Assembly: GCA_020284085.1 (NCBI GenBank)
Contig: JACEVL010000339.1
Span: 321,501-385,500 of the forward strand
Length of the DNA stretch: 64,000 nucleotides
From: Aporrectodea caliginosa
Lineage: Eukaryota > Annelida > Clitellata > Crassiclitellata > Lumbricidae
Direction: 5' to 3'
Shown here: positions 1 to 64,000 of the stretch, one piece after another
Layout of the letters: every line of letters starts with the position of its first letter
How positions within the stretch are numbered: position 1 is the first letter of the stretch
Notes under the pieces: model-generated
What the model saw: only the letters and a program-made list of their open reading frames with translations
What the model was told of the DNA's origin: nothing
Databases searched by the model: none
Position numbers and translations under genes: made by a program

Positions 1-345
1 ACATAGTGAGGTTCACGACTGACAGCAAAGAAGTTCATCATCTTTAACAAGAGAGAGAATTTGTTTACATGCTTTATGTTACATGACTAAGCAAGTAAAG
101 CAGTTTTAGGACAACTTGTCTTTAAACTATTAATAAGCACATTTATAAGGAGATGTTGTACGATTAACAAAGCAATTTAGTGTTCATAATTATAACAGAA
201 AAAGCAAAGAGCTTAAAGTCATCAAATTAACAACTTCAACATCGTTTGAAAGTACATACCTCAGCAGTCGTACATTTCAAAGTATTTTTAACTTTATTAT
301 TCAACAGCCATTTGCTTAGATGTAGCCTCTAAAGATGTGTATAAT
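1..345 (+). other. 3' end of a paralogous ITIM-type receptor gene (stop codon and 3'UTR)
   Basis: The first bases read ACA TAG and then match, with scattered differences, the stop codon and 3'UTR that follow the ITIM-type tail exon at 21,210. The shared block begins AGTGAGGTTCACGA and weaker similarity continues for about 300 bases (compare 21,205-21,545). I infer that the window opens in the last codon of an upstream tandem copy of that receptor, with its stop one codon earlier (AAG changed to TAG). Only the end is visible, so nothing can be said about the domains of that copy. Confidence 0.6.
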
Positions 346-559
346 ATAATCGGATTATAATAATTATATGCTAAAGACTTACATTTATTATACTTTCTTC
401 AGTTCGAAAACCGAGGCATAGGCCTACATGATTTTAATTTTATTCAAGTTATGTTATTCATTGTAGGCTACTCTTTGACATTATTGAAGTTAGTGCAATA
501 AACGGTATTCTATATATTGTTCAATATCAAATTAACTCTGTTTCCCATTCGTTTACATT

Positions 560-700
560 AATTGATGTCACCCGACTCTTTCTCTGAAGCTGGGCCTCGC
601 AATAGCAACCATCGACCGATGGCACTCCAAATCCCAGCCGTTATCAGGTCAAAATCCAGAAGATCAGTCTGTGACTAACCCACTGTGTGGTGCAGCGTAA
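560..700 (+). repeat. Interspersed repeat (CGATGG family), copy 1
   Basis: Contains ACCGATGGCAC, ATCAGGTCAAAATCCAGAAG and ATCAGTC. The same blocks recur in the same order at 11,545-11,620, 27,470-27,565, 36,205-36,460 and 40,722-40,815. It looks like a dispersed non-coding element or a piece of one. Confidence 0.5.
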
Positions 701-889
701 GCCAAACAAGACAGTCTCTCATTTTCAAGACATTGCTGAAAATAAGTGAATTAGACTTCTATCCAGTGATATGACTTCAAAGTCGTTTAAAATTCATGAA
801 CATGCACTCGAAACTCGAATCTAACAAACACTGTTAGGTCACATTCAGTGACCTTATCACATATCTACTCCATTACCTACAGGCACCGA

Positions 890-1495
890 TTATTGTCAAC
901 GTCATCGTGAGTGCGCATGTAACAGCGGACAACAGCTGCAATAGAGAAATAAAGATACATATAGGAAAGGCAACTGCTGCATTTGAGAAGCTTACTAAGA
1001 TCTGGAAGAAAAAGGGATTCAGTATGAAGACTAAGATTCCATAGTCTTGAGCACGCTGCTGTATGGATCTGAGACATGGCCAATTACGGTGACAAACAGG
1101 AGAAGATTGGAAAGCAGTAGTACATCATAAGTGGCTGAGAATAATCCTACATGTATCATGGCACCACAAGATACCAAACGAAACTGTCAGAGATGGAACG
1201 GGACAAGAAGATATAGAAACCATCGTTAGAAAGAGAAGATTGCAGTGGATGGGGCATGTGTGTCGTATGGATGAAGATAGACGAGTCAAACAAGCGATGT
1301 CCTGGAATTCTGGAGGTAGAAGGAAGAGAGGAAGACCACGTAAGAACTGACCGGAAACCATCAGAGACGACTTGAGATGCCTGGAGATGTCGTGGGACGA
1401 CGCCGTTGAGCTGGATATGGACAGAGACGAGGAGATGCGCTGCCTGATGTGCAGACCTGTACAGGAAGGACTGAGTACTAAATACGTCTAATTAT
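890..1495 (+). mobile_element. Decayed LINE ORF2 C-terminal fragment
   Basis: Broken plus-strand frames read like the end of RTE/CR1-type LINE ORF2 proteins. Recognisable words are KATAAFEKL, RRLQWMGHVCRMD and a GRRKRGRPR basic block, followed by IRDDLRCLEMSWDDA. Several stops and frameshifts interrupt it, so it is a dead 5'-truncated copy. Confidence 0.75.
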
Positions 1496-1499
1496 TATA

Positions 1500-2100
1500 A
1501 TGGTACTGTAATACATTTCACTGCAAAGATATAACTAGGTTGAGATAAGAGTAGGCCCTATCCGCCCTACAGAATACCACCTCAACAAAATGTAGGCCTA
1601 ATTAGAATTCGACTATTTTATTACAATACTGCTAGAGTCTCTGATCCTTATATAGAACCAGACCTCATGTTGCCTACTTCTATATTTTCTGTTATGACTG
1701 CGCTTGCTGGTGCCGCCTAATTAGCTCTTTAGGCGTTGTAGAATCTGAAAATAGCAATTACGATTAGGATAATTGTATCCTATCATAATATTATTGCTAA
1801 ACAAACCATAGAGCTCAATCTAGTACGTTAATTAAGGGTCTGTTTTCTCAGGACAACTCCAGTGTACTATTTTTAAAATCGCGCTTGAAACTAATAATAA
1901 TTATGTCTGTTTCTGAATGATAAAATTGAACAGTGCGAAGTGAAGGGTATATTAGTAATAGCTCCGTGTCTACGACTGCTAATACTTCCTCCTATAATGA
2001 TATCTTCGGTTAAAAATAAATGTAGCTTGCAGCAGAGAAAAACAGAATTACATCCTCATTGGATATTAAAAGTTTCTTATTTATATGTTCATCATTGGAC
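1500..2100. other. No gene seen; possible upstream region of the first receptor
   Basis: AT-rich single-copy-looking DNA with no recognisable coding or repeat content. It lies just 5' of the signal-peptide exon at 2,122 and may include its promoter and 5'UTR, but no promoter motif stands out. Confidence 0.3.
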
Positions 2101-2121
2101 AAAGCTAAGCAAAAGTTTGAG

Positions 2122-2182
2122 ATGTGTTTCCTTCACCAGCGGTGGTCTTTTGGCAGGACCGTTTTGACAACTATTTTTCTGG
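2122..2182 (+). CDS. Signal-peptide exon of a C-type lectin receptor (receptor A, exon 1)
   Basis: ATG with G at -3 opens MCFLHQRWSFGR, followed by a hydrophobic stretch TVLTTIFLG. The exon closes at a GTAGGT donor after one base of the next codon (phase 1). The coding part is 61 nt, the same length and phase as the independent signal exon at 10,937-10,997, which supports the call. It would direct the CTLD encoded 0.4 kb downstream to the secretory pathway. The hydrophobic core is short and transcript evidence is absent, so this is a prediction. Confidence 0.6.
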
Positions 2183-2597
2183 GTAGGTAATTAGATTTTT
2201 CTGTGGAAGATGTTGAGGAGTTTCAATCATAAGAAATTCTTTTACCGTTTCCTGGCGAATGTATTTTCTGCATGGCTTCGCTAATGGAACATGACTTCGA
2301 CTTCTATTTGCTTTGAACCGTCCATCGGTTTATGTCTGCAACAGAATTCCGTAGCTATACTTACATTCATTAAATTTATCGGGTTGTATACGCTTTAGGT
2401 TCTTTTAACACATACTACCTGCGTGTTATCACTGGTAGAATTGATCATATTTTTTTAGTTCAGATGATTGGCCCTATAATTATGGTTATAACAACCTCCA
2501 ATTTGTGATTAATGCGCTTATGTTGTATTTGATATTTATGTAATATTGTTGACGCCTTTGAACGTTGGAGATTATTTATTTATTATTTGCACGACAG

Positions 2598-2888
2598 GGT
2601 TCTCTTTCGTTGACAAGAGTACTTCAAATCAAGCGATCTGTAGAAGCACCAACTCGAGAAGCATTTCTTATTTCAAAGTAACCAATGTGGAATTGGATTG
2701 GAATAAAGCTTTGCAAGAATGCATTAATCGAGAATCAAACTTGCCTGTCATTTGTAACAAAAACGAGCAGGATGCTTTAATGAACTATCTAAAAGTAGAT
2801 ATAGGGCGGTCATCCGTATGGACATCCGGGAGAAAGAATCAATTCTTCAACTGGACATGGATTGATGGACAACCTTTCAATACTAGTC
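2598..2888 (+). CDS. First half of a C-type lectin-like domain (receptor A, exon 2)
   Basis: The exon opens after a TTTGCACGACAG acceptor and closes at a GTAAGA donor; both ends are phase 1. It encodes 97 residues with the CTLD pattern: a W-N-A-x4-C helix (LDWNKALQEC), an LPVI strand, a DALMNYL helix and the aromatic WTSGR...FNWTWIDG core. It is clearly homologous to the minus-strand exon at 9,317-9,622 (NDQDVLEGYL, WTAGR, TWTWVTGE). The canonical WIGL core is replaced by VWTSG, and no EPN or QPD calcium/sugar motif is visible, so classical sugar binding is doubtful. With 4,154-4,267 it completes one extracellular CTLD. Confidence 0.8.
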
Positions 2889-3360
2889 GTAAGACGTTCA
2901 TTTTTTCTATGGATACTGATACAACATAGCATAAGAATGAATCTGTGAAAACTGTATACAGTATATACTCCATTGGTTCTCAAATCATATCAAATTCTTG
3001 TATTCAATATCAAGTTATCAATATCGCACCTTGCTACAACAGTGTTACAGTCAACTATTAGACTAAGCTTAAGTTAGCGCACTTTTCAGTTGATGCTTTT
3101 ACATAAGACTGGTGAAATAAAGTTCAATTGTTCATGTTAAGTATCAGGTTTCTTTTTTAGCGACGATCAGACAGTTTTACTGTATGACTTTCAATGATTA
3201 CGTGACACTACCTTAACTAGAGTGACTGTCTTTATGCGGTTAACCGTTCTACTTTCGCGCGGAATCCTCAGGATGACCACAAATTAACCATCAGCCTCGA
3301 ATACACAATTCTTTCGTCAAGACTGTGCTGCGTGTCGTTTGGAATATCAATTAATCATTT

Positions 3361-3720
3361 TTATTGACCCCAGAAAATGTAAAATATCGAATTTATATAC
3401 ATACAATAGAACCCACAAGAGAAAGCGGGAGGACCATGTCCTAAGGTCTGGACGTCGTTAGCATTGAAGTGGCCAGTGGCGAGGTGTTTAGTAAATAAGG
3501 AAGGAATGTCCGCTGTGTAAAGTAGGTACAAGATGGGGGCCGAGGACTGAGCCCTGCGGGACACCGAACTAGAATTCAGCCCAGATCGTTCTGGAATCAC
3601 CAAGGACAACCATCTGTACGATCTGAAAGAATAGATTTGAGCCACAATGGCCACAAGATAGTTCAAGACGCTGCAGGATCAACTATATCAAAGGCGGAGG
3701 CAACACCAAAACGTATCAGG
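3361..3720 (-). mobile_element. CR1/L2-type LINE reverse transcriptase fragment
   Basis: The minus strand reads APILYLLYTADIPSLF and then TGHFNANDVQ. These match the L-Y-x-L-Y-T-A-D-I-P and YADDVQ region of CR1/L2-like reverse transcriptases. The catalytic YADD is mutated to NAND, so it is dead. It lies in the intron of receptor A. Confidence 0.75.
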
Positions 3721-4153
3721 AGTGTTTACATGTAGATTCTTTATATACGAATTTTACAAGTTGCATGCGACTTACTGATTCAACAATCAGCTGATTCAAC
3801 GTCCTGCTTAAATAGGGTCGCCTATTAACACAGGTTAAATTTGGATGGCGATTGATTGTTGTTGGCATGAACGTATTTTATATTTATGTGAACATACGAC
3901 GTGAACATCTTTTATCTAATTTAGTGATCACAGGATTCTCAAAAAGACTCTATGTAATGTAGGCCTATAATCAATCTACTGAGTGCAAAAGCGAATGAAT
4001 GTTGTGTCGTGCACAAGTAAACGTGCACTATAAAAGCTTTTATTAAATGGTGATCATTGAAATGTCACAATCTAGGAACATAGAATTTAAGGTCCGATTA
4101 AGTATGGTATGACATGAGCTTACACCGACATTGTGCTGTTTCTGTTTATGTAG

Positions 4154-4267
4154 GTTTCATATCATCAGAGCATGAATCCTATACTCACGTTGCTTTGGAA
4201 TTGGAATCGGCAAATTATAAGGCTCTAGAACCTGTGCATAAATGCTACTACCTTTGTCACTATTCAG
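4154..4267 (+). CDS. Second half of the C-type lectin-like domain (receptor A, exon 3)
   Basis: The acceptor is TCTGTTTATGTAG and the donor GTTTGTG; both ends are phase 1, so the reading frame from 2,888 continues exactly. The 38 codons include HVALELESANYKAL and end CYYLCHYS, the position of the last conserved CTLD strand and cysteine. It aligns with VYAALRKDF...YICQHE at 7,401-7,517. No plus-strand transmembrane exon lies nearby. The phase-matched TM exon is on the minus strand at 13,824-13,908 (see the inversion finding). In the orientation given, the next compatible plus-strand TM exon is at 19,931. Confidence 0.7.
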
Positions 4268-4520
4268 GTTTGTGAACTCTTGACATTATTCATAATGTCA
4301 GATTCTTTATGTTGCGACACTGATTATTCTAAATAATTCGTATGGGATCTTAGCTGTTATGCAGATGTGACCTTACAATCATAAAGAATCCCTTTGATCA
4401 ATGTTTCTCTTCTCAATTAAAGCCCTTTAGGTTGACTTTATTCTTTAGCCCATCTCGTTAAAGACTTACTCATCCAGAATGCACGATAACGAATGTAGAA
4501 TTTTTAACTAGAGGTCTAAT

Positions 4521-4772
4521 CGGGGGGGGGGGCCGATAGCGCATTGGATAACACACTGGCATAGAGAGCGTAAGGTACCGAGTTCGAGTCCCGTAGGGCG
4601 GACACGCTTTGTAGGCTGCTATCAGCGCCGTGTATTGCAGGCTGTCTGTTCTGCTAGTGGTTAAGATTTTTGTCTTCTGTCATCTGTGTTCTTGTGAATT
4701 GTTTCAATTGCATAACTGTACACTGTAACGGGTTGCGGTTTGTCAACCGGATTGTTTCAATAAACGAAAAAA
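4521..4772 (+). mobile_element. tRNA-derived SINE, family 1 (plus copy)
   Basis: The 5' part resembles a tRNA: TAGCGCATTGGATAACACA (box A region) and GAGTTCGAGTCCC (box B) in correct order. A tRNA-unrelated body follows, ending AATAAACGAAAAAAAATATT. A second copy in reverse orientation lies at 9,790-10,046, sharing the body words TTGCGGTTTGTCAACCGG and ATTGTTTCAATAAA. Confidence 0.8.
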
Positions 4773-5114
4773 AATATTATTATACCGAATATGATGAATC
4801 CGAATAAACGTGTGTATGGATCATAAAATTGACCGAGACAATAATAAGATATCTTTATAGGTTTCCTAAATAACAAACTGGGTAGCGCTCTAGATTCACA
4901 AAAAATAAGACCACTGTTCAATTACGTTTGGTATAAACTTTAGGTTCTTCATGTAACTCTGGAAATGCCATACGCGTGATAAACGGCTGCGTGAGACCAA
5001 GTGATGACGATCCTATCAGTAATAAATTACAGTCCATAACTCGAATCTGAAGCCATGTAAAGTTTTGTCTCCCACAGCACAAAATATTGGGACGAGCAGT
5101 CGACTGCTTGTCCA

Positions 5115-5170
5115 CTGGGTGTCACTGAAGGGGTGCTATATAAATGTTCAATTACATTACATTACATTGG
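5115..5170 (+). repeat. LINE/SINE 3' terminus with ATTAC tail
   Basis: GGGGTGCTATATAAATGTTCAATTACATTACATTAC is the 3' end shared by several elements here (10,753, 11,506, 12,480, 35,740, 46,170). It ends in a short tandem repeat, typical of target-primed retroposons. Confidence 0.6.
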
Positions 5171-6196
5171 CAGATTGATAATGCATTCGCCTTCACTTCT
5201 GTGTCTGCAATTCAACTCTCAGTGCATTGCATGAAAATGAAGTTTCATAGTAAACCATGTAACCTGCATGGAAACTTTTTACAGGTGGCAGACACCTGTT
5301 GCTATTTTTGTGTTCCCATTCCTACCTTCATATCAGCAGCGGAAAACCATTTAATTCATTTTGGTTTCATGTTGTTAGGTTGGTCACACCTCTGAGGAAT
5401 TTTCTCTTTACGATACACGAAATAAATGTAAAATTATGTAACAAATGAGCAAAAAGAAACATACAGGTAACAACTCGTTTACTCGCCTCTACACAAACTC
5501 CTCAGAAGCGTAAAGGTAACAGAACCATACTTCTCTAAATACCTCAATAGAAACTGGTCAGAAGTATGGTCCAAATGTCAACGGATCTTGCCCAGCTGCA
5601 GCACAGCCACAGCAATAGCAATCCTATGACACAAACCTTTTTACCTCCCAAAATGCATTACTCATCAGGTAAGGATGAAGAGTGGGAGCCAGGTGGCAAC
5701 GTATTCCATGGACAGTTATCCATCCAAGTACTAATCAAGCTCCATTTGTCTTAACCGCAACTGCCAGCATTGTACTAATGCAACAAGGGGCCAGACAATT
5801 ACATTACCTTACTGCAACAGGAAGAACCCCAAAACCATCATAGCAATGGATCCGAGTGAACAGCACAAAAACAGACCACGTCACTGATGAACCACTCTTG
5901 AATTTCCTAATTGTTCTACATCTCTATCATTATAGGTACCTACAGTTCAAGTACGCCAAATCAGCCATCACCTCTCTTAAATAAATTATGCTGTAAGGCC
6001 ATTTGACGCAACTCAATGCAGAACTGACATTTGTAATTATGTTTGCAATAAGAAATGTTATGAGGCATTAGATGTTGTAATAGGTATTTATATGGCTTAT
6101 CAAAAGTAATCTCAAGTGTAGACTTCAACAGAGCAGATAATAAATGTATGTATTTAATTTCACAAGCAAGTGGAAATTATGATTTTGAGTACTTAC

Positions 6197-6340
6197 CTCT
6201 TTGGCACACAACTTCCTTTGGTTGTTTGCATCCAACTGCCTTCCAATTACCATCGGATGCATCAATGGAAATACATTCGCCGCTCCTTGAAAAGATATTG
6301 ATGTCCCAATTGGTGAATTTAATATCGTCATTCGATTCCG
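6197..6340 (-). CDS. Second half of CTLD 2 (receptor B, exon 5)
   Basis: On the minus strand the exon runs from a TATGTAATGTGTTCAG acceptor to a perfect GTAAGT donor; both ends are phase 1. It encodes FTNWDIN, then GECISIDASDGNWKAVGC and ends VVCQRG. This is the classic C-terminal half of a long-form CTLD with three conserved cysteines. The canonical WND is replaced by GNWKAV. Joined to 6,847-7,074 it gives a complete CTLD. No minus-strand TM exon was found further downstream. Confidence 0.85.
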
Positions 6341-6846
6341 CTGAACACATTACATAAAGTGAACAAATTATATGTAATGTAGAATTGTAGAATGATTACT
6401 AAAATATAACTTTAAACTGTACACTCTATATAGGATAATAATCGACAGCCAACAGGGACCAGGATCATCCTGCTGCATTAAGGCCTCCTATTAGTACAAT
6501 AATTGAAACGGAAATAGAGCGAGAATGAACTTAAATGCGTAAACGCATCAAATCCTGGTGGCAGTGATCACAGACCAATTATAAAGTGATGTTATTTGAG
6601 TTTTCGCCCGTGCTCTATAAAGACACAATAATGTTCTACTACAGAGTTACACAGTGTCGATTACCAGGTTTTGTGGCAAATTTTAAATGCCTGCTGTGGA
6701 TATAGTTTCGTAATGTAAAACGTTTGGATTAAGTTCGTGCAACTAGTTTTTATTATGACGCTGCACTGTAACCATAGTTGTGTCTTCAACCTATGACGAT
6801 TCGTTACAAGACGTCTTTACAGCAAAATTATTATTCCTGAACAAAC

Positions 6847-7074
6847 CATTATCAGTCCGAAACCAACGCCAAGATTTCTTCCTCAATCCAATCCAATGAG
6901 TCCGGTCTAGTGTCAACTTTTTTAGAAATTCTTGGTCCTCGTCGCTTATGACTGCCAAGTCTCCGTTACTCATTAGGCACTGATTTCTGGCATCATACCA
7001 CGTTCTCCTGTCGTTAATCAATCTGAAACACTTGTTATTCACGATCATGTCGCTGACAGAGTTGCAGTAAGTAC
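6847..7074 (-). CDS. First half of CTLD 2 (receptor B, exon 4)
   Basis: The exon opens after GATATTTCAG and ends before GTTTGT, phase 1 at both ends. Residues include YCNS...NNKCFRLI, the helix RRTWYDARNQCLMSNGDLAVI, DEDQEFLKKL, and an intact WIGL core followed by WRWFRTDN. Cysteine pattern and WIGL make this the most canonical CTLD in the window. There is no EPN/QPD triplet, so calcium-dependent sugar binding is not predicted. The two CTLDs are separated by one phase-1 intron, as expected for shuffled extracellular modules. Confidence 0.88.
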
Positions 7075-7400
7075 CTGAAATATCCATTCAGAAATTCTAG
7101 AGTAACTATGTAGCACAAATATCTTAAGAAACTAAAGCCAACCATAGTCAGTGCAGCAAACTGAATCAGTTCGAACACTTTAAAGCAATGCATGTGGTAG
7201 AAAACGCAGTAAAATGAAATATATTTGCTACTTTTCTTGTCCTAATCTGGCAAAAATGCACCAGAATCGAACTGCCAACATTTCATAATATGTACTTTAT
7301 AACTTTCAAACAAGACTTAGTGACTAATACTGAGAGCTGACGTGGTTCAGTAAATCAATTTCTACTTGGAAATGTCGAAACTATGTAATTATTAACATAC

Positions 7401-7517
7401 CCTCATGTTGACAGATGTAGGGAAACTCGTTATGAGGAGCTCCTGTCGTTAATGTAAAATCTTTTCTTAACGCTGCATAGACTTCCCCAGTTTGTCTTCC
7501 TTTTCGCTGAAGTTCTA
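7401..7517 (-). CDS. Second half of CTLD 1 (receptor B, exon 3)
   Basis: The exon runs from a TTTTGTTACACAG acceptor to a GTATGT donor, phase 1 at both ends (117 nt). It encodes ELQRKGRQTGEVYAALRKD and ends FPYICQHEG, the terminal strand and last cysteine of a CTLD. It follows 9,317-9,622 in frame across a 1.8-kb intron. Confidence 0.8.
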
Positions 7518-8059
7518 CTGTGTAACAAAAAATGAGGCAACACAATGCGTAAGGTTAAAGTATTGAATACCAGAGCATAATTATAGGCCTAGCAGTGGCC
7601 ACAAACTATCGCTTTAAACTGAATTATAATTAGTGTATGATCAAATTGTATAAATCTGTCAAATTGTATGTAGGCTATGTATTAAATTACAGAAAACTGT
7701 GAAATGATCTACCTTGAGGCGGTTAATGTTTGTCGTATCAGATAAAATGAATTTACAACATCAGATAAACTAATTAAAACATTTAATGTGCATTTCCCAC
7801 AGAGTGGTGGCTCCAGAGTTTCCCCTGTAGACCCGCCACTGTTCCCACACTGGGTCGATAGAGGAGCTTGAAGAAATGTGATTGATGTTTATGCATGATT
7901 TACGATTTACGAACTATGATTTACGCATTTATCCGCTATCTGCTATCTGCCACTGAATAAATGTCTAGTTAATCTGGGTTTGTTGTATCCAGATTGCTGC
8001 TGAACATTTGCGCTATATAAATTCTGATTATAATGACAATAATTCATCAGAATACATTA

Positions 8060-9110
8060 TAGAACTCTATTTAATATTGCCCTTCTTCCAAAGTTCAAAA
8101 GTGCACGCACAATTCTCAGATCAGTATGGTTTCTGCCCCAAGGGATCTACCACCGCAGCCCTTATAGCCCTGACCCAGGGTGTTCTGGAGCTCCTTAAAG
8201 ATAACCTTTACATTCGTATGATGGCTCTCGACTTCTCCAAAGCTTTTGATACCATCCGTCAATGCGTATCTCGCGGAGCAACTGGCCGAGATTCCCATTC
8301 CAGACTTAATGCATGACTGGATTTTAGCCTTCCTGACAAACCATAGTCACGGACCAAAATGCAATGGATTGGTCTCGGATGCCACTAATATCAGAGCCAT
8401 CATTGTACAGGGCTCCGGTCTGGAACCATTGAACTTGAAAGCCATTGAGCCACATCGACGCTCAAAACAGTCCATCTCCGCAATCCGTGATAGTCCGAAT
8501 ACGCTGCCGACCCTTGCCTGTTAGTACCAGCCATTAGCAGTGACAAGACCGGGGAGAACTGGATAATGTAACGGAGTGGGCCAAGTGCTGCACTGTTAAT
8601 CAGGGAAAGACTCAGGAGAGGAGATGATAGTCCGTCGATAGGGTTGCGGCAGGTGGATCGTTTATAATAAGAATGTGTATAAATGTATGTACTCCAAAGT
8701 GCGGATATGCAATTGGTAAAGAATATACTTACTTACTAGTCCGTCCTAGGGTGCGCAGGTCCAGAGTGCCGGGTCTTCCGCGGGTCCAGAGCATGATTAT
8801 TCTATGAGTTGCCATGACTGTAAACCTAGGTTCTGAAGCGCATATGAAGTGCATATGCGTACAGGGAAGACAGTCTTTATATATGCCTGCGAATCATGAC
8901 AGCGAACGGCCTCAAGGGATCCAGTATACATGACGTGGTAAGAATTATCACATTAACCCGCATGTTCTATGCGAACCCGGTATAGTGGGGCTTCGCAGGG
9001 CAGCAGACTGCAGTCCGTGATAGACCGTTTGGTCCGACTGCACTATCTACCTGACGAGAGCCTTCAAGCAGTTATGTAAAACAGTGGATGGGAGCCTCTT
9101 TGCCTCTGTA
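8060..9110 (+). mobile_element. Decayed LINE reverse transcriptase, same family as the copy at 28.1 kb
   Basis: Plus-strand fragments in shifting frames read DQYGFCPKGSTTAALIAL, ALDFSKAFDTIR, then QGSGLEP and later FAGQQTA. Each matches in order the longer RT at 28,085-29,170 (DQYAF, SLDFSKAFDT, QGSGVGP, WWGFAGAED). Frameshifts and a deletion before the YADD region make it a pseudogene. Confidence 0.8.
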
Positions 9111-9316
9111 CTGCGTCATCAGGGCCATGCGTTGAATCCAAAGAAATTATTGTTTCAGAAATCCCAATTTTATTTTAGGAAACATCTTTTTCATTAATCC
9201 AGCTTCCATTTTAATTTGACGCTATAAAATAATTTACCAACCTGAACTAGGGGTGTACCCACATAATGATTGTTGTGTGTCTGTCTCTACGAAATAAAAC
9301 TATGACAAGGACGAAC

Positions 9317-9622
9317 CTTGATCAGATTCTTTCGGTGATTCTCCAGTTACCCATGTCCAGGTGCTGAGAGAAACGTTTCTGCCTGCTGTCCATGCAGCAG
9401 AATTTACTATATGTGACTTTAAATAACCTTCTAGAACATCTTGATCGTTTCTGTTACGAATGACCGGCATTGTTGAGTTTAAGGAATTACACAGTAGCCA
9501 GGCTTCATTCCATGGCAGAAGCTCCTGACTGCCTTTGAAATAGCAAATGATTTTACCGCGAACATTCGCACACGTTTCTTTAACGGGAATGCTGTTCCCA
9601 GGTAAAGCTAATTCTGTGATTC
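9317..9622 (-). CDS. First half of CTLD 1 (receptor B, exon 2)
   Basis: The exon opens after a TTTGTTTGGTTGCAG acceptor and closes before GTTCGT, phase 1 at both ends. The 102 residues contain TCANVRGKIICYF, PWNEAWLLCNSLNSTMPVI, NDQDVLEGYLKSH and AAWTAGRNVSLSTWTWVTGE. Two potential N-glycosylation sites (NST, NVS) fit an extracellular domain. It is the closest relative in the window of the plus-strand CTLD at 2,598-2,888. Upstream on the minus strand, the phase-1 signal exon at 10,937-10,997 joins in frame. Confidence 0.85.
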
Positions 9623-9789
9623 CTGCAACCAAACAAAACTGACAAGTGAAGAAAGGGTTTAGACTGTGTGCTTAGATGTACTAATAAATACCTAAACGAA
9701 GTTTAAAAAACATGTGACATATCGTCCTTTGCCTCAAATAAGTATAGTATAATATCAAAAGAACACGAGGTATACAAATGATAACCAAA

Positions 9790-10046
9790 CATAATAATAA
9801 TATTCTTTATTGAAACAATCCGGTTGACAAACCGCAACCGGTTACAGTGTACAGTTATGCAATTGAAACAATTCACGAGAACACAAATGATAGAAGACAT
9901 ATAAATCTTAACTACTAACAGAACAGACAGCCTGCAATACACGGCGCTAATAGCAGCCTACAAAGCATGTCCGCCTACGGATCTCGATCTCGGTACCTCT
10001 CGCTCTCTATGCCAGTGTGTTATCCAATGCGCGATCGGGCCCCCCC
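9790..10046 (-). mobile_element. tRNA-derived SINE, family 1 (minus copy)
   Basis: Reverse-complement copy of the SINE at 4,521-4,772: TTTATTGAAACAATCCGG tail end on the left, box B and box A complements near 9,980-10,035, and a C-run at the 5' terminus. It sits in the first intron of the minus-strand receptor. Confidence 0.8.
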
Positions 10047-10139
10047 CATGCAGTTATAGTATACTGTACATAATTTATCGTATGCTGTACATAGGGTATC
10101 GTAACTTTTCATAGACCTTACTTACGATAGGCCTAATTT

Positions 10140-10420
10140 TACGCGCTGAGAGCCAAAAATACATGTATAACGTTGCTGTGTGGATAAAATCTACTATAAT
10201 TCCCGTGGTCTTTCTACGAGGTTTATCGACGTTTGCTTCTCTGCCGCAGGACCCACGACATGGAACAGTCTTCCCAACCAAGTGAAGAATGCGCCATCTC
10301 TAGAGTTCAAATCAAAGCCCAATACCTTTCTTTTTAAGCAATCATATGACTGCCATTTACTTTTTGAACTCATGTGCAGCGCCATTTTCTTCGGCCTCGG
10401 CTGAGCTTCGATAGAAATCG
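10140..10420 (+). mobile_element. LINE ORF2 C-terminal fragment
   Basis: The plus strand reads NSRGLSTRFIDVCFSAAGP and TTWNSLPNQVKNAPSLEFK. The x-W-N-S-L-P pattern is typical of the extreme C-terminus of LINE ORF2 proteins. Upstream sequence is absent, so it is 5'-truncated. Confidence 0.65.
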
Positions 10421-10560
10421 TCTCACCATTTAAAAATACTATGAAAGTCAAGTGTATGCAGATTCCTTGACTAAGATACGTAGATCCAAAATCGGTCATT
10501 TCTGATACGGGACAACGTTACGTTGTTGAAATGCAAGCATAAGGAAAACAAAATCACTTC

Positions 10561-10784
10561 GGGCTCTCCACGGGTGGTGTAGGGGCATGTTCAGTGCCTT
10601 GCAGCCGGAGGGTTGCGGGTTCGAATCCACCTCAAGCCGCCGCGTAGGGACCCTGGGCAAGTCCTTCACTCGCAATTGCTCATGCGCTTCGGCGTGAAAC
10701 TCCGATTCAGTGTCCGCGCTGTAGTCGGGAGCGCCTCTGAGTAGAAATCTTGAAGGAGCGCTATAACAAGTGTTCATACGTACA

Positions 10785-10818
<34 letters not shown>

Positions 10819-10830
10819 CATACATACATT
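10561..10830 (+). mobile_element. tRNA-derived SINE, family 2, with CATA tail
   Basis: A tRNA-like head has GGTGGTGTAGGGGCATG (box A region) and a perfect box B GGTTCGAATCC. The body contains CCTGGGCAAGTCCTTCACTC, and the 3' end GGAGCGCTATAACAAGTGTTC is shared with LINE ends in the window. It finishes in a (CATA)n tract. Shared tails suggest mobilisation by the partner LINE. Confidence 0.8.
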
Positions 10831-10936
10831 AGGTACATTTATAATAGGTAGAATGAAATATAATAATTATGCAGAAGTTACTCCTGTCTGCAACGACTTA
10901 CGCAAGACATCTGTTGATAGAGATTAGAATACTCAC

Positions 10937-10997
10937 CGAAGACTATTACCAATAGAACATGTATTCCTATTGATTGGCAGAAGGGGATCGAAAACAT
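10937..10997 (-). CDS. Signal-peptide exon of a two-CTLD receptor (receptor B, exon 1)
   Basis: The minus strand has ATG with A at -3, then MFSIPFCQSIGIHVLLVIVF, a convincing signal peptide with a strong hydrophobic core. It ends at a consensus GTGAGT donor in phase 1. The coding part is 61 nt, identical in length to the signal exon at 2,122-2,182. The next exon on this strand (9,317-9,622) accepts phase 1, so the secreted/ectodomain frame is continuous. Confidence 0.75.
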
Positions 10998-11439
10998 TCT
11001 AACCCTCTGCAAGCTAAATTCTGCTAGAATAGTCCAACAAAACGCGCAAATAATATCCACCTACTGGAATACGTTCGTTCCAAAGACCTTATTTTGCACA
11101 ATATTATGCAGTTTTACAAGTAACCACTTAGGGCCATGGAACTTGTAACATGTAGACTGATAATATTATGCAGTAGGCTTACATAAATGCATGCATGTAC
11201 ATTTGACTGCGATTCGACTATTGGTATGAGAAAGCTAATACTATCGTTATCGCAGCTTACTGTTGGCTAACCGTAAGTCAAATACGCTTAGTAATAATTA
11301 ATTAATCCTGCACGATATTTTAGTGTGAAATGCTCACACGGCGCATTTGAGAGGTTACTAGATAGGTTGTAGAAATTCACAGACAAATGCACATAGACTA
11401 ATGATGAATTGGTAGCTTCCACAACGCCATTTTATATCA

Positions 11440-11530
11440 CAATCCCAACCAACCCTATTTGGCCGGGGTTGGGTCGGGAGCACTTCTGAGTAGATGGTCA
11501 TTGAAGGGGCGCTATATAAATGCTTCTAAT
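11440..11530 (+). repeat. LINE/SINE 3' end
   Basis: GGTCGGGAGCACTTCTGAG followed by GGGGCGCTATATAAATGC is the common 3' terminus of the retroposons in this window. Confidence 0.6.
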
Positions 11531-11544
11531 AAATAAAAAAAACA

Positions 11545-11620
11545 TTAGGCACCAACCGATGTCTTACCAATACCTAGCCGTAATCAGGTCAACACTAACA
11601 AAGGCCAGTCCGCCGAGGCA
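11545..11620 (+). repeat. Interspersed repeat (CGATGG family), copy 2
   Basis: CCAACCGATG and CCGTAATCAGGTCAACA match the blocks of the copy at 560-700 with moderate divergence. Confidence 0.45.
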
Positions 11621-11939
11621 AAGAGACAGATTGTGGTGCATAAGACGGCTGAAAAGGTTCAAGGACTGCTGCAGGAGGTAAAAGTCTTATCGAGATTATA
11701 GGGCGCGGTTAATCGGTGCTTGGCATGATCTGTATTAACAAATTACTGTTTATAACAGTGCTGATAGTCTTTAAATTACACCACACTATGTTACTGAACA
11801 TTACATTATGCTAAGTCAATATCCAACTTTCTATTGTGCTATAACAAGTGATACATACATACACAATATTAAAAAAATAAGTCAAAGCTATAATATAAAA
11901 AGTAAACGAAAGTGGTTTGACTATTTAATAACAGTCACT

Positions 11940-12510
11940 TTCTCCTCACGCGGTCAACACTCTCGTCCATGCACTGATTTGTACTAGGGTTGACTTCGGC
12001 AACTCCATCTATGCTGTTCTCTCTTCACTAAACATCTCCAAACTTCAGTCAATTCTTAACGCTTTCCGCCTGCCTTATTTGTGGTCTCCCGAAGTATTCT
12101 CACATATCTTCCTTCATTCGGGAAACTCTACACTGGCTTCCTGTGCCCCAGCGCATTCAGTTCAAAATTCTCACACTTATGCGCAGCTCTCTGCTCGGCG
12201 TAGCTCCTTCATACCTTCAGGCCTGATGCACATCGGTTTCTACACTCCCTGGTCGCTCTGCTCTGCGCTCTGCCGTCAGAGGCCTTCTGGTGTCCTCGCA
12301 TGCGTGGTGCAACTGCTCAATCCAGAAGCTTTGCTTATGTCGGCCCTCCAATTGGAACCATCTTCCGCATGAATTGCGTCTTGAGCTCCTCAGCCTTTCT
12401 CTGCCTCTGTTTCGGAAACGCCTGAAGCCTATCTTATTTGTTAGAGCCCTGGGTCGGGAGCGCCTCTGAATCCCTGAGTGGCGCTATATAAATGTCCAAT
12501 TACAATTACA
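11940..12510 (+). mobile_element. LINE ORF2 C-terminus with its 3' end
   Basis: Broken plus-strand frames encode a LINE ORF2 end (PSYLQA-like, HLPHELRLELLSL). They are followed by CTGGGTCGGGAGCGCCTCTGA and the shared 3' terminus GGCGCTATATAAATGTCC with an ATTAC tail. Stops and frameshifts show it is dead. Confidence 0.7.
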
Positions 12511-12639
12511 AACAGAAACTGGATTTTGAAAACTTAGTCTCTAAGTCTCTAATGATGAATCTGAAATCTCTTACATCATGACAACACCTCAATCGAATAT
12601 AACTGTTACTTTATTTACCTCTTGTCATTATAAAGCTGG

Positions 12640-13220
12640 GATAACAGTCTGTATAATGATTATGGGTGATCTGTATAAAGTGTAAAATTGAAATTTTATG
12701 CTAACTGCAACAGAACCTTGTACACCTACACCTTTACAAAAAGAGCTAATACCTACTTAGACTTCATTGTCAACCATTATGACAAACTAATAGTAACAGG
12801 GTTGTCGATAGAATTTGTGCAACAGTGTGGGAAACTACGCAAACACAATGCCAGATAGTATGACTTAGAGCCAGTCTAAGGTTATCTAATACTTACTTAG
12901 CCACCTGGATAATTAACTGATACAGTGTCTCATAAGTGGCTTACAAAATCGCCGCTCCGCATATTTAACTAATGGTAAATTTTAAATGTTCCCAAGAAAT
13001 AAATATTGCTCAAATAAAGGAATACATGCTTTGTCATATCTCACGAATCGAAACTCTCGTTTAACAGACTTGGACAAACCAGGTTAAAGGCAAGTAATGC
13101 AGTGTTCGACAGATACTAATGGGTAAAGATTCAGGAAACTACGCAAACATGGCGCTGGTTCAAGCATGTCATACACGGGAATCAGATAATATTAGTAGTA
13201 CAGTTACTTAAATAATCTGA
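12640..13220 (+). repeat. Two diverged direct repeats sharing GAAACTACGCAAACA
   Basis: Stretches near 12,780-12,930 and 13,050-13,220 share GTGTTCGACAGAT/GTTGTCGATAGAATT-like and GAAACTACGCAAACA words. It looks like an old local duplication downstream of the ITAM-like tail exon. No coding signal is seen. Confidence 0.3.
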
Positions 13221-13343
13221 ACACTTGCTACTAAAGTTAATTAAAACAAGTTCACTAATAAGCAAGCAGTTCTAGGATAAAGGAATGGCTGGCTATAACC
13301 TGCTAAAAACAGTAACATGGTAAGTGATGGTATGATCTTCAGT

Positions 13344-13521
13344 TTAGTTAATTTGAACGCGGTGATCAATGTCCACGTTGACAGACGTGTTCATAGACTG
13401 GTTGCAATAATATTGGAGTTCAGCGTAGGTACCGTCTGGATTCGCCTGCCTACGAGTCGTCTCCAAATCCTGATAACTACTATTAGCTGCTGTCTCAATC
13501 CGCCGTGCGGCTTGTGCGTTC
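13344..13521 (-). CDS. ITAM-like cytoplasmic tail exon (receptor A, last exon)
   Basis: The minus-strand exon opens after CTGTGTTTACAACAG with one base completing an Arg codon and runs 58 codons to TAA. It encodes two tyrosine motifs, SSYQDL and GTYAELQ, spaced YxxL-x12-YxxL. This fits the ITAM consensus YxxL/I-x(6-12)-YxxL/I, like vertebrate activating adaptors. It follows the TM exon at 13,824-13,908 in correct phase (2). Phosphorylation by Src kinases and recruitment of a tandem-SH2 kinase is the known ITAM role; here it is inferred from the motif only. Confidence 0.75.
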
Positions 13522-13823
13522 CTGTTGTAAACACAGAGTGTGGATGATTCTTTATTAGCATAATTCTTATTCAAAATTATTTTATTTTGAGAAAGCTATC
13601 TACTTAAACAAGGAAGTTTTGTTTACCAGACCCGTATACGGTCTGATGATATTTAAATGGAAGTAGTTTCTTTCATTTAGGCATTTCATATATAAAAAAT
13701 TCATCTAAGCAGTATAATGATAATTATATTAGCTAGCTACATGTACTTGTGACTAATTTAATATAACAATCTACATGACTCTTGCCAAAAACATAACAGT
13801 AACTGACATTAAAATTGACCTAC

Positions 13824-13908
13824 CGATTAACAACCTTTCTGACGACGAATGCAACGATGACATTCGAGATGATGATTACACATATGCCTACCATCACCAC
13901 AGACATGA
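13824..13908 (-). CDS. Transmembrane exon (receptor A)
   Basis: The minus strand has a CTGTTATTTGCAG acceptor, 85 nt, then a GTAGGT donor; phase is 1 in and 2 out. It encodes MSVVMVGICVIIISNVIVAF VV followed by RKVVNR, a single hydrophobic helix with a basic stop-transfer, so the C-terminus is cytoplasmic (type I). The TM exon at 19,931-20,024 has the same phases. A phase-1 acceptor needs an extracellular phase-1 exon upstream. None was found on the minus strand above 13.9 kb, but the CTLD exon at 4,154-4,267 on the plus strand fits. Confidence 0.75.
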
Positions 13909-13949
13909 CTGCAAATAACAGAGCACTAGGTGAACAACAAACTTAAACA

Positions 13950-14900
13950 AACTTACGGTCAAGCTGAATCATAATTACAGTGTTTTCTACAATGTATGAA
14001 AGATAAACCAGTTGCACGTGTAGAGCAAAAAGAAAATTCCAATTGCGAAGAAATGTATCGCACGAACAGTGATTTTACCACAAGCAGTAATTTAAGGTAT
14101 GTGCTTTGAGCCAGAAATTATAATAGAGAGACATAACTTATGTAAATAACGATCGTTTAATATGCATGGTGTCAGTTATATTTTTAGAGGATATGCCTAC
14201 ATGAATATCAAAATGAATGCCTCACATGTAGCATAGCCTACACATACTTCTCCAACAGACGCTGGCACAAGAGCTTCAACAAAAAGAAACACTTTAGGTG
14301 TTCAAAAGATGTAAATAGAAAATGCTTTGTGGGATAACTTGAGATGATTTCTAAAAGTTAATGAATATATCGTGAAAGAGTCTAGTAGTTATAAATTCTA
14401 GTTTTATTTTTCAGATGCTTAAGTCCTATATTCCAGCATACTTAGCCTTGATTATATACTTGGCAATGCGATTGCTTGAGTAATGTTTGTTGTACCTGAC
14501 GTAGTTCCCGACTCCGTTTTTGACGTGATTTCATCTGTGTTTTTGTGGAAATTCAAGGTTTTTGAAACTGGAATTTCTTCTTGTTCTCCTTCAATGGACG
14601 TAGGCAAAAGAACTTTAAAAACAAACAGTTTTGTCTTATAAAGATGTCGCGACCAAATCTCCAGCTATTTGCACAACGTTCTGAACTGGCTCCCTTAAGC
14701 AGCGAATCGAGTACAGGATATAGATATCGATGTTCTGGCGCTTGTGATCTCATACATAGGCCTACATGAATTTATTGAATGAGATCTGCCCAATTCTGGT
14801 TATTTTCCAGACAAACTCTATTATACGCAGGAAAGTGTGTTACTGAGGATATTGTAAAACAATTAACCACTTTTACAATTGATCAAAGCCTCCTTATCAT
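13950..14900. other. No gene seen; probable right inversion-junction region
   Basis: AT-rich sequence without recognised exons. A few isolated open frames lack homology and splice context. The switch in receptor strand must occur between 13,908 and about 15,200, so this interval probably holds one junction. Confidence 0.3.
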
Positions 14901-14939
14901 CTCACGCCTGCTCCTTCCTTGAGTATTGCCATTTCCATG

Positions 14940-15170
14940 GCACACAGCCGAAAGTTTCAAGTGTGGGCTCGTCTCAGGGCCGTGTTCAAATCTAAGTCTA
15001 GTACGCGCAGATTAGCTTCAACCGTTCTTGTCCATGTGTGGCGAGGGCGTCCAACAGACTTCATCCAACCTCTCGGAGGGACGGAAATCATTGTTTGCAA
15101 CGCCCTGACGTGGTCTTGTAAACCTTTTAGCGCTGCACGTTTAAGCTTGGCAGTCATCAGTCTCTAATTG
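14940..15170 (-). mobile_element. LINE ORF2 C-terminal fragment
   Basis: The minus strand reads SVGRPRHTWTRTVEANLRVL and LDLNTALRRAHT, the usual end of RTE-like LINE ORF2 proteins. A related, shorter piece recurs near 17,330-17,400. Each abuts a copy of the TTYGSQ exon-like sequence, suggesting that LINE piece and exon were duplicated together. Confidence 0.65.
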
Positions 15171-15215
15171 ATGATATACGCTCAATTAATTTTGCGTGTG
15201 TGTATCGAACACTAA

Positions 15216-15251
15216 TGTTTCAGCTGCTCGTGATGAAAGTACAACTTATGG
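15216..15251 (+). CDS. Candidate 36-nt symmetric micro-exon encoding ARDESTTYGSQ
   Basis: CTAATGTTTCAG precedes and GGTTCT follows a 36-nt stretch that would be phase 1 at both ends. It encodes ARDESTTYGSQ. Being symmetric, it could be inserted between the phase-1 CTLD and TM exons without a frameshift. The donor is weak. Related sequences occur within the 57-bp repeats immediately 3', and near 17,240, 17,500, 17,700 and 18,880. It could be a stalk exon, a displaced tail motif, or simply the seed of the minisatellite. Confidence 0.35.
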
Positions 15252-16460
15252 ATCACAAGGTTCTATATTGAAAAGTTCAGCAGTTTCCAAAAAAAGAACA
15301 ACTTATGGATCACAAGGTTCTAGACTAAAGAGTTCAGCAGTTTCCAAAAAAAGAACAACTTATAGATCACAAGGTTCTACACTGAAGAGTTCAGCAGTTT
15401 CCGAAGAAAGAACAACTTATGGATCACAGGTTACTATGCCTAAGAGTTCAACAGTTTCCGAAGAAAGAACAACTTATGGATCACAGGTTACTATGCCTAA
15501 GAGTTCAACAGTTTCCGAAGAAAGAACAACTTATGAACCTCAAGTTACTATGCCTAAGAGTTCAGCAGTTTACGAGGAAATAACAACTTATGGATCACAA
15601 GTTACTATGCCTAAGAGTTCGTAAGTTTCCGAAGTAAGAACAACTTATGGATCACAAGTTACTGTGCCTAAGAGTTCAGCAGTTTACGAAGAAATAACAA
15701 CTTATGGATCACAAGTTACTATGCCCAAGAGTTCAGCAGTTTCCGAAGTAAGAACAGCTTATGGAGCACCACAAGTTACTATGCCCAAGAGTTCAGCAGT
15801 TTCCGAAGTAAGAACAACTTATGGATCACAAGTTACTATGCCTAAGAGTTCAGCAATTTCCGAAGAAAGAACAACTTACGAATCAGAAGTTACTATGTCT
15901 AAGAGTTCAGCAGTTTCCGAAGAAAGAACAACTTATGGATCACAAGTTACTATGCCTAGGAGTTCAGCAGATCCCGAAGAAAACACAACTTACGAATCAG
16001 AAGTTACTATGTCGAAGAGTTCAGCAGTTTCCGAAGAAAGAACAACTTATGGATCACAAGTTACTAAGTTATATACTGCAGAGTAAGACCTCAGCATTTA
16101 AATTTCCAGCAGTTTCCGAAGAAAGAACAACTTATGGATCACAAGTTACTTGCCTAAGAGTTCAGCAGTTTCCGAAGAATGCAACAACTTACGGATCACA
16201 AGTTACTATGCCTAAGAGTTCAGCAGTTTTGAAGAAAGAACAACTTATGGATCACAAGTTACTATGCCTAAGAGTTCAGCAGTTTCCAAAGAAAGAACAA
16301 CTTACGAATCAGAAGTTACTATGCCTAAGAGTTCAGCAGTTTCCAAAGAAAGAACAACTTATGGATCACAAGTTACTATGCCTAAGAGTTCAAGTTTCTA
16401 AAGAAAGAACAACTTAGTAATCACAAGTTACTATGCCTAAGAGTTCAGCAGTCAGTCAAA
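15230..16460 (+). repeat. 57-bp minisatellite encoding TTYGSQVTMPKSSAVSEER
   Basis: About 20 tandem units of 57 nt (19 codons), most with one consensus peptide TTYGSQVTMPKSSAVSEER. Early units use GSILKSSAVSKKR instead of VTMPKSSAVSEER. The unit keeps frame for about 140 codons at a time, broken by a few stops (for example near 15,622 and 16,084) and small indels. KSSAVSxxRxxYG matches KSSAVSRPREVIYGNL of the ITIM tail exon at 20,658-21,210, so the repeat arose from, or gave rise to, that receptor sequence. Scattered units continue to about 17,000. Confidence 0.85.
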
Positions 16461-17900
16461 GAAATACTCAATATGTCCACCACTTGCTTTATGATTGCAT
16501 CAACACGAGATGACCACTGATCGATGGCTGAGTCCACCAGTGCTTGGGAGTTCTCAGACCAGAAGAAAGAACAACTTATGGATGTTCAAGTTACTATGCC
16601 CAAGAGTTCAGCAGTTTCCGAAGAAATAACAACTTATGGTTTACAAGTTACTGTTCGGTAAGAGTTCTCCGGTTCAATTAAGAAAGAACAACTTATGGAT
16701 CACAAGTTACTAACCTTGGAGTTCAGCAGTTTCCTGAAGAAAGAACAACTTATGCGATCACAGTTGCGGCTGTTAGACGTTCTCCTAGCATCAATTTGTT
16801 TAATTAATCGACGTACTAGAGCATATTTATTCCAGTTTTCTAGAAGGGAATTCTGTCATCATCTGATGTGCATTGTATCCTTTTATGCTCTTAAAATTCG
16901 GATTACGAAATTCTATCCTCTTCCGTGGATCATCAGTTCACTATGCCTAAGAGTTCAGCAGTTTCCAAAGAAAGAACAACTTATGGATCTGTGCAAGTAT
17001 ATCCAATGTTTGAGAAATGATTACTTTCGGATGAAAGTATATTGGGCACGATGTTCGGATAACAATTGTTCAGCATTTATCCATTCAAAGAATAACTTAC
17101 TGGATCACCCTGTTTCATGAACTACGATGTTTCAGCCACTTCGGATGATAAACGACTCGTAATGACAATGTTCTAAAAATCTTCTGTTTCTGCTGTTTTG
17201 GAAGAAAGAACAACTTTTGCATCGCAATGGTCAATATCGCAGAGTTCAGCGGTTTCGGAAGAAAGTACAACTTATGGATCACAAAGTTCCATTTTAAGAT
17301 TTTACGTAGGCATTTCCAGCGTTCTATGTCAATTATGTGACGAGCCAGTCCAAAAGACATTACGCGTTCTCTCGGAGGACCTGGAATGGTAAGTGTAACC
17401 GTTGAAGCGCTGGCAGTTAACGCCAGGCTAGTTATGCAGTGTCTAATTAGCTGATAATAGTCTCACTTCATTTTACGTTTATGTATCGAACCCTTCTGTT
17501 TCGACTGTTTTGGAAGAAAGAACAATTTAAGGATCACTAAGTTGTATACGGTAGCATTTTTGAATTTCCAGTGTTTGTGAAACTTTCCAGATGATTCACT
17601 AGGTATTTGGCTTCTTGGTCTAGTCTACAACTTTTGAAAGCATTTAGAAAAACTGTTATAGTGAGCATGTGTTTAGAAATCTTCTGCTTCAGCTGTTTTG
17701 CAAGAAAGTACAACTTATACGATCAATGCTTTCTATGCCACAAAGTTCAGCGGTTTCGGAAGAAAGTACAACTTATGAATCTCTTGTTTCTATACCGCTG
17801 CTTTACGTAAGCATTTGGATTTCAAGTGTTTGTGAAAATTTTCAGATGACTAAGTTGGTATTTTATTTCTTGATCTAGTTGCCTTAATGGATCCCTAATT
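16460..17900 (+). repeat. Dispersed degenerate copies of the 57-bp unit and its exon-like core
   Basis: Isolated units lie near 16,560-16,750, 16,940-16,990, 17,195-17,290, 17,500-17,530 and 17,695-17,780. They sit among longer duplicated spacers containing GTTTGTGAAACTTTCCAGATGA and GTATCGAACCCTTCTGTTTC. The larger spacer plus core was duplicated several times before the tandem expansion. No intact exon set could be assembled from it. Confidence 0.6.
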
Positions 17901-17929
17901 CATATTAAAGGATAGGAGGAAGACCTATA

Positions 17930-18725
17930 AAATTATTGACAGATTTGCTGACGATCAAGCAATGTTGGCGACGACACAGGCACTTATGCAGTCCAATTGC
18001 AACAGTAAATCGGACCTGATAGACATTCCATATGAAAATGTCACATACTGATCACCGATCAGTTTGATAAGCCTAAAAGGAGGGGAGTAACAGAGAAAAT
18101 AAAAATAATGTATGCATGGTTCTGTTTCAATGGTTTGACTATAGAAACCCAGACAAAGTCAGATGAAATTTTGTTCTGACGTAAAACGAAGAATAGCACT
18201 GGGAAAGATGCTTTCATGAAAAGAGGAGAATTGTTGAGAGGAGGGCTAAATAAAAGCCTAAAGAAAAGACTGGTCAAAACACTGGTATGGAGTGTGGCAC
18301 TATATGGGTCAGGGAGCACCTGGACCATCAGGTTTGCATGAGATTAAGAAATTAGAAGCTTTTGAGATGTGGATCTGGAGAAGGATGGTTCGGTTTGAGT
18401 GGACTGAGACATATAACGAACGACAAGGTACTACAAATGGTTGATGAAAAACGATCGCTAATAACAACAATAAGCGAAAGACAGAAGAACTGGGTGGGGC
18501 ACGTATTAAGTCCTACTCCCTCATGAAAGAAATCATAGAAGGCCTGAATGGTAGGGCAAAGAGGGAGGGGAAGCTCGAGGCAGATGATGCTGGGATGGAT
18601 GGCCTACGGATACAGCGAATTAAAGGAAAAAGCACAGCACAGAGAAGAGTGGCGTCATTGGAAGTTGGAACCTGCCGAAGGGCAGAGAACTTAAAGAGAA
18701 CAGTTTCATATTGTGTTGCCATCCT
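17930..18725 (+). mobile_element. Decayed RTE-like LINE ORF2 C-terminus
   Basis: Plus-strand frames carry fragments typical of the end of these ORFs: MWIWRRM-like, [40 protein letters not shown] and [14 protein letters not shown]. Multiple frameshifts make it a pseudogene. Confidence 0.75.
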
Positions 18726-19289
18726 CTGTAAATCCGTAACTCGTATATTTGCCTAGCGCCGAAAGGTGAGTGTTTTTACGTCAGACAACAATTAATGTCT
18801 CAGTTTGCAGTGTCTAATTGATATATCATATAAGCTCACGTTATTTGTGATGTGTGTATGGTACTCTTCTGTTTCAGCTGGTTTGGACGGATCACCAAGT
18901 TCTGTACCGCCGATCTTATGTAAGCATATGGATTTCCAGTGTTTGTGAACTTTCCAGATGATTTTGTGGTCTTTGGCTTTTAATAATAGTCTTATTTGCC
19001 CCAATAGATCCAAATTTCATTAGAGTTGCCATCTAGTGTTAATGCTTAACTCATAGTTATCTGGCGTCCTAAGGTCAATGCTTTAACGTCAGTTAGTTGA
19101 GCCTCATAAAATTAAATTGAAACTTTAAAAATTTATGTATGGAACGACCTGCCACTCGACTCCGACTTCTCTAACACTACCTTTGATGATATCTAAGTCC
19201 CTGAGGGATCAGTGTATAACCTTCTCAAGGAAAAATAATAATAATAATGCAGTGTCAAGTTACCTACAATCTTATTGTTTCTTTTTCAG

Positions 19290-19462
19290 ATTGAGATTTT
19301 CTCACGCACAGCTGTATTATATAATCGAAATGACGTTGTCATATTTTACTGTGTTAGCAGTTGTCGTTCCTGCAATAATAATGTTATTATCTGCATCACG
19401 CCTTTACTTAATTAATCGTCGTCGTCTTGCTGAGAAGCAGAAACAGAACTGGGAAGTAAGAT
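19290..19462 (+). pseudogene. Transmembrane exon copy 1 (probably non-functional twin)
   Basis: After a TTGTTTCTTTTTCAG acceptor, the frame reads through MTLSYFTVLAVVVPAIIMLL into LINRRRLAEKQKQNWE and a GTAAGA donor in phase 0. It is about 80% identical to 19,870-20,026. It codes a plausible helix, but its phase-0 end does not fit the tail exon at 20,658, which needs phase 2. At the position of the working GGGTAGTA donor this copy has GGGAAGTA. I read it as a duplicated exon that lost its original donor, or an alternative ending. Confidence 0.5.
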
Positions 19463-19489
19463 CAATCCATACAAACTAATCATTATGTT

Positions 19490-19795
19490 CTCAAAAATAT
19501 ACAAGAGGTTGCTCGGGCTACATTGGTTGCAAAAATGATTTACGCCATACCTGCATGGCGGGGTCTAATCCAATGCAGAACAACGTTGTAGGCTGGCAGA
19601 TTGGAGAAGGTCCTTGTCAAAGCTCGATGGGATGGTTATCTATCTATGGACATTCCTGATGTGGAGATGATGGTTACTAAAGCTGATGATACGCTGCTAT
19701 CTGCGGTCCAAAGGAACAGTTCACACGTTCTGACGGAGCTTTTCCCACCTACTAACATACGATGAATATATAATGCGACCCCGACCTCACGATTA
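19490..19795 (+). mobile_element. LINE RT C-terminal fragment between the twin TM exons
   Basis: Frames read AKMIYAIPAWRGL, WDGYLSMDI and LLSAVQRNSSHVLTELFP. These match the end of the LINE at 28.1-29.2 kb (ARLMYAAPAWWGF, RLLQAVIWNP). It is 5'-truncated and broken. Confidence 0.65.
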
Positions 19796-19930
19796 TGATG
19801 ATTTAATGACAATGAGATGATGATTATAATTCCTTGAGTCCTTAGAATCTTGTTAGTGTTAACAGATTAGATTGAGATTTGAAGACATGCAGCTGTGTTA
19901 TATAATCGAAATGACGTTGTCATATTTTAG

Positions 19931-20024
19931 TGTTAGCAGTTGTCGTTCCTGTAATAGTAATTATTATCTGCATCATCTGTATCATCGTCGTCGTCGTCAT
20001 GCTGAGAAAGAGAAAAAGATCTGG
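19931..20024 (+). CDS. Transmembrane exon copy 2 (receptor B)
   Basis: A TTGTCATATTTTAG acceptor begins a 94-nt exon (phase 1 in, phase 2 out) encoding LAVVVPVIVIIICIICIIVV, then VVMLRKRKRSG. This is one long hydrophobic helix followed by a basic cytoplasmic anchor. The donor GTAGTA is weak but puts the tail exon in frame. The acceptor exists only because this copy lacks two bases present in the twin (TTTTACTGTG became TTTTAGTG). Phases match the independent TM exon at 13,824-13,908. It would follow the CTLD 2 exon (phase 1) once the inverted block is reversed, or the CTLD exon at 4,154-4,267 in the given orientation. Confidence 0.6.
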
Positions 20025-20657
20025 GTAGTAAGTTCACTCGCTGCAACTAATCATTATAGCATAGTACTCAAAAGTGTACAGAGTAAGACCTTTGGTGAGA
20101 AAATGGGCAAATGATATAACTCAGCCATATTGTGTTTTATGTACTGCTAATTAGCACGGATTTAAGAGTATTTCACGAAGAAGCCATCTGCCAGACTAAG
20201 AAATGGTAGACGGCGATAGCAACGGCAAGTTTAGCCAAAGGTGAATGTTACGTTAGCAGAATGAAAATTCTCCATTGGCTAGCTTAAGCAAACACACTGT
20301 TATTGTTATTTCTGTAATTATCGGGTATCACTGAGATGATGCATAAATTTGATGGTGCTGAGCAATTGTGTGTGAACGAAATTCTCAAGGTCCAGTAACC
20401 GTCTCTATGGAGGTTATAAACTGTACATTCCGCTTACCAAGAGAGCGCTCTCGTAATTATAGACAATTAATTATAAACTTTCCCAGTGTATAAGAAAAAC
20501 TATGGCCCGTCGGTAGGCCTAATGACTTATTAGACAATATTCATTTTAAACTTTTGGGAAGTTTGTTCAATTAATAGCCTCTGCTTTTAGTTTGCAGTCA
20601 TTAGTTATTTAGTGTGGGGCTCTTTCTATGCGCGTCCGTTGTTAGTTACAATTTCAG

Positions 20658-21210
20658 AATAATTGGTGACTCGCAGTTCAATAGCAGAACCTCGTTGAAT
20701 CATGGTGAGGAACTGGATAGCAGGATAACCAAAGCACCTTTCGATACGTTTGTCAACGATCCGGCAAACGCTCCAGTAAAGGATTCAGACGATATTCGAG
20801 GTGTTGACGTGGAGATACCGTTTTCAACATTCAAGCCATCGCAAGATGAAGCAACAGACCAACAGCCTGGAATTGCCTGCGTTTCCCTAGAAGGGCAGAA
20901 AGAACCCACCTACCTGGAAACCGATGAGAAAAGCGCCGATACAACTGCTCCAGCTAATATTGATATATTGCGCGATATATGTGCCATGCCAGGTGGAAAG
21001 GGTTATGAAGTTACCGCGCCAGATAACGCCTCAGGTGGGTCCGATTCTCATCCAATCAAAGTCACAGAACAAGAAGATGTTTACGCTCATCCAATGAAAA
21101 CTTCCAAATCGTCTGCTGTAAGCCGTCCACGTGAAGTCATTTACGGTAATCTGCAAACAGAAATGTTGGGCAACGAGCAGGAGGCGGAGGAACACGCTCC
21201 AACAAAGTGA
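20658..21210 (+). CDS. Cytoplasmic tail exon with an ITIM-like motif (receptor B, last exon)
   Basis: The acceptor is GTTAGTTACAATTTCAG. One base completes a Gly codon, and 183 codons follow to TGA. The tail is acidic and Ser/Thr/Pro-rich with four tyrosine sites: PTYLETD, KGYEVTA, EDVYAHP and EVIYGNLQ. The last fits the ITIM consensus (S/I/V/L)xYxx(I/V/L), the phosphatase-docking motif of inhibitory receptors. KSSAVSRPREVIYGNL is related to the 57-bp repeat peptide upstream. There is no ITAM spacing, so the predicted signal is inhibitory; this is motif-based inference. Confidence 0.7.
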
Positions 21211-21540
21211 GGTTCACGAATGACGGGAAAGAAATGCATTAACCTTAAGAGAAGAAATAGAATTTGTTAACAAGTTCTCTCTTATATAGTTAAGTAATTA
21301 AAACATCCCTGCAAAAACTTATCTTCACGCTCTTTATCAACAATTTTACACAGAAATTTTATATTTTATTGCAAATATTTTAGAGGACATATAGAAGGAA
21401 AGCAAAAGGCTACAATGTCATTAGTTTAAGTTAAAAACTTGAATATTTTTACCCTGCATACTCACCTGCTGTGCATTTACAAATGATTTTCACTTTATTA
21501 ATTTCAAGCATTTACTTGGTACGTGTAGTCAAGAAAGATG

Positions 21541-21728
21541 TTTATATGAAATAATTGGATGATATATGTTTCAGACTTAGTCTGGTTAAATACTTTTTTA
21601 TTTTATATATGAAATAATTGGATGATATATGTTTTAGTCTGGTTAAATGCTTTTTTATTTTATATATGAAATAGTTGGATAATATATGTTCAAGACTTAG
21701 TCTGGTTAAATACTTTTTTATTTTATTC
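21541..21728 (+). repeat. Three tandem copies of an approximately 63-bp AT-rich unit
   Basis: TATGAAATAATTGGATGATA followed by TAGTCTGGTTAAATACTTTT occurs three times in a row. The middle copy is 6 bases shorter. No coding content. Confidence 0.8.
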
Positions 21729-22059
21729 ATGTCCAAAATATATATATTGTTCTTTTATATAACCCAATAGGCCTAGGCCAATACTGATGATGACTGAGTA
21801 ATGTTCTGTAAAATGGCTAAATGTCTGAGCGCCACACAGACAGCCCCTGTCATTTGGGGGAAGGCAGGGAGGAGCATTTGCCCTAAATTTGATGGAAAAT
21901 CAACTCCTTACTCCTTAGCCCTTATATGTATATCAGTGCATTTGATTAAATAATATATCTTATTCGCCACTCAGAGTCTAAGACAGCAGAAAATCAAACC
22001 AGTGATTGTGGAAAATACTTTTATATGTGCACATGCATAACCATACCCATAACGATCAA

Positions 22060-22600
22060 TTTATTGCTCCAAACATTGACAGAGTAACATTTCGTTGTAC
22101 AAATAACAAAGATCTGTTGGTCGCAAAAGGGAACCCAGAAGCGACCAGAGTCCCGCTGGTTAGGGCCACCTATATATACATATAGTCTGTTGCTAGATGG
22201 TTAACAGAGGTTATTTAATACAGTGCAATCATATAATAAGTATCTAGTACATGTACAATTATTAACGTACTAGTACAAAGTATTAAATCTTAACTAAGAA
22301 AAACACAAACAGAATGGTATCTAGTACATGTACAATTATTAACGTACTAGTACAAAGTATTAAACCTTAACTAAGAAAAACACAAACAGAATGGGGGATT
22401 AGAACCTAACTAATCGTTCTGATGAATTGTCCATTGGCGTAATTTATGTTTAGATAGCTTTAAATTCAAGATACTGCGAAGGTCTTGTGGTATTCTATTC
22501 CATTCTTCTGGGCCAACACATCTGATCGAGAATTTACGAGCGTTTGTACGTGCAAACTCACTTCTGTATAAAGCTAAGATTCTTGTATTATGTGAGTGAA
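22060..22600 (-). mobile_element. LINE 3' end: ORF2 C-terminus and 3'UTR
   Basis: The minus strand encodes EFARTNARKFSIRCVGPEEW, then NRIPQDLRSI, the end of a LINE ORF2 protein. A 3' block with GGTGGCCCTAACCAGCGGGA follows, recurring as a related 3' end at 39,600-39,715. A 77-bp tandem duplication interrupts the 3' region. Confidence 0.65.
22241..22394 (+). repeat. Perfect-length 77-bp tandem duplication
   Basis: Two adjacent 77-bp copies begin TATCTAGTACATGTACAATT and end CACAAACAGAATGG. They differ at a single visible base (AAATCTTAAC versus AAACCTTAAC), so the duplication is recent. Confidence 0.95.
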
Positions 22601-23680
22601 TGTTCGAGGCTAGGTTATAGAATAGGTTATAGGTTATAGGTTATAGGTTATATATATATAGATATATATATATATATATATGCATATAGATGTATATATA
22701 TAATATTGAATATTGCCTATGTATATGTTCGGCCTGCGGGGTTTGCAAGTGAAGCAAAGCAGACGGAACGTGGTCTAAGGCCAAAGCGGCGATGTTCGAT
22801 CGTGATGAAAGATGAAAGACCTCTTCATTGTCACGCGCTCTACTTTGATCACAAAAAACACAGAACAAAAACCCCTTTAAGTATATATTACAGCCCACCA
22901 GAAAAGGGGAGAGCAACACGGCAAAAATCAGGCGACTGTAGCACTGCTCCCCCATTTCCATGTTATGTCAATCAACGTCAAAAACCTTTGAATCCTTAGG
23001 GCCTACATAACTCTACAATGAGGAGTTACGCCATATAACACTTACACAGGCGAAAATGTCTATATGTATACGTACCTGCAAACTCGCCCCGTAGACCTAT
23101 TAGCCTAATAAAAAATATGGACCGATTTCAGGATCATATAAACTCCCACACTTTTTGATACAATGACTTGTGACAGCTGACATTAAGTGTGGCTGCAATG
23201 CACTCACCATGCAGACATTAATTTCTCCCTTTTTGATTTTTTAAACTTTATGAATCTATACGTCTCCATTAGTTCATGTCTCCTCCTTCCCTTCCTCGAC
23301 TGTCTGTTCTGCCTACCGCTCTCTCTCCCCCTGCATACCTATCTGCTTGCCTGTCTGTCTCCCGTTATCCCTCTCTCTACCTCTGCATAGATCCCTCTCT
23401 ACTTGTTAACCGATGGCTGTCTTTTTCGTCGTCTGTCTGTGTCTGTCTGTCTCTATATTCCTCTGCGCTTGCCTATAGCTGTCTTCCTTCGTTCCTCTCT
23501 CTATCTCTCCATGCATCCCTACCTTGTATGCCCATCTGTCCTTCTTGCTCCTTCCTCCCTCTTTCTCTCACTACCACTTAAACTGCGCGGTTGTCCATCT
23601 CACTTCCTCCCTGCCTGCCTCTTTTCCCTCCTTTCTCCGTCGCAAAACTTCCATGCAAATACGAAGCCATAGCTAGATAA
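22600..23680. repeat. Simple sequence: GGTTATA/AT repeats, then a long CT-rich tract
   Basis: AGGTTAT and (AT)n repeats occupy 22,612-22,705. About 23,270-23,640 is a pyrimidine-rich CCTCTCTC/CTGTCTGTC tract. Between them no gene is recognised. Confidence 0.7.
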
Positions 23681-25070
23681 TGGCCTATACTCAGTTCTTT
23701 CCCCAGACAAGCCCTGCAATGCACTGGCCGGACATTGGGACAAGGTAACAATTTCGGGGAGGGTTGGGGTTCAACCCCTAGTCTTTCTTAGGACCCCACA
23801 GTTAAGTCTTCTTTGCACACCCCAGGGGTCGATTCGAACCCCTCGGTTGTGCTATAGTGTGATATAATATCATTTAACTACGAGTCTCTGTTACTAAAGA
23901 AGTAATGCTCTGGTTTATTGTGACCATGGCATGTGAATGTATACTAATACATTTGGTCATGCTTTAAGCTCCGTATTGCATTTTTGAATTTTCTCAACGA
24001 AGGACTTGATTTTAATTGGAGTCTGACATGCAAGGCTGCTAGCATTGAAATCTGCTGCTTTCAAATTTCGTTGACATCAATTTGCAAAATACCAAATTGT
24101 TACGGTAAAATCAAAATAAAAAACACGTCGTTTTATTGAGAAAAAAACGGAAAAGAAAATAATTTGACTTTTCTACACGCATTATGAATAACTTAGAAAT
24201 TCAAATAACTGTTATAAATTTTATTTCCTGTACAGTGCTGTTTATTTCAACTGATGACACTAAATTTTTACGTAAATTAGATGAATCTTGAAAGGACTGA
24301 GATCACGTAGGCCTAAGGGATATGTGACAAAAATTAAATTTAAAAAATAGTAACATACAGTTAATAAATAAATAAAGTTAAATTTAAAAAAACGGAAAAA
24401 AACGAGACGAGAAATAAAAACGACGAAAACGACGTTTTTGGAAAGAAATAAAAAACAAAAAAACGTTTTTACAACTATGCAAAATACGGATAAAATATTC
24501 AACTCGACGTGGATCAAAGAATTACCCTCGTATTTTTCTACAATTCTCACACTTAGGGCCTACCTTTGGACTCCGTTAAAGGGCCTGCGTAAGGGTAACG
24601 AGCGCCTCCGCTTTGTCGCACTAACTGAGAAAGGGGAACTCTAGGCCTATTCTTTTCTCGATGAATAACCCGAGGCTGATTCATCGGAGCTGCACGAAGG
24701 ATTCGCTATTATCAGAGCGAAAACAGACGAATGCCTTGAAGTCACTCATACGTGGCCCACTGCAGCCACGCTTCACCGTCAACACACATCTTCCCCGTCA
24801 CTAACTATAGGCCTACAGGGCTACAAAGCGTAATATTGCGTTAAACAACCTGCTTGCAAATACACACATACATATACACAAGCATATGTATATATATATA
24901 TATACATATTATATATATATATATTTATATATATATGTATATATAATAGCCTATATCGAACTATATATATATATATGCTACTATATATAGGCCTATATAT
25001 ATATATACATATTATATATCCATAATCATTTTATATAATATATTATTATATACCGACTGTAGATCTCAGA
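23680..25070. other. No gene seen; AT microsatellites at 24,885-25,045
   Basis: No exon or known element is recognised. The right part is (TA)n-rich with TAGGCCTA words. Confidence 0.4.
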
Positions 25071-25544
25071 GCAGTTATAGGTCACAGTGTATATTTAACC
25101 GTCTGTGACAGTGTTCTGTATTCACTTTTACGGGCCACTGGCTCGTTCGGCAGCCTGGTATTGTATCGTTGGAGCCTAATTTAAAAGCGCTGCCTAGTTT
25201 GTTCTTAGGCATGTAAAGAGAGAGTGAATCGTCGGCGACAACTGTAGATGTATTATTAGCAAACGTTAGCCAACCGACGAGTATATCCCGTGTCTCGCTT
25301 GTGGCGGAACTATATCGCGACGGTTTCTGAATATTGCACAATGCATAGCGTCTGCGAAGCGTACAATGCATGCTGAATTATTCTTCAAGTTCCTAAATTG
25401 TTTTACATACTCGTATATTCGCATAACTTTGGCGCTATAAGATTCCCAGTGAGATCGTCTGATTTCGGACAGGATTATCCATCTGCCATCGTTCGTGGGA
25501 TAGAAAGGTAGGACATACATGATTTAAGGCATGTAAGTGGACAG

Positions 25545-26050
25545 CGAAGGTTAGGATAGGGTTAGGGTTAGGGTTGGGTAGGGTAGGGTATGATAGGTTT
25601 CGTAGAGTTAGAGTAGGGTAGGGTTATGGTAGGGTTATGGTATGGTATGGTTAGGGTATGGTTTGGGTTATGGTTATATTGGTAGGGTTCGGATATAGTA
25701 TGGTACAGGGCTGTTGATAGGGTAGAGGGGTAGAATATGGTAGGATAGGATAGGTTAAGGAATGTTGTGTTATAGGGTTTGGTAGAGTTAGAGTAGGGTT
25801 ATGGTAGGGTTATGGTATGGTATGGTTAGGGTAGGGTTATGGTAGGGTTATGGTATGGTATGGTTAGGGTGTGGTTTGAAGCATGTTAGAGTATTGGCCA
25901 AGAGTATAGGGTAAGGACAGATAACGCATTGGAGAGTATGATAGGGTAAAATAGGGTGGAGAAAGGTAAATCTAGATAAGGTATGGTTGCCAAAGTAGGG
26001 TACGTAGTGCGTGGTAGAAGATAGGTTAGGCCCTGAGGTCACCGTTAGGG
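25545..26050 (+). repeat. Degenerate TTAGGG/TAGGGTATGG tract
   Basis: Starts with three TTAGGG-type units and drifts into variants GGTAGGGT, TATGGTAGGG and TATGGTATGG for about 400 bases. It resembles an interstitial telomere-like or G-rich minisatellite. The variants dominate, so it is not a clean telomere. Confidence 0.75.
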
Positions 26051-26299
26051 TAACGGGGAATCGAGGATCTTGACTGTACGACACCTTCCAGCGAATTGCA
26101 CTTTTGGAATGCTATTTTTTTAGAAGTGATACCAATTCATGCCTTGTGCATTGGGATAATAGAAGTCAATACTGTCTCTTCGAAAGTCAGGCTATTAAGC
26201 GTTTTAGGTTATATTGCAATGGTTCTAATACAGATCTTCTGAACCACTTAAAACACTTGTCATGCTATAATTTTATTAACTTTGGTTGATGTAAGTAAG

Positions 26300-26450
26300 T
26301 AAGTAAGTAGTTTATTCACCACAAAATAAAGCAAAATGACAATACACAAATTTTACAAACCGAGTGGTGGACTACCGGTGAAGTCACATGATAGGACTCA
26401 TCTCGCCGGTCACCCTAATAATAATGCTGGCGTAATACACGTTTTAAAAG
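26300..26450 (-). mobile_element. Retroposon 3' end with (ACTT) tail
   Basis: On the minus strand the sequence ends TTTATTTTGTGGTGAATAAA followed by CTACTTACTTACTTAC. This is a polyadenylation-like signal plus short tandem tail, typical of a LINE or SINE 3' terminus. Confidence 0.5.
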
Positions 26451-26599
26451 AGCAAGTATAAAATACTGGTACCATTTAACAAACCAGTCTGATGACAATT
26501 GTTAATAATCCATTTATTATGTGCTTACTACAGAGGTCGCTACCCTCCCTACGGTGACGTCATCGCTGAAGTATTGATGCCGGCATTGCGTCATCAACT

Positions 26600-26743
26600 A
26601 TGCAGTTCCAATGGTCGAAAAAGAAGTACACTCTGAAGGACTTGATTGCACAGAGCAAGGATAAACTGCCTGTGATCGTTAACGTGGCGGAAGGATACAG
26701 CGGATCGGACGGTGATGACACACACGACATTGCAGCCGGATCG
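26600..26743 (+). CDS. GAREM-like adaptor, exon 1 (start of CABIT domain)
   Basis: ATG opens 48 codons ending at a GTACTT donor in phase 0. The peptide contains YTLKDLIAQSKDKLPVIVNV and AEGYSGSDGDD. This is the usual opening of a CABIT module (a short helix, then a 'LPV-V-V-EGY' strand pair). The five exons (26,600-26,743; 27,721-27,844; 29,729-29,923; 30,669-30,845; 33,057-34,795) join in perfect phase to 792 residues. GAREM proteins link activated receptor tyrosine kinases to Grb2/SHP2 and MAPK signalling; that role is inferred from domain architecture. The true start could lie further upstream if there is another 5' exon. Confidence 0.75.
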
Positions 26744-26924
26744 GTACTTATTTAATTGATATTTGATAAGATTCTGGCAAGTACTCGAAGTCTAAGACCA
26801 CAAGTACATGTATAAGGTCAAGTACACTTGACTTGGCAGAAGTTTAACTGGAAATGATCTTTGAATAACCTATGTTGATATATTAAAGAACCATTTTAAT
26901 CTGCACTAGGGTTTGTTGGGTATG

Positions 26925-27025
26925 TATGTATGTATGCATGCATACATGTATATGTATATATGTATGTGTGTATGTATGCATGTGCTTATCTGTGCATGTA
27001 CGCATGTATGTGTGTGTTTAGGTAT
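26925..27025 (+). repeat. TGTA/TGCA microsatellite
   Basis: (TATG)n, (TGCA)n and (TGTG)n runs in the first intron of the GAREM-like gene. A second, similar tract lies at 27,135-27,245. Confidence 0.85.
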
Positions 27026-27469
27026 GTTTCAACATTTAACATTTTATGTTTATTATTCGAACTGAGTCTGACACACTGCAGAATGATTAGCCTACAAGTC
27101 ATAGTATGAACGCATGATTACAAGTTATTACAGGAGTCGATGTGTGTATGTGTGCGTAAGTGTATGCAGGTGTTTTTGTAGGTTTGTATGTGTGTGTATG
27201 TGTGTGCGTGCGTACGTATGTATGTATGTATGCATGCATGCATGCGTGTTTCAAGACACTCAAAACATTGCGGCTTATGTGCCTCGTAAAAGCGCTGCAC
27301 ATGACATTTGTAACTGATCTAAACTTGAACGTCATCAGAGAGCTTGAAATATTTGCTCCGCTGCACAGACAAATGCAACATTGTGTAAGTACAATGGAAT
27401 ACTGTTCGAGGAGGATTGTATAGTTGCGTAGGATTGAGTATTAACTGTTATTAGTAATTTCTATTGCGT

Positions 27470-27565
27470 CGGGGTCTAATGCACAAGGCATCAACCGATG
27501 GCACACAAAAAGCAAACCGGAATGAGGTCAACATCCGGAAGATCAGTCCATAAGGCCGGTAGGGT
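27470..27565 (+). repeat. Interspersed repeat (CGATGG family), copy 3
   Basis: TCTAATGCACAAGGCATCAA, CCGATGGCACAC and GGAAGATCAGTCC match the other copies of this family. Confidence 0.6.
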
Positions 27566-27720
27566 ATAATAGTATGGTAGGGTGCAGTGGTATAAAGTAG
27601 GTCACGTAGGGTTGAATAATAGGTAAGGGCTAGACGGTTTTGTCGTATTGGATGGATGGATGGTGCCATTTTCATTCTCCTGTTTCCCTCGTCCATTCAT
27701 TTCTATTTATGTTGCGCCAG

Positions 27721-27844
27721 ATTTTCTTCATCTACGCCATTGAAGTTCAGTCTCGGATCGTGGCTCTGACGGAGGACGAGAGGTACCTGAGCATGACCAG
27801 GTCATGCCCCGTCAACTTCCACGTCATCCTCAACGACCGATCAC
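27721..27844 (+). CDS. GAREM-like adaptor, exon 2 (CABIT domain)
   Basis: The acceptor is TTATGTTGCGCCAG and the donor GTGAGC; phase is 0 in and 1 out. It encodes IFFIYAIEVQSRIVALTEDE and RYLSMTRSCPVNFHVILNDRS, continuing the CABIT beta-barrel. It follows exon 1 without a frame break. Confidence 0.75.
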
Positions 27845-28084
27845 GTGAGCATCTACTTCCGGTTTTAATCAATATCAGATAGTCTCTTTCTGTCTCTCTA
27901 TTTATCACTGCCTTTGTTTGCGTCTCTGTCTCTGCGTTTCTATAGCGCCACAATCGTATTGAACAGAGCTGCATCAATCACAGGAGATCGTAGTCACAAA
28001 TTCTAAACCGTTGAGGAACCTCAGTCGAAATCCGATAGATGCTCCGTCTCTCTATTCTGTCCATCGATAGGGGAGATAGTTCAG

Positions 28085-29268
28085 GTGTATCTCTATCCAT
28101 CATTCCAATCAACAACAATGAAACCTCTACTGAGAGACCAGTATGCCTTTCGACCAACAGGCTCAACAACGGCAGCCATAATATCAATCTTGCATGAGGT
28201 CACCGCGCTCCTCGAGACCAACGCTTATGTAACGCTCATCTCGTTAGACTTCTCCAAGGCTTTCGACACGGTGCGTCATTCAGTCCTTGTCGACAAGCTA
28301 GCACAGCTCGAAATACCAGATGCCATCTTCAACTGGCTAGCAAACTTCCTGCAAGATAGGAAGCACGTTACCAGATTCAATGGTCAGCTGTCAGAAGTTG
28401 CAAAGATCAACGCAAGCGTTATACAAGGGTCTGGTGTGGGCCCTTCAGACTTTATCGTCAATGCGTCTGACCTGCATCCAATCTATGCCAAAAATAAGAT
28501 CGTCAAATATGCTGACGATACTTATCTCATAATAGGCGCCGAAATGAGAGACACAGTGCGAGCGGAACTTGATGGAATAAGAACATGGGCAACTCAAAAC
28601 AATCTGAGGCTTAACACCAGCAAATCACGTGAGATGCTAATAGCTCGTGGTGGAAAATGGAAGGTCGCACCACCGCCACTTCTCGACATGGAGAGGGTAT
28701 CCTCAATGGTAATCCTCGGTGTTACAATCAGGGATGACCTCCGTGCAACCTCTCATGTCGATGGAGTCCTTGCCGCCTGCTCGGGATCACTCCACGCGCT
28801 TAGAGTGCTAAGAGCGCACGGGTTACCATCAATAGCACTCCAAGAGGTGGCAAGGGCGACAACCATGGCACGCCTCATGTATGCTGCTCCAGCCTGGTGG
28901 GGCTTCGCCGGAGCTGAAGATCGTCACAGGATTGAACGGTTCCAGAGAAAGATGCAGAGAATCGGTTATCTTCCATCAACGACCAAGGGAATCGAGGAGA
29001 TGATTGGCGAGGCAGAGAGGAGACTATTGCAGGCAGTGATCTGGAATCCATGTGCTTCGGGGATTATTTCCAGGGTAGTGCAAAAACATTACAATCTTCG
29101 CCCCAGGCCGCACGATTTTAAGCTCCCAGCCAAAGACGATAAAAAACTATATACCAAGAGTTTTATATAGAAAGTAGCAAATAATCCTTTTGATGAGAAC
29201 AATGATAGCAACGAACTTACTAACTAATTTCTAATTTAACTTGTACCTGGATGCGGTGTGACATCCCG

Positions 29269-29270
<2 letters not shown>
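28085..29270 (+). mobile_element. LINE with intact 361-aa reverse-transcriptase frame, 5'-truncated
   Basis: One open frame (28,085-29,170) covers RT motifs: DQYAFRPTGSTTAAI, SLDFSKAFDTVRHS (motif A Asp), VIQGSGVGPSDF and the catalytic KYADDTYLI. It then runs through AYSAPAWW-like and YNLRPRPHDF to the C-terminus. No upstream endonuclease is present, so the copy is 5'-truncated though its RT frame is uninterrupted. It lies in the second intron of the GAREM-like gene, same strand, and ends near an (AT)n run. The nearest relatives in this window are at 8.1 and 19.5 kb. Confidence 0.9.
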
Positions 29271-29302
<32 letters not shown>

Positions 29303-29399
29303 CTCAAATTCATGTACCAATAGATCAACTCAACCACACAAGCTATCCATACATCAATTTATCCATTCACACACGAAGACTTTCATCCATTGATCTAGG

Positions 29400-29700
29400 C
29401 ATCCACCCACCCATTAATTAATCCATCCATCCATCCACCTACCAACCCAACTACCCATCCACCCCACTCATCCATTCATCCATCAACAGACCACCCACCC
29501 GCCCATCCATCCACAGGTCCATCTATCATCTTCTCCAACCAACGCACCCACTCAAACAATCCCCATCCATCCACCCAAGCATCCACCCACCCATCCACCC
29601 AACGCACCCACCCAAACAATCACCCATTCATCCATCCACCAAACCACCCACCCATCCACCCACTCAACCATATATCTCTCTATCCATCCATCCATCTAAC
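29400..29700 (+). repeat. (CCAT)n/(CACC)n-rich tract
   Basis: Degenerate CCATCCATCCACCCACC repeats fill the end of the second GAREM intron, just before the exon 3 acceptor. Confidence 0.9.
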
Positions 29701-29728
29701 CAATTGTCTTGTGTCAATGCTTGTGTAG

Positions 29729-29923
29729 TCAGTAAACCGTATCGGTTGAACGACATCGTTCTGCGTGAGAGCAACAACCTCGGGGACCTGCGGATCCAGA
29801 TGGCTGGACCGGAGGCTGGTGGCCTCGGTTTAATGGACGCCGGAAGCAGCGACATCCAGGGAACCCTACGAGTCCTTGACCTTTACGACGAACGATATCT
29901 CCTCTGCCACTCCTTTGTCGAAG
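29729..29923 (+). CDS. GAREM-like adaptor, exon 3 (CABIT domain)
   Basis: The acceptor is TCAATGCTTGTGTAG and the donor GTCAGC; phase is 1 at both ends. The 65 codons include KPYRLNDIVLRESNNLGDLR and TLRVLDLYDERYLLCHSFVE, continuing the CABIT domain with its alternating beta-strand pattern. Confidence 0.75.
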
Positions 29924-29964
29924 GTCAGCATTCATCTCTCTATTTATTTACAACGTAATGTAAG

Positions 29965-30485
29965 GAAGTCTCATCATCATCATCGTCAACAGTTCCTGAC
30001 GTTAGCCATTTGGCGGCGATGGGTACGAATAAATTATCTCCATTGTCCTCTGTCATTTGTCAAGTCCATTGCTCCATTCAGTGTTAGTCTAAGTGATGTT
30101 ATGTCCTCATGTATATTATCTGTCCAGTATAATCTTGGTCTGCCTTTGTCCCTTTCTCCTTGAATCTATAGCATGTAGTGCACTGTGTGGGATTCTGTCA
30201 ACTGGCGTTCTCTTTACATGTCCAAGCCAATGGAGTCTTCGCAGAGTTGTTTCGATACCTAATAATTGTCTTATGTCATCGTTTCGCAATTTATTTTGTC
30301 TTGAAATAAAAATAAGTGCGATATTCCTTAGTCAGCTAATTTCTGCTATAATAATTTATTTATCATCTTGCTTTTTCATTGTCCAGCATTCCGATCCGTA
30401 TAAGAAATTCGGTTGTATCATCGTCTCGTTTATTTCTGTCCTGGTTTTCTGTGTTAATTCTTCTCCATATCCTGTTCATTAATCC
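29965..30485 (-). mobile_element. Decayed LINE ORF2 C-terminus in GAREM intron 3
   Basis: The minus strand reads RRLHWLGHVKRTPVDRIPHS followed by RRKGQRQTKIILDR. This is the W-x-G-H-V...R-x-x-G-R-P-type end of RTE-like LINE proteins, broken by stops. Confidence 0.65.
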
Positions 30486-30668
30486 AAATGCGTTTATATA
30501 TCTAAGAGGGCTAATTTATGCAGATGGCAGCAAGGAAGAGAAGTCTACATGTATGTGATGCTAAATATCACAAAGAACAGACATCAGTCATAGTAGGCAA
30601 CTCAAAGATATAAATTCTAAACTTTATTATTAAAACTTATTACTATATTTCTTATTAATTGCCTCCAG

Positions 30669-30845
30669 GTGCTTTCTGTGTGACTGGGGTTGTGTCGGTT
30701 CCTTCCTATCTTCCTCTTACGGTTGTCCTAGCAACGGGATGCAAGCATGGATCTAGGACGGACTTCAAGGCAATCCTTCGTCAGATCAATTCATCGGCGA
30801 CGAAGTTCCAACAAGAATACGCCAAGCAACCAAGAAATGCTGAAG
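30669..30845 (+). CDS. GAREM-like adaptor, exon 4 (end of CABIT domain)
   Basis: The acceptor is TTATTAATTGCCTCCAG and the donor GTATTC; phase is 1 at both ends. It encodes GAFCVTGVVSVPSYLPLTVV and a basic helix SSATKFQQEYAKQPRNAE. Exon 5 uses the acceptor GTCTTGTAG at 33,056, the only nearby site that keeps frame (a closer CTTCAG site would not). Confidence 0.75.
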
Positions 30846-30990
30846 GTATTCTATACAATGCAATAGAATTGCTTTGTATTGTTTTCAAATACAACTGTAT
30901 TTGATACAATACAACTGTATTTGATAGAATACTATACAACTGTATTTGATACAATATAATAAGTAAGTATGTAGGTAAGTATCGACTTCA

Positions 30991-32667
30991 ATTGAGCCCT
31001 ATAGTACTAAAGCAGGCCAAGTCCACATTTTGCAATGTAGAGATAATGCAGTTTATAGCTTCCATGCATTGTCAAAAATCAACGTCGCAGTTTGTAGATA
31101 ATTTGAACTTGTTTCTATGTTGAAAGAATTACACCATCCTGAGTTCACCTGAGTACTTCATTTATTTTTGAATTTAACCATGGTTATAATGACGTCAGAG
31201 GACTTGGACCACTTTAGTTCTGATATATTTTTCATATGTTGTTTAGAGTCAACGTGGTTCATGTCACCAACCGTAACAAAAATACCACAAAATATAATGG
31301 AAAAAGAAGCAAAACGTGAAGTTTAAAGTGTTCACATCGTTAATGTCCGGTCCCGTAACTGCTACGAGGTTCATGTCATGGACAATACTGCGTTATAATA
31401 TCACACAAAAACAGCATAACGCTATTGTTATCAAGACAGTGTCACCTTAATATTCACACACAGGATTAGCTTTCATCAAAGTCTTGTTCGTCAACGTCCG
31501 ATACCGTAACTGCATCATTAGTTTGAAGACTCGCGTAAAACGAATGGTAAACAGGTGGGACGTATTTCAAAAGTTTCTTGAGATCGGCCATCGTTGGACC
31601 CGCAACTGATCGACCAACTGGATACAACAGCTCTGGCTCTTTCACAGTCGATGGACGTCCCTTACCAGCTTTTCTTCCAAAGTCAACTTCAGACCACTCA
31701 ACGTCACCAAGAGAGTACTTAAATTTCATGACAAGAGGCCTTTCTTTCTCAAAACGCAAAGACTGAATTTGAAGCCATTCCACCTTCTGACCATCACTTC
31801 GCTTTTTGCCCTTTGGTATTACAATCTGTTGTACGGAGACTGGAGATTGCTGATGCTCATTTCCTGGTGCTTCAGCAACTGTCGAAACTGGTTCATGTTC
31901 AGTTCCTTCTGCATCAGAAGAACTGAGTTCAGTCTCCGGATTAGAGCTAGGTTCATAGTCTTCATCACAATCCGAGTCTTCGAGCACTGCTTGCAACACT
32001 TCTTGGGTACGTTGACGTTTTTGCAGACGACGCATCTCTTCCCATCCACGACATGGTGGTCCTTTAACTCGCGGCTTCACTGTGCTTATGTTCTCCGACG
32101 ATGTAGACGCCATTCCTGTCGACACAGCACATGGTTAACACTTGGGGAATATTTGGTCCATGTCCATAAGCAGACACTAAGTTACAACCAAAATCGTTAA
32201 ATAATATTCGTTTAGCATAGTTTGTATAACCAGCAGATGCAAGAAGTCGCTATGATTACTGTAATATTTTATACATACCTTTTCTACACCAATAGCACCT
32301 TTATACCACAGTTTAGAAGTGTCTGAAATATTCTTATGTTTATGTACAAAAATGGCCGAACCATAGAATGTGATGACAATAAAACCGTAGATAACTTTAT
32401 TACTTAAATTATGGACTTGACCCATTTTTTCGCCGACCTGTCTTTAACACACGATTCAATACGACATGGCCCACTTCTTCCTCAATTTGGTTTTCTGAAC
32501 TGTATTAGGACAAGAAGAAATCATTCACCAGTATAGCGGTAAGCAAAGGCAATGGACATGGACTAATTTTTCTCCAAAGGCATTGGACAATATTGGACAA
32601 AAGTCCACCTTCAGTGAAAAAAACCTAAGAAGTGGACATGGCCCGCTTTAGAACTATAGGGCTCAAT
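30991..32667 (-). mobile_element. DNA transposon with about 37-bp inverted ends and one ORF
   Basis: The left end ATTGAGCCCTATAGTACTAA and the right end (reverse complement ATTGAGCCCTATAGTTCTAA) form terminal inverted repeats that extend through GC(A/G)GGCC(A/T)GTCCAC. Both ends are flanked by TCA, a possible 3-bp target duplication. Subterminal GGACTTGG/GGACATGG words recur inside. The only sizeable ORF is the 219-aa one at 31,466-32,125; no transposase motif was recognised. It lies in GAREM intron 4, opposite strand. The superfamily is not assigned. Confidence 0.75.
31466..32125 (-). CDS. Unrecognised 219-aa protein encoded inside the DNA transposon
   Basis: ATG to stop without interruption. 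The N-terminal half is low-complexity and very acidic (DSDCDEDYEPSSNPETELSS), suggesting disorder. Residues about 105-195 look folded: EWLQIQSLRFEKERPLVMKF, KYSLGDVEWSEVDFG and MADLKKLLKYVPPVYHSFYA. Its position between matched inverted repeats says it belongs to the element, either as an accessory protein or as captured sequence. No catalytic triad is visible, so it is probably not a transposase. No family is claimed. Confidence 0.55.
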   Translation of the reverse strand: MSTGMASTSSENISTVKPRVKGPPCRGWEEMRRLQKRQRTQEVLQAVLEDSDCDEDYEPSSNPETELSSSDAEGTEHEPVSTVAEAPGNEHQQSPVSVQQIVIPKGKKRSDGQKVEWLQIQSLRFEKERPLVMKFKYSLGDVEWSEVDFGRKAGKGRPSTVKEPELLYPVGRSVAGPTMADLKKLLKYVPPVYHSFYASLQTNDAVTVSDVDEQDFDES

Positions 32668-32739
32668 TCACAGTTGCAGACAGCATTCTGAGTTACAAAC
32701 GACATTATACATGAACACGTACATTCGAAGACAAGTATA

Positions 32740-33000
32740 CAAAATGTATTTGATACAATACAATACAACAGTACTAGATATAACATAATACAAGTGTATT
32801 TGATACAATGCAATACATCTCTATTCGAAACCTTACTATGCAAGTGTACTTGATCATTTTGATGCAACACAATACAACTGTATTTTATACAATTATACAA
32901 TACTACTTATTTTATGCAATACAATACAACTGTATTTGATACTTACCATACAACTGTATTTGATATTGCCCTCCTTCAAAGGTTCGGAAGTGTACACACG
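32740..33000 (-). repeat. ACAAT/GTATTTGATA simple repeats and a retroposon 3' end
   Basis: Tandem ACAATACAATACAACTGTATTTG units precede TTGATATTGCCCTCCTTC, the same 3' end as in the SINE at 34,880. It abuts exon 5 of the GAREM-like gene on its 5' side. Confidence 0.6.
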
Positions 33001-33056
33001 ATCATATTTTGTGGAGCAAAGATGCGTCCTTGCTATAATGCTCAATTGTCTTGTAG

Positions 33057-34795
33057 AAATCGTTGTCTTCAGCGATCCTCCCAACGGTGACTACGAATAC
33101 ATCGAAGCAACGACTCACGTCTCACGAATATCGTCCTTCAAGATCGTCGACACAACGAGAAACCCCGAAACGGAAGTGGTCCAGTCGAAAGACCCAACAG
33201 AAACAACCACCGCCGAAACACGACAGGGAGAGTTCCTTACGGTACCTCGACTGCCCCCGCGGAACCTTCCGCGGACCATCCCACCCGTGGAATGTCCAAA
33301 GCTAGAAGAGAAGGTTCCGGAATCGAGAGTGACGTGGACCACGTCCAACAGACGACCACTTCCGCCCGTGCCGGACCAGACCGGAAGAGGAAGTTCGGTG
33401 ACCGATGAATGCTGGAGCGATGAGCGAACGATTGTCGAGCGCAAACAGGAAACGGTGAAGTCCGATACTTCGAAGAAGTCGATTCTTTCGCTTAAAAAAG
33501 AGTCCCATTCCCTGAAAGTGGACTCCCAAAAGTCACCTTCTCACTCTCCAATATTTCCGTTGAAATTCGGGAACATTCGATCAGGTCTCGAAGAAGTCCT
33601 CTCTGACTCGGAAACTCCACAGCGTGGGCGCTCAACCGGAAACGCGTGGAAAACCAAAGCGCCGTGCGGAGACAGCCCAACTTCCGGTCAGAAACCGGAA
33701 GCACAGAAGAACAACCCGTCGGTCACGTGGTCTGCCTGGTCTTTCACGTCATTGAAGAGAAATAGCAAAAAGTCTACTGCGACATTGCAGAAAACTCGAC
33801 CTCCGGTGCCAAAGAAGCCGTCAGTGACTCAGAAACCGGTGCTGACCAGTAGGAGTTCCACTGGAACGTTGAAGGAGCTTGACGATTCGTTTCTCGATGT
33901 ATCCAAGAACTCTGTTCTTCAGCGACCCGAAACGCGATCTGGAACGTTGAAGGCGCTGGACGAATCGTTCCTCGACGTCTCCAAGACCTGTGTTCAGCGA
34001 CCCGGAACGCTGACCTTCGGCCATCATGATTCTTCGGGTTACGAGGGCGATTTCGAATCCTACTACGATGAAATCAAGTCACCGATGATGGGCAATCGAC
34101 TGAGTCGAGTTTATGATCAGTCAGGTAGATCTGACGAGGAAAGACCACAAGAGGATTACGAATCCCGTCTCATCCCGTCCAAAAAGTCAGTCGCAGACAA
34201 CAACAGCGAGACTCTTTCGCTACGGTCAACTGACACCGGGCGTCAGTCAGGCGGAAAGTCCGATTCGGAAAACGGAGACCTGGATAGTTCCTACGAAGAA
34301 ATCTCCCTGCCATCCTCTCGCGCGTCTTCCGCGGCTGAGACGGCTTCGGACAGCGGTCTCTCATCGGCACGGACGAACGTTTCAACCCCGACGCTAAACA
34401 GTGGCGTTCACAACTTCATAAACGTCAAACGCGATCTAAACTCCTCGCGTAAGGACATCCCCGATGCGTGGCTGGCCTTCAAGGAAACTCTGGGCCAGGG
34501 TCGAACACCGCCACTCCTATCGACGAAACAGACGTGGCGCAGCACCGATGATGTTCCCCTCGACATTGCCTCCCTCTCGGTAGAACAGGTGTCGGCGTGT
34601 CTGACCGTCCTCAACCTGGGTCAGTACGTGATGACTTTCCGCGAGCAGCAGATAGATGGGGCTCTGTTGTCCTGTCTTGATAAGGACGTCCTCGTCAGTG
34701 ACTTTGGATTTCGAAAGTTCGACGCCATTAAACTGGCGAAGTTCGCTCGCGATGGATGGAGGCCTAAGGTAGACCAGGAAGACACGCTGTGTTGA
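33057..34795 (+). CDS. GAREM-like adaptor, exon 5 (proline-rich region and SAM domain)
   Basis: The last exon encodes about 579 residues to TGA. The middle is disordered and carries SH3 ligands (class I RPLPPVP near residue 313; RPPVPKKP further on). Candidate phosphotyrosine sites are DYEYIE, YYDEI and SYEEIS, plus a twice-repeated GTLK(E/A)LD(D/E)SFLDVSK segment. The C-terminal 70 residues (about 716-783) form a SAM domain, LSVEQVSACLTVLNLGQYV...IDGALLSCLDKDVL, and the protein ends close to GWRPK, the same position as in GAREM proteins. The CABIT-linker-SAM order is the family signature. Convergent with the ORF at 37.2-39.4 kb. Confidence 0.88.
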
Positions 34796-34819
34796 TGCTA
34801 ATTGGCCGATTGTCAGAGA

Positions 34820-35075
34820 GTGCAATACAATACACAATACAATACAACTGTATTTGATACAATACAATACAAAACAACTGTATTTGATATTGCCCCCCTT
34901 TCAAAGTTGAGAAGCGCACACACCACCGTTCGGCAAAACATCGATGGCGCTCAGCATTGAGTGAAGGACTTGCTCAAGGTCCCTACACAGTAACTGCCTC
35001 GGCTGAGACTCGAACCGTACTGTCCGCGTTACAGGCCAAGCGCTCTATCCAATCGGCTACATTGCCCCCAGAGTG
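34820..35075 (-). mobile_element. tRNA-derived SINE, family 3, copy 1
   Basis: On the minus strand the 5' head has TAGCCGATTGGATAGAGCGC (box A region) and CGGTTCGAGTCTC (box B). The body contains GTGTAGGGACCTTGAGCAAG, and the end is GGGGGGCAATATCAAATACA with an ACAAT tail. It begins about 25 bases past the GAREM stop codon, so it may lie in its 3'UTR. Confidence 0.8.
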
Positions 35076-35454
35076 TAAGTCCCGTATTCCAGCCTAAAAG
35101 TAGTACGTGGATTGTTATGATATGTTCCTGTGTTTGCAGCGGATGTTGAGGACATAATATTATTTGAGAGAGTGGACTAATAAGTGGACTAATCGGCGCT
35201 CGTGAATAAGCTGGTGCCCTGCGCTTGGCTTTCAGTGGCGCTTTAGAAGTTTGGAGATTACGATTACGAATAGGACCAAGTCATTTATTCAATCAGTAAG
35301 CGATTACCGTAGAACAGAGAAAAATACAGAGATGTGACTGTACTGATCAATATGATGCGTCTCCCAGTGTACTTGATTGACCTTCGACCTGAACGTATCT
35401 GCCTCACCCTTATTAAGTTTACTTATTGCCTAAGTGCATTTTATTAAGGTCACT

Positions 35455-35685
35455 TTTTTCATTTATTAAGCGCCTCTATACAATGACGAAGCATCAATCG
35501 CACTGAGTTACAATGTGAGTGATGGACTTGATCAAGGTCCCTACACAGTGACTGTCTTAGTGAAGGCTCAAGGTCCCTATAAGGCTGTATACAGTGACCG
35601 TATCAGAGGAGGAGGCTCGAACCCATACTCTCCGTGTTACAAGGCGATTCTTTAACCAATCAGCTACCGTGTTCCTGGTACTCAT
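35455..35685 (-). mobile_element. tRNA-derived SINE, family 3, copy 2
   Basis: The minus strand has TAGCTGATTGGTTAAAGAAT (box A region), GGGTTCGAGCCTC (box B) and two copies of the TAGGGACCTTGA body block. It has an internal duplication relative to the copy at 34,820. Confidence 0.75.
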
Positions 35686-35699
35686 AACCTCAAGACTGT

Positions 35700-35770
35700 T
35701 CTTTCTGACCAGGGCTAGGTCGGGAGCGTTAATGAGTTGAAGGGGCGTTATATAAATTTTCGCAGTGAAT
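35700..35770 (+). repeat. LINE/SINE 3' end
   Basis: GGCTAGGTCGGGAGCG and GGGGCGTTATATAAATT match the retroposon 3' terminus seen elsewhere in the window. Confidence 0.55.
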
Positions 35771-36194
35771 GAAATATATATATAAAATCTAAACAGATCT
35801 TGAAAGCGACAAGAATTGTGTAATTAAGCGGTTTTCAGAATGAAGTGCAATATGAATTTTATACAACGCAATTTTAAAACTCAAATGCAAAAAAAATTTC
35901 GACAAAACACAGAAAAAGCAATTCGAAAACTTCTAAGCAAGGCAAACTTTGCAGGTTAAGGACAAATGAAAAAACGGTAAATAGCTTTTAACCAGAATAG
36001 GCCTAATTACGAATAAAAACAGGAATAATTGCGAATAGTAAGATAGTTTATTTTTAAAATCGCAAGAGAATATTGCAGGAAACACACGTAGAAAACAGCG
36101 TCGACAGACCTAATTTTCAGACCTATCATCAATTTTCAACCTTTATTATCAATTAGTAACTATTAGTAATCATTATCTAATTAATTAGTAACTT

Positions 36195-36465
36195 TTATAG
36201 TGTCTGCCTGTGTCCAATGCACAAGGCATCAACCGATGGCGAACCAAAACAGAACTTGGGTCATAATTAATAAGTAATATTGCAATGATATTTAAAGTGC
36301 ATGAACCAATGTTGTCGACCAGTGTTATAATAATTCCTCAGTATAGGCCTACAACTGATTCAATAAAATTTAATATTGTTAAGATGCTTTATAATAAGTG
36401 AATGCCGCTTTGCCATCGGTTAGTGCTCTGTGCATTACGCATAGGCGTGATGAGAAGTCACTAAT
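36195..36465 (+). mobile_element. Fold-back MITE of the CGATGG family
   Basis: GTGTCCAATGCACAAGGCAT and CAACCGATGGC on the left are matched by the reverse complement (CCATCGGTTAGTGCTCTGTG and CATTACGC) on the right. The inverted halves are about 150 bases apart. This is the only copy here with both halves in inverted arrangement. Confidence 0.6.
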
Positions 36466-36911
36466 TAACACAAAATAAAAAATTAGACACTAATTAGTTG
36501 AATAAGAGACTAATTAATAATAGGTAGCAATGCCTTTGAATTAGATGATCACTTAAAGTTAAAGACTAAATAAAAAATGAAAGAATTTCTAGCGTGTGCC
36601 TATGGAGAAACAGTTTGAGTAAACATATCGTTAGAAGACATTTAAAATAATTGCCTATATATACATGTAAATTGCAAATTATTATTAACAATTCAGACTC
36701 TTCTAATTCGGCCTCTATAGAAGTCTCGAGAAAGTCGTCATACAATGCATACTCATGAAATGTAATTGTAGGCCTATAGCTGACTCCAAACTGCATAGTG
36801 CATACCTCAGCAAGGCAAAAGCTGTGTAATAGGTTCTAAGCGTTATGCGTGATTAACAGTTTCTTTTGCCGTTGGGATAAGAAGCTTAGATAGTCAAAAG
36901 GTGGACCTGAT

Positions 36912-37151
36912 CTAGATATGTAGGGCAGCTATAGGTAAGAAATAGAGATAAAGTAGGTTACGTAACGATTCAGTATTTAATTTTGGTCCTTGTTCCTCTT
37001 TGGAATCGTTTCTCCGATCTTGCTGCGCAGTTGAGAAACTGTTTTTATTACTAGAATGTTCAGCTCCAGTGACTTTATCTGGACTCGCGTCTTCGATATT
37101 CTTCTGCTCTCTTCTCCCGCCTTTCGACACTGGTTGATGAATGTTGGCCTC
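36912..37151 (-). CDS. In-frame open continuation after the stop of the 745-aa ORF
   Basis: Directly after the TAA at 37,152 the same frame stays open for 79 more codons. They have the same charged, Ser/Asn-rich character (SKGGRREQKNIEDAS, NKNSFSTAQQDRRNDSKEEQ). It may be the original C-terminus cut off by a nonsense change, a readthrough extension, or chance. No splice signal was found that would bypass the stop. Confidence 0.35.
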   Translation of the reverse strand, partial: EANIHQPVSKGGRREQKNIEDASPDKVTGAEHSSNKNSFSTAQQDRRNDSKEEQGPKLNTESLRNLLYLYFLPIAALHI

Positions 37152-39389
37152 TTACGGTTTCATCGCTATTCGTCCTGAAAAACGTTCTGCTCCGGTTAGG
37201 TTCAGGTGTCCAACTCTGGTTATCGATTCTTGGAGTTTCCGCTGGGTATTATCAGAAATTCCTCCACCGTCGAAACTAGCTGACAGGATTCTGCTAAAAT
37301 CGGTTCCAAAACAGTTGACTTTTGGGATGTTATCACGACGTGTGCTCGAATTAGTTCTGTTCCTTTGAAATTCAGTTGGTGTACTCTGAAAACTGGTTCT
37401 CGAATGTTCTCCACTTGTGGTAAGAAGTGGAAAACTGGTTCTCGAATGTTCTCCACTTGTGGTAAGAAGTGGACTCATGTTGACAACAGTTCTGCAGCCA
37501 GTTGATGAACCCTGGTTGTTGATTCTCGAGCGTTCTCCTCTTGTGCCTGAGTTTGCGGCTTTGCTCTTGCTCCACCATCTTCTGATTTTTTCATGCCCTG
37601 CTGATCTTCTTTCGTATTCCTCCAGGTAGTCCTTTGTTCTCAATTCCATATCTAGGCTCCATCTCTTTCGCAGATTGTCCACTCCTAGACCGTCGAAACT
37701 AGTCAGCGATATTGCGCTAAAAGTAGCTCCAAGGTGCTTCACCTCTAAAGTAAAAGAACTACTCGCATTGTCTCGCTTATCCTCTTCGCTGCTCCTTTCG
37801 AATCCAGTTGATGAACTTTGGCTCCAGGTTCTCTGGTGTTCTTTTGGGGCATTATCGTGACTTGTGCCGATTCTAGTACGTTCACTCGGGGTATTATCAC
37901 AACTCTTGCTGCTAGTGTTTTTGCTGCTTTGGACTTGAGCTGACGAGTGCTGGAAACCGATTCCTAAATGTTCTCCACCCTGGATAATAACTTCATTCGT
38001 ATTGACGCTTATGTCCTCTTTTCTGCGGCCTTCAAATCCAGTTGATGAGCCTTGCCTTCTGGATCGTGATTGCTCTACCGTTGACGTGTCGTCCGGACTT
38101 GATTCTTCCCTCTTGTTCTTCCTTCTTCTTCTTCTCCTCCTCCTTCTCCTTCTTCTTTCACGTCCAGCTAATCTTCTGTCGTAAAGTCCTCTAAGTTTCG
38201 CTGCCTTCAACCCCATTCCCGGACTCTTTCTCTTGTTGTCCAATCTTCGACCGTCGGAACTAATCCACGATGTCTTCTTGAAATTGGTTCCAAGATATTT
38301 TTCCTTTTGACTAATGTGACTACTCTTAGACTTTTCGCTTTCAGAGCCAGAGGAGTCTCGTTCAAAGTTCATCTTGCACAGTCTTGCTTTCAAACCCATG
38401 ACTGGATTCCTCTTTTTTCCGACGGCACCTGAAATGACGCAACTGACTCCACAATCTTTTCCTGTCTTTGCAATATCGGAACTTCCGCCCTGGCTCTGTG
38501 TGCTGCACGTTCCAATCGCTAAGCTTTCATTTTTGATCATGTACGTTTCGATTAGGAACCCTGATCCATGTGATACGCTTCCGTGAAAACCGGATTCAGA
38601 TGCTGCGCCTTCTTGGCGTCTTGTTCCGGATGTCACGCTTCCTAGGAAACTGAATCCAAGTGCTATTCTACCCCGGAAGCGGGATCTAAATGCTAAACGT
38701 CTATAGTTATGAAAGCCGGATTCAGGCGCCAAGCTTTCCTGTATTCTAGAGCTGGATGATATGCTATCGAGAATGTTAGGTCCGGATGTTAGGCTTCGCT
38801 GGATGCTCGTACCAGACGCTGCCATTCCTTGGACGCTGGATCCAGTTGTTCCGCTGCCCTGGATGCTGGAACCAGACGACGACCTTTCCAAGATGCTAGA
38901 AGCAGAAGCTAGTATTTCCCTTGATATAATATAATTTTCAATTTCCAAACCGGGTTCAGAGGATTGAGCAGCTGACCCGGGAGTTTCAACCACATACGTT
39001 CTATTCGTTCTCACAGTGAGTTTCGGTCCCACGTTTTGTTCGTTTCTCACTGTTGGCATGACAAGCGGAACGCAAGTGTCTGATTCTTCATCTCCAAGTC
39101 TTCGAAAGTTTCTCGGTAATTTCACCGACCACAGCATCACTGCTGATCTTCCGTGCGGATTCGAACCCGGAGCTACGAGCATCAGCGCCGGTTCTTCTCC
39201 GTTAGTTCGGAACTGGGGAACGCTCATGAATTCTACGTTTGCACCGCAGCTGGAATATATATCATTCCTCGGGATTTCCTTTGGAAGCATCGAATCCGGA
39301 ATGAGTATCAGTCTTTCGAAAGAACTCCCGCTTATCGTGTCGACGCCGTAGTACCTCGGAACGAGCAAGCAATACTGGCGCAGCGACAT
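37152..39389 (-). CDS. Unrecognised 745-aa repeat-containing protein
   Basis: A single uninterrupted frame starts at an ATG preceded by an in-frame stop. The first 130 residues look folded (SLRQYCLLVPRYYGVDTI, ERLILIPDSMLP, ALMLVAPGS, AVMLWSVKLPRNFRRL). After that, short degenerate repeats (GSSIQG/GFHGS-type) occupy about 160-280. From about residue 350, two to three long diverged repeats of 130-150 residues follow the plan K(Y/H)LGxxF-SSxDG-LDNxRK-MxL-YxRRxAGxExxRR-QGSSTG. One contains a run of about 13 arginines. No signal peptide, TM or known domain was recognised. Coding likelihood is supported by length and by protein-level repeats. It is convergent with the GAREM-like gene. Confidence 0.55.
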   Translation of the reverse strand: MSLRQYCLLVPRYYGVDTISGSSFERLILIPDSMLPKEIPRNDIYSSCGANVEFMSVPQFRTNGEEPALMLVAPGSNPHGRSAVMLWSVKLPRNFRRLGDEESDTCVPLVMPTVRNEQNVGPKLTVRTNRTYVVETPGSAAQSSEPGLEIENYIISREILASASSILERSSSGSSIQGSGTTGSSVQGMAASGTSIQRSLTSGPNILDSISSSSRIQESLAPESGFHNYRRLAFRSRFRGRIALGFSFLGSVTSGTRRQEGAASESGFHGSVSHGSGFLIETYMIKNESLAIGTCSTQSQGGSSDIAKTGKDCGVSCVISGAVGKKRNPVMGLKARLCKMNFERDSSGSESEKSKSSHISQKEKYLGTNFKKTSWISSDGRRLDNKRKSPGMGLKAAKLRGLYDRRLAGRERRRRRRRRRRRRKNKREESSPDDTSTVEQSRSRRQGSSTGFEGRRKEDISVNTNEVIIQGGEHLGIGFQHSSAQVQSSKNTSSKSCDNTPSERTRIGTSHDNAPKEHQRTWSQSSSTGFERSSEEDKRDNASSSFTLEVKHLGATFSAISLTSFDGLGVDNLRKRWSLDMELRTKDYLEEYERRSAGHEKIRRWWSKSKAANSGTRGERSRINNQGSSTGCRTVVNMSPLLTTSGEHSRTSFPLLTTSGEHSRTSFQSTPTEFQRNRTNSSTRRDNIPKVNCFGTDFSRILSASFDGGGISDNTQRKLQESITRVGHLNLTGAERFSGRIAMKP

Positions 39390-39599
39390 ATTTTCTCGAG
39401 TGCAAAAACCGAGACTCTACCTGGAAGATACGCACTACGCTGTCGTAGTCACCGGTTGAATTAAGTCCTGTTTCGACGTGTTTTGTGAGATCCCTATTGT
39501 AATCTACACGGTGATTCAATAAAAAAAGTAAGCCAAACTTTATAAACAAATATTAAAACTTGAACTATATTTTATTAATAATATTTTCAATATAAATCA

Positions 39600-39715
39600 A
39601 AAATCAAATCAAATCTCTTTTATTGAAGCCAAATGAAAAAAACACATAACATACAGGATTAGTCCCAAAAGGGATCAAGATCCTGCTAACTAGGGACACC
39701 TAGAACAACATTTCA
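39600..39715 (-). mobile_element. LINE 3' end with GATTT tail
   Basis: On the minus strand GGTGTCCCTAGTTAGCAGGA and TTCAATAAAAGAGATTTGAT followed by TTGATTT form a 3'UTR with polyadenylation-like signal and short repeat tail. It is related to the 3' block at 22,120-22,180. Confidence 0.55.
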
Positions 39716-39859
39716 GAAATTGAATTAGCTAAATCCTTAAAATATGCATATACTTATTTTTCATTTTAATGACTTCCGGTTTATATTTCCTACTCAAAAA
39801 AAGCAGACGATAATACGATTGAAAACATAAACAAGAAACTAGCAATTTCCGTCAAAAAA

Positions 39860-40138
39860 ATGCCTTTTAGTAAAGAAGATTTACACATGATAAAAGGTTT
39901 GAGGGAATCCAAGAATTACAGCAGCCGTCAATTTCTACAAGAGTTTCCAGAAAAACACTGGACCAGAAGCGGATTAGATAAATTGCTTCGAAAAATTAGC
40001 GTAACAGGGTCAGTCGACCGCGTCATTGGTAGTGGCAGACGAAGGTCATCGCGCACTGAAGAAAACGTTGCCCAATGGCGCCAGCGCCTCCAGGCTGACG
40101 TGCAAGCAGAAGGAGGACATTTTGAACATCTTCTTTAA
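39860..40138 (+). CDS. Mariner-type transposase with internal deletion (92 aa)
   Basis: An intact short ORF begins MPFSKEDLHMIKGLRESKNY and continues FPEKHWTRSGLDKLLRKI and GSGRRRSSRTEENVA, the N-terminal helix-turn-helix region of invertebrate mariner transposases. It then jumps directly to WRQRLQADVQAEGGHFEHLL, the family's C-terminus. The DDD/DDE catalytic core of roughly 200-250 residues is missing and the junction is in frame. The product could still bind element ends. It lies just left of the assembly gap, so the right end is not visible. Confidence 0.75.
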   Translation: MPFSKEDLHMIKGLRESKNYSSRQFLQEFPEKHWTRSGLDKLLRKISVTGSVDRVIGSGRRRSSRTEENVAQWRQRLQADVQAEGGHFEHLL

Positions 40139-40209
40139 TTAAATAATCAAACCATACTACTGAGAGTTTCTTCACAAAAATATTAAATACTGTTTTCATG
40201 TTAGAAGTA

Positions 40210-40401
40210 NNNNNNNNNNNNNNNNNNNNNNNNNNNNNNNNNNNNNNNNNNNNNNNNNNNNNNNNNNNNNNNNNNNNNNNNNNNNNNNNNNNNNNNNNNN
40301 NNNNNNNNNNNNNNNNNNNNNNNNNNNNNNNNNNNNNNNNNNNNNNNNNNNNNNNNNNNNNNNNNNNNNNNNNNNNNNNNNNNNNNNNNNNNNNNNNNNN
40401 N
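40210..40401. other. Assembly gap (192 N)
   Basis: Run of N. It hides the junction between the deleted mariner copy and the hAT-like element to the right. Confidence 1.
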
Positions 40402-40721
40402 TCAATTGTCTTCGTTCAGTTACGTATTTACTGTATTTTTAAAATACAAAATAAAATACTTTTCAAAAGTATTTTGAAAATACTTTTACAAAATACTTTT
40501 CAAAAAGTATTTTGAAAATACAAAATAAAATAGTATTTTGAAAATACTTTTGAAAATAGTTTTTCAAAATACTTTTGCGAAATCAACATTTTATACTTTT
40601 ATTGCTACCCAATAGTGTGTAGGCCCTACCGTTAGATCGCATTAGTGTGCTTTTCCAGTGTGATCTGTAGTTTCTAATGACTTGAAGCATTGATATAACT
40701 ATAATTGAAATTAGTGACTTC

Positions 40722-40815
40722 TGTTGTGCTGGTGTCTAATGCACAAGGAATAGACCGATGGCACACCAAAATCAAGCCATAATCAGGTCAAAATCCAGAA
40801 GATCAGTCCTTAACA
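40722..40815 (+). repeat. Interspersed repeat (CGATGG family), copy inside the hAT-like element
   Basis: TCTAATGCACAAGGAATAGA, CCGATGGCACACCAAAATCA and CAGGTCAAAATCCAGAAG match the other copies closely. Confidence 0.65.
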
Positions 40816-40833
40816 TTTAGACAGATAGGCAGC

Positions 40834-41082
40834 CTATGATGGTGGATAAGCGGTTTCAAAGAGACAATTTGTAAGTTGAGAACAAAATAACACAAGCCAC
40901 TGATCAGAGCGTAAATACACAGGAAGGGAGTTCCAAAATGTAGGTCTAGCAATGGAATACGCTCGTTCACCAAGAACAGTTCTTGAAATATGTATGCATA
41001 GACCTAATGCAAAGAAAAGAAGACCAAACAGAAACCTGATATAGGCCATAGGCCTATATCCTGATGTATAAAACAAACTCAA
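40834..41082 (-). mobile_element. LINE ORF2 C-terminal fragment
   Basis: The minus strand encodes LGERAYSIARPTFWNSLPVY and LRSDQWLVLFCSQL, the W-N-S-L-P tail of LINE ORF2 proteins. Confidence 0.6.
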
Positions 41083-41364
41083 AAGTAGTTGATGTGGCCA
41101 GAAGATTATTAATGAAGCATTTGTACATTAAAATAATAATTTTGGCAGAAGTTTTGTAAAATTTATTCTGAAAAGTACTTTAAAAGTATTTTTGGAAAGT
41201 ATTTTGGAAAAGTATTTTGAATTTTCCAAAATACTTTTAAAACTATTTTGAAAATACTTTTACAAAATACTTTTCAAAAGTATTTTGAAAATAGAAAATA
41301 AAATAGTATTTTCTATTTTGAAAAATAGAAAAGTATTTTCAAAATAGAATTGTGCCCATCACTG

Positions 41365-42090
41365 CATACAAGGCTCAAAATCTCAAGACTTATTTCTCAG
41401 ACCAATAACATCTGAATCATTCTGAAAGTTATTCAGACATACTTATTCTAAGCATACCCATAGCTAAACATTTAACACTAAGAATTATTAACATAAAACA
41501 AATTTTATAAAAGCTCTACTTGCAGCCAACTCTGTACTTCATAACAATTTGCAGTGCAAAAGTACCAAGCAGCAAAGCAAAACAACTCAACCCATTTCAA
41601 GTTGACAATAAAATTCAAAGCTCTGGTTAAAATAATTATTAGGACATTTATCAGGCAACTGCTTTTGATAGACTTAGAGTACAAACTTACACTCATGATT
41701 GCTAGCCTGTCAAAACCCACGACGGAACTTCCGACGTGTAAAATAATTCTGTTCATCAAAATCAAACAAAAAGTTTTATCTTGTAAGGCACAAAATCTCC
41801 GCAATTAAGCGGTAGCTTAATCACTGTCCCAATTGAGACTTTGCTTATAACACCCAGGCCAAATGCTAAGTTCAGGCAGACCTCTCGGAGTGAATCGACT
41901 ATCAGACCCGAGGTAACTAAGGATGCGAACCCACGCAATTCACGTGACACCCAAAGATCACTAAGTTCATTTAACCGGTCTACTAGTTCAACAGTGCAGG
42001 CCGTAACCCCAGCGAAAACTAACCAGTTGAAAACACATACAGTTCAACATCAAAAACACACATCATATCTTGTGTTGACCCAAATCATGG
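41365..42090. other. No gene recognised
   Basis: Lies just downstream (minus strand) of the retrotransposon protease frame. Open frames here show no RT, RNase H or integrase motif. No matching LTR was found. Confidence 0.35.
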
Positions 42091-43515
42091 TTAGTCGGTT
42101 CTAACATCATAATCTTCGGATGCGCAGCCATGATCCAATGATTCACCACTGAACCAGATCGTAGACTCTTTCGTTTCTTGGTCTTGGTCACTTTCTTGCT
42201 CAGGTTGGAAAGGTTTATGAAAAGATCGACCCCAGCAGTTGAGTCGATGTTTACGGACAGACCACTGGCGTTCTGGTATCTGCAGGCATTGACCTCCAGA
42301 ATCCCAAACCATGTTTCGCTTTTTACACCAGTGTCCATTCTCGCCCAGTTCAGTCCAAGCGAAGCTAGTCTCACGTTCATCATCTTCTCGAGGTGTGAAT
42401 GACGTTCTCATGGCTGTAGAAGCCTTATTCTGTACTAGTTGCTTTTCGTGCTTTTTCAACTGGCCCAGACGTCTCAGCGCAGTCTCCCACGTCTCTTTGG
42501 CTTCGTTTGATGTATCTGCGGCGTTACTGTCCTTCGATAACTCTGTATCGTCCATCATCTGCGTTGCAATAGTGTTTGTTAGAACAATGTTATTTTGACA
42601 GGCACTGACTCTAGACGGCTGCAAAAGTTTAGTTTCTACGGCAGTCACAAATGGTTTTTCGTCTTCTGCTATTGCATCATTTGCTATTCTCGTCGGATTC
42701 AGCATGGCTCCATAACAAAACAGTTCGGCTTCACGACCAGAGTCGCAGTTTGAGATCGGATCACGAAGACACGAATTCATACTCGTATCTTCAGCAACTG
42801 TCGACCGTTTAGCGAATGCATGTTCACCATCTGGCCGCAACTGATCTAGCCAGACATGACTTTCACTGTCAATGCGGCATGCACGAGAAGTGTAGACCAC
42901 AGGAGGCATAAGCGATGGTGTGGACTGGCGATAGCCTCGAATGTTCATTTGCACTCCATCATTAACGACTGTTTTCTGCGGAACAACCGGCAAAGAGACT
43001 CCTTCCAACACCGGCTTACACAAGTCTGTTCTAGGTTCTGCATAATTGAACGTTTTTATGTCTCTCGTAAGTTCTTTCACATCCAGTTGTACTTCGGCCA
43101 CTTTACGACACTTCGAACTTCGAGGCAGGCTATACAAGGAAAACCGTAGGTCCTGCAACTGAATCCAGCGCTCGTTAAAGTTCCAGACAGCTTCCTGTTG
43201 TTTTAACCATTCAAAGTCAATTACCATTTCACTAAGTTGCTCAGTCACCAGGCAGGGAATGACGAAAGTAGCATCAGACAATTCACAGGTCACTGTCGCT
43301 TTTCCAAGAACTTTAATTGAAGTCCCAGTAGCTGCTTTCAACATTTGCTGAGTTTGAGACAGATCATTCGAACGAATTAGAGAAGCGGGGACGAGTGACA
43401 TTTTGCTGCCAGAATCAACCAACGAAAGTATATTCTGACCATTCACCCTCATAGGTAAGTATGCATTCGAACTACCTTGGATGTAACGTGCGTTAGCGGG
43501 TGTCCTGTGCATCAT
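42091..43515 (-). pseudogene. LTR-retrotransposon protease frame, polymerase missing
   Basis: The minus-strand frame of 474 codons begins with a retropepsin: LPMRVNGQNILSLVDSGSKM (catalytic D-S-G) with a hydrophobic CLVTEQLSEMVIDFEWLKQ strand region. The remaining roughly 300 residues do not match reverse transcriptase, RNase H or integrase, so the pol region is deleted or replaced. It directly follows the Gag frame. Probably a Ty3/Gypsy-type relic. Confidence 0.65.
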
Positions 43516-43579
43516 GGACGATTTCTGCGGTATCGGCCGGCAACGATCTTTGGGGACAGTTTCTCTGAATATGACTTGG

Positions 43580-44134
43580 CTAATTACAATGGAAGCAACG
43601 GTTGTTGGGGCGTCGGCCAGCGATCGAACTTCTTAAACTGGTTCCATTGTTTCGTCTGTCCCAAGGATGCTGATACGTGGAGGGGTTACGCGGAGGTCTC
43701 ACTTCTGTTTGGTTCATACTCCCGGCTATGTTTTGATTGAATCTCATAAAATAATTCTCTACTTGACTCTGTCTTTGTTCTAAGGACTTCATTTGTTCTT
43801 TAATTTGTCTGCTTAACTGATCAATCGTCACTTCACTTTCTTTTATAGCTTTGGTCCTTCCGAACTGTCTCTCATGAGGATCCTCTTTGGTTCTGGTTCT
43901 CTGATTCACTTCTAAACGAGTGGCATATTGGCAAGCCAAATCTAGCGTGGTCGGTTCACGATCACGAACTCGAAGTGCTAGCTCCGGATCTATCAGTGCA
44001 TCCAGAAACGCATCGATGGCTACCATTTCGCTCATCTCCGTGGCGGCACCAGGATATGCTAATACCATTAGACGACGTATATCTTGCGCTAATGAGGGTA
44101 AGCCTTCTCCTTCTTTCTGTCGCCTAGTTCTCAA
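43580..44134 (-). pseudogene. Gag C-terminal half with a broken zinc knuckle
   Basis: It encodes a typical Gypsy-type Gag end: LPSLAQDIRRLMVLAYPGA, DAFLDALIDPELALRVRD, a Gln/Arg-rich linker and CFHCN, the start of a CCHC knuckle. An in-frame TAG falls inside the knuckle; the expected H and C lie just beyond it. The N-terminal part of Gag continues at 45.6-47.6 kb, beyond the hAT insertion. Confidence 0.75.
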
Positions 44135-44180
44135 CTGAGTTCTGTAAAGAGCAGTTTGGTCGGAACTACCATATCGAGCT

Positions 44181-45540
44181 CAGTGTGATTCAAGTTAACT
44201 GAAACTGAAACTGAAATGTCAGTTAACTGATTTATTTGATTTCAGTTAACTGGAACTGAAACTGAAACGGAAATGGCCAAGAAACTGAAACTAAATAGAA
44301 ACTGGAATGGCCAAAACTTTAATAGAAACTGAAATTCAAAAACTGAAATTCAATAACTGAAATTGATAGTTTGATGCATTAATTTGCCAATTTCAAATGT
44401 ACTTTATTTAGATCAATGCGTACTTACTTATCAATATGTATATCTATAAATATTCATATATCACTATCTTTTCTTGTCATCCTCGATGGTATTTTCATTT
44501 GTATAACGTCTATGTTTGTTTTATCCAGTGATCTCTAATAATAGTTACTAATACAAATCAGTGGTTTTATCGATTGGACGGAAGTTACCGAATATTTGTT
44601 TTTGAAATTGTTTTTGACTAATGAACAATTTCTGTAATAGTTTAGACTGTTTAAATATATCAAAATATTTCGCTATTTAAGTATTCATTATGAGTCATAG
44701 AAAATGAGAGAGCTCACCTGATTTAAATAACCATATACTTTCTTTCTAATGAAAACTCATTTACAAGTTTTACATAAGTGCAGTCAATATCGATTGGTGT
44801 AATTATGAATTAGAAATTTAGCCCTACCATTGGCTTCTATACACTACTAATAAATTACATACTTCCAGGTAAGTATAGGCTATACCACATAGAAAAGGCA
44901 AAACTGAACATTACTAGTGCAGTGCAAATGGCAGTTTATTCTGGAGTAGTTGAACCGAAGGTCAGATTTTTTTCTTAATCTCACATAGTTGACTAACTGC
45001 ATTTTTTATGCTATGGGGTAATATAGATTTACTAAGTAGTTTTAATTTCTCACAAGAAACATTTATTAGTACTACGCAGTCTGAGCAGTGAAAGATGATT
45101 TTCATTTGCCTTGTCTTTACTTTGGAAAAAACGCAACAACTGGCAATAACCGGTTATTGCCACTAACCCAACCTTGGTAGCTTGTAATATTTGTTAATCT
45201 ATTTCATTCATGACTATTCAGTAGCTGAGACTATCTAACTTTATGATGAAATGTGCTGTCATATAAAATTATGAATACATAATAGCAGTTTTTCATTAAG
45301 AAGTTACATGAGTGAACATGTTCATATCACGCATTGGCTCGTAAGTTTGCTTAACAACGTCAAAAACTGAAATAGAAATTGGCTGAAAACTGAAACTACA
45401 ATAGAAATTCAGTGAAAACTTTAACTGAAATAGAAACTGAAATCAGTCCGAAAAACTGTAATCGAAACTGGAATGAGGCTATTCCAGTTAACTGGAACTG
45501 AAACTGAAACTGAAATAAATCAAAAACTTTAATCACACTG
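44181..45540 (+). mobile_element. Non-autonomous hAT element (1,360 bp) inserted in the Gag frame
   Basis: Termini CAGTGTGATT and AATCACACTG are inverted repeats. The flanks are identical 8-bp ATCGAGCT target duplications (44,173-44,180 and 45,541-45,548). Subterminal arrays of GAAACTGAAACTG fill both ends. No transposase is encoded. TIR start, 8-bp TSD and subterminal repeats are hAT hallmarks. Removing element plus one duplication leaves the Gag frame continuous. Confidence 0.92.
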
Positions 45541-45610
45541 ATCGAGCTCGGAGCTTGGTTACCAGGTCATTCCATATGGTAACACCAGAGGGTCCAGAGG
45601 CATTGAATTC

Positions 45611-46135
45611 CTACAACACCTGCGAAGCGGTTCCTGTCAATGAGCACGTGAGCTGGCTCAAACGTTCCGAACTATCCCACAAGTTGTGTTTAGCACAAAT
45701 TTCGTACTTAGCTAGAAAAACTTCAATTGGAGATTTCCCGTCATACTTTTCGAGCTTTAGCCATTGTTTCGGCTTCATCGTCGATCTCTCACTGGACACT
45801 ACAAACGACGGCTCAGCCCCTGAAGCGGAAAACATCGGAGGACTCTCTTTAGTTTGAACCTTATCTGATTGTTTCTCATCACCGGATGGTTTACTCGCTT
45901 CATCGATAGTCTCGTGCCCCTGTACCCCGGTCTGACTAAGTGATGTCATCTTAGAAGCATGATTCATTGTTTGCAATTGCTGTGAATCCATAGGCGAACC
46001 ATGAATCGAATTCTCCAAATCTCTGCTAGCAGTGGATTGACAGATCTCTAACTCTAGTTTGTGTAGTCGTTGGTATGCTAACTGGTCCTGATGCTTTGCT
46101 TGTTCCAGCTCTGACGTTAGCTTTCTATCTGGCAA
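45611..46135 (-). pseudogene. Gag middle segment
   Basis: It ends WLKLEKYDGKSPIEVFLAKY and LSQLTCSLTGTASQVL at a TAG. This is a Gypsy-type capsid region ('F...L..YDG...FL..Y'). It continues in frame, apart from the single TAG, to the hAT insertion and on to 44,134. Stop codons mark it as decayed. Confidence 0.7.
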
Positions 46136-46164
46136 TAAAAGTTTGGCTATTATGATAATAGTAT

Positions 46165-46215
46165 AATCTGGTAGGGGCGCTATAACAAGTGTTCAAATAC
46201 AATACAATACAATGA
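46165..46215 (+). mobile_element. Short SINE/LINE 3' end inserted in Gag
   Basis: GGGGCGCTATAACAAGTGTT followed by (ACAAT)n is the shared retroposon 3' terminus. It separates the two Gag segments. Confidence 0.55.
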
Positions 46216-47640
46216 ATGGACCTACGACTTCAGAATCTTGATTGGTTCTTAGTGGAACATTATCTATTCTGATGGTTCTTTTTGACATCCTCTTTAAAGG
46301 ATCTAATGAGCATCTCATGTTCGCCAGAGTAGTATAGATAACTGGTAATTGTCTCGTCACATTCATTGCAGATTGAGTGACCACAGTTACTACAGCATCG
46401 TCCGGTCTAGGGTTGTTTATAAAGCAGGGTGATGGCTTGTTTTTTGAATGTACTTCATGACCAGCAACTGGATTCACCTTGTTTGAGAACACCGACTGTG
46501 ACAGAGTAGTTACATTGTCTCTAAGGCCAACAAATGGGTGATTCTCCCACATTTCAAAGTTTCTGTCATGTGTGCTCGATTGTTCACCCATGTTTCGATC
46601 GAAAGGGACGGAGGCGGCGGTTCGAGTGTCATTGTACGGCGACTGTGTGTGTGTTGGCTCGGTTCGATTTGAATGGGGAAACTTGTGGTGAGTATTTATT
46701 GATTTTTGTGAACTAGGAGGGTAGTTATTTTGTGTGGTAGTCGAAGATCGACTATTCTCTGGGGCAAGACCAAGTTGAACGGTTGTAACGGCAACCCGAG
46801 AATTAAATGTTGTATCCCCATAGCTTTCTTTATCTGAAACTGAACACTTAAAATCAGCAAAAGAGAGGTAGGATCTACTTAATAATTGATCGTCTAGCCT
46901 AGCATCCATACTCGTCCTACTTATATTCGGTGCTTGCTCAGTTGATTTCTGGGATCTTTCAGATTCTCTACCTATCTTACTTCTTGTTCCATCTGAACTT
47001 ATTTCTAGGCTTTCCAATCCTTTATCCTTTTCTAATTCAACCCACTGATTGGCCCCAAATTGCGCCAGTCCCCACTTATCAGTACCATTTTGTCGCGTTG
47101 TCCCCCCTGATCACTTGCCCCCAGGGAGAACAGTGCAGCTGCAGCCCCTAGTTCATCGGGCCTCCATTCCCCAGGTAGGGTGGCGACCTCCGGACCCCGG
47201 AACAACGTAGAACCAAAGAGTGGGAAGCTAGACTGGCCATGGATGAGGGAACCAAAATCGGTCGCCGTGGGAGCGGAACCCGACCCCTGTGAATTCTGTA
47301 AACCAGGAACGGACGTAGTTACCAGGTCGAGGCCCGAGGCGGTTTCAAGGCGGGACATTTCCGCGGTTCTCGAAGTGAGAACAACTGGGGCTCTCCCCAA
47401 GTCAGGGTCCTTATGGGTTCATAGCAGGTCTAACTGAGTTCCCATATCCTCCAAGCGTCCGACTACCCTATCCAATATTTCGCTATGTCTAACTGAAAGC
47501 AAGGCCAAGGCTGAAATCTGATAGCATATATCAGAATAGGTAACTTGGGATGGAGGGGACGACGTGTGGGAGTCCCTATCACTTATCCCCGGACAATCAG
47601 CGTCCTCCCCATTGACTCAAGATCGAACAGACATTATTCG
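46193..47640 (-). pseudogene. Gag N-terminal region, interrupted
   Basis: Two minus-strand open stretches (46,193-47,017 and 47,032-47,400, with further coding-like sequence to about 47,640) are Ser/Pro/Gln-rich and lie upstream of the recognisable capsid part in Gag order. Homology is weak here; assignment rests on position and continuity. AT-rich DNA with AATAAA to its right (47.65-48.3 kb) could be the 5' LTR, but no second LTR was found. Confidence 0.45.
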
Positions 47641-48419
47641 GCTGAGCCAGTAACTGATGATTTATTATTATCGCAAATTGAACAAAAGAAGTACATATAT
47701 ATGCTGTGATTATGTCTAATACTAAAAATTGCATTGAACTAAAACGACCTCACTGGTCTGTGAATTACCGCTTCGAGATTACTAATTTATTGTCTCACAG
47801 AAACATTAATCATCGGTTCCAGCTTCTTTTGGAACAAATACAAATCAAAGAGTCGGTTTTTAATAATCTGGCCAACACCTAAATTTCCTGTTCTTATCCT
47901 TACTTGTTCAATTTCCACAAAATGGCGGGAGCCCTAAGCTCTAGAGGGAAGCGTTACACAAACTCTACTAACGGGACCTTTGGCAAACCAAACAGCACGT
48001 AACGTGTTCAAATTACTGTTTAACATTAATTGCCAAACCATAAGAAACCCCTGAAAGTATTAATAGGCTACAACAGAGTTGATAGCTTCTTCAATTAGTT
48101 TTAGATCGAAATTTCCCTCTAAGACGCCATCTTCTTAAAACCAAAAACGAACAAGAACGACTGACGTCACTAACTGCTGCACACCAAAGATGACGCTGAC
48201 ATAGAAAGGGCCAATCACCAAAGGGGCGCTCCAATTTGCCGTACCGCTATTGGTGTAAATCACCGTTACGGAAAATGGGTCAGGAGTGCATTGTAACACT
48301 GATCCGTTGTGAGGCTCGGAGCTGACCCGAGTCTTCACAATACACCGCTATGCAAATATAAACAGCGACGATTAGCTCAATTATTATTGGTAGCTCATGA
48401 GAATATTCAATCATTTATT

Positions 48420-48880
48420 CATTCATTCAGAGCATTTATACAGCGCCTCTTCAAGAAGCTACTCAGAAGCGCTCCAGGCCCAGCCACGACTAAAGAAAAC
48501 AGACTTGAGGGACTTGCAGAACTGTACCGGATAGCTCACAAGTAAAGAGCGGAACTTAAGCGGGAGGTCATTCCAGATGGAAGGTCTCACAACCTAAAAA
48601 GCACGGCGCTGCTTAATAGCCAAGCGTGCCCGTGGAACTAGGAGCTCACCCCTCGTCGTAGAACGAAGCACCCGACGCGCTGCAACGTCGGACACTGGGC
48701 GGCAAAGATCAAGCAAGTAAGATGGAGCACAGCCAAGAACGCAGCGAGAAACCACAGCAGCAGTGCGGTGTGAGATCCGCTGATAGATAGGCAGCCAGTG
48801 CAACACATATATCGTAGAGCGCATCCTTTTGAGGCTGGCAGCACCTGCTGCAACGGGTCAAAACTCATGTTATTAAATCA
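48420..48880 (-). mobile_element. LINE ORF2 C-terminus with 3' end
   Basis: The minus strand reads VLHWLPIYQRISHRTAAVVS, then GCAPSYLLDLCRPV and a W-N-D-L-P segment. It ends at GGCGCTGTATAAATGC with a GAATGAATG tail. Typical CR1/L2-like terminus, truncated at 5'. Confidence 0.75.
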
Positions 48881-49394
48881 AACAGGATACTAAATCAAGC
48901 AGGCTATTAAATAAAACAAGTCTACCTGAGACCATAGTTAGCAAATAGTAAATTACTACGAAGAACTCTAATGGCTCAGCTCCAACCCAGCAGCCAAGAA
49001 GCATCACATGACCAATGACCTTAGTATTCAGAAAGTCACAATGACTACGATTAATGTCGCTAATGGTTTATCATCCAGTAGGCATGCTCGAGACCTTGGT
49101 ATACTAATTCAGGAGGTGTATGAGTTGCTGACCTACTACAAGTAGCTCCAGCAGTCCAAAGTTCAGCATACACATGGCATGCAAAGTACTTGCACTAATG
49201 ATTTTGTTTCTCTATAGCATAATCATAGTTTTTGAATGGGAGCATTACAACGACAACAAGCTCAATTCGTGAGGAGGTATATAAGTTGGAGAGAATTAGT
49301 AATGGACATATTCGTAAGGTCAGCATCTAGTAAGTATACTATATTATATATACCTATGCCAGTGATATGCAAACAAAACACCCAACAAATGTCT

Positions 49395-49650
49395 CGTGTG
49401 GTTTAACTCAAGTCCAGTAGACATCCTCATGTCAAGTATGCTCATGTCTATAGCATATTCGTGGCATCGAATATGCTGTAATACTAAAAATAACTCCAAA
49501 GGTTTAACTCAAGTCCAGTGAGCATACTCATGACAATAGCATGCAACAATGCTCACTATCATGTCTAATAAGCAAAATCCTGTCAGTACTCACAGCAAAA
49601 CTCAAAAGGTTTAACACAGGTCCAGTAAGCATACACGAGTCCAAAGTTTG
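49395..49650 (+). repeat. About three diverged 110-120-bp tandem repeats
   Basis: GGTTTAACTCAAGTCCAGTA recurs at about 49,400, 49,500 and 49,605, each followed by GCATACTCATG-like and CATAGCATG-like words. No coding content. Confidence 0.6.
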
Positions 49651-49716
49651 CAGATATAACAAAGATAGCTAACATGAGCGGCATGACAGTAATCATAGAT
49701 CATCCTAGATATAGAA

Positions 49717-49903
49717 CAACGACCCGAGATGTACACTGTATAAAGATTATCGGACATCATCCTGAGTTATTGACATGAGAAGTCGTGTGAGGTTGATGAA
49801 ATTAATGTCTATTACTCTATTGAGTTCCTTTCACGACTTATCATGTCATTATCCCATAATGATGTCCGATAATCTTCATACGATGTACATCTCGGGTCGT
49901 TGG
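49717..49903. repeat. Long inverted repeat (about 75-bp arms, 38-bp loop)
   Basis: CAACGACCCGAGATGTACA and AAGATTATCGGACATCAT on the left are matched by their reverse complements on the right. The match continues into TGACATGA and AAGTCGTG, and the arms are about 85-90% complementary. It could be a fold-back MITE or a hairpin transcript precursor. Confidence 0.85.
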
Positions 49904-49909
49904 TCGTTG

Positions 49910-50690
49910 AATAGGTAGGCTATATTCATGAAAATGCTGTGCAATGATACTCACGACAAATGACTCCAATGATTTAGTTAGTATCACGCATACATATAGG
50001 CATGCATACATACATATAAAGCAGTGCATATTCTAACGGATTTTGACTACTGGGAAAAAGTCTGCCACGACTAGTGGGTCTGAGGAGCGTTGATAGCTCA
50101 CCCAGCGGGGTCTGGGGCTCCAGCCGACAACGCATTTTTGAGCATTTGCTGCCAAATGGAGCTCATCTTAGCCACTTTATTTTACCAAATTTGCTTTTAA
50201 TTATTATACATAGGCCTAGCCCTATTTTTAAGTCATTCATAGAAGTTTGAAAATATGATACAATAAGTTCAATCATACCACCAAAATAATTTATATTAAT
50301 AAGTCAATGACAGGCTGAGTGACTGTGGGTGGTCCAGTGGAAGAGCTTCAGCTACAGCAAACAATGATAGCTTTAACTTCAGCAAACACGGCCAACTTCA
50401 TTTTTAAATGTAGTTGCGCAAAGGAAACAAGAAAACCCCATAGCACATACACATACTAACTCTGATCACAATACTATCACTTGCATGGTGTATCCTGTAG
50501 TCAGCCAATGGGAATAGGAGAATAATTAGACCAACAGCGATTCGATTTTCAGATAATGTCTCATTCGCTGAATATTTAGAATTAGAAGTTAATAATTTAA
50601 TATTGTAAACTAACATTGAAAGTAGAGTATATTACCTGGAACAACTCATCAAGACTACTGGGACAAATCCTAAAACTACTAGGGCAAAAT
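49910..50690. other. No gene seen
   Basis: AT-rich sequence with short microsatellite runs; no recognisable exons or elements. Confidence 0.35.
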
Positions 50691-50779
50691 GCTAAACTAC
50701 TGGGACATTTGTACCAGTAGTAATACATTTAAAATATACACTGGTATAAAAATAGATACATGTATACATAATTACTTAG

Positions 50780-51005
50780 CATATACATGCATACATACAC
50801 ACAGAGACACACACATACAAACACCAGACGTACATGAACGCACGCACGCACACATCCACGCGCACAGACGCAAACACGCACACACATGCGCACACGCGCA
50901 CCCGAGCATGCACACTCGCACACACACACACGCACACATACATGCATGCATACATATATATGCATAAAAACACAAATACACACATACGTAGACACATGCA
51001 TACAA
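50780..51005 (+). repeat. CA/CATA/CGCA microsatellite
   Basis: Alternating (CA)n, (CATA)n, (CGCA)n and (CATG)n runs; apparent open frames on both strands are by-products. Confidence 0.9.
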
Positions 51006-51512
51006 ACTTCCATGATACCTACATACGCGAACACTTAATTCATGCAGGACAAATGCCCACAGTTTCTAAATGAAAAACGCATGAAACAGATTGATATGTG
51101 ATTAGCAGTAAATGTTACACACACTATAATTACACTGGCTGTACAATGTTACATATTAGAATAAGCAGTTTAGTGTACACGCCATGAAAATATACCATAA
51201 ATTTCTACATTTCTTCCCTCCACACCTACCAGGCTTATAACCTTTCCACAAAATATAATTAGGATCAAAATCACCTCTGACCTCACGTTTTATAGCCAGG
51301 CCATGGCACATGCCCCACTGTGACGATACGCATGGTTACAATTGTAATTAAAATTGTTATCTCTATTTTGCATAGATTATCTCGAACAGAAGCAAACCAG
51401 AGGCCACTACATGCTAGCTTAAACAATGTCAAAGTTCACCAAGTAAAACTTTACAACTAATAAGATGATTAATAACGTGTTTGGGCAGTAATCAACAACC
51501 GTAATTAACAAC

Positions 51513-53435
51513 CAGTGGCGGATCCAGGGTTGCTTGCACGGGGAGGGGGGGGCAAGGGATATTTCTGAGGGGCGCCATGTTCTAGCGTAAATATTGTAAT
51601 TGACTTTAAACAATTATAGTAGCCTATGTTTGAAATAATGCCATTATGTTTAGTAATGTAGTAGACCATTAGTATGGTTATACTATTCTAAATAAAACTT
51701 TCAAAATGGCAAAATTTTCGAGGACATAATGTCGCAAATTCGTCAAGCATAAATATGAATTTTTTCTACGAGGCTTCATCAGTGTAAAGCGATAAATACT
51801 AGCTTAGAGTCAATAGCTCCAGTCAGTTCTTTTTCGATTGATATTTGGCCTAATGCTTGTCTAGACAGATGTTCATTTAATCGTCTTGGTGGATCGCAAG
51901 TAACTTTTGATTATTTTCAATCTGCTACAAGTTCTTTCTGCAGTAGCCGACGTAACAGAAAGAGTGAGATATAGGCTACATGCATTTAATACATGTATTA
52001 AAATACTAATAGATTAAGTAGGGCATTGGTTCGCAGCCTCTTTCAGATCACGGCACCCTTACTAATGAAATGGCAGATTAGTTGCACCCCTGACCTATTC
52101 ATCTATTTGTCATCGAGTTAGTTCTTTATTTTACTGACAAGCAACTTTCCTTGTACTCAACTGAAGGGTTGCGACAATGCGACTATATCTACACTACTTT
52201 AACTTTAAAAAAATGATTATTAGGCCTATGTTAGTAGTGATAATTTAAGAACATTTTTTACATATAAGGCTGCACAAATGTTATGGTTCTACGGTTTCTA
52301 CCATTCTGCCACCCAGCCACGGCAGCCCTTGAGCAGGTTCACGGCACCATTGAGTGCCGCCACAGCCAGGCTTGGTAGCACTGGATTCGGGAGTTATTAT
52401 CAAGTGTCTGTGAGTCTGTGACTGTTTCAATGCAAGTGATTTGATCAGTGGCGTAGCTAGGTACTTTGACGCCCGAGGCAAGTAATGGCAAGAGCGGCAG
52501 AGCCGCTAATAGAAATTTCGAATTTTAACGAAACACAGAGTTATTGAAAAGTTAAGCCTATGTTTTGAGCATTAATTGATTATATGAATATGTGGGTCTT
52601 ACCAGACTCCGAACTGTTCTATCCTTGATAGCTGAAAAGTCTTTGCGAACTTCAGCAAAATTTAATGAAGCAGCTAGTTTATTCTGGCTAATCAAACTGC
52701 CGTGGCCTGCTAGATTCAAAGACCTGTTCATCTGAAATTGCTGAGGAATCAGTGCTCCTAAAAAATAGCTGCCCTGAACTCCATAGGTTTTAATACGTTG
52801 AATATAGACTAGTATATACTACATGTAGTATTATAGTATAGAGATATGTAAAGATGTAGTTCGGAGTTTCTTCTGCGTTATCGTCCCTCTTGCGTTCTCC
52901 CTTTTCGCGACCTTCCTCCGCTCCTCTCCTCCTTGATTCTCCCCTTCTTCCTCGCATTGCTCCTTCGTATCGCCCCCTCACACACGACCCTCCCCGCCTG
53001 CGGCCCTGCCTGCCGTACGATGCCCACCCAGCTCTATATGACTGAGCTGGTATGCGGCCCTGCTGCAGGGGTCATGTGAAGGCCGGTTCCCTTGTCGTCT
53101 GTGTTCGGATGAGCCAGATGGTAGCGGTAGGCGCTGCCTGGGGATGATTCACAGGCGAAAGGGTGGCGATTAGGCTGGTCACCCTTGGCTGTTGAACCGA
53201 GGTGTTAGATCCAAGATGGCGGCTTGCCCGACACAGTGCATCGAGTGACATTTGTCGTGTTTAGGCCATCATTAAAAGTAAGGGCGCAGATGATAAAATG
53301 TCTGTAAAAATTTAATTTTGTCGCCCCTTTGTCCACCATTACTACGGGTTTGGTCTTGAGGGGCGCCGGAATACAACCAGGAGGGGCACGGGGGGGGCGG
53401 TTCGCCCCCCGGGCCTATGGCTAAATCCGCCACTG
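51513..53435 (+). mobile_element. hAT-type element (1,923 bp) with intact ends and 8-bp target duplication
   Basis: The left end CAGTGGCGGATCCAG and the right end (reverse complement CAGTGGCGGATTTAG) are inverted. Both flanks read TTAACAAC (51,505-51,512 and 53,436-53,443). No transposase frame survives. Inside, CAGTGGCGTAGCTAGG at 52,446 looks like the end of a second, nested hAT. Non-autonomous or decayed copy. Confidence 0.9.
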
Positions 53436-53959
53436 TTAACAACTGTGGTAGCTACACAATTTTGACTGATAAAATTAGTTAAATGAGACATTCTTTTTCA
53501 AAAGTAATCAAAGCTAGTCATCAAACTAGAAAATCACTAAATTTAGTTAGCTACGTTTTTAATTGCATTTAAATCGAGAGCTTTCATGTTGAACACTAAG
53601 TAAATTGTTTTTATTGTCCCAAAATTATTTTACTGTAACAGTTGACAAAACCGCTTGTTAGATAGTTATTCCATTTGCAGCCCATTATTATGAATTTATA
53701 AAGTGACAATCGGTCGATGTAAAGAAAAGTTCAGACATGGTCGTATCGATGAGCGAGATTAACCAGATTCCAGATCAGAGGAAGGTACTTCTGCGATCTT
53801 TGTTGAACTAATCTCAATCAGCTCAGTTCTTTGCGGATCAACCTGTTAAAAAACGGTAAATTTAACCAGATCAACACAACTGCACGTCATAATTGGTGTC
53901 AAGATCATTACTTAGTAAATGAAGCAAAATCCGTTCGTGATCGGGTGCATTGCTCAATG

Positions 53960-54345
<386 letters not shown>

Positions 54346-54933
54346 ACCATATCAACAATCACTACTACAGGACCAATATTTGTTTGGAAATAACTGGACA
54401 TCAATGCTTAGTTATATGAGTGATATGTACCGTAAGCAACGGTTTGCCTAGAACTTGCATATTGATTATTGATCTAAACTTGAGGTGGTCAGTTATGAAT
54501 GTGATAATACGACGTCATAAGGCCATCGAATAACTCCTCCCAACAACAGTTACTGTCTAAGGAAACACAGAGGGTAAAAATTATTGTTAAAACTGCTACA
54601 AACCAGGACGTTTACCCATATTAGTCTTCGGTCTCTGAGACGTTTTCTTATTCTCTCTTCTACTATTAGGTGTGAAGCATACACAAGCGAATTATTAAAC
54701 TTCTCAGGACAGTCAACGCTGGTCCACATTGCTAGTTAGCCTATAGCAAATATGATATTCAGACCTTTCGTTGGCACGGTGAGTGCGAACTTGTGACGCA
54801 ATACAGGTGTCTCTTCACTGTCCTCCTTCTGTCTTCCTCCAGGAGGTCTTCGCAGTAGTAACGCGTGCGCCTGAAGTAGTGAAGCACTATTTCACCCAAC
54901 CATGTTTGTCGTTGGACCTAATGGTTTGAGATT
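54346..54933. other. No gene seen; interval before the Polinton
   Basis: No exon, terminal inverted repeat or polymerase N-terminal coding recognised. Confidence 0.35.
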
Positions 54934-55022
54934 AGAGGTCTGCGGGTAAGGCATTTTTGCTACCCGACCCGTACCCGTAATGCAGAACCGCTACCCGACC
55001 CGTACCCGACCCGTAAAGTAGT
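54934..55022 (+). repeat. ACCCG-rich repeat abutting the polymerase frame
   Basis: TACCCGACCCGTACCCG units occur several times after AGAGGTCTGCGGGTAAGGC. This looks like the subterminal array of a small DNA transposon. It is read in frame into the polymerase ORF, suggesting that the 5' part of the polymerase gene was cut or overwritten here. Confidence 0.5.
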
Positions 55023-55062
55023 TGAGGCTGAACCTAATTTCAAATCAAAGACTGAAATCATT

Positions 55063-58000
55063 TTGGACTCAACTGACGTAGGTGAAATATATCGCAACGC
55101 GGTGGATAAAATTAAGGAGAGCATGGCGAGTTATCAGATGCGAGTTATCAACCTGAAAAACACCGACGATGAATGTTTCAAATGGTGTATTACTAGAGCG
55201 TTGAACCAAACGGATAACCACCCAGAAAGAATCACTAGAGATTTGATAGAACAATCTGAGAAGCTCGATTGGAGGGGCATTCAATTCCCAGTTGCTGCTG
55301 ATGCAAATATAATAGGTAAATTTGAGCGCAACAATAACATTAGCGTTAACGTGTTCGGTTATGAAAGGGAAGTATACCCGTTATATATATCGAAGCATGA
55401 AAGCGATATCTGCGTTGACTTATTGCTTATTTCCGACGGCGAAAAGAAGCATTACTGTTGGATCAAGAATTTTAACAAATTGTTAGCATTACGAACAGAA
55501 AAATCCCATAATTCAATGCACTACTGTAGAAGGTGTTTGATTGGTTTCAGAGAAGTAGATTCGCTTGCTAAGCATAGCGAGTACTGTTCGCGACAAGACG
55601 CCCAACGAATAGTCCTTCCTGACCCAGGAACCAAGCTAAGTTTCAAGCATTATTTCAAATCGATGAGAGTTCCTTTCGTATTCTATGCGGATTTCGAGTC
55701 TTTCATCAAACCGATCGATACCTGTCAACCCAATCCCAATACCTCTTACACCAATAAATACCAAAAACATGTACCTAGCTCGTTTTGTTATTACATGAAA
55801 TGCTTCGACGACAGCCTATACTCGCAAGATCCGGTGTCGTACACGGCTGAAAGTGAGGACGACGATATCGCCCAGATATTCGTAGATACTCTCGTAGAAA
55901 ATGTAAAACAGATATACAATCGGTTCAAATTCCCTTTGAAGATGATATTCGGTAAAACTGAGAAGAAATGTTTCGATGAAGCTGCGAGCTGTCACATCTG
56001 TGGAGGAGAGTTAGGCGATGATCGAGTTAGGGATCACTGTCATTTGAGTGGTAAATTCAGAGGCGCAGCTCATAACCAGTGTAATTTAGAATACAGAGTC
56101 CCCAAGTTCTTCCCCGTTGTGCTACATAACCTTTCTGGATATGATGCGCATTTATTCGTGAAGAAATTACGAGGTGAGAATGGTGAGAAAATTAAATGTA
56201 TTCCGTGTAACGAAGAAAAATATATATCGTTCAGCAGAGAAGTTGCGGTTGACAAGTTTGTAAACAAGGAAGGAACAGAGGTAACGGTCAAGCGTGAATT
56301 ACGCTTCATCGATAGTTTCAGATTCATGCCCTCGAGTCTCGATGCATTATCGAAGAATCTTAGCAAAGAACAGTGTAAGAATCTGGGGAAACAGTTCTCG
56401 GGAAAGCGGCTCGATCTATTACTCAGAAAAGGAGTTTACCCATACGACTACGTTGACAGCGTTGAAAGACTCAGCGAAACAGAATTGCCCCCAAAACATA
56501 ACTTCTATTCAAAACTGAACGACTCGGATATCAGTGATGAAGACTACGAGCACGCGAGAGCGGTATGGAACGAGTTTGGATTCAAAACGTTACGAGAATA
56601 TCACGACTTGTACAACGTTTCGGATGTTCTACTATTAGCCGATGTATTCGAAAACTTCAGAGACGTTTGTACCAAGAATTACAAGCTCGATCCCGCTTGG
56701 TATTTCACTTCACCCGGCCTAGCTTGGGATGCCGCATTGAAGTTAACCGGCGTAGAGTTGGAATTGTTGAGCGATTACGATATGCTACTCATGATCAAGC
56801 AGGGAATCAGAGGGGGAGTCAGCACGATCTCGAATCGATACGCGAAAGCAAACAACAAGTACATGGGAGAAGCTTTCAATAGCCGTGAGCCTTCATCGTT
56901 CATTCCTTACTTAGACGCTAATAACTTGTATGGTTGGGCGATGAGCGGCCTATTACCAACTCATGAATTTACGTGGATGAGTGATAGCGAACTGAACGAT
57001 TGGAGGCATATTACGGAACGAGAAGGGGTTGGATGCATTCTAGAAGTCGATTTAGAATATCCAGAAGAGCTGCACAATCTTCACAACGATTACCCACTAG
57101 CTCCAGAGAGCATGAAACCCGCAGGTTCGGATGTGGCAAAACTGATTCCAAACCTGAACAATAAGACGAAGTACGTTCTACACTACGGTAATTTACAATT
57201 GTACGAGAGTCTCGGCTTGAAGATCACAAAAATTCATCGAGGATTGATGTTCGAAGAAGACGCCTGGCTGAAAAAGTATATCGATCTGAATACTGACTTA
57301 CGAACGAAGGCAACTAACGATTTCGAGAAAGACTTTTTCAAGCTCATGAACAATAGTGTCTTCGGGAAAACAATGGAATGTATCGAGAATAGAGTTGACG
57401 TGCGATTAGTGTGTGATGAGAAAGAGGCTATCAAGCTCACAGCCAAAACCAATTATGACAGGCGAACTATCTTCGATGAGAATCTAATCGCCATTCACAT
57501 GAAGAAGACCAAGCTGTTCTACAACAAACCGATATATCTAGGCATGTGTATCCTAGACTCTAGTAAAACGCTAATGTATGATTTTCATTATAATTATATC
57601 AAAGCCAAGTACGGTGATAGAGCTAAACTGCTATTCACCGATACCGACTCGCTAGCCTATGAAATGAAGACCGAAGACTTTTACGCCGATATCGCTGGGG
57701 ACGTTCGAAGTAGATTTGACACAAGCGACTACCCAAAAGACCATCCATCAGGTATAGAAACCGGGGTAAATAAGAAAGTGATAGGTATGTTCAAAGACGA
57801 AGCTGGTGGAAAACAGATTGAAGAGTTCGTAGGTTTGCGATCGAAGCTGTACTCGTACAAAATGGCTGGAGAAGATTACAAGAAATGCAAGGGTGTGAAG
57901 AAGAACGTCGTGAAGAAAACGATAACCCACCAAGATTACAAAGATTGCTTGTTTACGAAAAGAGAACAGTCGCGTAGAATGAATGTTATACGATCGCATC

Positions 58001-58131
58001 TTCATGATGTATACACCGAGGAGATCAACAAAATAGCGCTTTCCTGCGATGACGACAAACGGGCCATCTTGGAAGATGGAATCCATACTTTGGCATACGG
58101 CCACTACTCTTTGAAAACTAAAAATACATAA
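55063..58131 (+). CDS. Polinton protein-primed family B DNA polymerase
   Basis: About 1,020 codons are open. The first ATG in frame is near 55,123 and the frame runs open further 5', so the N-terminus is probably truncated. Exonuclease motifs are FYADFESF (Asp210, Glu212), NLSGYDAH (about 356-363) and YNVSDVLLL. Polymerase motifs are YLDANNLYGWAM (Asp618), KLMNNSVFGK (Lys760) and TDTDS (860-863); all catalytic acids are present. Between exo I and II sits a zinc/HNH-like segment CHICGG...DHCHLSGKFRGAAHNQCN (about 310-340), similar to recombination endonuclease VII modules found in this polymerase group. A second Cys/His cluster (CRRC...H...C) lies near 160-175. It replicates the element from protein-capped ends. 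Confidence 0.93.
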   Translation: MDSTDVGEIYRNAVDKIKESMASYQMRVINLKNTDDECFKWCITRALNQTDNHPERITRDLIEQSEKLDWRGIQFPVAADANIIGKFERNNNISVNVFGYEREVYPLYISKHESDICVDLLLISDGEKKHYCWIKNFNKLLALRTEKSHNSMHYCRRCLIGFREVDSLAKHSEYCSRQDAQRIVLPDPGTKLSFKHYFKSMRVPFVFYADFESFIKPIDTCQPNPNTSYTNKYQKHVPSSFCYYMKCFDDSLYSQDPVSYTAESEDDDIAQIFVDTLVENVKQIYNRFKFPLKMIFGKTEKKCFDEAASCHICGGELGDDRVRDHCHLSGKFRGAAHNQCNLEYRVPKFFPVVLHNLSGYDAHLFVKKLRGENGEKIKCIPCNEEKYISFSREVAVDKFVNKEGTEVTVKRELRFIDSFRFMPSSLDALSKNLSKEQCKNLGKQFSGKRLDLLLRKGVYPYDYVDSVERLSETELPPKHNFYSKLNDSDISDEDYEHARAVWNEFGFKTLREYHDLYNVSDVLLLADVFENFRDVCTKNYKLDPAWYFTSPGLAWDAALKLTGVELELLSDYDMLLMIKQGIRGGVSTISNRYAKANNKYMGEAFNSREPSSFIPYLDANNLYGWAMSGLLPTHEFTWMSDSELNDWRHITEREGVGCILEVDLEYPEELHNLHNDYPLAPESMKPAGSDVAKLIPNLNNKTKYVLHYGNLQLYESLGLKITKIHRGLMFEEDAWLKKYIDLNTDLRTKATNDFEKDFFKLMNNSVFGKTMECIENRVDVRLVCDEKEAIKLTAKTNYDRRTIFDENLIAIHMKKTKLFYNKPIYLGMCILDSSKTLMYDFHYNYIKAKYGDRAKLLFTDTDSLAYEMKTEDFYADIAGDVRSRFDTSDYPKDHPSGIETGVNKKVIGMFKDEAGGKQIEEFVGLRSKLYSYKMAGEDYKKCKGVKKNVVKKTITHQDYKDCLFTKREQSRRMNVIRSHLHDVYTEEINKIALSCDDDKRAILEDGIHTLAYGHYSLKTKNT

Positions 58132-58152
58132 AAATAAATATGATAATACAAA

Positions 58153-58830
58153 ATGGAAGTCTCAAAAGTGTGTTCCAAATGTAAAATGGAAAAAACCTTG
58201 AACGAATTTTACAAAGATAAATCGCAAAAGAGCGGGTATTATCCCAGCTGCAGAACGTGTAAACATAACACAGTGAAGGAACTTACTCAAAAATATTCGC
58301 TACTTGTGGATAGGGAAACGAAAGAGAAAAAAGTTTGCAGCCAATGTAAGAAAGAAAAGAATGTTTCAGAATATTCAAAAAACAGATGCCACAAAGACGG
58401 GCTAGACAATGTTTGCAAACATTGTAAAAGAATATATAATTGCGCGTACTCGAAAACCCGAGCACAATACGACCCAGAGTTCAAACTACATTCAAACCTA
58501 AGATGTAGACTCGGCAGAGCATTGAGAGGTAAGTCGAAAACACAAACTACCAGGCAACTTATCGGTCTTGACTTTGAAATGTTTACAAAGTGGATTGAAT
58601 ATCAGTTGGAAGAAGGAATGACTATGCAAAATTACGGGTCGGTTTGGCAACTCGACCACGTTCTACCGATATCTTCCTTCAATTTGCTAGACGAAGAGGA
58701 ACTTCAGAAAGCTATGAATTGGAAGAATATACGCCCTTTGCTACCTCTTAGAAATATCCAAAAATCTAACAAAATAGATCGCTGGCTGTATGTTATGCAG
58801 GAAGTAAAAGCATATTACTTTCTAAAATGA
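58153..58830 (+). CDS. HNH endonuclease with two N-terminal zinc-ribbon-like repeats
   Basis: 225 aa. Two CxxCxxxKxxxEF/EYxK...CxxC units occupy residues about 7-95 (CSKCKMEKTLNEFYKD...CRTC; CSQCKKEKNVSEYSKN...CKHC). They are followed by an HNH core near 170-210: WQLDHVLPISSF, then NWKNIRPLLPLRNIQKSNK, giving His, Asn and terminal His/Lys positions. Similar zinc-HNH proteins occur in large DNA viruses and Polintons, often as homing-type nucleases. It starts 21 bases after the polymerase stop and overlaps the protease start by ATGA, consistent with a compact operon-like layout. Confidence 0.8.
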   Translation: MEVSKVCSKCKMEKTLNEFYKDKSQKSGYYPSCRTCKHNTVKELTQKYSLLVDRETKEKKVCSQCKKEKNVSEYSKNRCHKDGLDNVCKHCKRIYNCAYSKTRAQYDPEFKLHSNLRCRLGRALRGKSKTQTTRQLIGLDFEMFTKWIEYQLEEGMTMQNYGSVWQLDHVLPISSFNLLDEEELQKAMNWKNIRPLLPLRNIQKSNKIDRWLYVMQEVKAYYFLK

Positions 58831-59258
58831 GCTCAACAAGTGTGAAAAATATCGATGTTGAAGGTGTGGTCCTTCCAAATCATCCATTAACGAATTTTGA
58901 ATTATTGGATGCCGCGAAGAAGCTGAACATTCCAAATTTTAGTGGAGTTTTTCTACGAGATGAGCTGCTGAAGAAACCTAGACGGAAGGAGTGTGGTATT
59001 CTCAACCTAGACGATTCTAATGGGGTAGGGTCACATTGGTGCTGTTTTTTCAAGAACGGTAACGACAAATTTTACTTCGACAGCTACGGCCTTCCACCAC
59101 CAACCGAGCTGTTGAAGTATTTGGGCGGCTCTGTATATTACAACAGCGAACGAATACAGCCGGACAATGAAGTATTTTGCGGTCATTTGTGTTTGTACGT
59201 ACTGAAAGCGATCGCTAACGGTCGTAAATTTCAAGAAGTTGTAAACGATTTGCATTAA
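58827..59258 (+). CDS. Adenain-like cysteine protease (Polinton PRO)
   Basis: 143 aa. The catalytic set of the adenovirus/ULP1-type fold is visible: His70 in GVGSHWCCFF, Asp85 in FYFDSYGLPPP, Gln111 before PDNEVF and Cys122 in CGHLCLYVL. Length is short but typical for Polinton proteases. It would mature capsid proteins. It overlaps the nuclease gene by four bases (ATGA). Confidence 0.9.
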   Translation: MSSTSVKNIDVEGVVLPNHPLTNFELLDAAKKLNIPNFSGVFLRDELLKKPRRKECGILNLDDSNGVGSHWCCFFKNGNDKFYFDSYGLPPPTELLKYLGGSVYYNSERIQPDNEVFCGHLCLYVLKAIANGRKFQEVVNDLH

Positions 59259-59282
59259 TAATATTGTATATTCAAAAACACA

Positions 59283-60345
59283 ATGCCAGTTGATAAATTT
59301 GGACATACCGATTCAGGTTCCGGTTCTATGCAAAGAGTAGTCGCAGGAGGTGTCACGCTGACTCAAGTAAATAATACTTTTGTCAGGCTAGATGGAACGA
59401 ACGCCTTCGTGGGAAATTTAAATATGGGAGGGAACTCGATCGAAAATCTATCGATGACGTATACTCCGGCCGAAGATAACGATTTGACTACCAAGAAATA
59501 CGCCGATGAACAAGACGCTACGAAGGTATCGAAGACTGGTGATATCATGACGGGTAATCTAATTCTAAATGTCGACGTAGATCGCATACGCACGATGGGG
59601 TGTAGGGATTTGAGAGGAAATAGACAATTCACATTATTGTTGGGTAGTACGACGAATAAAATGCTATGTCAGTTGAACGTTCCTATCACGCTACAAACGA
59701 CTGATGGATTACGTGTTCGAATACATGATGAAGTCGCTATCGATATCGTCAAAACTAGCCACGATCCCTTTGCAAGAATAAATGTGTTCAAAGATATCTA
59801 TATGAATGGGGCGCGAATCACCGGTCTAGCCGAACCCACCAGCGGGGGTAACGCTGTTACGAAGAACTACGTCGATCAGTCTCTTAGAAAAAAGTGCCTT
59901 GTTGGATATATTCCTAATTTAGAAGCTAATAATAGCATGACTGGTTTCATCGCTAATGCCAGTTCGAGTGGCGTCGGGCATGAGGCGTACAGGGCTTTCA
60001 ACAATCTCGTATCAGGTGATTCTTGGTTTTCAAGCGATGAGGATACAACCTTTTGGTTAGGGATAAAATGTCCAGAACCGGTTCTAATTTGGAGAGTCGC
60101 GTTGAAAGTTAGAAAGGAATTGGAAGGCTGGAATCTATCGGCGAGCAACGATGGAACACCGTTTGAAGTATTATTCTCATCGACGAGTGCATTACAGAAA
60201 GAACCGTTTATTTTTTTGATATTTCGACGACGACTGCTTACCAGTATTACAGACTTACGGCAATAGACAATGATTATCCTAACACTGATTGGTCTAACAA
60301 TGGAATTCAGCTCATGCAATTATACGTTTACAATACATAAGTCGT
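59283..60345 (+). CDS. Fibre/attachment-like Polinton protein, frameshifted near its 3' end
   Basis: The main frame (59,283-60,266) starts MPVDKFGH. It carries two tail-fibre-like repeats with TGDIMTGNLIL and NGARITGLAEPTSGGNAVTK, each followed by a YVD/YAD motif as in phage-type fibre stems. A C-terminal segment with FWLGIKCPEPVLIWRVALKV resembles a galactose-binding (F5/8 type C-like) domain. At a run of seven T near 60,210-60,218 the sensible frame shifts. The other frame then stays open to about 60,342 and finishes the domain with aromatic-rich strands. Either an indel or a sequencing error is likely. Role in attachment is inference. Confidence 0.65.
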
Positions 60346-60433
60346 AGAATTCAAATAGTCATTTCTATTTGAATTCTTATATCGCCGTTCTATTCAACGC
60401 AAGTACTCTCCTCGAAGTCAATTAGATCTTTCT

Positions 60434-60540
60434 CTTACACACCGCCGCCGCTCTCCTCACTGCTGCTTGTACTCTCCTCAGTAGTAGTGGTGGTGGTGGT
60501 AATCTCCTCACCGCTAGTACTTTCATCATCACTTCTAATA
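60434..60540 (-). other. Acidic Ser/Thr-rich short frame just past the capsid stop
   Basis: Right after the capsid-like ORF ends, another minus-strand frame encodes RSDDESTSGEEI, a Thr run, EESTSSSEES and GGGV before TAA. It overlaps the capsid stop out of frame. It may be the lost or frameshift-accessed acidic C-terminus of that protein, or coincidence from a trinucleotide-rich stretch. Confidence 0.3.
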
Positions 60541-61845
60541 CACCACACTCATTTTCTTACCGTCGGATTGGAAGTTCAACAACTTATCCGAAATTACAAC
60601 CGCGTAAGCTTGCGTTTCAGCTGGGACCGCAGCGTTGAAAATAAATTTGATCTGGATATCGACGACCGACGATTTCAGTTTTTCCGGCTGTTTACTAACG
60701 TCGAATACCATGAGCGGATACAGATCTTTGTAATCGGCTGGGGTGATGTTACTTTGCGTAATCAGTTGATCCATTCCGTAGAACTTTTCGCTGAACGTCG
60801 CCGCGTCTCTGTAAGCTCTCGAGAATTTCTGGTCGGGAAACGATAGGTCGTAGTCGACGGCTGGGTATCTCGTTTGATTCAACATCACGTACGCGTTTTT
60901 GAGGTTGCAATGATCGAAGATAGATGGGTTATGTTGTTGGTTACCACCGCGATTGGTTTGGAATCCAACGACTATCCACCTAGGTTTTTCAGGAGCCGAC
61001 TTGACGCTAAGACGCCAGCCAAAAGTAGTCGATTGTGGAACCGTTATAGTATCACATTGCCGCGCTCGATACGCAACGGGTAGCGACTCTTTCGATTCGA
61101 TAGTTTTGTACAACTGCGCTCTTTCCATGTCCGACGGAGTAACGTGCGGCATGAACCATGAGATTTTACCGATGTCAATTTTTCCTGCAATCGCAGCATC
61201 CGCAGCAGCATCCGCGCCTGCGACTCTGAAAACAGCATCGTCGTCCGATTTGCGAACCAGCGTTAGCGTGTGCTTCAGTCCGTACACTATTTTATCGTAA
61301 TCTTCGCAGAATCCGAAAATATGACTGAGAGGCACGATGAAACTAAACGTTCCCTTTGTCGTTGGTTTTTGAATAAGATACGCTTGACGAGTCGCGAAAC
61401 CTACGTTATCAGCTATCACTGCGGTTGCACCGGTGTCTTTGCACCATAACTGATTAAGACCTTGCGCTTTGGCGAAGTCGTCCGGATATTTCAGCAAACC
61501 CAGCATCGTCGTTGCTTGTCCCGGGTGATATACCGTTTCGATTTCTTGGCTCGATAGGGTATACCCGATTTGGCTGAAAAGATGCATGAGTCCGTTGTTG
61601 GCGATGGCTACTGCGTTGGCGTTGACGTACGCCGCTCCATCCGCTGCTTTGACTAGCCTACCTTCGATCAGCAAGTAAGACTCGGAGGGGTGGCAAAATA
61701 GATCTTGTGTTTCGATATTGATACGAATCTCACCGGCTGAGTTTAGATTCGCTCTCGCCGCCGGTTCGTATTCGTGCCATTCGTATTGTTCGATTCCTTC
61801 GTCGACCGACGAGACTTCTGTAAAGTTTAGAATATCAGACTGCAT
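60535..61845 (-). CDS. Double-jelly-roll capsid-like protein (Polinton major capsid candidate)
   Basis: 436 aa, ATG to stop intact. It opens MQSDILNFTEVSSVDEGIEQ and YEWHEYEP, followed by a beta-rich sequence typical of the double jelly-roll-like proteins of Polintons (YLLIEGRLVKADG-like strand, NGLMHLFSQIGYTLSSQEIE, IVPLSHIFGF, DYDLSFPDQKFSRAY). Size suits a trimeric jelly-roll major capsid protein. It is convergent with the fibre-like gene and is the first of four leftward genes when read from the window end. Confidence 0.75.
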   Translation of the reverse strand: MQSDILNFTEVSSVDEGIEQYEWHEYEPAARANLNSAGEIRINIETQDLFCHPSESYLLIEGRLVKAADGAAYVNANAVAIANNGLMHLFSQIGYTLSSQEIETVYHPGQATTMLGLLKYPDDFAKAQGLNQLWCKDTGATAVIADNVGFATRQAYLIQKPTTKGTFSFIVPLSHIFGFCEDYDKIVYGLKHTLTLVRKSDDDAVFRVAGADAAADAAIAGKIDIGKISWFMPHVTPSDMERAQLYKTIESKESLPVAYRARQCDTITVPQSTTFGWRLSVKSAPEKPRWIVVGFQTNRGGNQQHNPSIFDHCNLKNAYVMLNQTRYPAVDYDLSFPDQKFSRAYRDAATFSEKFYGMDQLITQSNITPADYKDLYPLMVFDVSKQPEKLKSSVVDIQIKFIFNAAVPAETQAYAVVISDKLLNFQSDGKKMSVVY

Positions 61846-61880
61846 TTTATTTTACCGAGGATTATAATTTCAAGTATCTA

Positions 61881-62372
61881 TCACGCGATTTTCAATCCAG
61901 CTCCGTTGTTGATATGACGCACGAGATCACGAATGGACACGGCATTCGAAGAAGAAGGCTTTCCGAGTCCGTTACCGGCTAGTATATTATTAATATTAGT
62001 TTCAGACCCTACGCTCTTATCGATTAGCCGCGTCAAGATAGCCGCATTCTCTCGCGTAAGCGCTGGTGGTATCGTTTCAATCTTTTGGTTTTCGACAGCG
62101 CGCGGTGACAGTACCGATGATGCCAAAAGTTTTGCAGCGGCTTTGTCCATCAATCGCTTACCGGCTTCTACTGCGGTATTCTTTCCAACATCTAGCGCCT
62201 TTTTTCCCAACTCTTTCGCGGCATCTTTGCCCATGCTAAGTGCTGTCGATGCGGCTCGGTTAGCAACGCCCGATGTGAAGAGCCTTTTGAAAACACCCGT
62301 AATAGTATCGAATATTCCTGCTCCTCCGATAGCGTGTTTTTTCATATACCTTCTTTTTGTGATGACTAGCAT
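61881..62372 (-). CDS. Small basic/amphipathic virion protein candidate
   Basis: 163 aa. The N-terminus is MLVITKRRYMKKHAIGGAGI, with a basic patch and a Gly-Gly-Ala-Gly that could be a protease site. An Ala/Lys-rich amphipathic helix region (AASTALSMGKDAAKELGKKA) follows. Such proteins in Polintons and adenoviruses are minor capsid, DNA-condensing or membrane-lytic. No definite family was recognised. It is transcribed with its neighbours; the next gene upstream ends 4 bases before its start. Confidence 0.6.
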   Translation of the reverse strand: MLVITKRRYMKKHAIGGAGIFDTITGVFKRLFTSGVANRAASTALSMGKDAAKELGKKALDVGKNTAVEAGKRLMDKAAAKLLASSVLSPRAVENQKIETIPPALTRENAAILTRLIDKSVGSETNINNILAGNGLGKPSSSNAVSIRDLVRHINNGAGLKIA

Positions 62373-62375
62373 TTT

Positions 62376-63257
62376 TTATAATTGCGACATTAAGTTTTTG
62401 TACTCGTCTTTGTTCAACACTCCTTGTCTCATCAGTTCGTCGCATATACCTACGATCTCGTTTCTCACTCCCGTATTACCCGCCTGAAAGCTAGCTATTC
62501 GTAAAGACAACATTTCCACTAGCGCATTAGGATCTTGCGGGATAACGACGACTCCTCTACCTATCTTCGCGTCCCATATCGGTTTGATAATATTTCTGTA
62601 CTTTTCACTTCGAGACGATTTTGGTTTACTCGGATTGTTTGGTTGTCTCATAGCATTCGTTGAGCGTAGAATCTCGGCGTAATCTGACAGATCGTTACCG
62701 TCGTATATCGACTCGTTCGGCTTCTGCATCGTTAGTAGCTCCCAAAGTCCGGGAGTCCCTGCATAAGTTTTCTCTCCAACCGTTATATCGTCTTTTTGGA
62801 TAGCTACAGGCGTGTCTCCGATGTAAAACACGCCGCCTTTGGAACTGAGACCGAACGTCGTATCCGTAGACTTTTTATTCGAAGCGTATTGGTGCAAGTA
62901 TTTCGCTGCCAAGTTTCCTAATTCTAAAGTTCTAACGTCTTCGACTGGATCCTCATACGCCTCTATTGAAGGATACTGCGAAAACTGTATGGATTTTATC
63001 GACGCGGGAAGCGCTTGTAGAGCACTAGACGTGGCTGCCGAGTTCTCCTTGATAGTAGATAGCAAAGCGTTTTGTTCTTTCGATATTGCCGATTGCGAGT
63101 CGACGATCGGTTTGTACAACTTCGTTAGTTCTTGCTGCATCCCTATGTCACCTAATTTCTCCGATAGAAAGTTCTGTTGAATATTCTTCTTCGTCTTGAG
63201 AAAATCTGCGACGATGAAGTCTCTTTTCGCTGGATCGGTTATGTTCAGAAACGACAT
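62376..63257 (-). CDS. Polinton-associated protein of the DUF8207-like type
   Basis: 293 aa. The N-terminal third is helical and coiled-coil prone (DFLKTKKNIQQNFLSEKLGD). Residues about 130-215 carry FGLSSKGGVFYIGDTPVAIQ, TPGLWELLTMQKPNESIYDG, DLSDYAEILRSTNAM and EKYRNIIKPIW. From memory this G-L-W-E-L-L-T...Y...I-L...N-A pattern is common in Polinton-derived ORFs of arthropods and other invertebrates. Function unknown; virion structural role likely from context. Confidence 0.6.
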   Translation of the reverse strand: MSFLNITDPAKRDFIVADFLKTKKNIQQNFLSEKLGDIGMQQELTKLYKPIVDSQSAISKEQNALLSTIKENSAATSSALQALPASIKSIQFSQYPSIEAYEDPVEDVRTLELGNLAAKYLHQYASNKKSTDTTFGLSSKGGVFYIGDTPVAIQKDDITVGEKTYAGTPGLWELLTMQKPNESIYDGNDLSDYAEILRSTNAMRQPNNPSKPKSSRSEKYRNIIKPIWDAKIGRGVVVIPQDPNALVEMLSLRIASFQAGNTGVRNEIVGICDELMRQGVLNKDEYKNLMSQL

Positions 63258-63289
63258 TATTTTAAAATATATAGTATAATGTTTTGAAA

Positions 63290-63375
63290 CGTAAAACGTA
63301 AAACGTAATTATCAATATGATTTTACGTTTTACGTTTTCACCAATTTACGTTTTACGTTCTACGTTTTACGTTTT
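63290..63375 (+). repeat. TTTTACGTTTTACGTT tandem repeat between two Polinton genes
   Basis: ACGTTTTACGTTT-type units repeat about eight times in the intergenic space of the leftward cluster. This is a short satellite-like spacer with possible regulatory or replicative role; nothing more can be said. Confidence 0.75.
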
Positions 63376-63976
63376 ACGTTTGCGTTGTCATCGTTTTGCC
63401 AAACGCGTTCTTGAACGACTCGGCCATAGTTTCTCGATTTTCAGCTGCTTCGTCTATGCTGACTTTTATTTTGCTTCTGATTTCTTCTTTCATTTCGTTA
63501 AATTTCACGCGTTCGTTTAGAATTAGCGAATATTCCTCACCTGAAATGTAATCGTCTTCCAAAGCTTTCGAAATGTGGCCGCTGATCGTGTTGAGTTTTG
63601 CTTCGGCTAGCGTTTTGATCTTTTCATGCTTCTCCGCCTTCAGCGCGAGTTTCTTATTGACTCGACCGCCGATAAAACGTAGAACTATAGCGACTACCGC
63701 TATTGCTTCCAGCGCTATCACGACGGGGGCAGCGACTACAGTAGAAAGAACACCGATTCCTGAAATAGCGAGCCCCATCGTAGCCACACCTAGAACGTCG
63801 TCTACCCCGCTAATTATTTTTACGCTTCTATTGTATTTCGTACTTAGCGTTGCCCTTGTATCTCGTTCTCTTTCGAATTCTGTTTGAATTTCTGTAATCT
63901 TCGAAAGTCGGTAAACGTCAGCCTTTCCGTCGACTGCATCCGTTTTCATTACGATTGCTGAATTCTCTCGTGTCAT
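63374..63976 (-). CDS. Membrane protein of the Polinton late cluster
   Basis: 200 aa. A hydrophobic hairpin (VLGVATMGLAISGIGVLSTV and VAAPVVIALEAIAVVAIVLR) lies in residues about 60-105. It is flanked by a charged N-terminal helix and a Lys/Glu-rich C-terminal coiled coil with EDDYISGEEYSLIL. Similar proteins recur next to Polinton capsid genes in cnidarian and mollusc genomes (recalled, not searched). A membrane or entry-related role is possible but unproven. The start MTRENSAIVMKTDAVDGKAD lies 24 bases inside the window end. Confidence 0.6.
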   Translation of the reverse strand: MTRENSAIVMKTDAVDGKADVYRLSKITEIQTEFERERDTRATLSTKYNRSVKIISGVDDVLGVATMGLAISGIGVLSTVVAAPVVIALEAIAVVAIVLRFIGGRVNKKLALKAEKHEKIKTLAEAKLNTISGHISKALEDDYISGEEYSLILNERVKFNEMKEEIRSKIKVSIDEAAENRETMAESFKNAFGKTMTTQT

Positions 63977-64000
63977 ATTTTAATTATACAATATTATTTT

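Follow-up and report, generated by a model that had tools for sequence, protein, structure and literature searches.

Two adjacent lectin-type receptor genes seemingly halved by one inverted stretch

The window analysed here, a single stretch of 64 kb, contains two adjacent lectin-type receptor genes that are seemingly halved by one inverted stretch of roughly 10 kb. It holds three complete CTLDs, that of receptor A on the plus strand and the two of receptor B on the minus strand, together with two tail modules, one with TM and ITAM exons on the minus strand and one with TM and long-tail exons on the plus strand. The twelve exons of the original prediction lie on the strands assigned to them, and their AG/GT boundaries were borne out.

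The head of receptor A begins on the plus strand with a signal-peptide exon (A1, 2122-2182, AG/GT boundaries, phase out 1), followed by the first half of its CTLD (A2, 2598-2888, plus strand, Lectin_C 33.9 bits) and the second half (A3, 4154-4267, plus strand, AG/GT boundaries). Spliced together, A2 and A3 cover positions 3-105 of the 107 in Lectin_C. Receptor B reads along the minus strand. Its signal-peptide exon (B1, 10937-10997) has the same length as A1, 61 nt, and nucleotide similarity between the two is not above that of shuffles. CTLD1 is encoded by B2 (9317-9622, 25.7 bits) and B3 (7401-7517, AG/GT boundaries), and CTLD2 by B4 (6847-7074, 35.2 bits) and B5 (6197-6340, 23.7 bits). Once spliced, all three CTLDs match Lectin_C (PF00059) nearly full-length, at 36.8 bits for A2 and A3, 30.4 for B2 and B3 and 64.2 for B4 and B5, above the curated cut-off of 22.6 bits. 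Sugar or Ca binding is not a requirement for every CTLD. A2 and B2 are 41% identical over 78 aa; related ectodomains thus lie in one cluster, as is the case for paired activating/inhibitory receptors. None of 300 candidates matched in a search for receptor A homologues. For receptor B a single candidate of 4117 did (E 1.8e-8), a distant CTLD protein of the fish Pogonophryne albipinna; no close relative was among them. The best solved-structure match of the B ectodomain was lymphocyte antigen 75 (DEC-205; 7jpt, E 2e-24). This likeness is one of CTLD sequence, highest in B's second CTLD (query residues 149-258), and holds at the domain level only, with 135 distinct PDB sequences matching B at E 0.1.

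The ITAM module lies on the minus strand and comprises a stalk exon (14496-14612, phase 1 in and out) that was missing from the earlier exon list, a TM exon (13824-13908, AG/GT boundaries) and a cytoplasmic exon (13344-13521, AG/GT boundaries) that carries the ITAM YQDL-x12-YAEL and the stop codon. A longer variant of the TM exon is possible, with an acceptor at 13941. This TM exon resembles the second TM copy on the plus strand with a score of 39, reached by 0 of 60 shuffles. An ITAM pattern arose in only 122 of 20000 shuffles of the minus tail, so the claim of an ITAM there holds beyond chance, and the cluster contains, as judged by this motif, a predicted activating member. All eight minus-strand exons retain open frames and splice sites.

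The plus strand downstream is richer than previously listed. A stalk exon with its acceptor AG at 15222-15223 runs into a decayed 57-bp repeat array (15224-16762, plus strand; first stop at 15622-15624). It is followed by an intact stalk exon (18878-18919, plus strand, phase 1 in and out) and a degenerate duplicate TM exon (19361-19455, plus strand) whose donor does not match the phase of the tail exon, both of them additions to the list. The TM exon of the long-tail module (19940-20024, plus strand) requires the weaker-looking donor at 20025 (gtagta), because use of the donor at 20028 (gtaagt) would create a stop, TA|A, at the junction. The long cytoplasmic tail exon (20658-21210, plus strand, AG/GT boundaries) contains one ITIM-like motif, VIYGNL. 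Shuffling produced such a pattern in 2669 of 20000 cases, and the single motif on which an ITIM tail had been proposed is therefore within chance. Signs of decay were seen on this strand, namely the broken 57-bp repeat array, the degenerate TM copy and degenerate stalk units. An upstream gene that had not been listed, a paralogue of the long-tail gene, contributes its 3'UTR to the start of the window (1-359, plus strand; by alignment, stop TAG at 4-6, with TGA at 7-9). This 3'UTR is 66% identical to 21202-21564 (E 1e-12), and the extended alignment scored 266 compared to 128 for the best of 60 shuffles. Its position on the plus strand supports a plus-strand head-to-tail array. Also in the window, a gene at 32.8-34.8 kb has at least 4 matches among 7998 candidates scored, the best of those listed being 76% identical; TAGGCCTA is over-represented (18 observed versus 0.83 expected from base composition), a feature that is common in echinoderms and gives at most a hint of origin; and an Rfam search at gathering scores gave 0 matches.

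We then considered which head belongs to which tail. All four head-tail pairings are open when computed without stalk exons: A with the ITAM tail (729 nt), A with the long tail (1104 nt), B with the long tail (1494 nt) and B with the ITAM tail (1119 nt). The predicted length of 729 nt in frame was thus recovered for the first, and 1,503 nt for B with the long tail was not reproduced. Phase had been taken to identify the partners; with four of four tested pairings open, it does not choose among them. Since head, stalk and TM exons meet uniformly at phase 1, being in frame throughout is uninformative. Among single inversions of the four modules, just one produces two complete genes; it restores the A head to the ITAM tail and the B head to the long tail on the same strand and also sets the domains in proper order. 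The proposal that one inversion explains all twelve exons therefore stands in that two complete same-strand genes are restored, but at most one inversion separates 60 of the 192 module arrangements from two complete genes, so that these do equally well, which makes the single-inversion fit alone modest evidence.

No further CTLD halves were detected among 2013 six-frame segments of at least 20 aa across the 64 kb, and none upstream of the ITAM tail out to the end of the window. The profiles used were built from these exons and one fish protein; because they are self-derived, the weight rests on the absence of further matches. A TM scan of the plus strand from 4268 to 15221 gave no candidates, within the limited reach of a scan that did not pick up the degenerate TM exon at 19361-19455. 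On the minus strand of 1-6196, three variants of a TM candidate at one place (887-994) were rejected because they lie opposite a LINE-like frame, in antisense. The strands and phases of the exons are as described, and no other partner exons were detected. In the present layout, only the B head and the ITAM tail are orphans. Both genes had been described as split, with TM and tail exons in cis for each half named as evidence to the contrary. That description is accurate for the partnerless B head and ITAM tail; the A head does have in-frame TM and tail exons in cis on the plus strand, at 19.9-21.2 kb.

The introns of the restored layout look ordinary. The two junction intervals together provide about 2.3-2.4 kb for two introns, with an additional 3.9 kb if the exon at 18878 is the first to which B is spliced, and ten other introns measured 302-1799. 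The present plus-strand gene requires an intron of 11.0-15.7 kb that encloses antisense exons. No intron homology linking the halves was found. Paired parts were compared in 13 cases. Scores above every one of 60 shuffles came from the pair of long-tail 3'UTRs and the pair of TM exons alone, and from none of the promoters, introns, signal exons, stalks, tails or the ITAM-side 3'UTR.

The left junction would fall within 4268-6196, an interval that holds a SINE-like copy (4524-4780). The right junction, previously placed in 13909-15215, could be narrowed to 14613-15045, or to an end at 14984 if a weak left alignment end is trusted. Here, an alignment of 14984-15221 with positions 17286-17502, in a stalk unit on the plus strand, scored 139 (best of 100 shuffles, 72). 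The portion 14984-15086 alone scored 64 compared to 40 in shuffles, and the leftmost piece, 14984-15045, was not significant on its own (37 compared to 44). A remnant of a split stalk unit in the left interval was also sought as proof of the break. Nine queries, each on two strands, gave 18 alignments of this interval with the plus stalk region. The three lowest, reached by 1, 3 and 3 out of 60 shuffles, all lay on the expected strand, minus; among that many tests we regard them as unconvincing. No significant inverted repeat was detected between 4268-6196 and 13909-15215, the best being 24 bases at 83% (E 0.054), and a recurrent, homology-driven flip-flop is accordingly not supported. The SINE-like copies at 4524-4780 and 9791-10047 are inverted and 90.7% identical. 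An inversion between them was rejected, because it would leave signal exon B1 on the minus strand.

We favor a single inversion of about 8.4-10.8 kb, a past event in the animal, as the best reading, with a probability of roughly 55%. In this scenario, an array in which C-type-lectin receptor genes follow one another head to tail, with A (CTLD-stalk-TM-ITAM) followed by B (CTLD-CTLD-stalk-TM-long tail), both on plus, would have been inverted over that length. One breakpoint would lie in the CTLD-to-stalk intron of A, the ITAM receptor, and the other in the CTLD-to-stalk intron of B, the two-CTLD long-tailed receptor. The plus strand could now splice the A CTLD to the stalk, TM and tail of B, and the B head and A tail would be left without partners.

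Other explanations have to be weighed. The plus strand could carry a native gene composed of A head, stalk, TM and long tail, into whose large intron an inverted block was inserted or duplicated; this block would have come from another part of the family and would consist of an ITAM gene's 3' half and a two-CTLD gene's 5' half. Both plus halves are indeed in cis, ordered and in frame (1104 nt), the minus exons have the makeup of a tandem-array fragment that joins one gene's 3' half to another's 5' half, and one event would likewise suffice. However, three cut sites between CTLD and stalk exons are needed, namely the point of insertion and the two ends of the block, compared to two for the inversion; the plus intron would have to be 11 kb or more; and self-comparison (E 1e-5, at least 60 bases) revealed no second copy of the block within the window. 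We consider such an insertion unlikely. An assembly error that placed the segment in the wrong orientation is, in our judgment, quite unlikely. The sole N run in the window (40210-40401, 192 bases) suggests a scaffolded assembly, and the inverted SINE-like pair (90.7%) represents repeats able to confuse an assembler. Yet neither junction has N, the pair does not fit the right junction and its flip leaves B1 behind, and a double misjoin within a gapless stretch is uncommon. Very improbable is an ordinary mixed-strand cluster in which the minus exons survive from old minus-strand genes whose other halves were lost. The plus-side decay (57-bp array, degenerate TM copy and degenerate stalk units) is in keeping with it, but the eight minus exons are intact in frame and splice sites, and the lost halves would have to be exactly those that the plus strand supplies.

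If the inversion did take place and the genes function as now arranged, an ITAM (activating) lectin receptor would have been given a long, putatively inhibitory tail in one step, and individuals may differ in orientation, with the two forms acting as an activating/inhibitory switch. We regard this extension as distinctly improbable. A single flip could change the tail owing to the phase-1 boundaries that head, stalk and TM exons share, and uniform phase-1 introns would make re-pairing by inversion easy.

NK lectin receptors are type II proteins, whereas the receptors described here have their exons ordered as in type I proteins. Titles and abstract openings yielded no description of this arrangement. 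According to PMC1193534 and the title of Wende et al. 2000, LILR form two inverted duplicated clusters and KLRG1 was possibly placed by duplication and inversion. These NK-complex C-type lectin receptors and LILR are clustered too, but the accounts concern whole genes or clusters; here, genes are split. In dog CEACAM1-related ITAM/ITIM receptors, TM and cytoplasmic exons are reported to be swapped among related receptors (PMC2110893); this is a different family, and the one inversion mentioned there concerns a whole rodent chromosomal region, with no split gene. A further likeness is to human FCGR2C, in which the FCGR2B ectodomain is joined to the ITAM-like tail of FCGR2A, an arrangement attributed to unequal crossing-over in PMC6563257. 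Both cases involve clustered receptors with ligand-binding and signalling halves re-paired by DNA rearrangement, and the spacing in YQDL-x12-YAEL equals that of the non-classical ITAM described there, taken as that of Fc-gamma-RIIA, whose YxxL boxes are separated by 12 residues. Unlike FCGR2C, the locus described here has CTLDs, a proposed inversion and a predicted product that joins the head of the ITAM gene to a long tail. Re-pairing of receptor halves in mammals is known via unequal crossing-over; if our reading is correct, inversion within an array of lectin receptors would add a further way for heads and tails to be re-paired.

Between 2 and 21 kb, the exons of the original prediction were borne out, with splice signals present. 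Gene A, a lectin-type receptor, has its head (signal and C-type lectin domain (CTLD) exons) on the plus strand as three exons (2122-4267), one for the signal peptide and two that each encode a CTLD half. The head of gene B, a two-CTLD receptor, lies on the minus strand (10997 down to 6197), where a signal exon is followed by four CTLD-half exons. The transmembrane (TM) and tail exons of the minus-strand ITAM module lie at 13908-13824 and 13521-13344, and those of the plus-strand long-tail module at 19940-20024 and 20658-21210. Upstream of each TM exon we identified a stalk exon absent from the original prediction: 14496-14612 on minus, phase 1 in and out, and an intact exon at 18878-18919 on plus. 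Another plus-strand stalk exon starts at 15224 and continues into a 57-bp repeat array (15235-16762) that encodes stalk-like sequence and has decayed through stops, which interrupt it, and indels. Degenerate stalk units persist beyond this array as far as 18.9 kb, and an extra, degenerate TM exon lies on plus at 19361-19455.

The spliced halves yielded three CTLDs with near end-to-end matches to Pfam Lectin_C (36.8, 30.4 and 64.2 bits; cut-off 22.6 bits). CTLD proteins of solved structure matched the B ectodomain, with lymphocyte antigen 75 at the top (E 2e-24); a protein search with B found one match among 4117 candidates, a distant CTLD protein, and a search with A found none among 300. Profiles for the CTLD halves, derived from the six window exons plus parts of a single fish protein, were compared with 2013 six-frame segments of at least 20 aa from across the whole window. 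By construction, E values for the six known halves were no worse than 6e-28 (first halves) and 4e-15 (second halves). No seventh half was detected in these segments, the next-best scores being E 0.32 and 0.53, and no head for the ITAM module was detected upstream on minus, to 64 kb.

The window's first 359 bases match 21202-21564, the end of the long-tail gene and its 3'UTR, on the same strand, indicating that another long-tail receptor gene terminates at the left edge. Judged from sequence, these bases are its 3'UTR, with the coding part just left of the window, and the locus is a head-to-tail array on the plus strand. Stop-to-next-start spacing is ~2.1 kb at the left edge; from the ITAM tail to the first exon of B it is 2.3 kb.

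Other features occupy the remainder of the window. Together with LINE pieces and a Polinton-like element, the split lectin-receptor exons give the window the look of animal DNA. In this Polinton/Maverick-like element, at 54922-63979, one frame is of the double-jelly-roll capsid type (PF21738, E 2e-54); neighbouring frames accompany it, as does a 1069-aa frame, by eye a putative DNA polymerase, whose sole Pfam match is a sub-threshold endonuclease VII. A LINE-type reverse-transcriptase frame lies at 28007-29170 (RVT_1, E 3e-20), and minus-strand retroelement Gag/aspartyl-protease-like frames at 42091-44179, where the protease match is slightly under the Pfam cut-off and the second frame has no Pfam match. 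The large open frame at 32804-34795 has a SAM-domain match under the curated cut-off and, among the matches listed, a closest relative 76% identical. A (TAC)n array of ~115 units spans 53992-54337.

It had been proposed that one inversion split A and B, and that the restored genes, A with the ITAM tail and B with the long tail, are in frame. They are indeed open; however, joins between head, stalk and TM exons are all phase 1 and those between each TM exon and its tail phase 2, so all four pairings are open (A with ITAM, 729 nt; A with long tail, 1104; B with long tail, 1494; B with ITAM, 1119) and reading frame is silent on partners. The A head also has a complete tail in cis, across an intron of 11.0-15.7 kb. 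In a four-module model, 60 of 192 arrangements need no more than one inversion to give two complete genes, and 36 need no more than one to give a same-strand tandem pair. For the observed order, exactly one inversion gives two complete genes; these are on the same strand, correctly ordered and in the array direction, and their introns are of ordinary size, which we count in favor. A TM scan limited in reach, which the degenerate copy at 19361 escaped, returned nothing on plus 4268-15221; its candidates on minus 1-6196 were confined to a single place, antisense to a LINE-like frame. One inversion is still the best fit, but on a weaker argument than first stated. Among a real inversion, an inserted inverted block and an assembly error, our ranking reflects plausibility only, with a single, one-off inversion most likely. 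The window has a single N run, at 40210-40401.

Both breaks of such an inversion would fall inside CTLD-to-stalk introns. The left junction interval stays at 4268-6196. The right one narrows to between 14613, set by the minus stalk exon edge at 14612, and 14984-15045. Here, 14984-15221 aligns to a later plus-gene stalk unit at 17286-17502 (score 139 versus a best of 72 in 100 shuffles), as does 14984-15086 alone (64 versus 40), but 14984-15045 scores 37, below its shuffle maximum of 44. These tests indicate that the plus side surely extends to 15045 and probably to 14984. From these bounds, the inverted block would be ~8.4-10.8 kb. We found no significant inverted repeat common to both junction intervals, and a repeatable, homology-driven switch is accordingly unsupported by the sequence. 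Two SINE-like copies with tRNA-like heads by eye (4524-4780, within the left interval, and 9791-10047) are inverted relative to each other and share 90.7% identity across 259 columns.

On plus, the inversion would leave the A signal peptide and CTLD spliced onto the stalk, TM and tail of the long-tail gene; on minus, it would leave a B head lacking a membrane anchor and an ITAM tail lacking a head. The plus TM exon has two overlapping donors, and this product needs the weaker-looking one at 20025, because use of 20028 would introduce a stop codon where the exons join.

In the long tail, a single ITIM-like motif (VIYGNL) is present, and 2669 of 20000 shuffles contain one too; the "ITIM receptor" label is thus tentative. 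One such motif, SSYQDL, is also present in the ITAM tail, where it overlaps the ITAM; 1918 of 20000 shuffles likewise have one. Shuffling the ITAM tail 20000 times produced an ITAM pattern in 122 cases, and the ITAM itself, YQDL-x12-YAEL, is unlikely to be a chance match. An ITAM with the same 12-residue spacing has been recorded in the Fc-gamma receptor cluster (PMC6563257).
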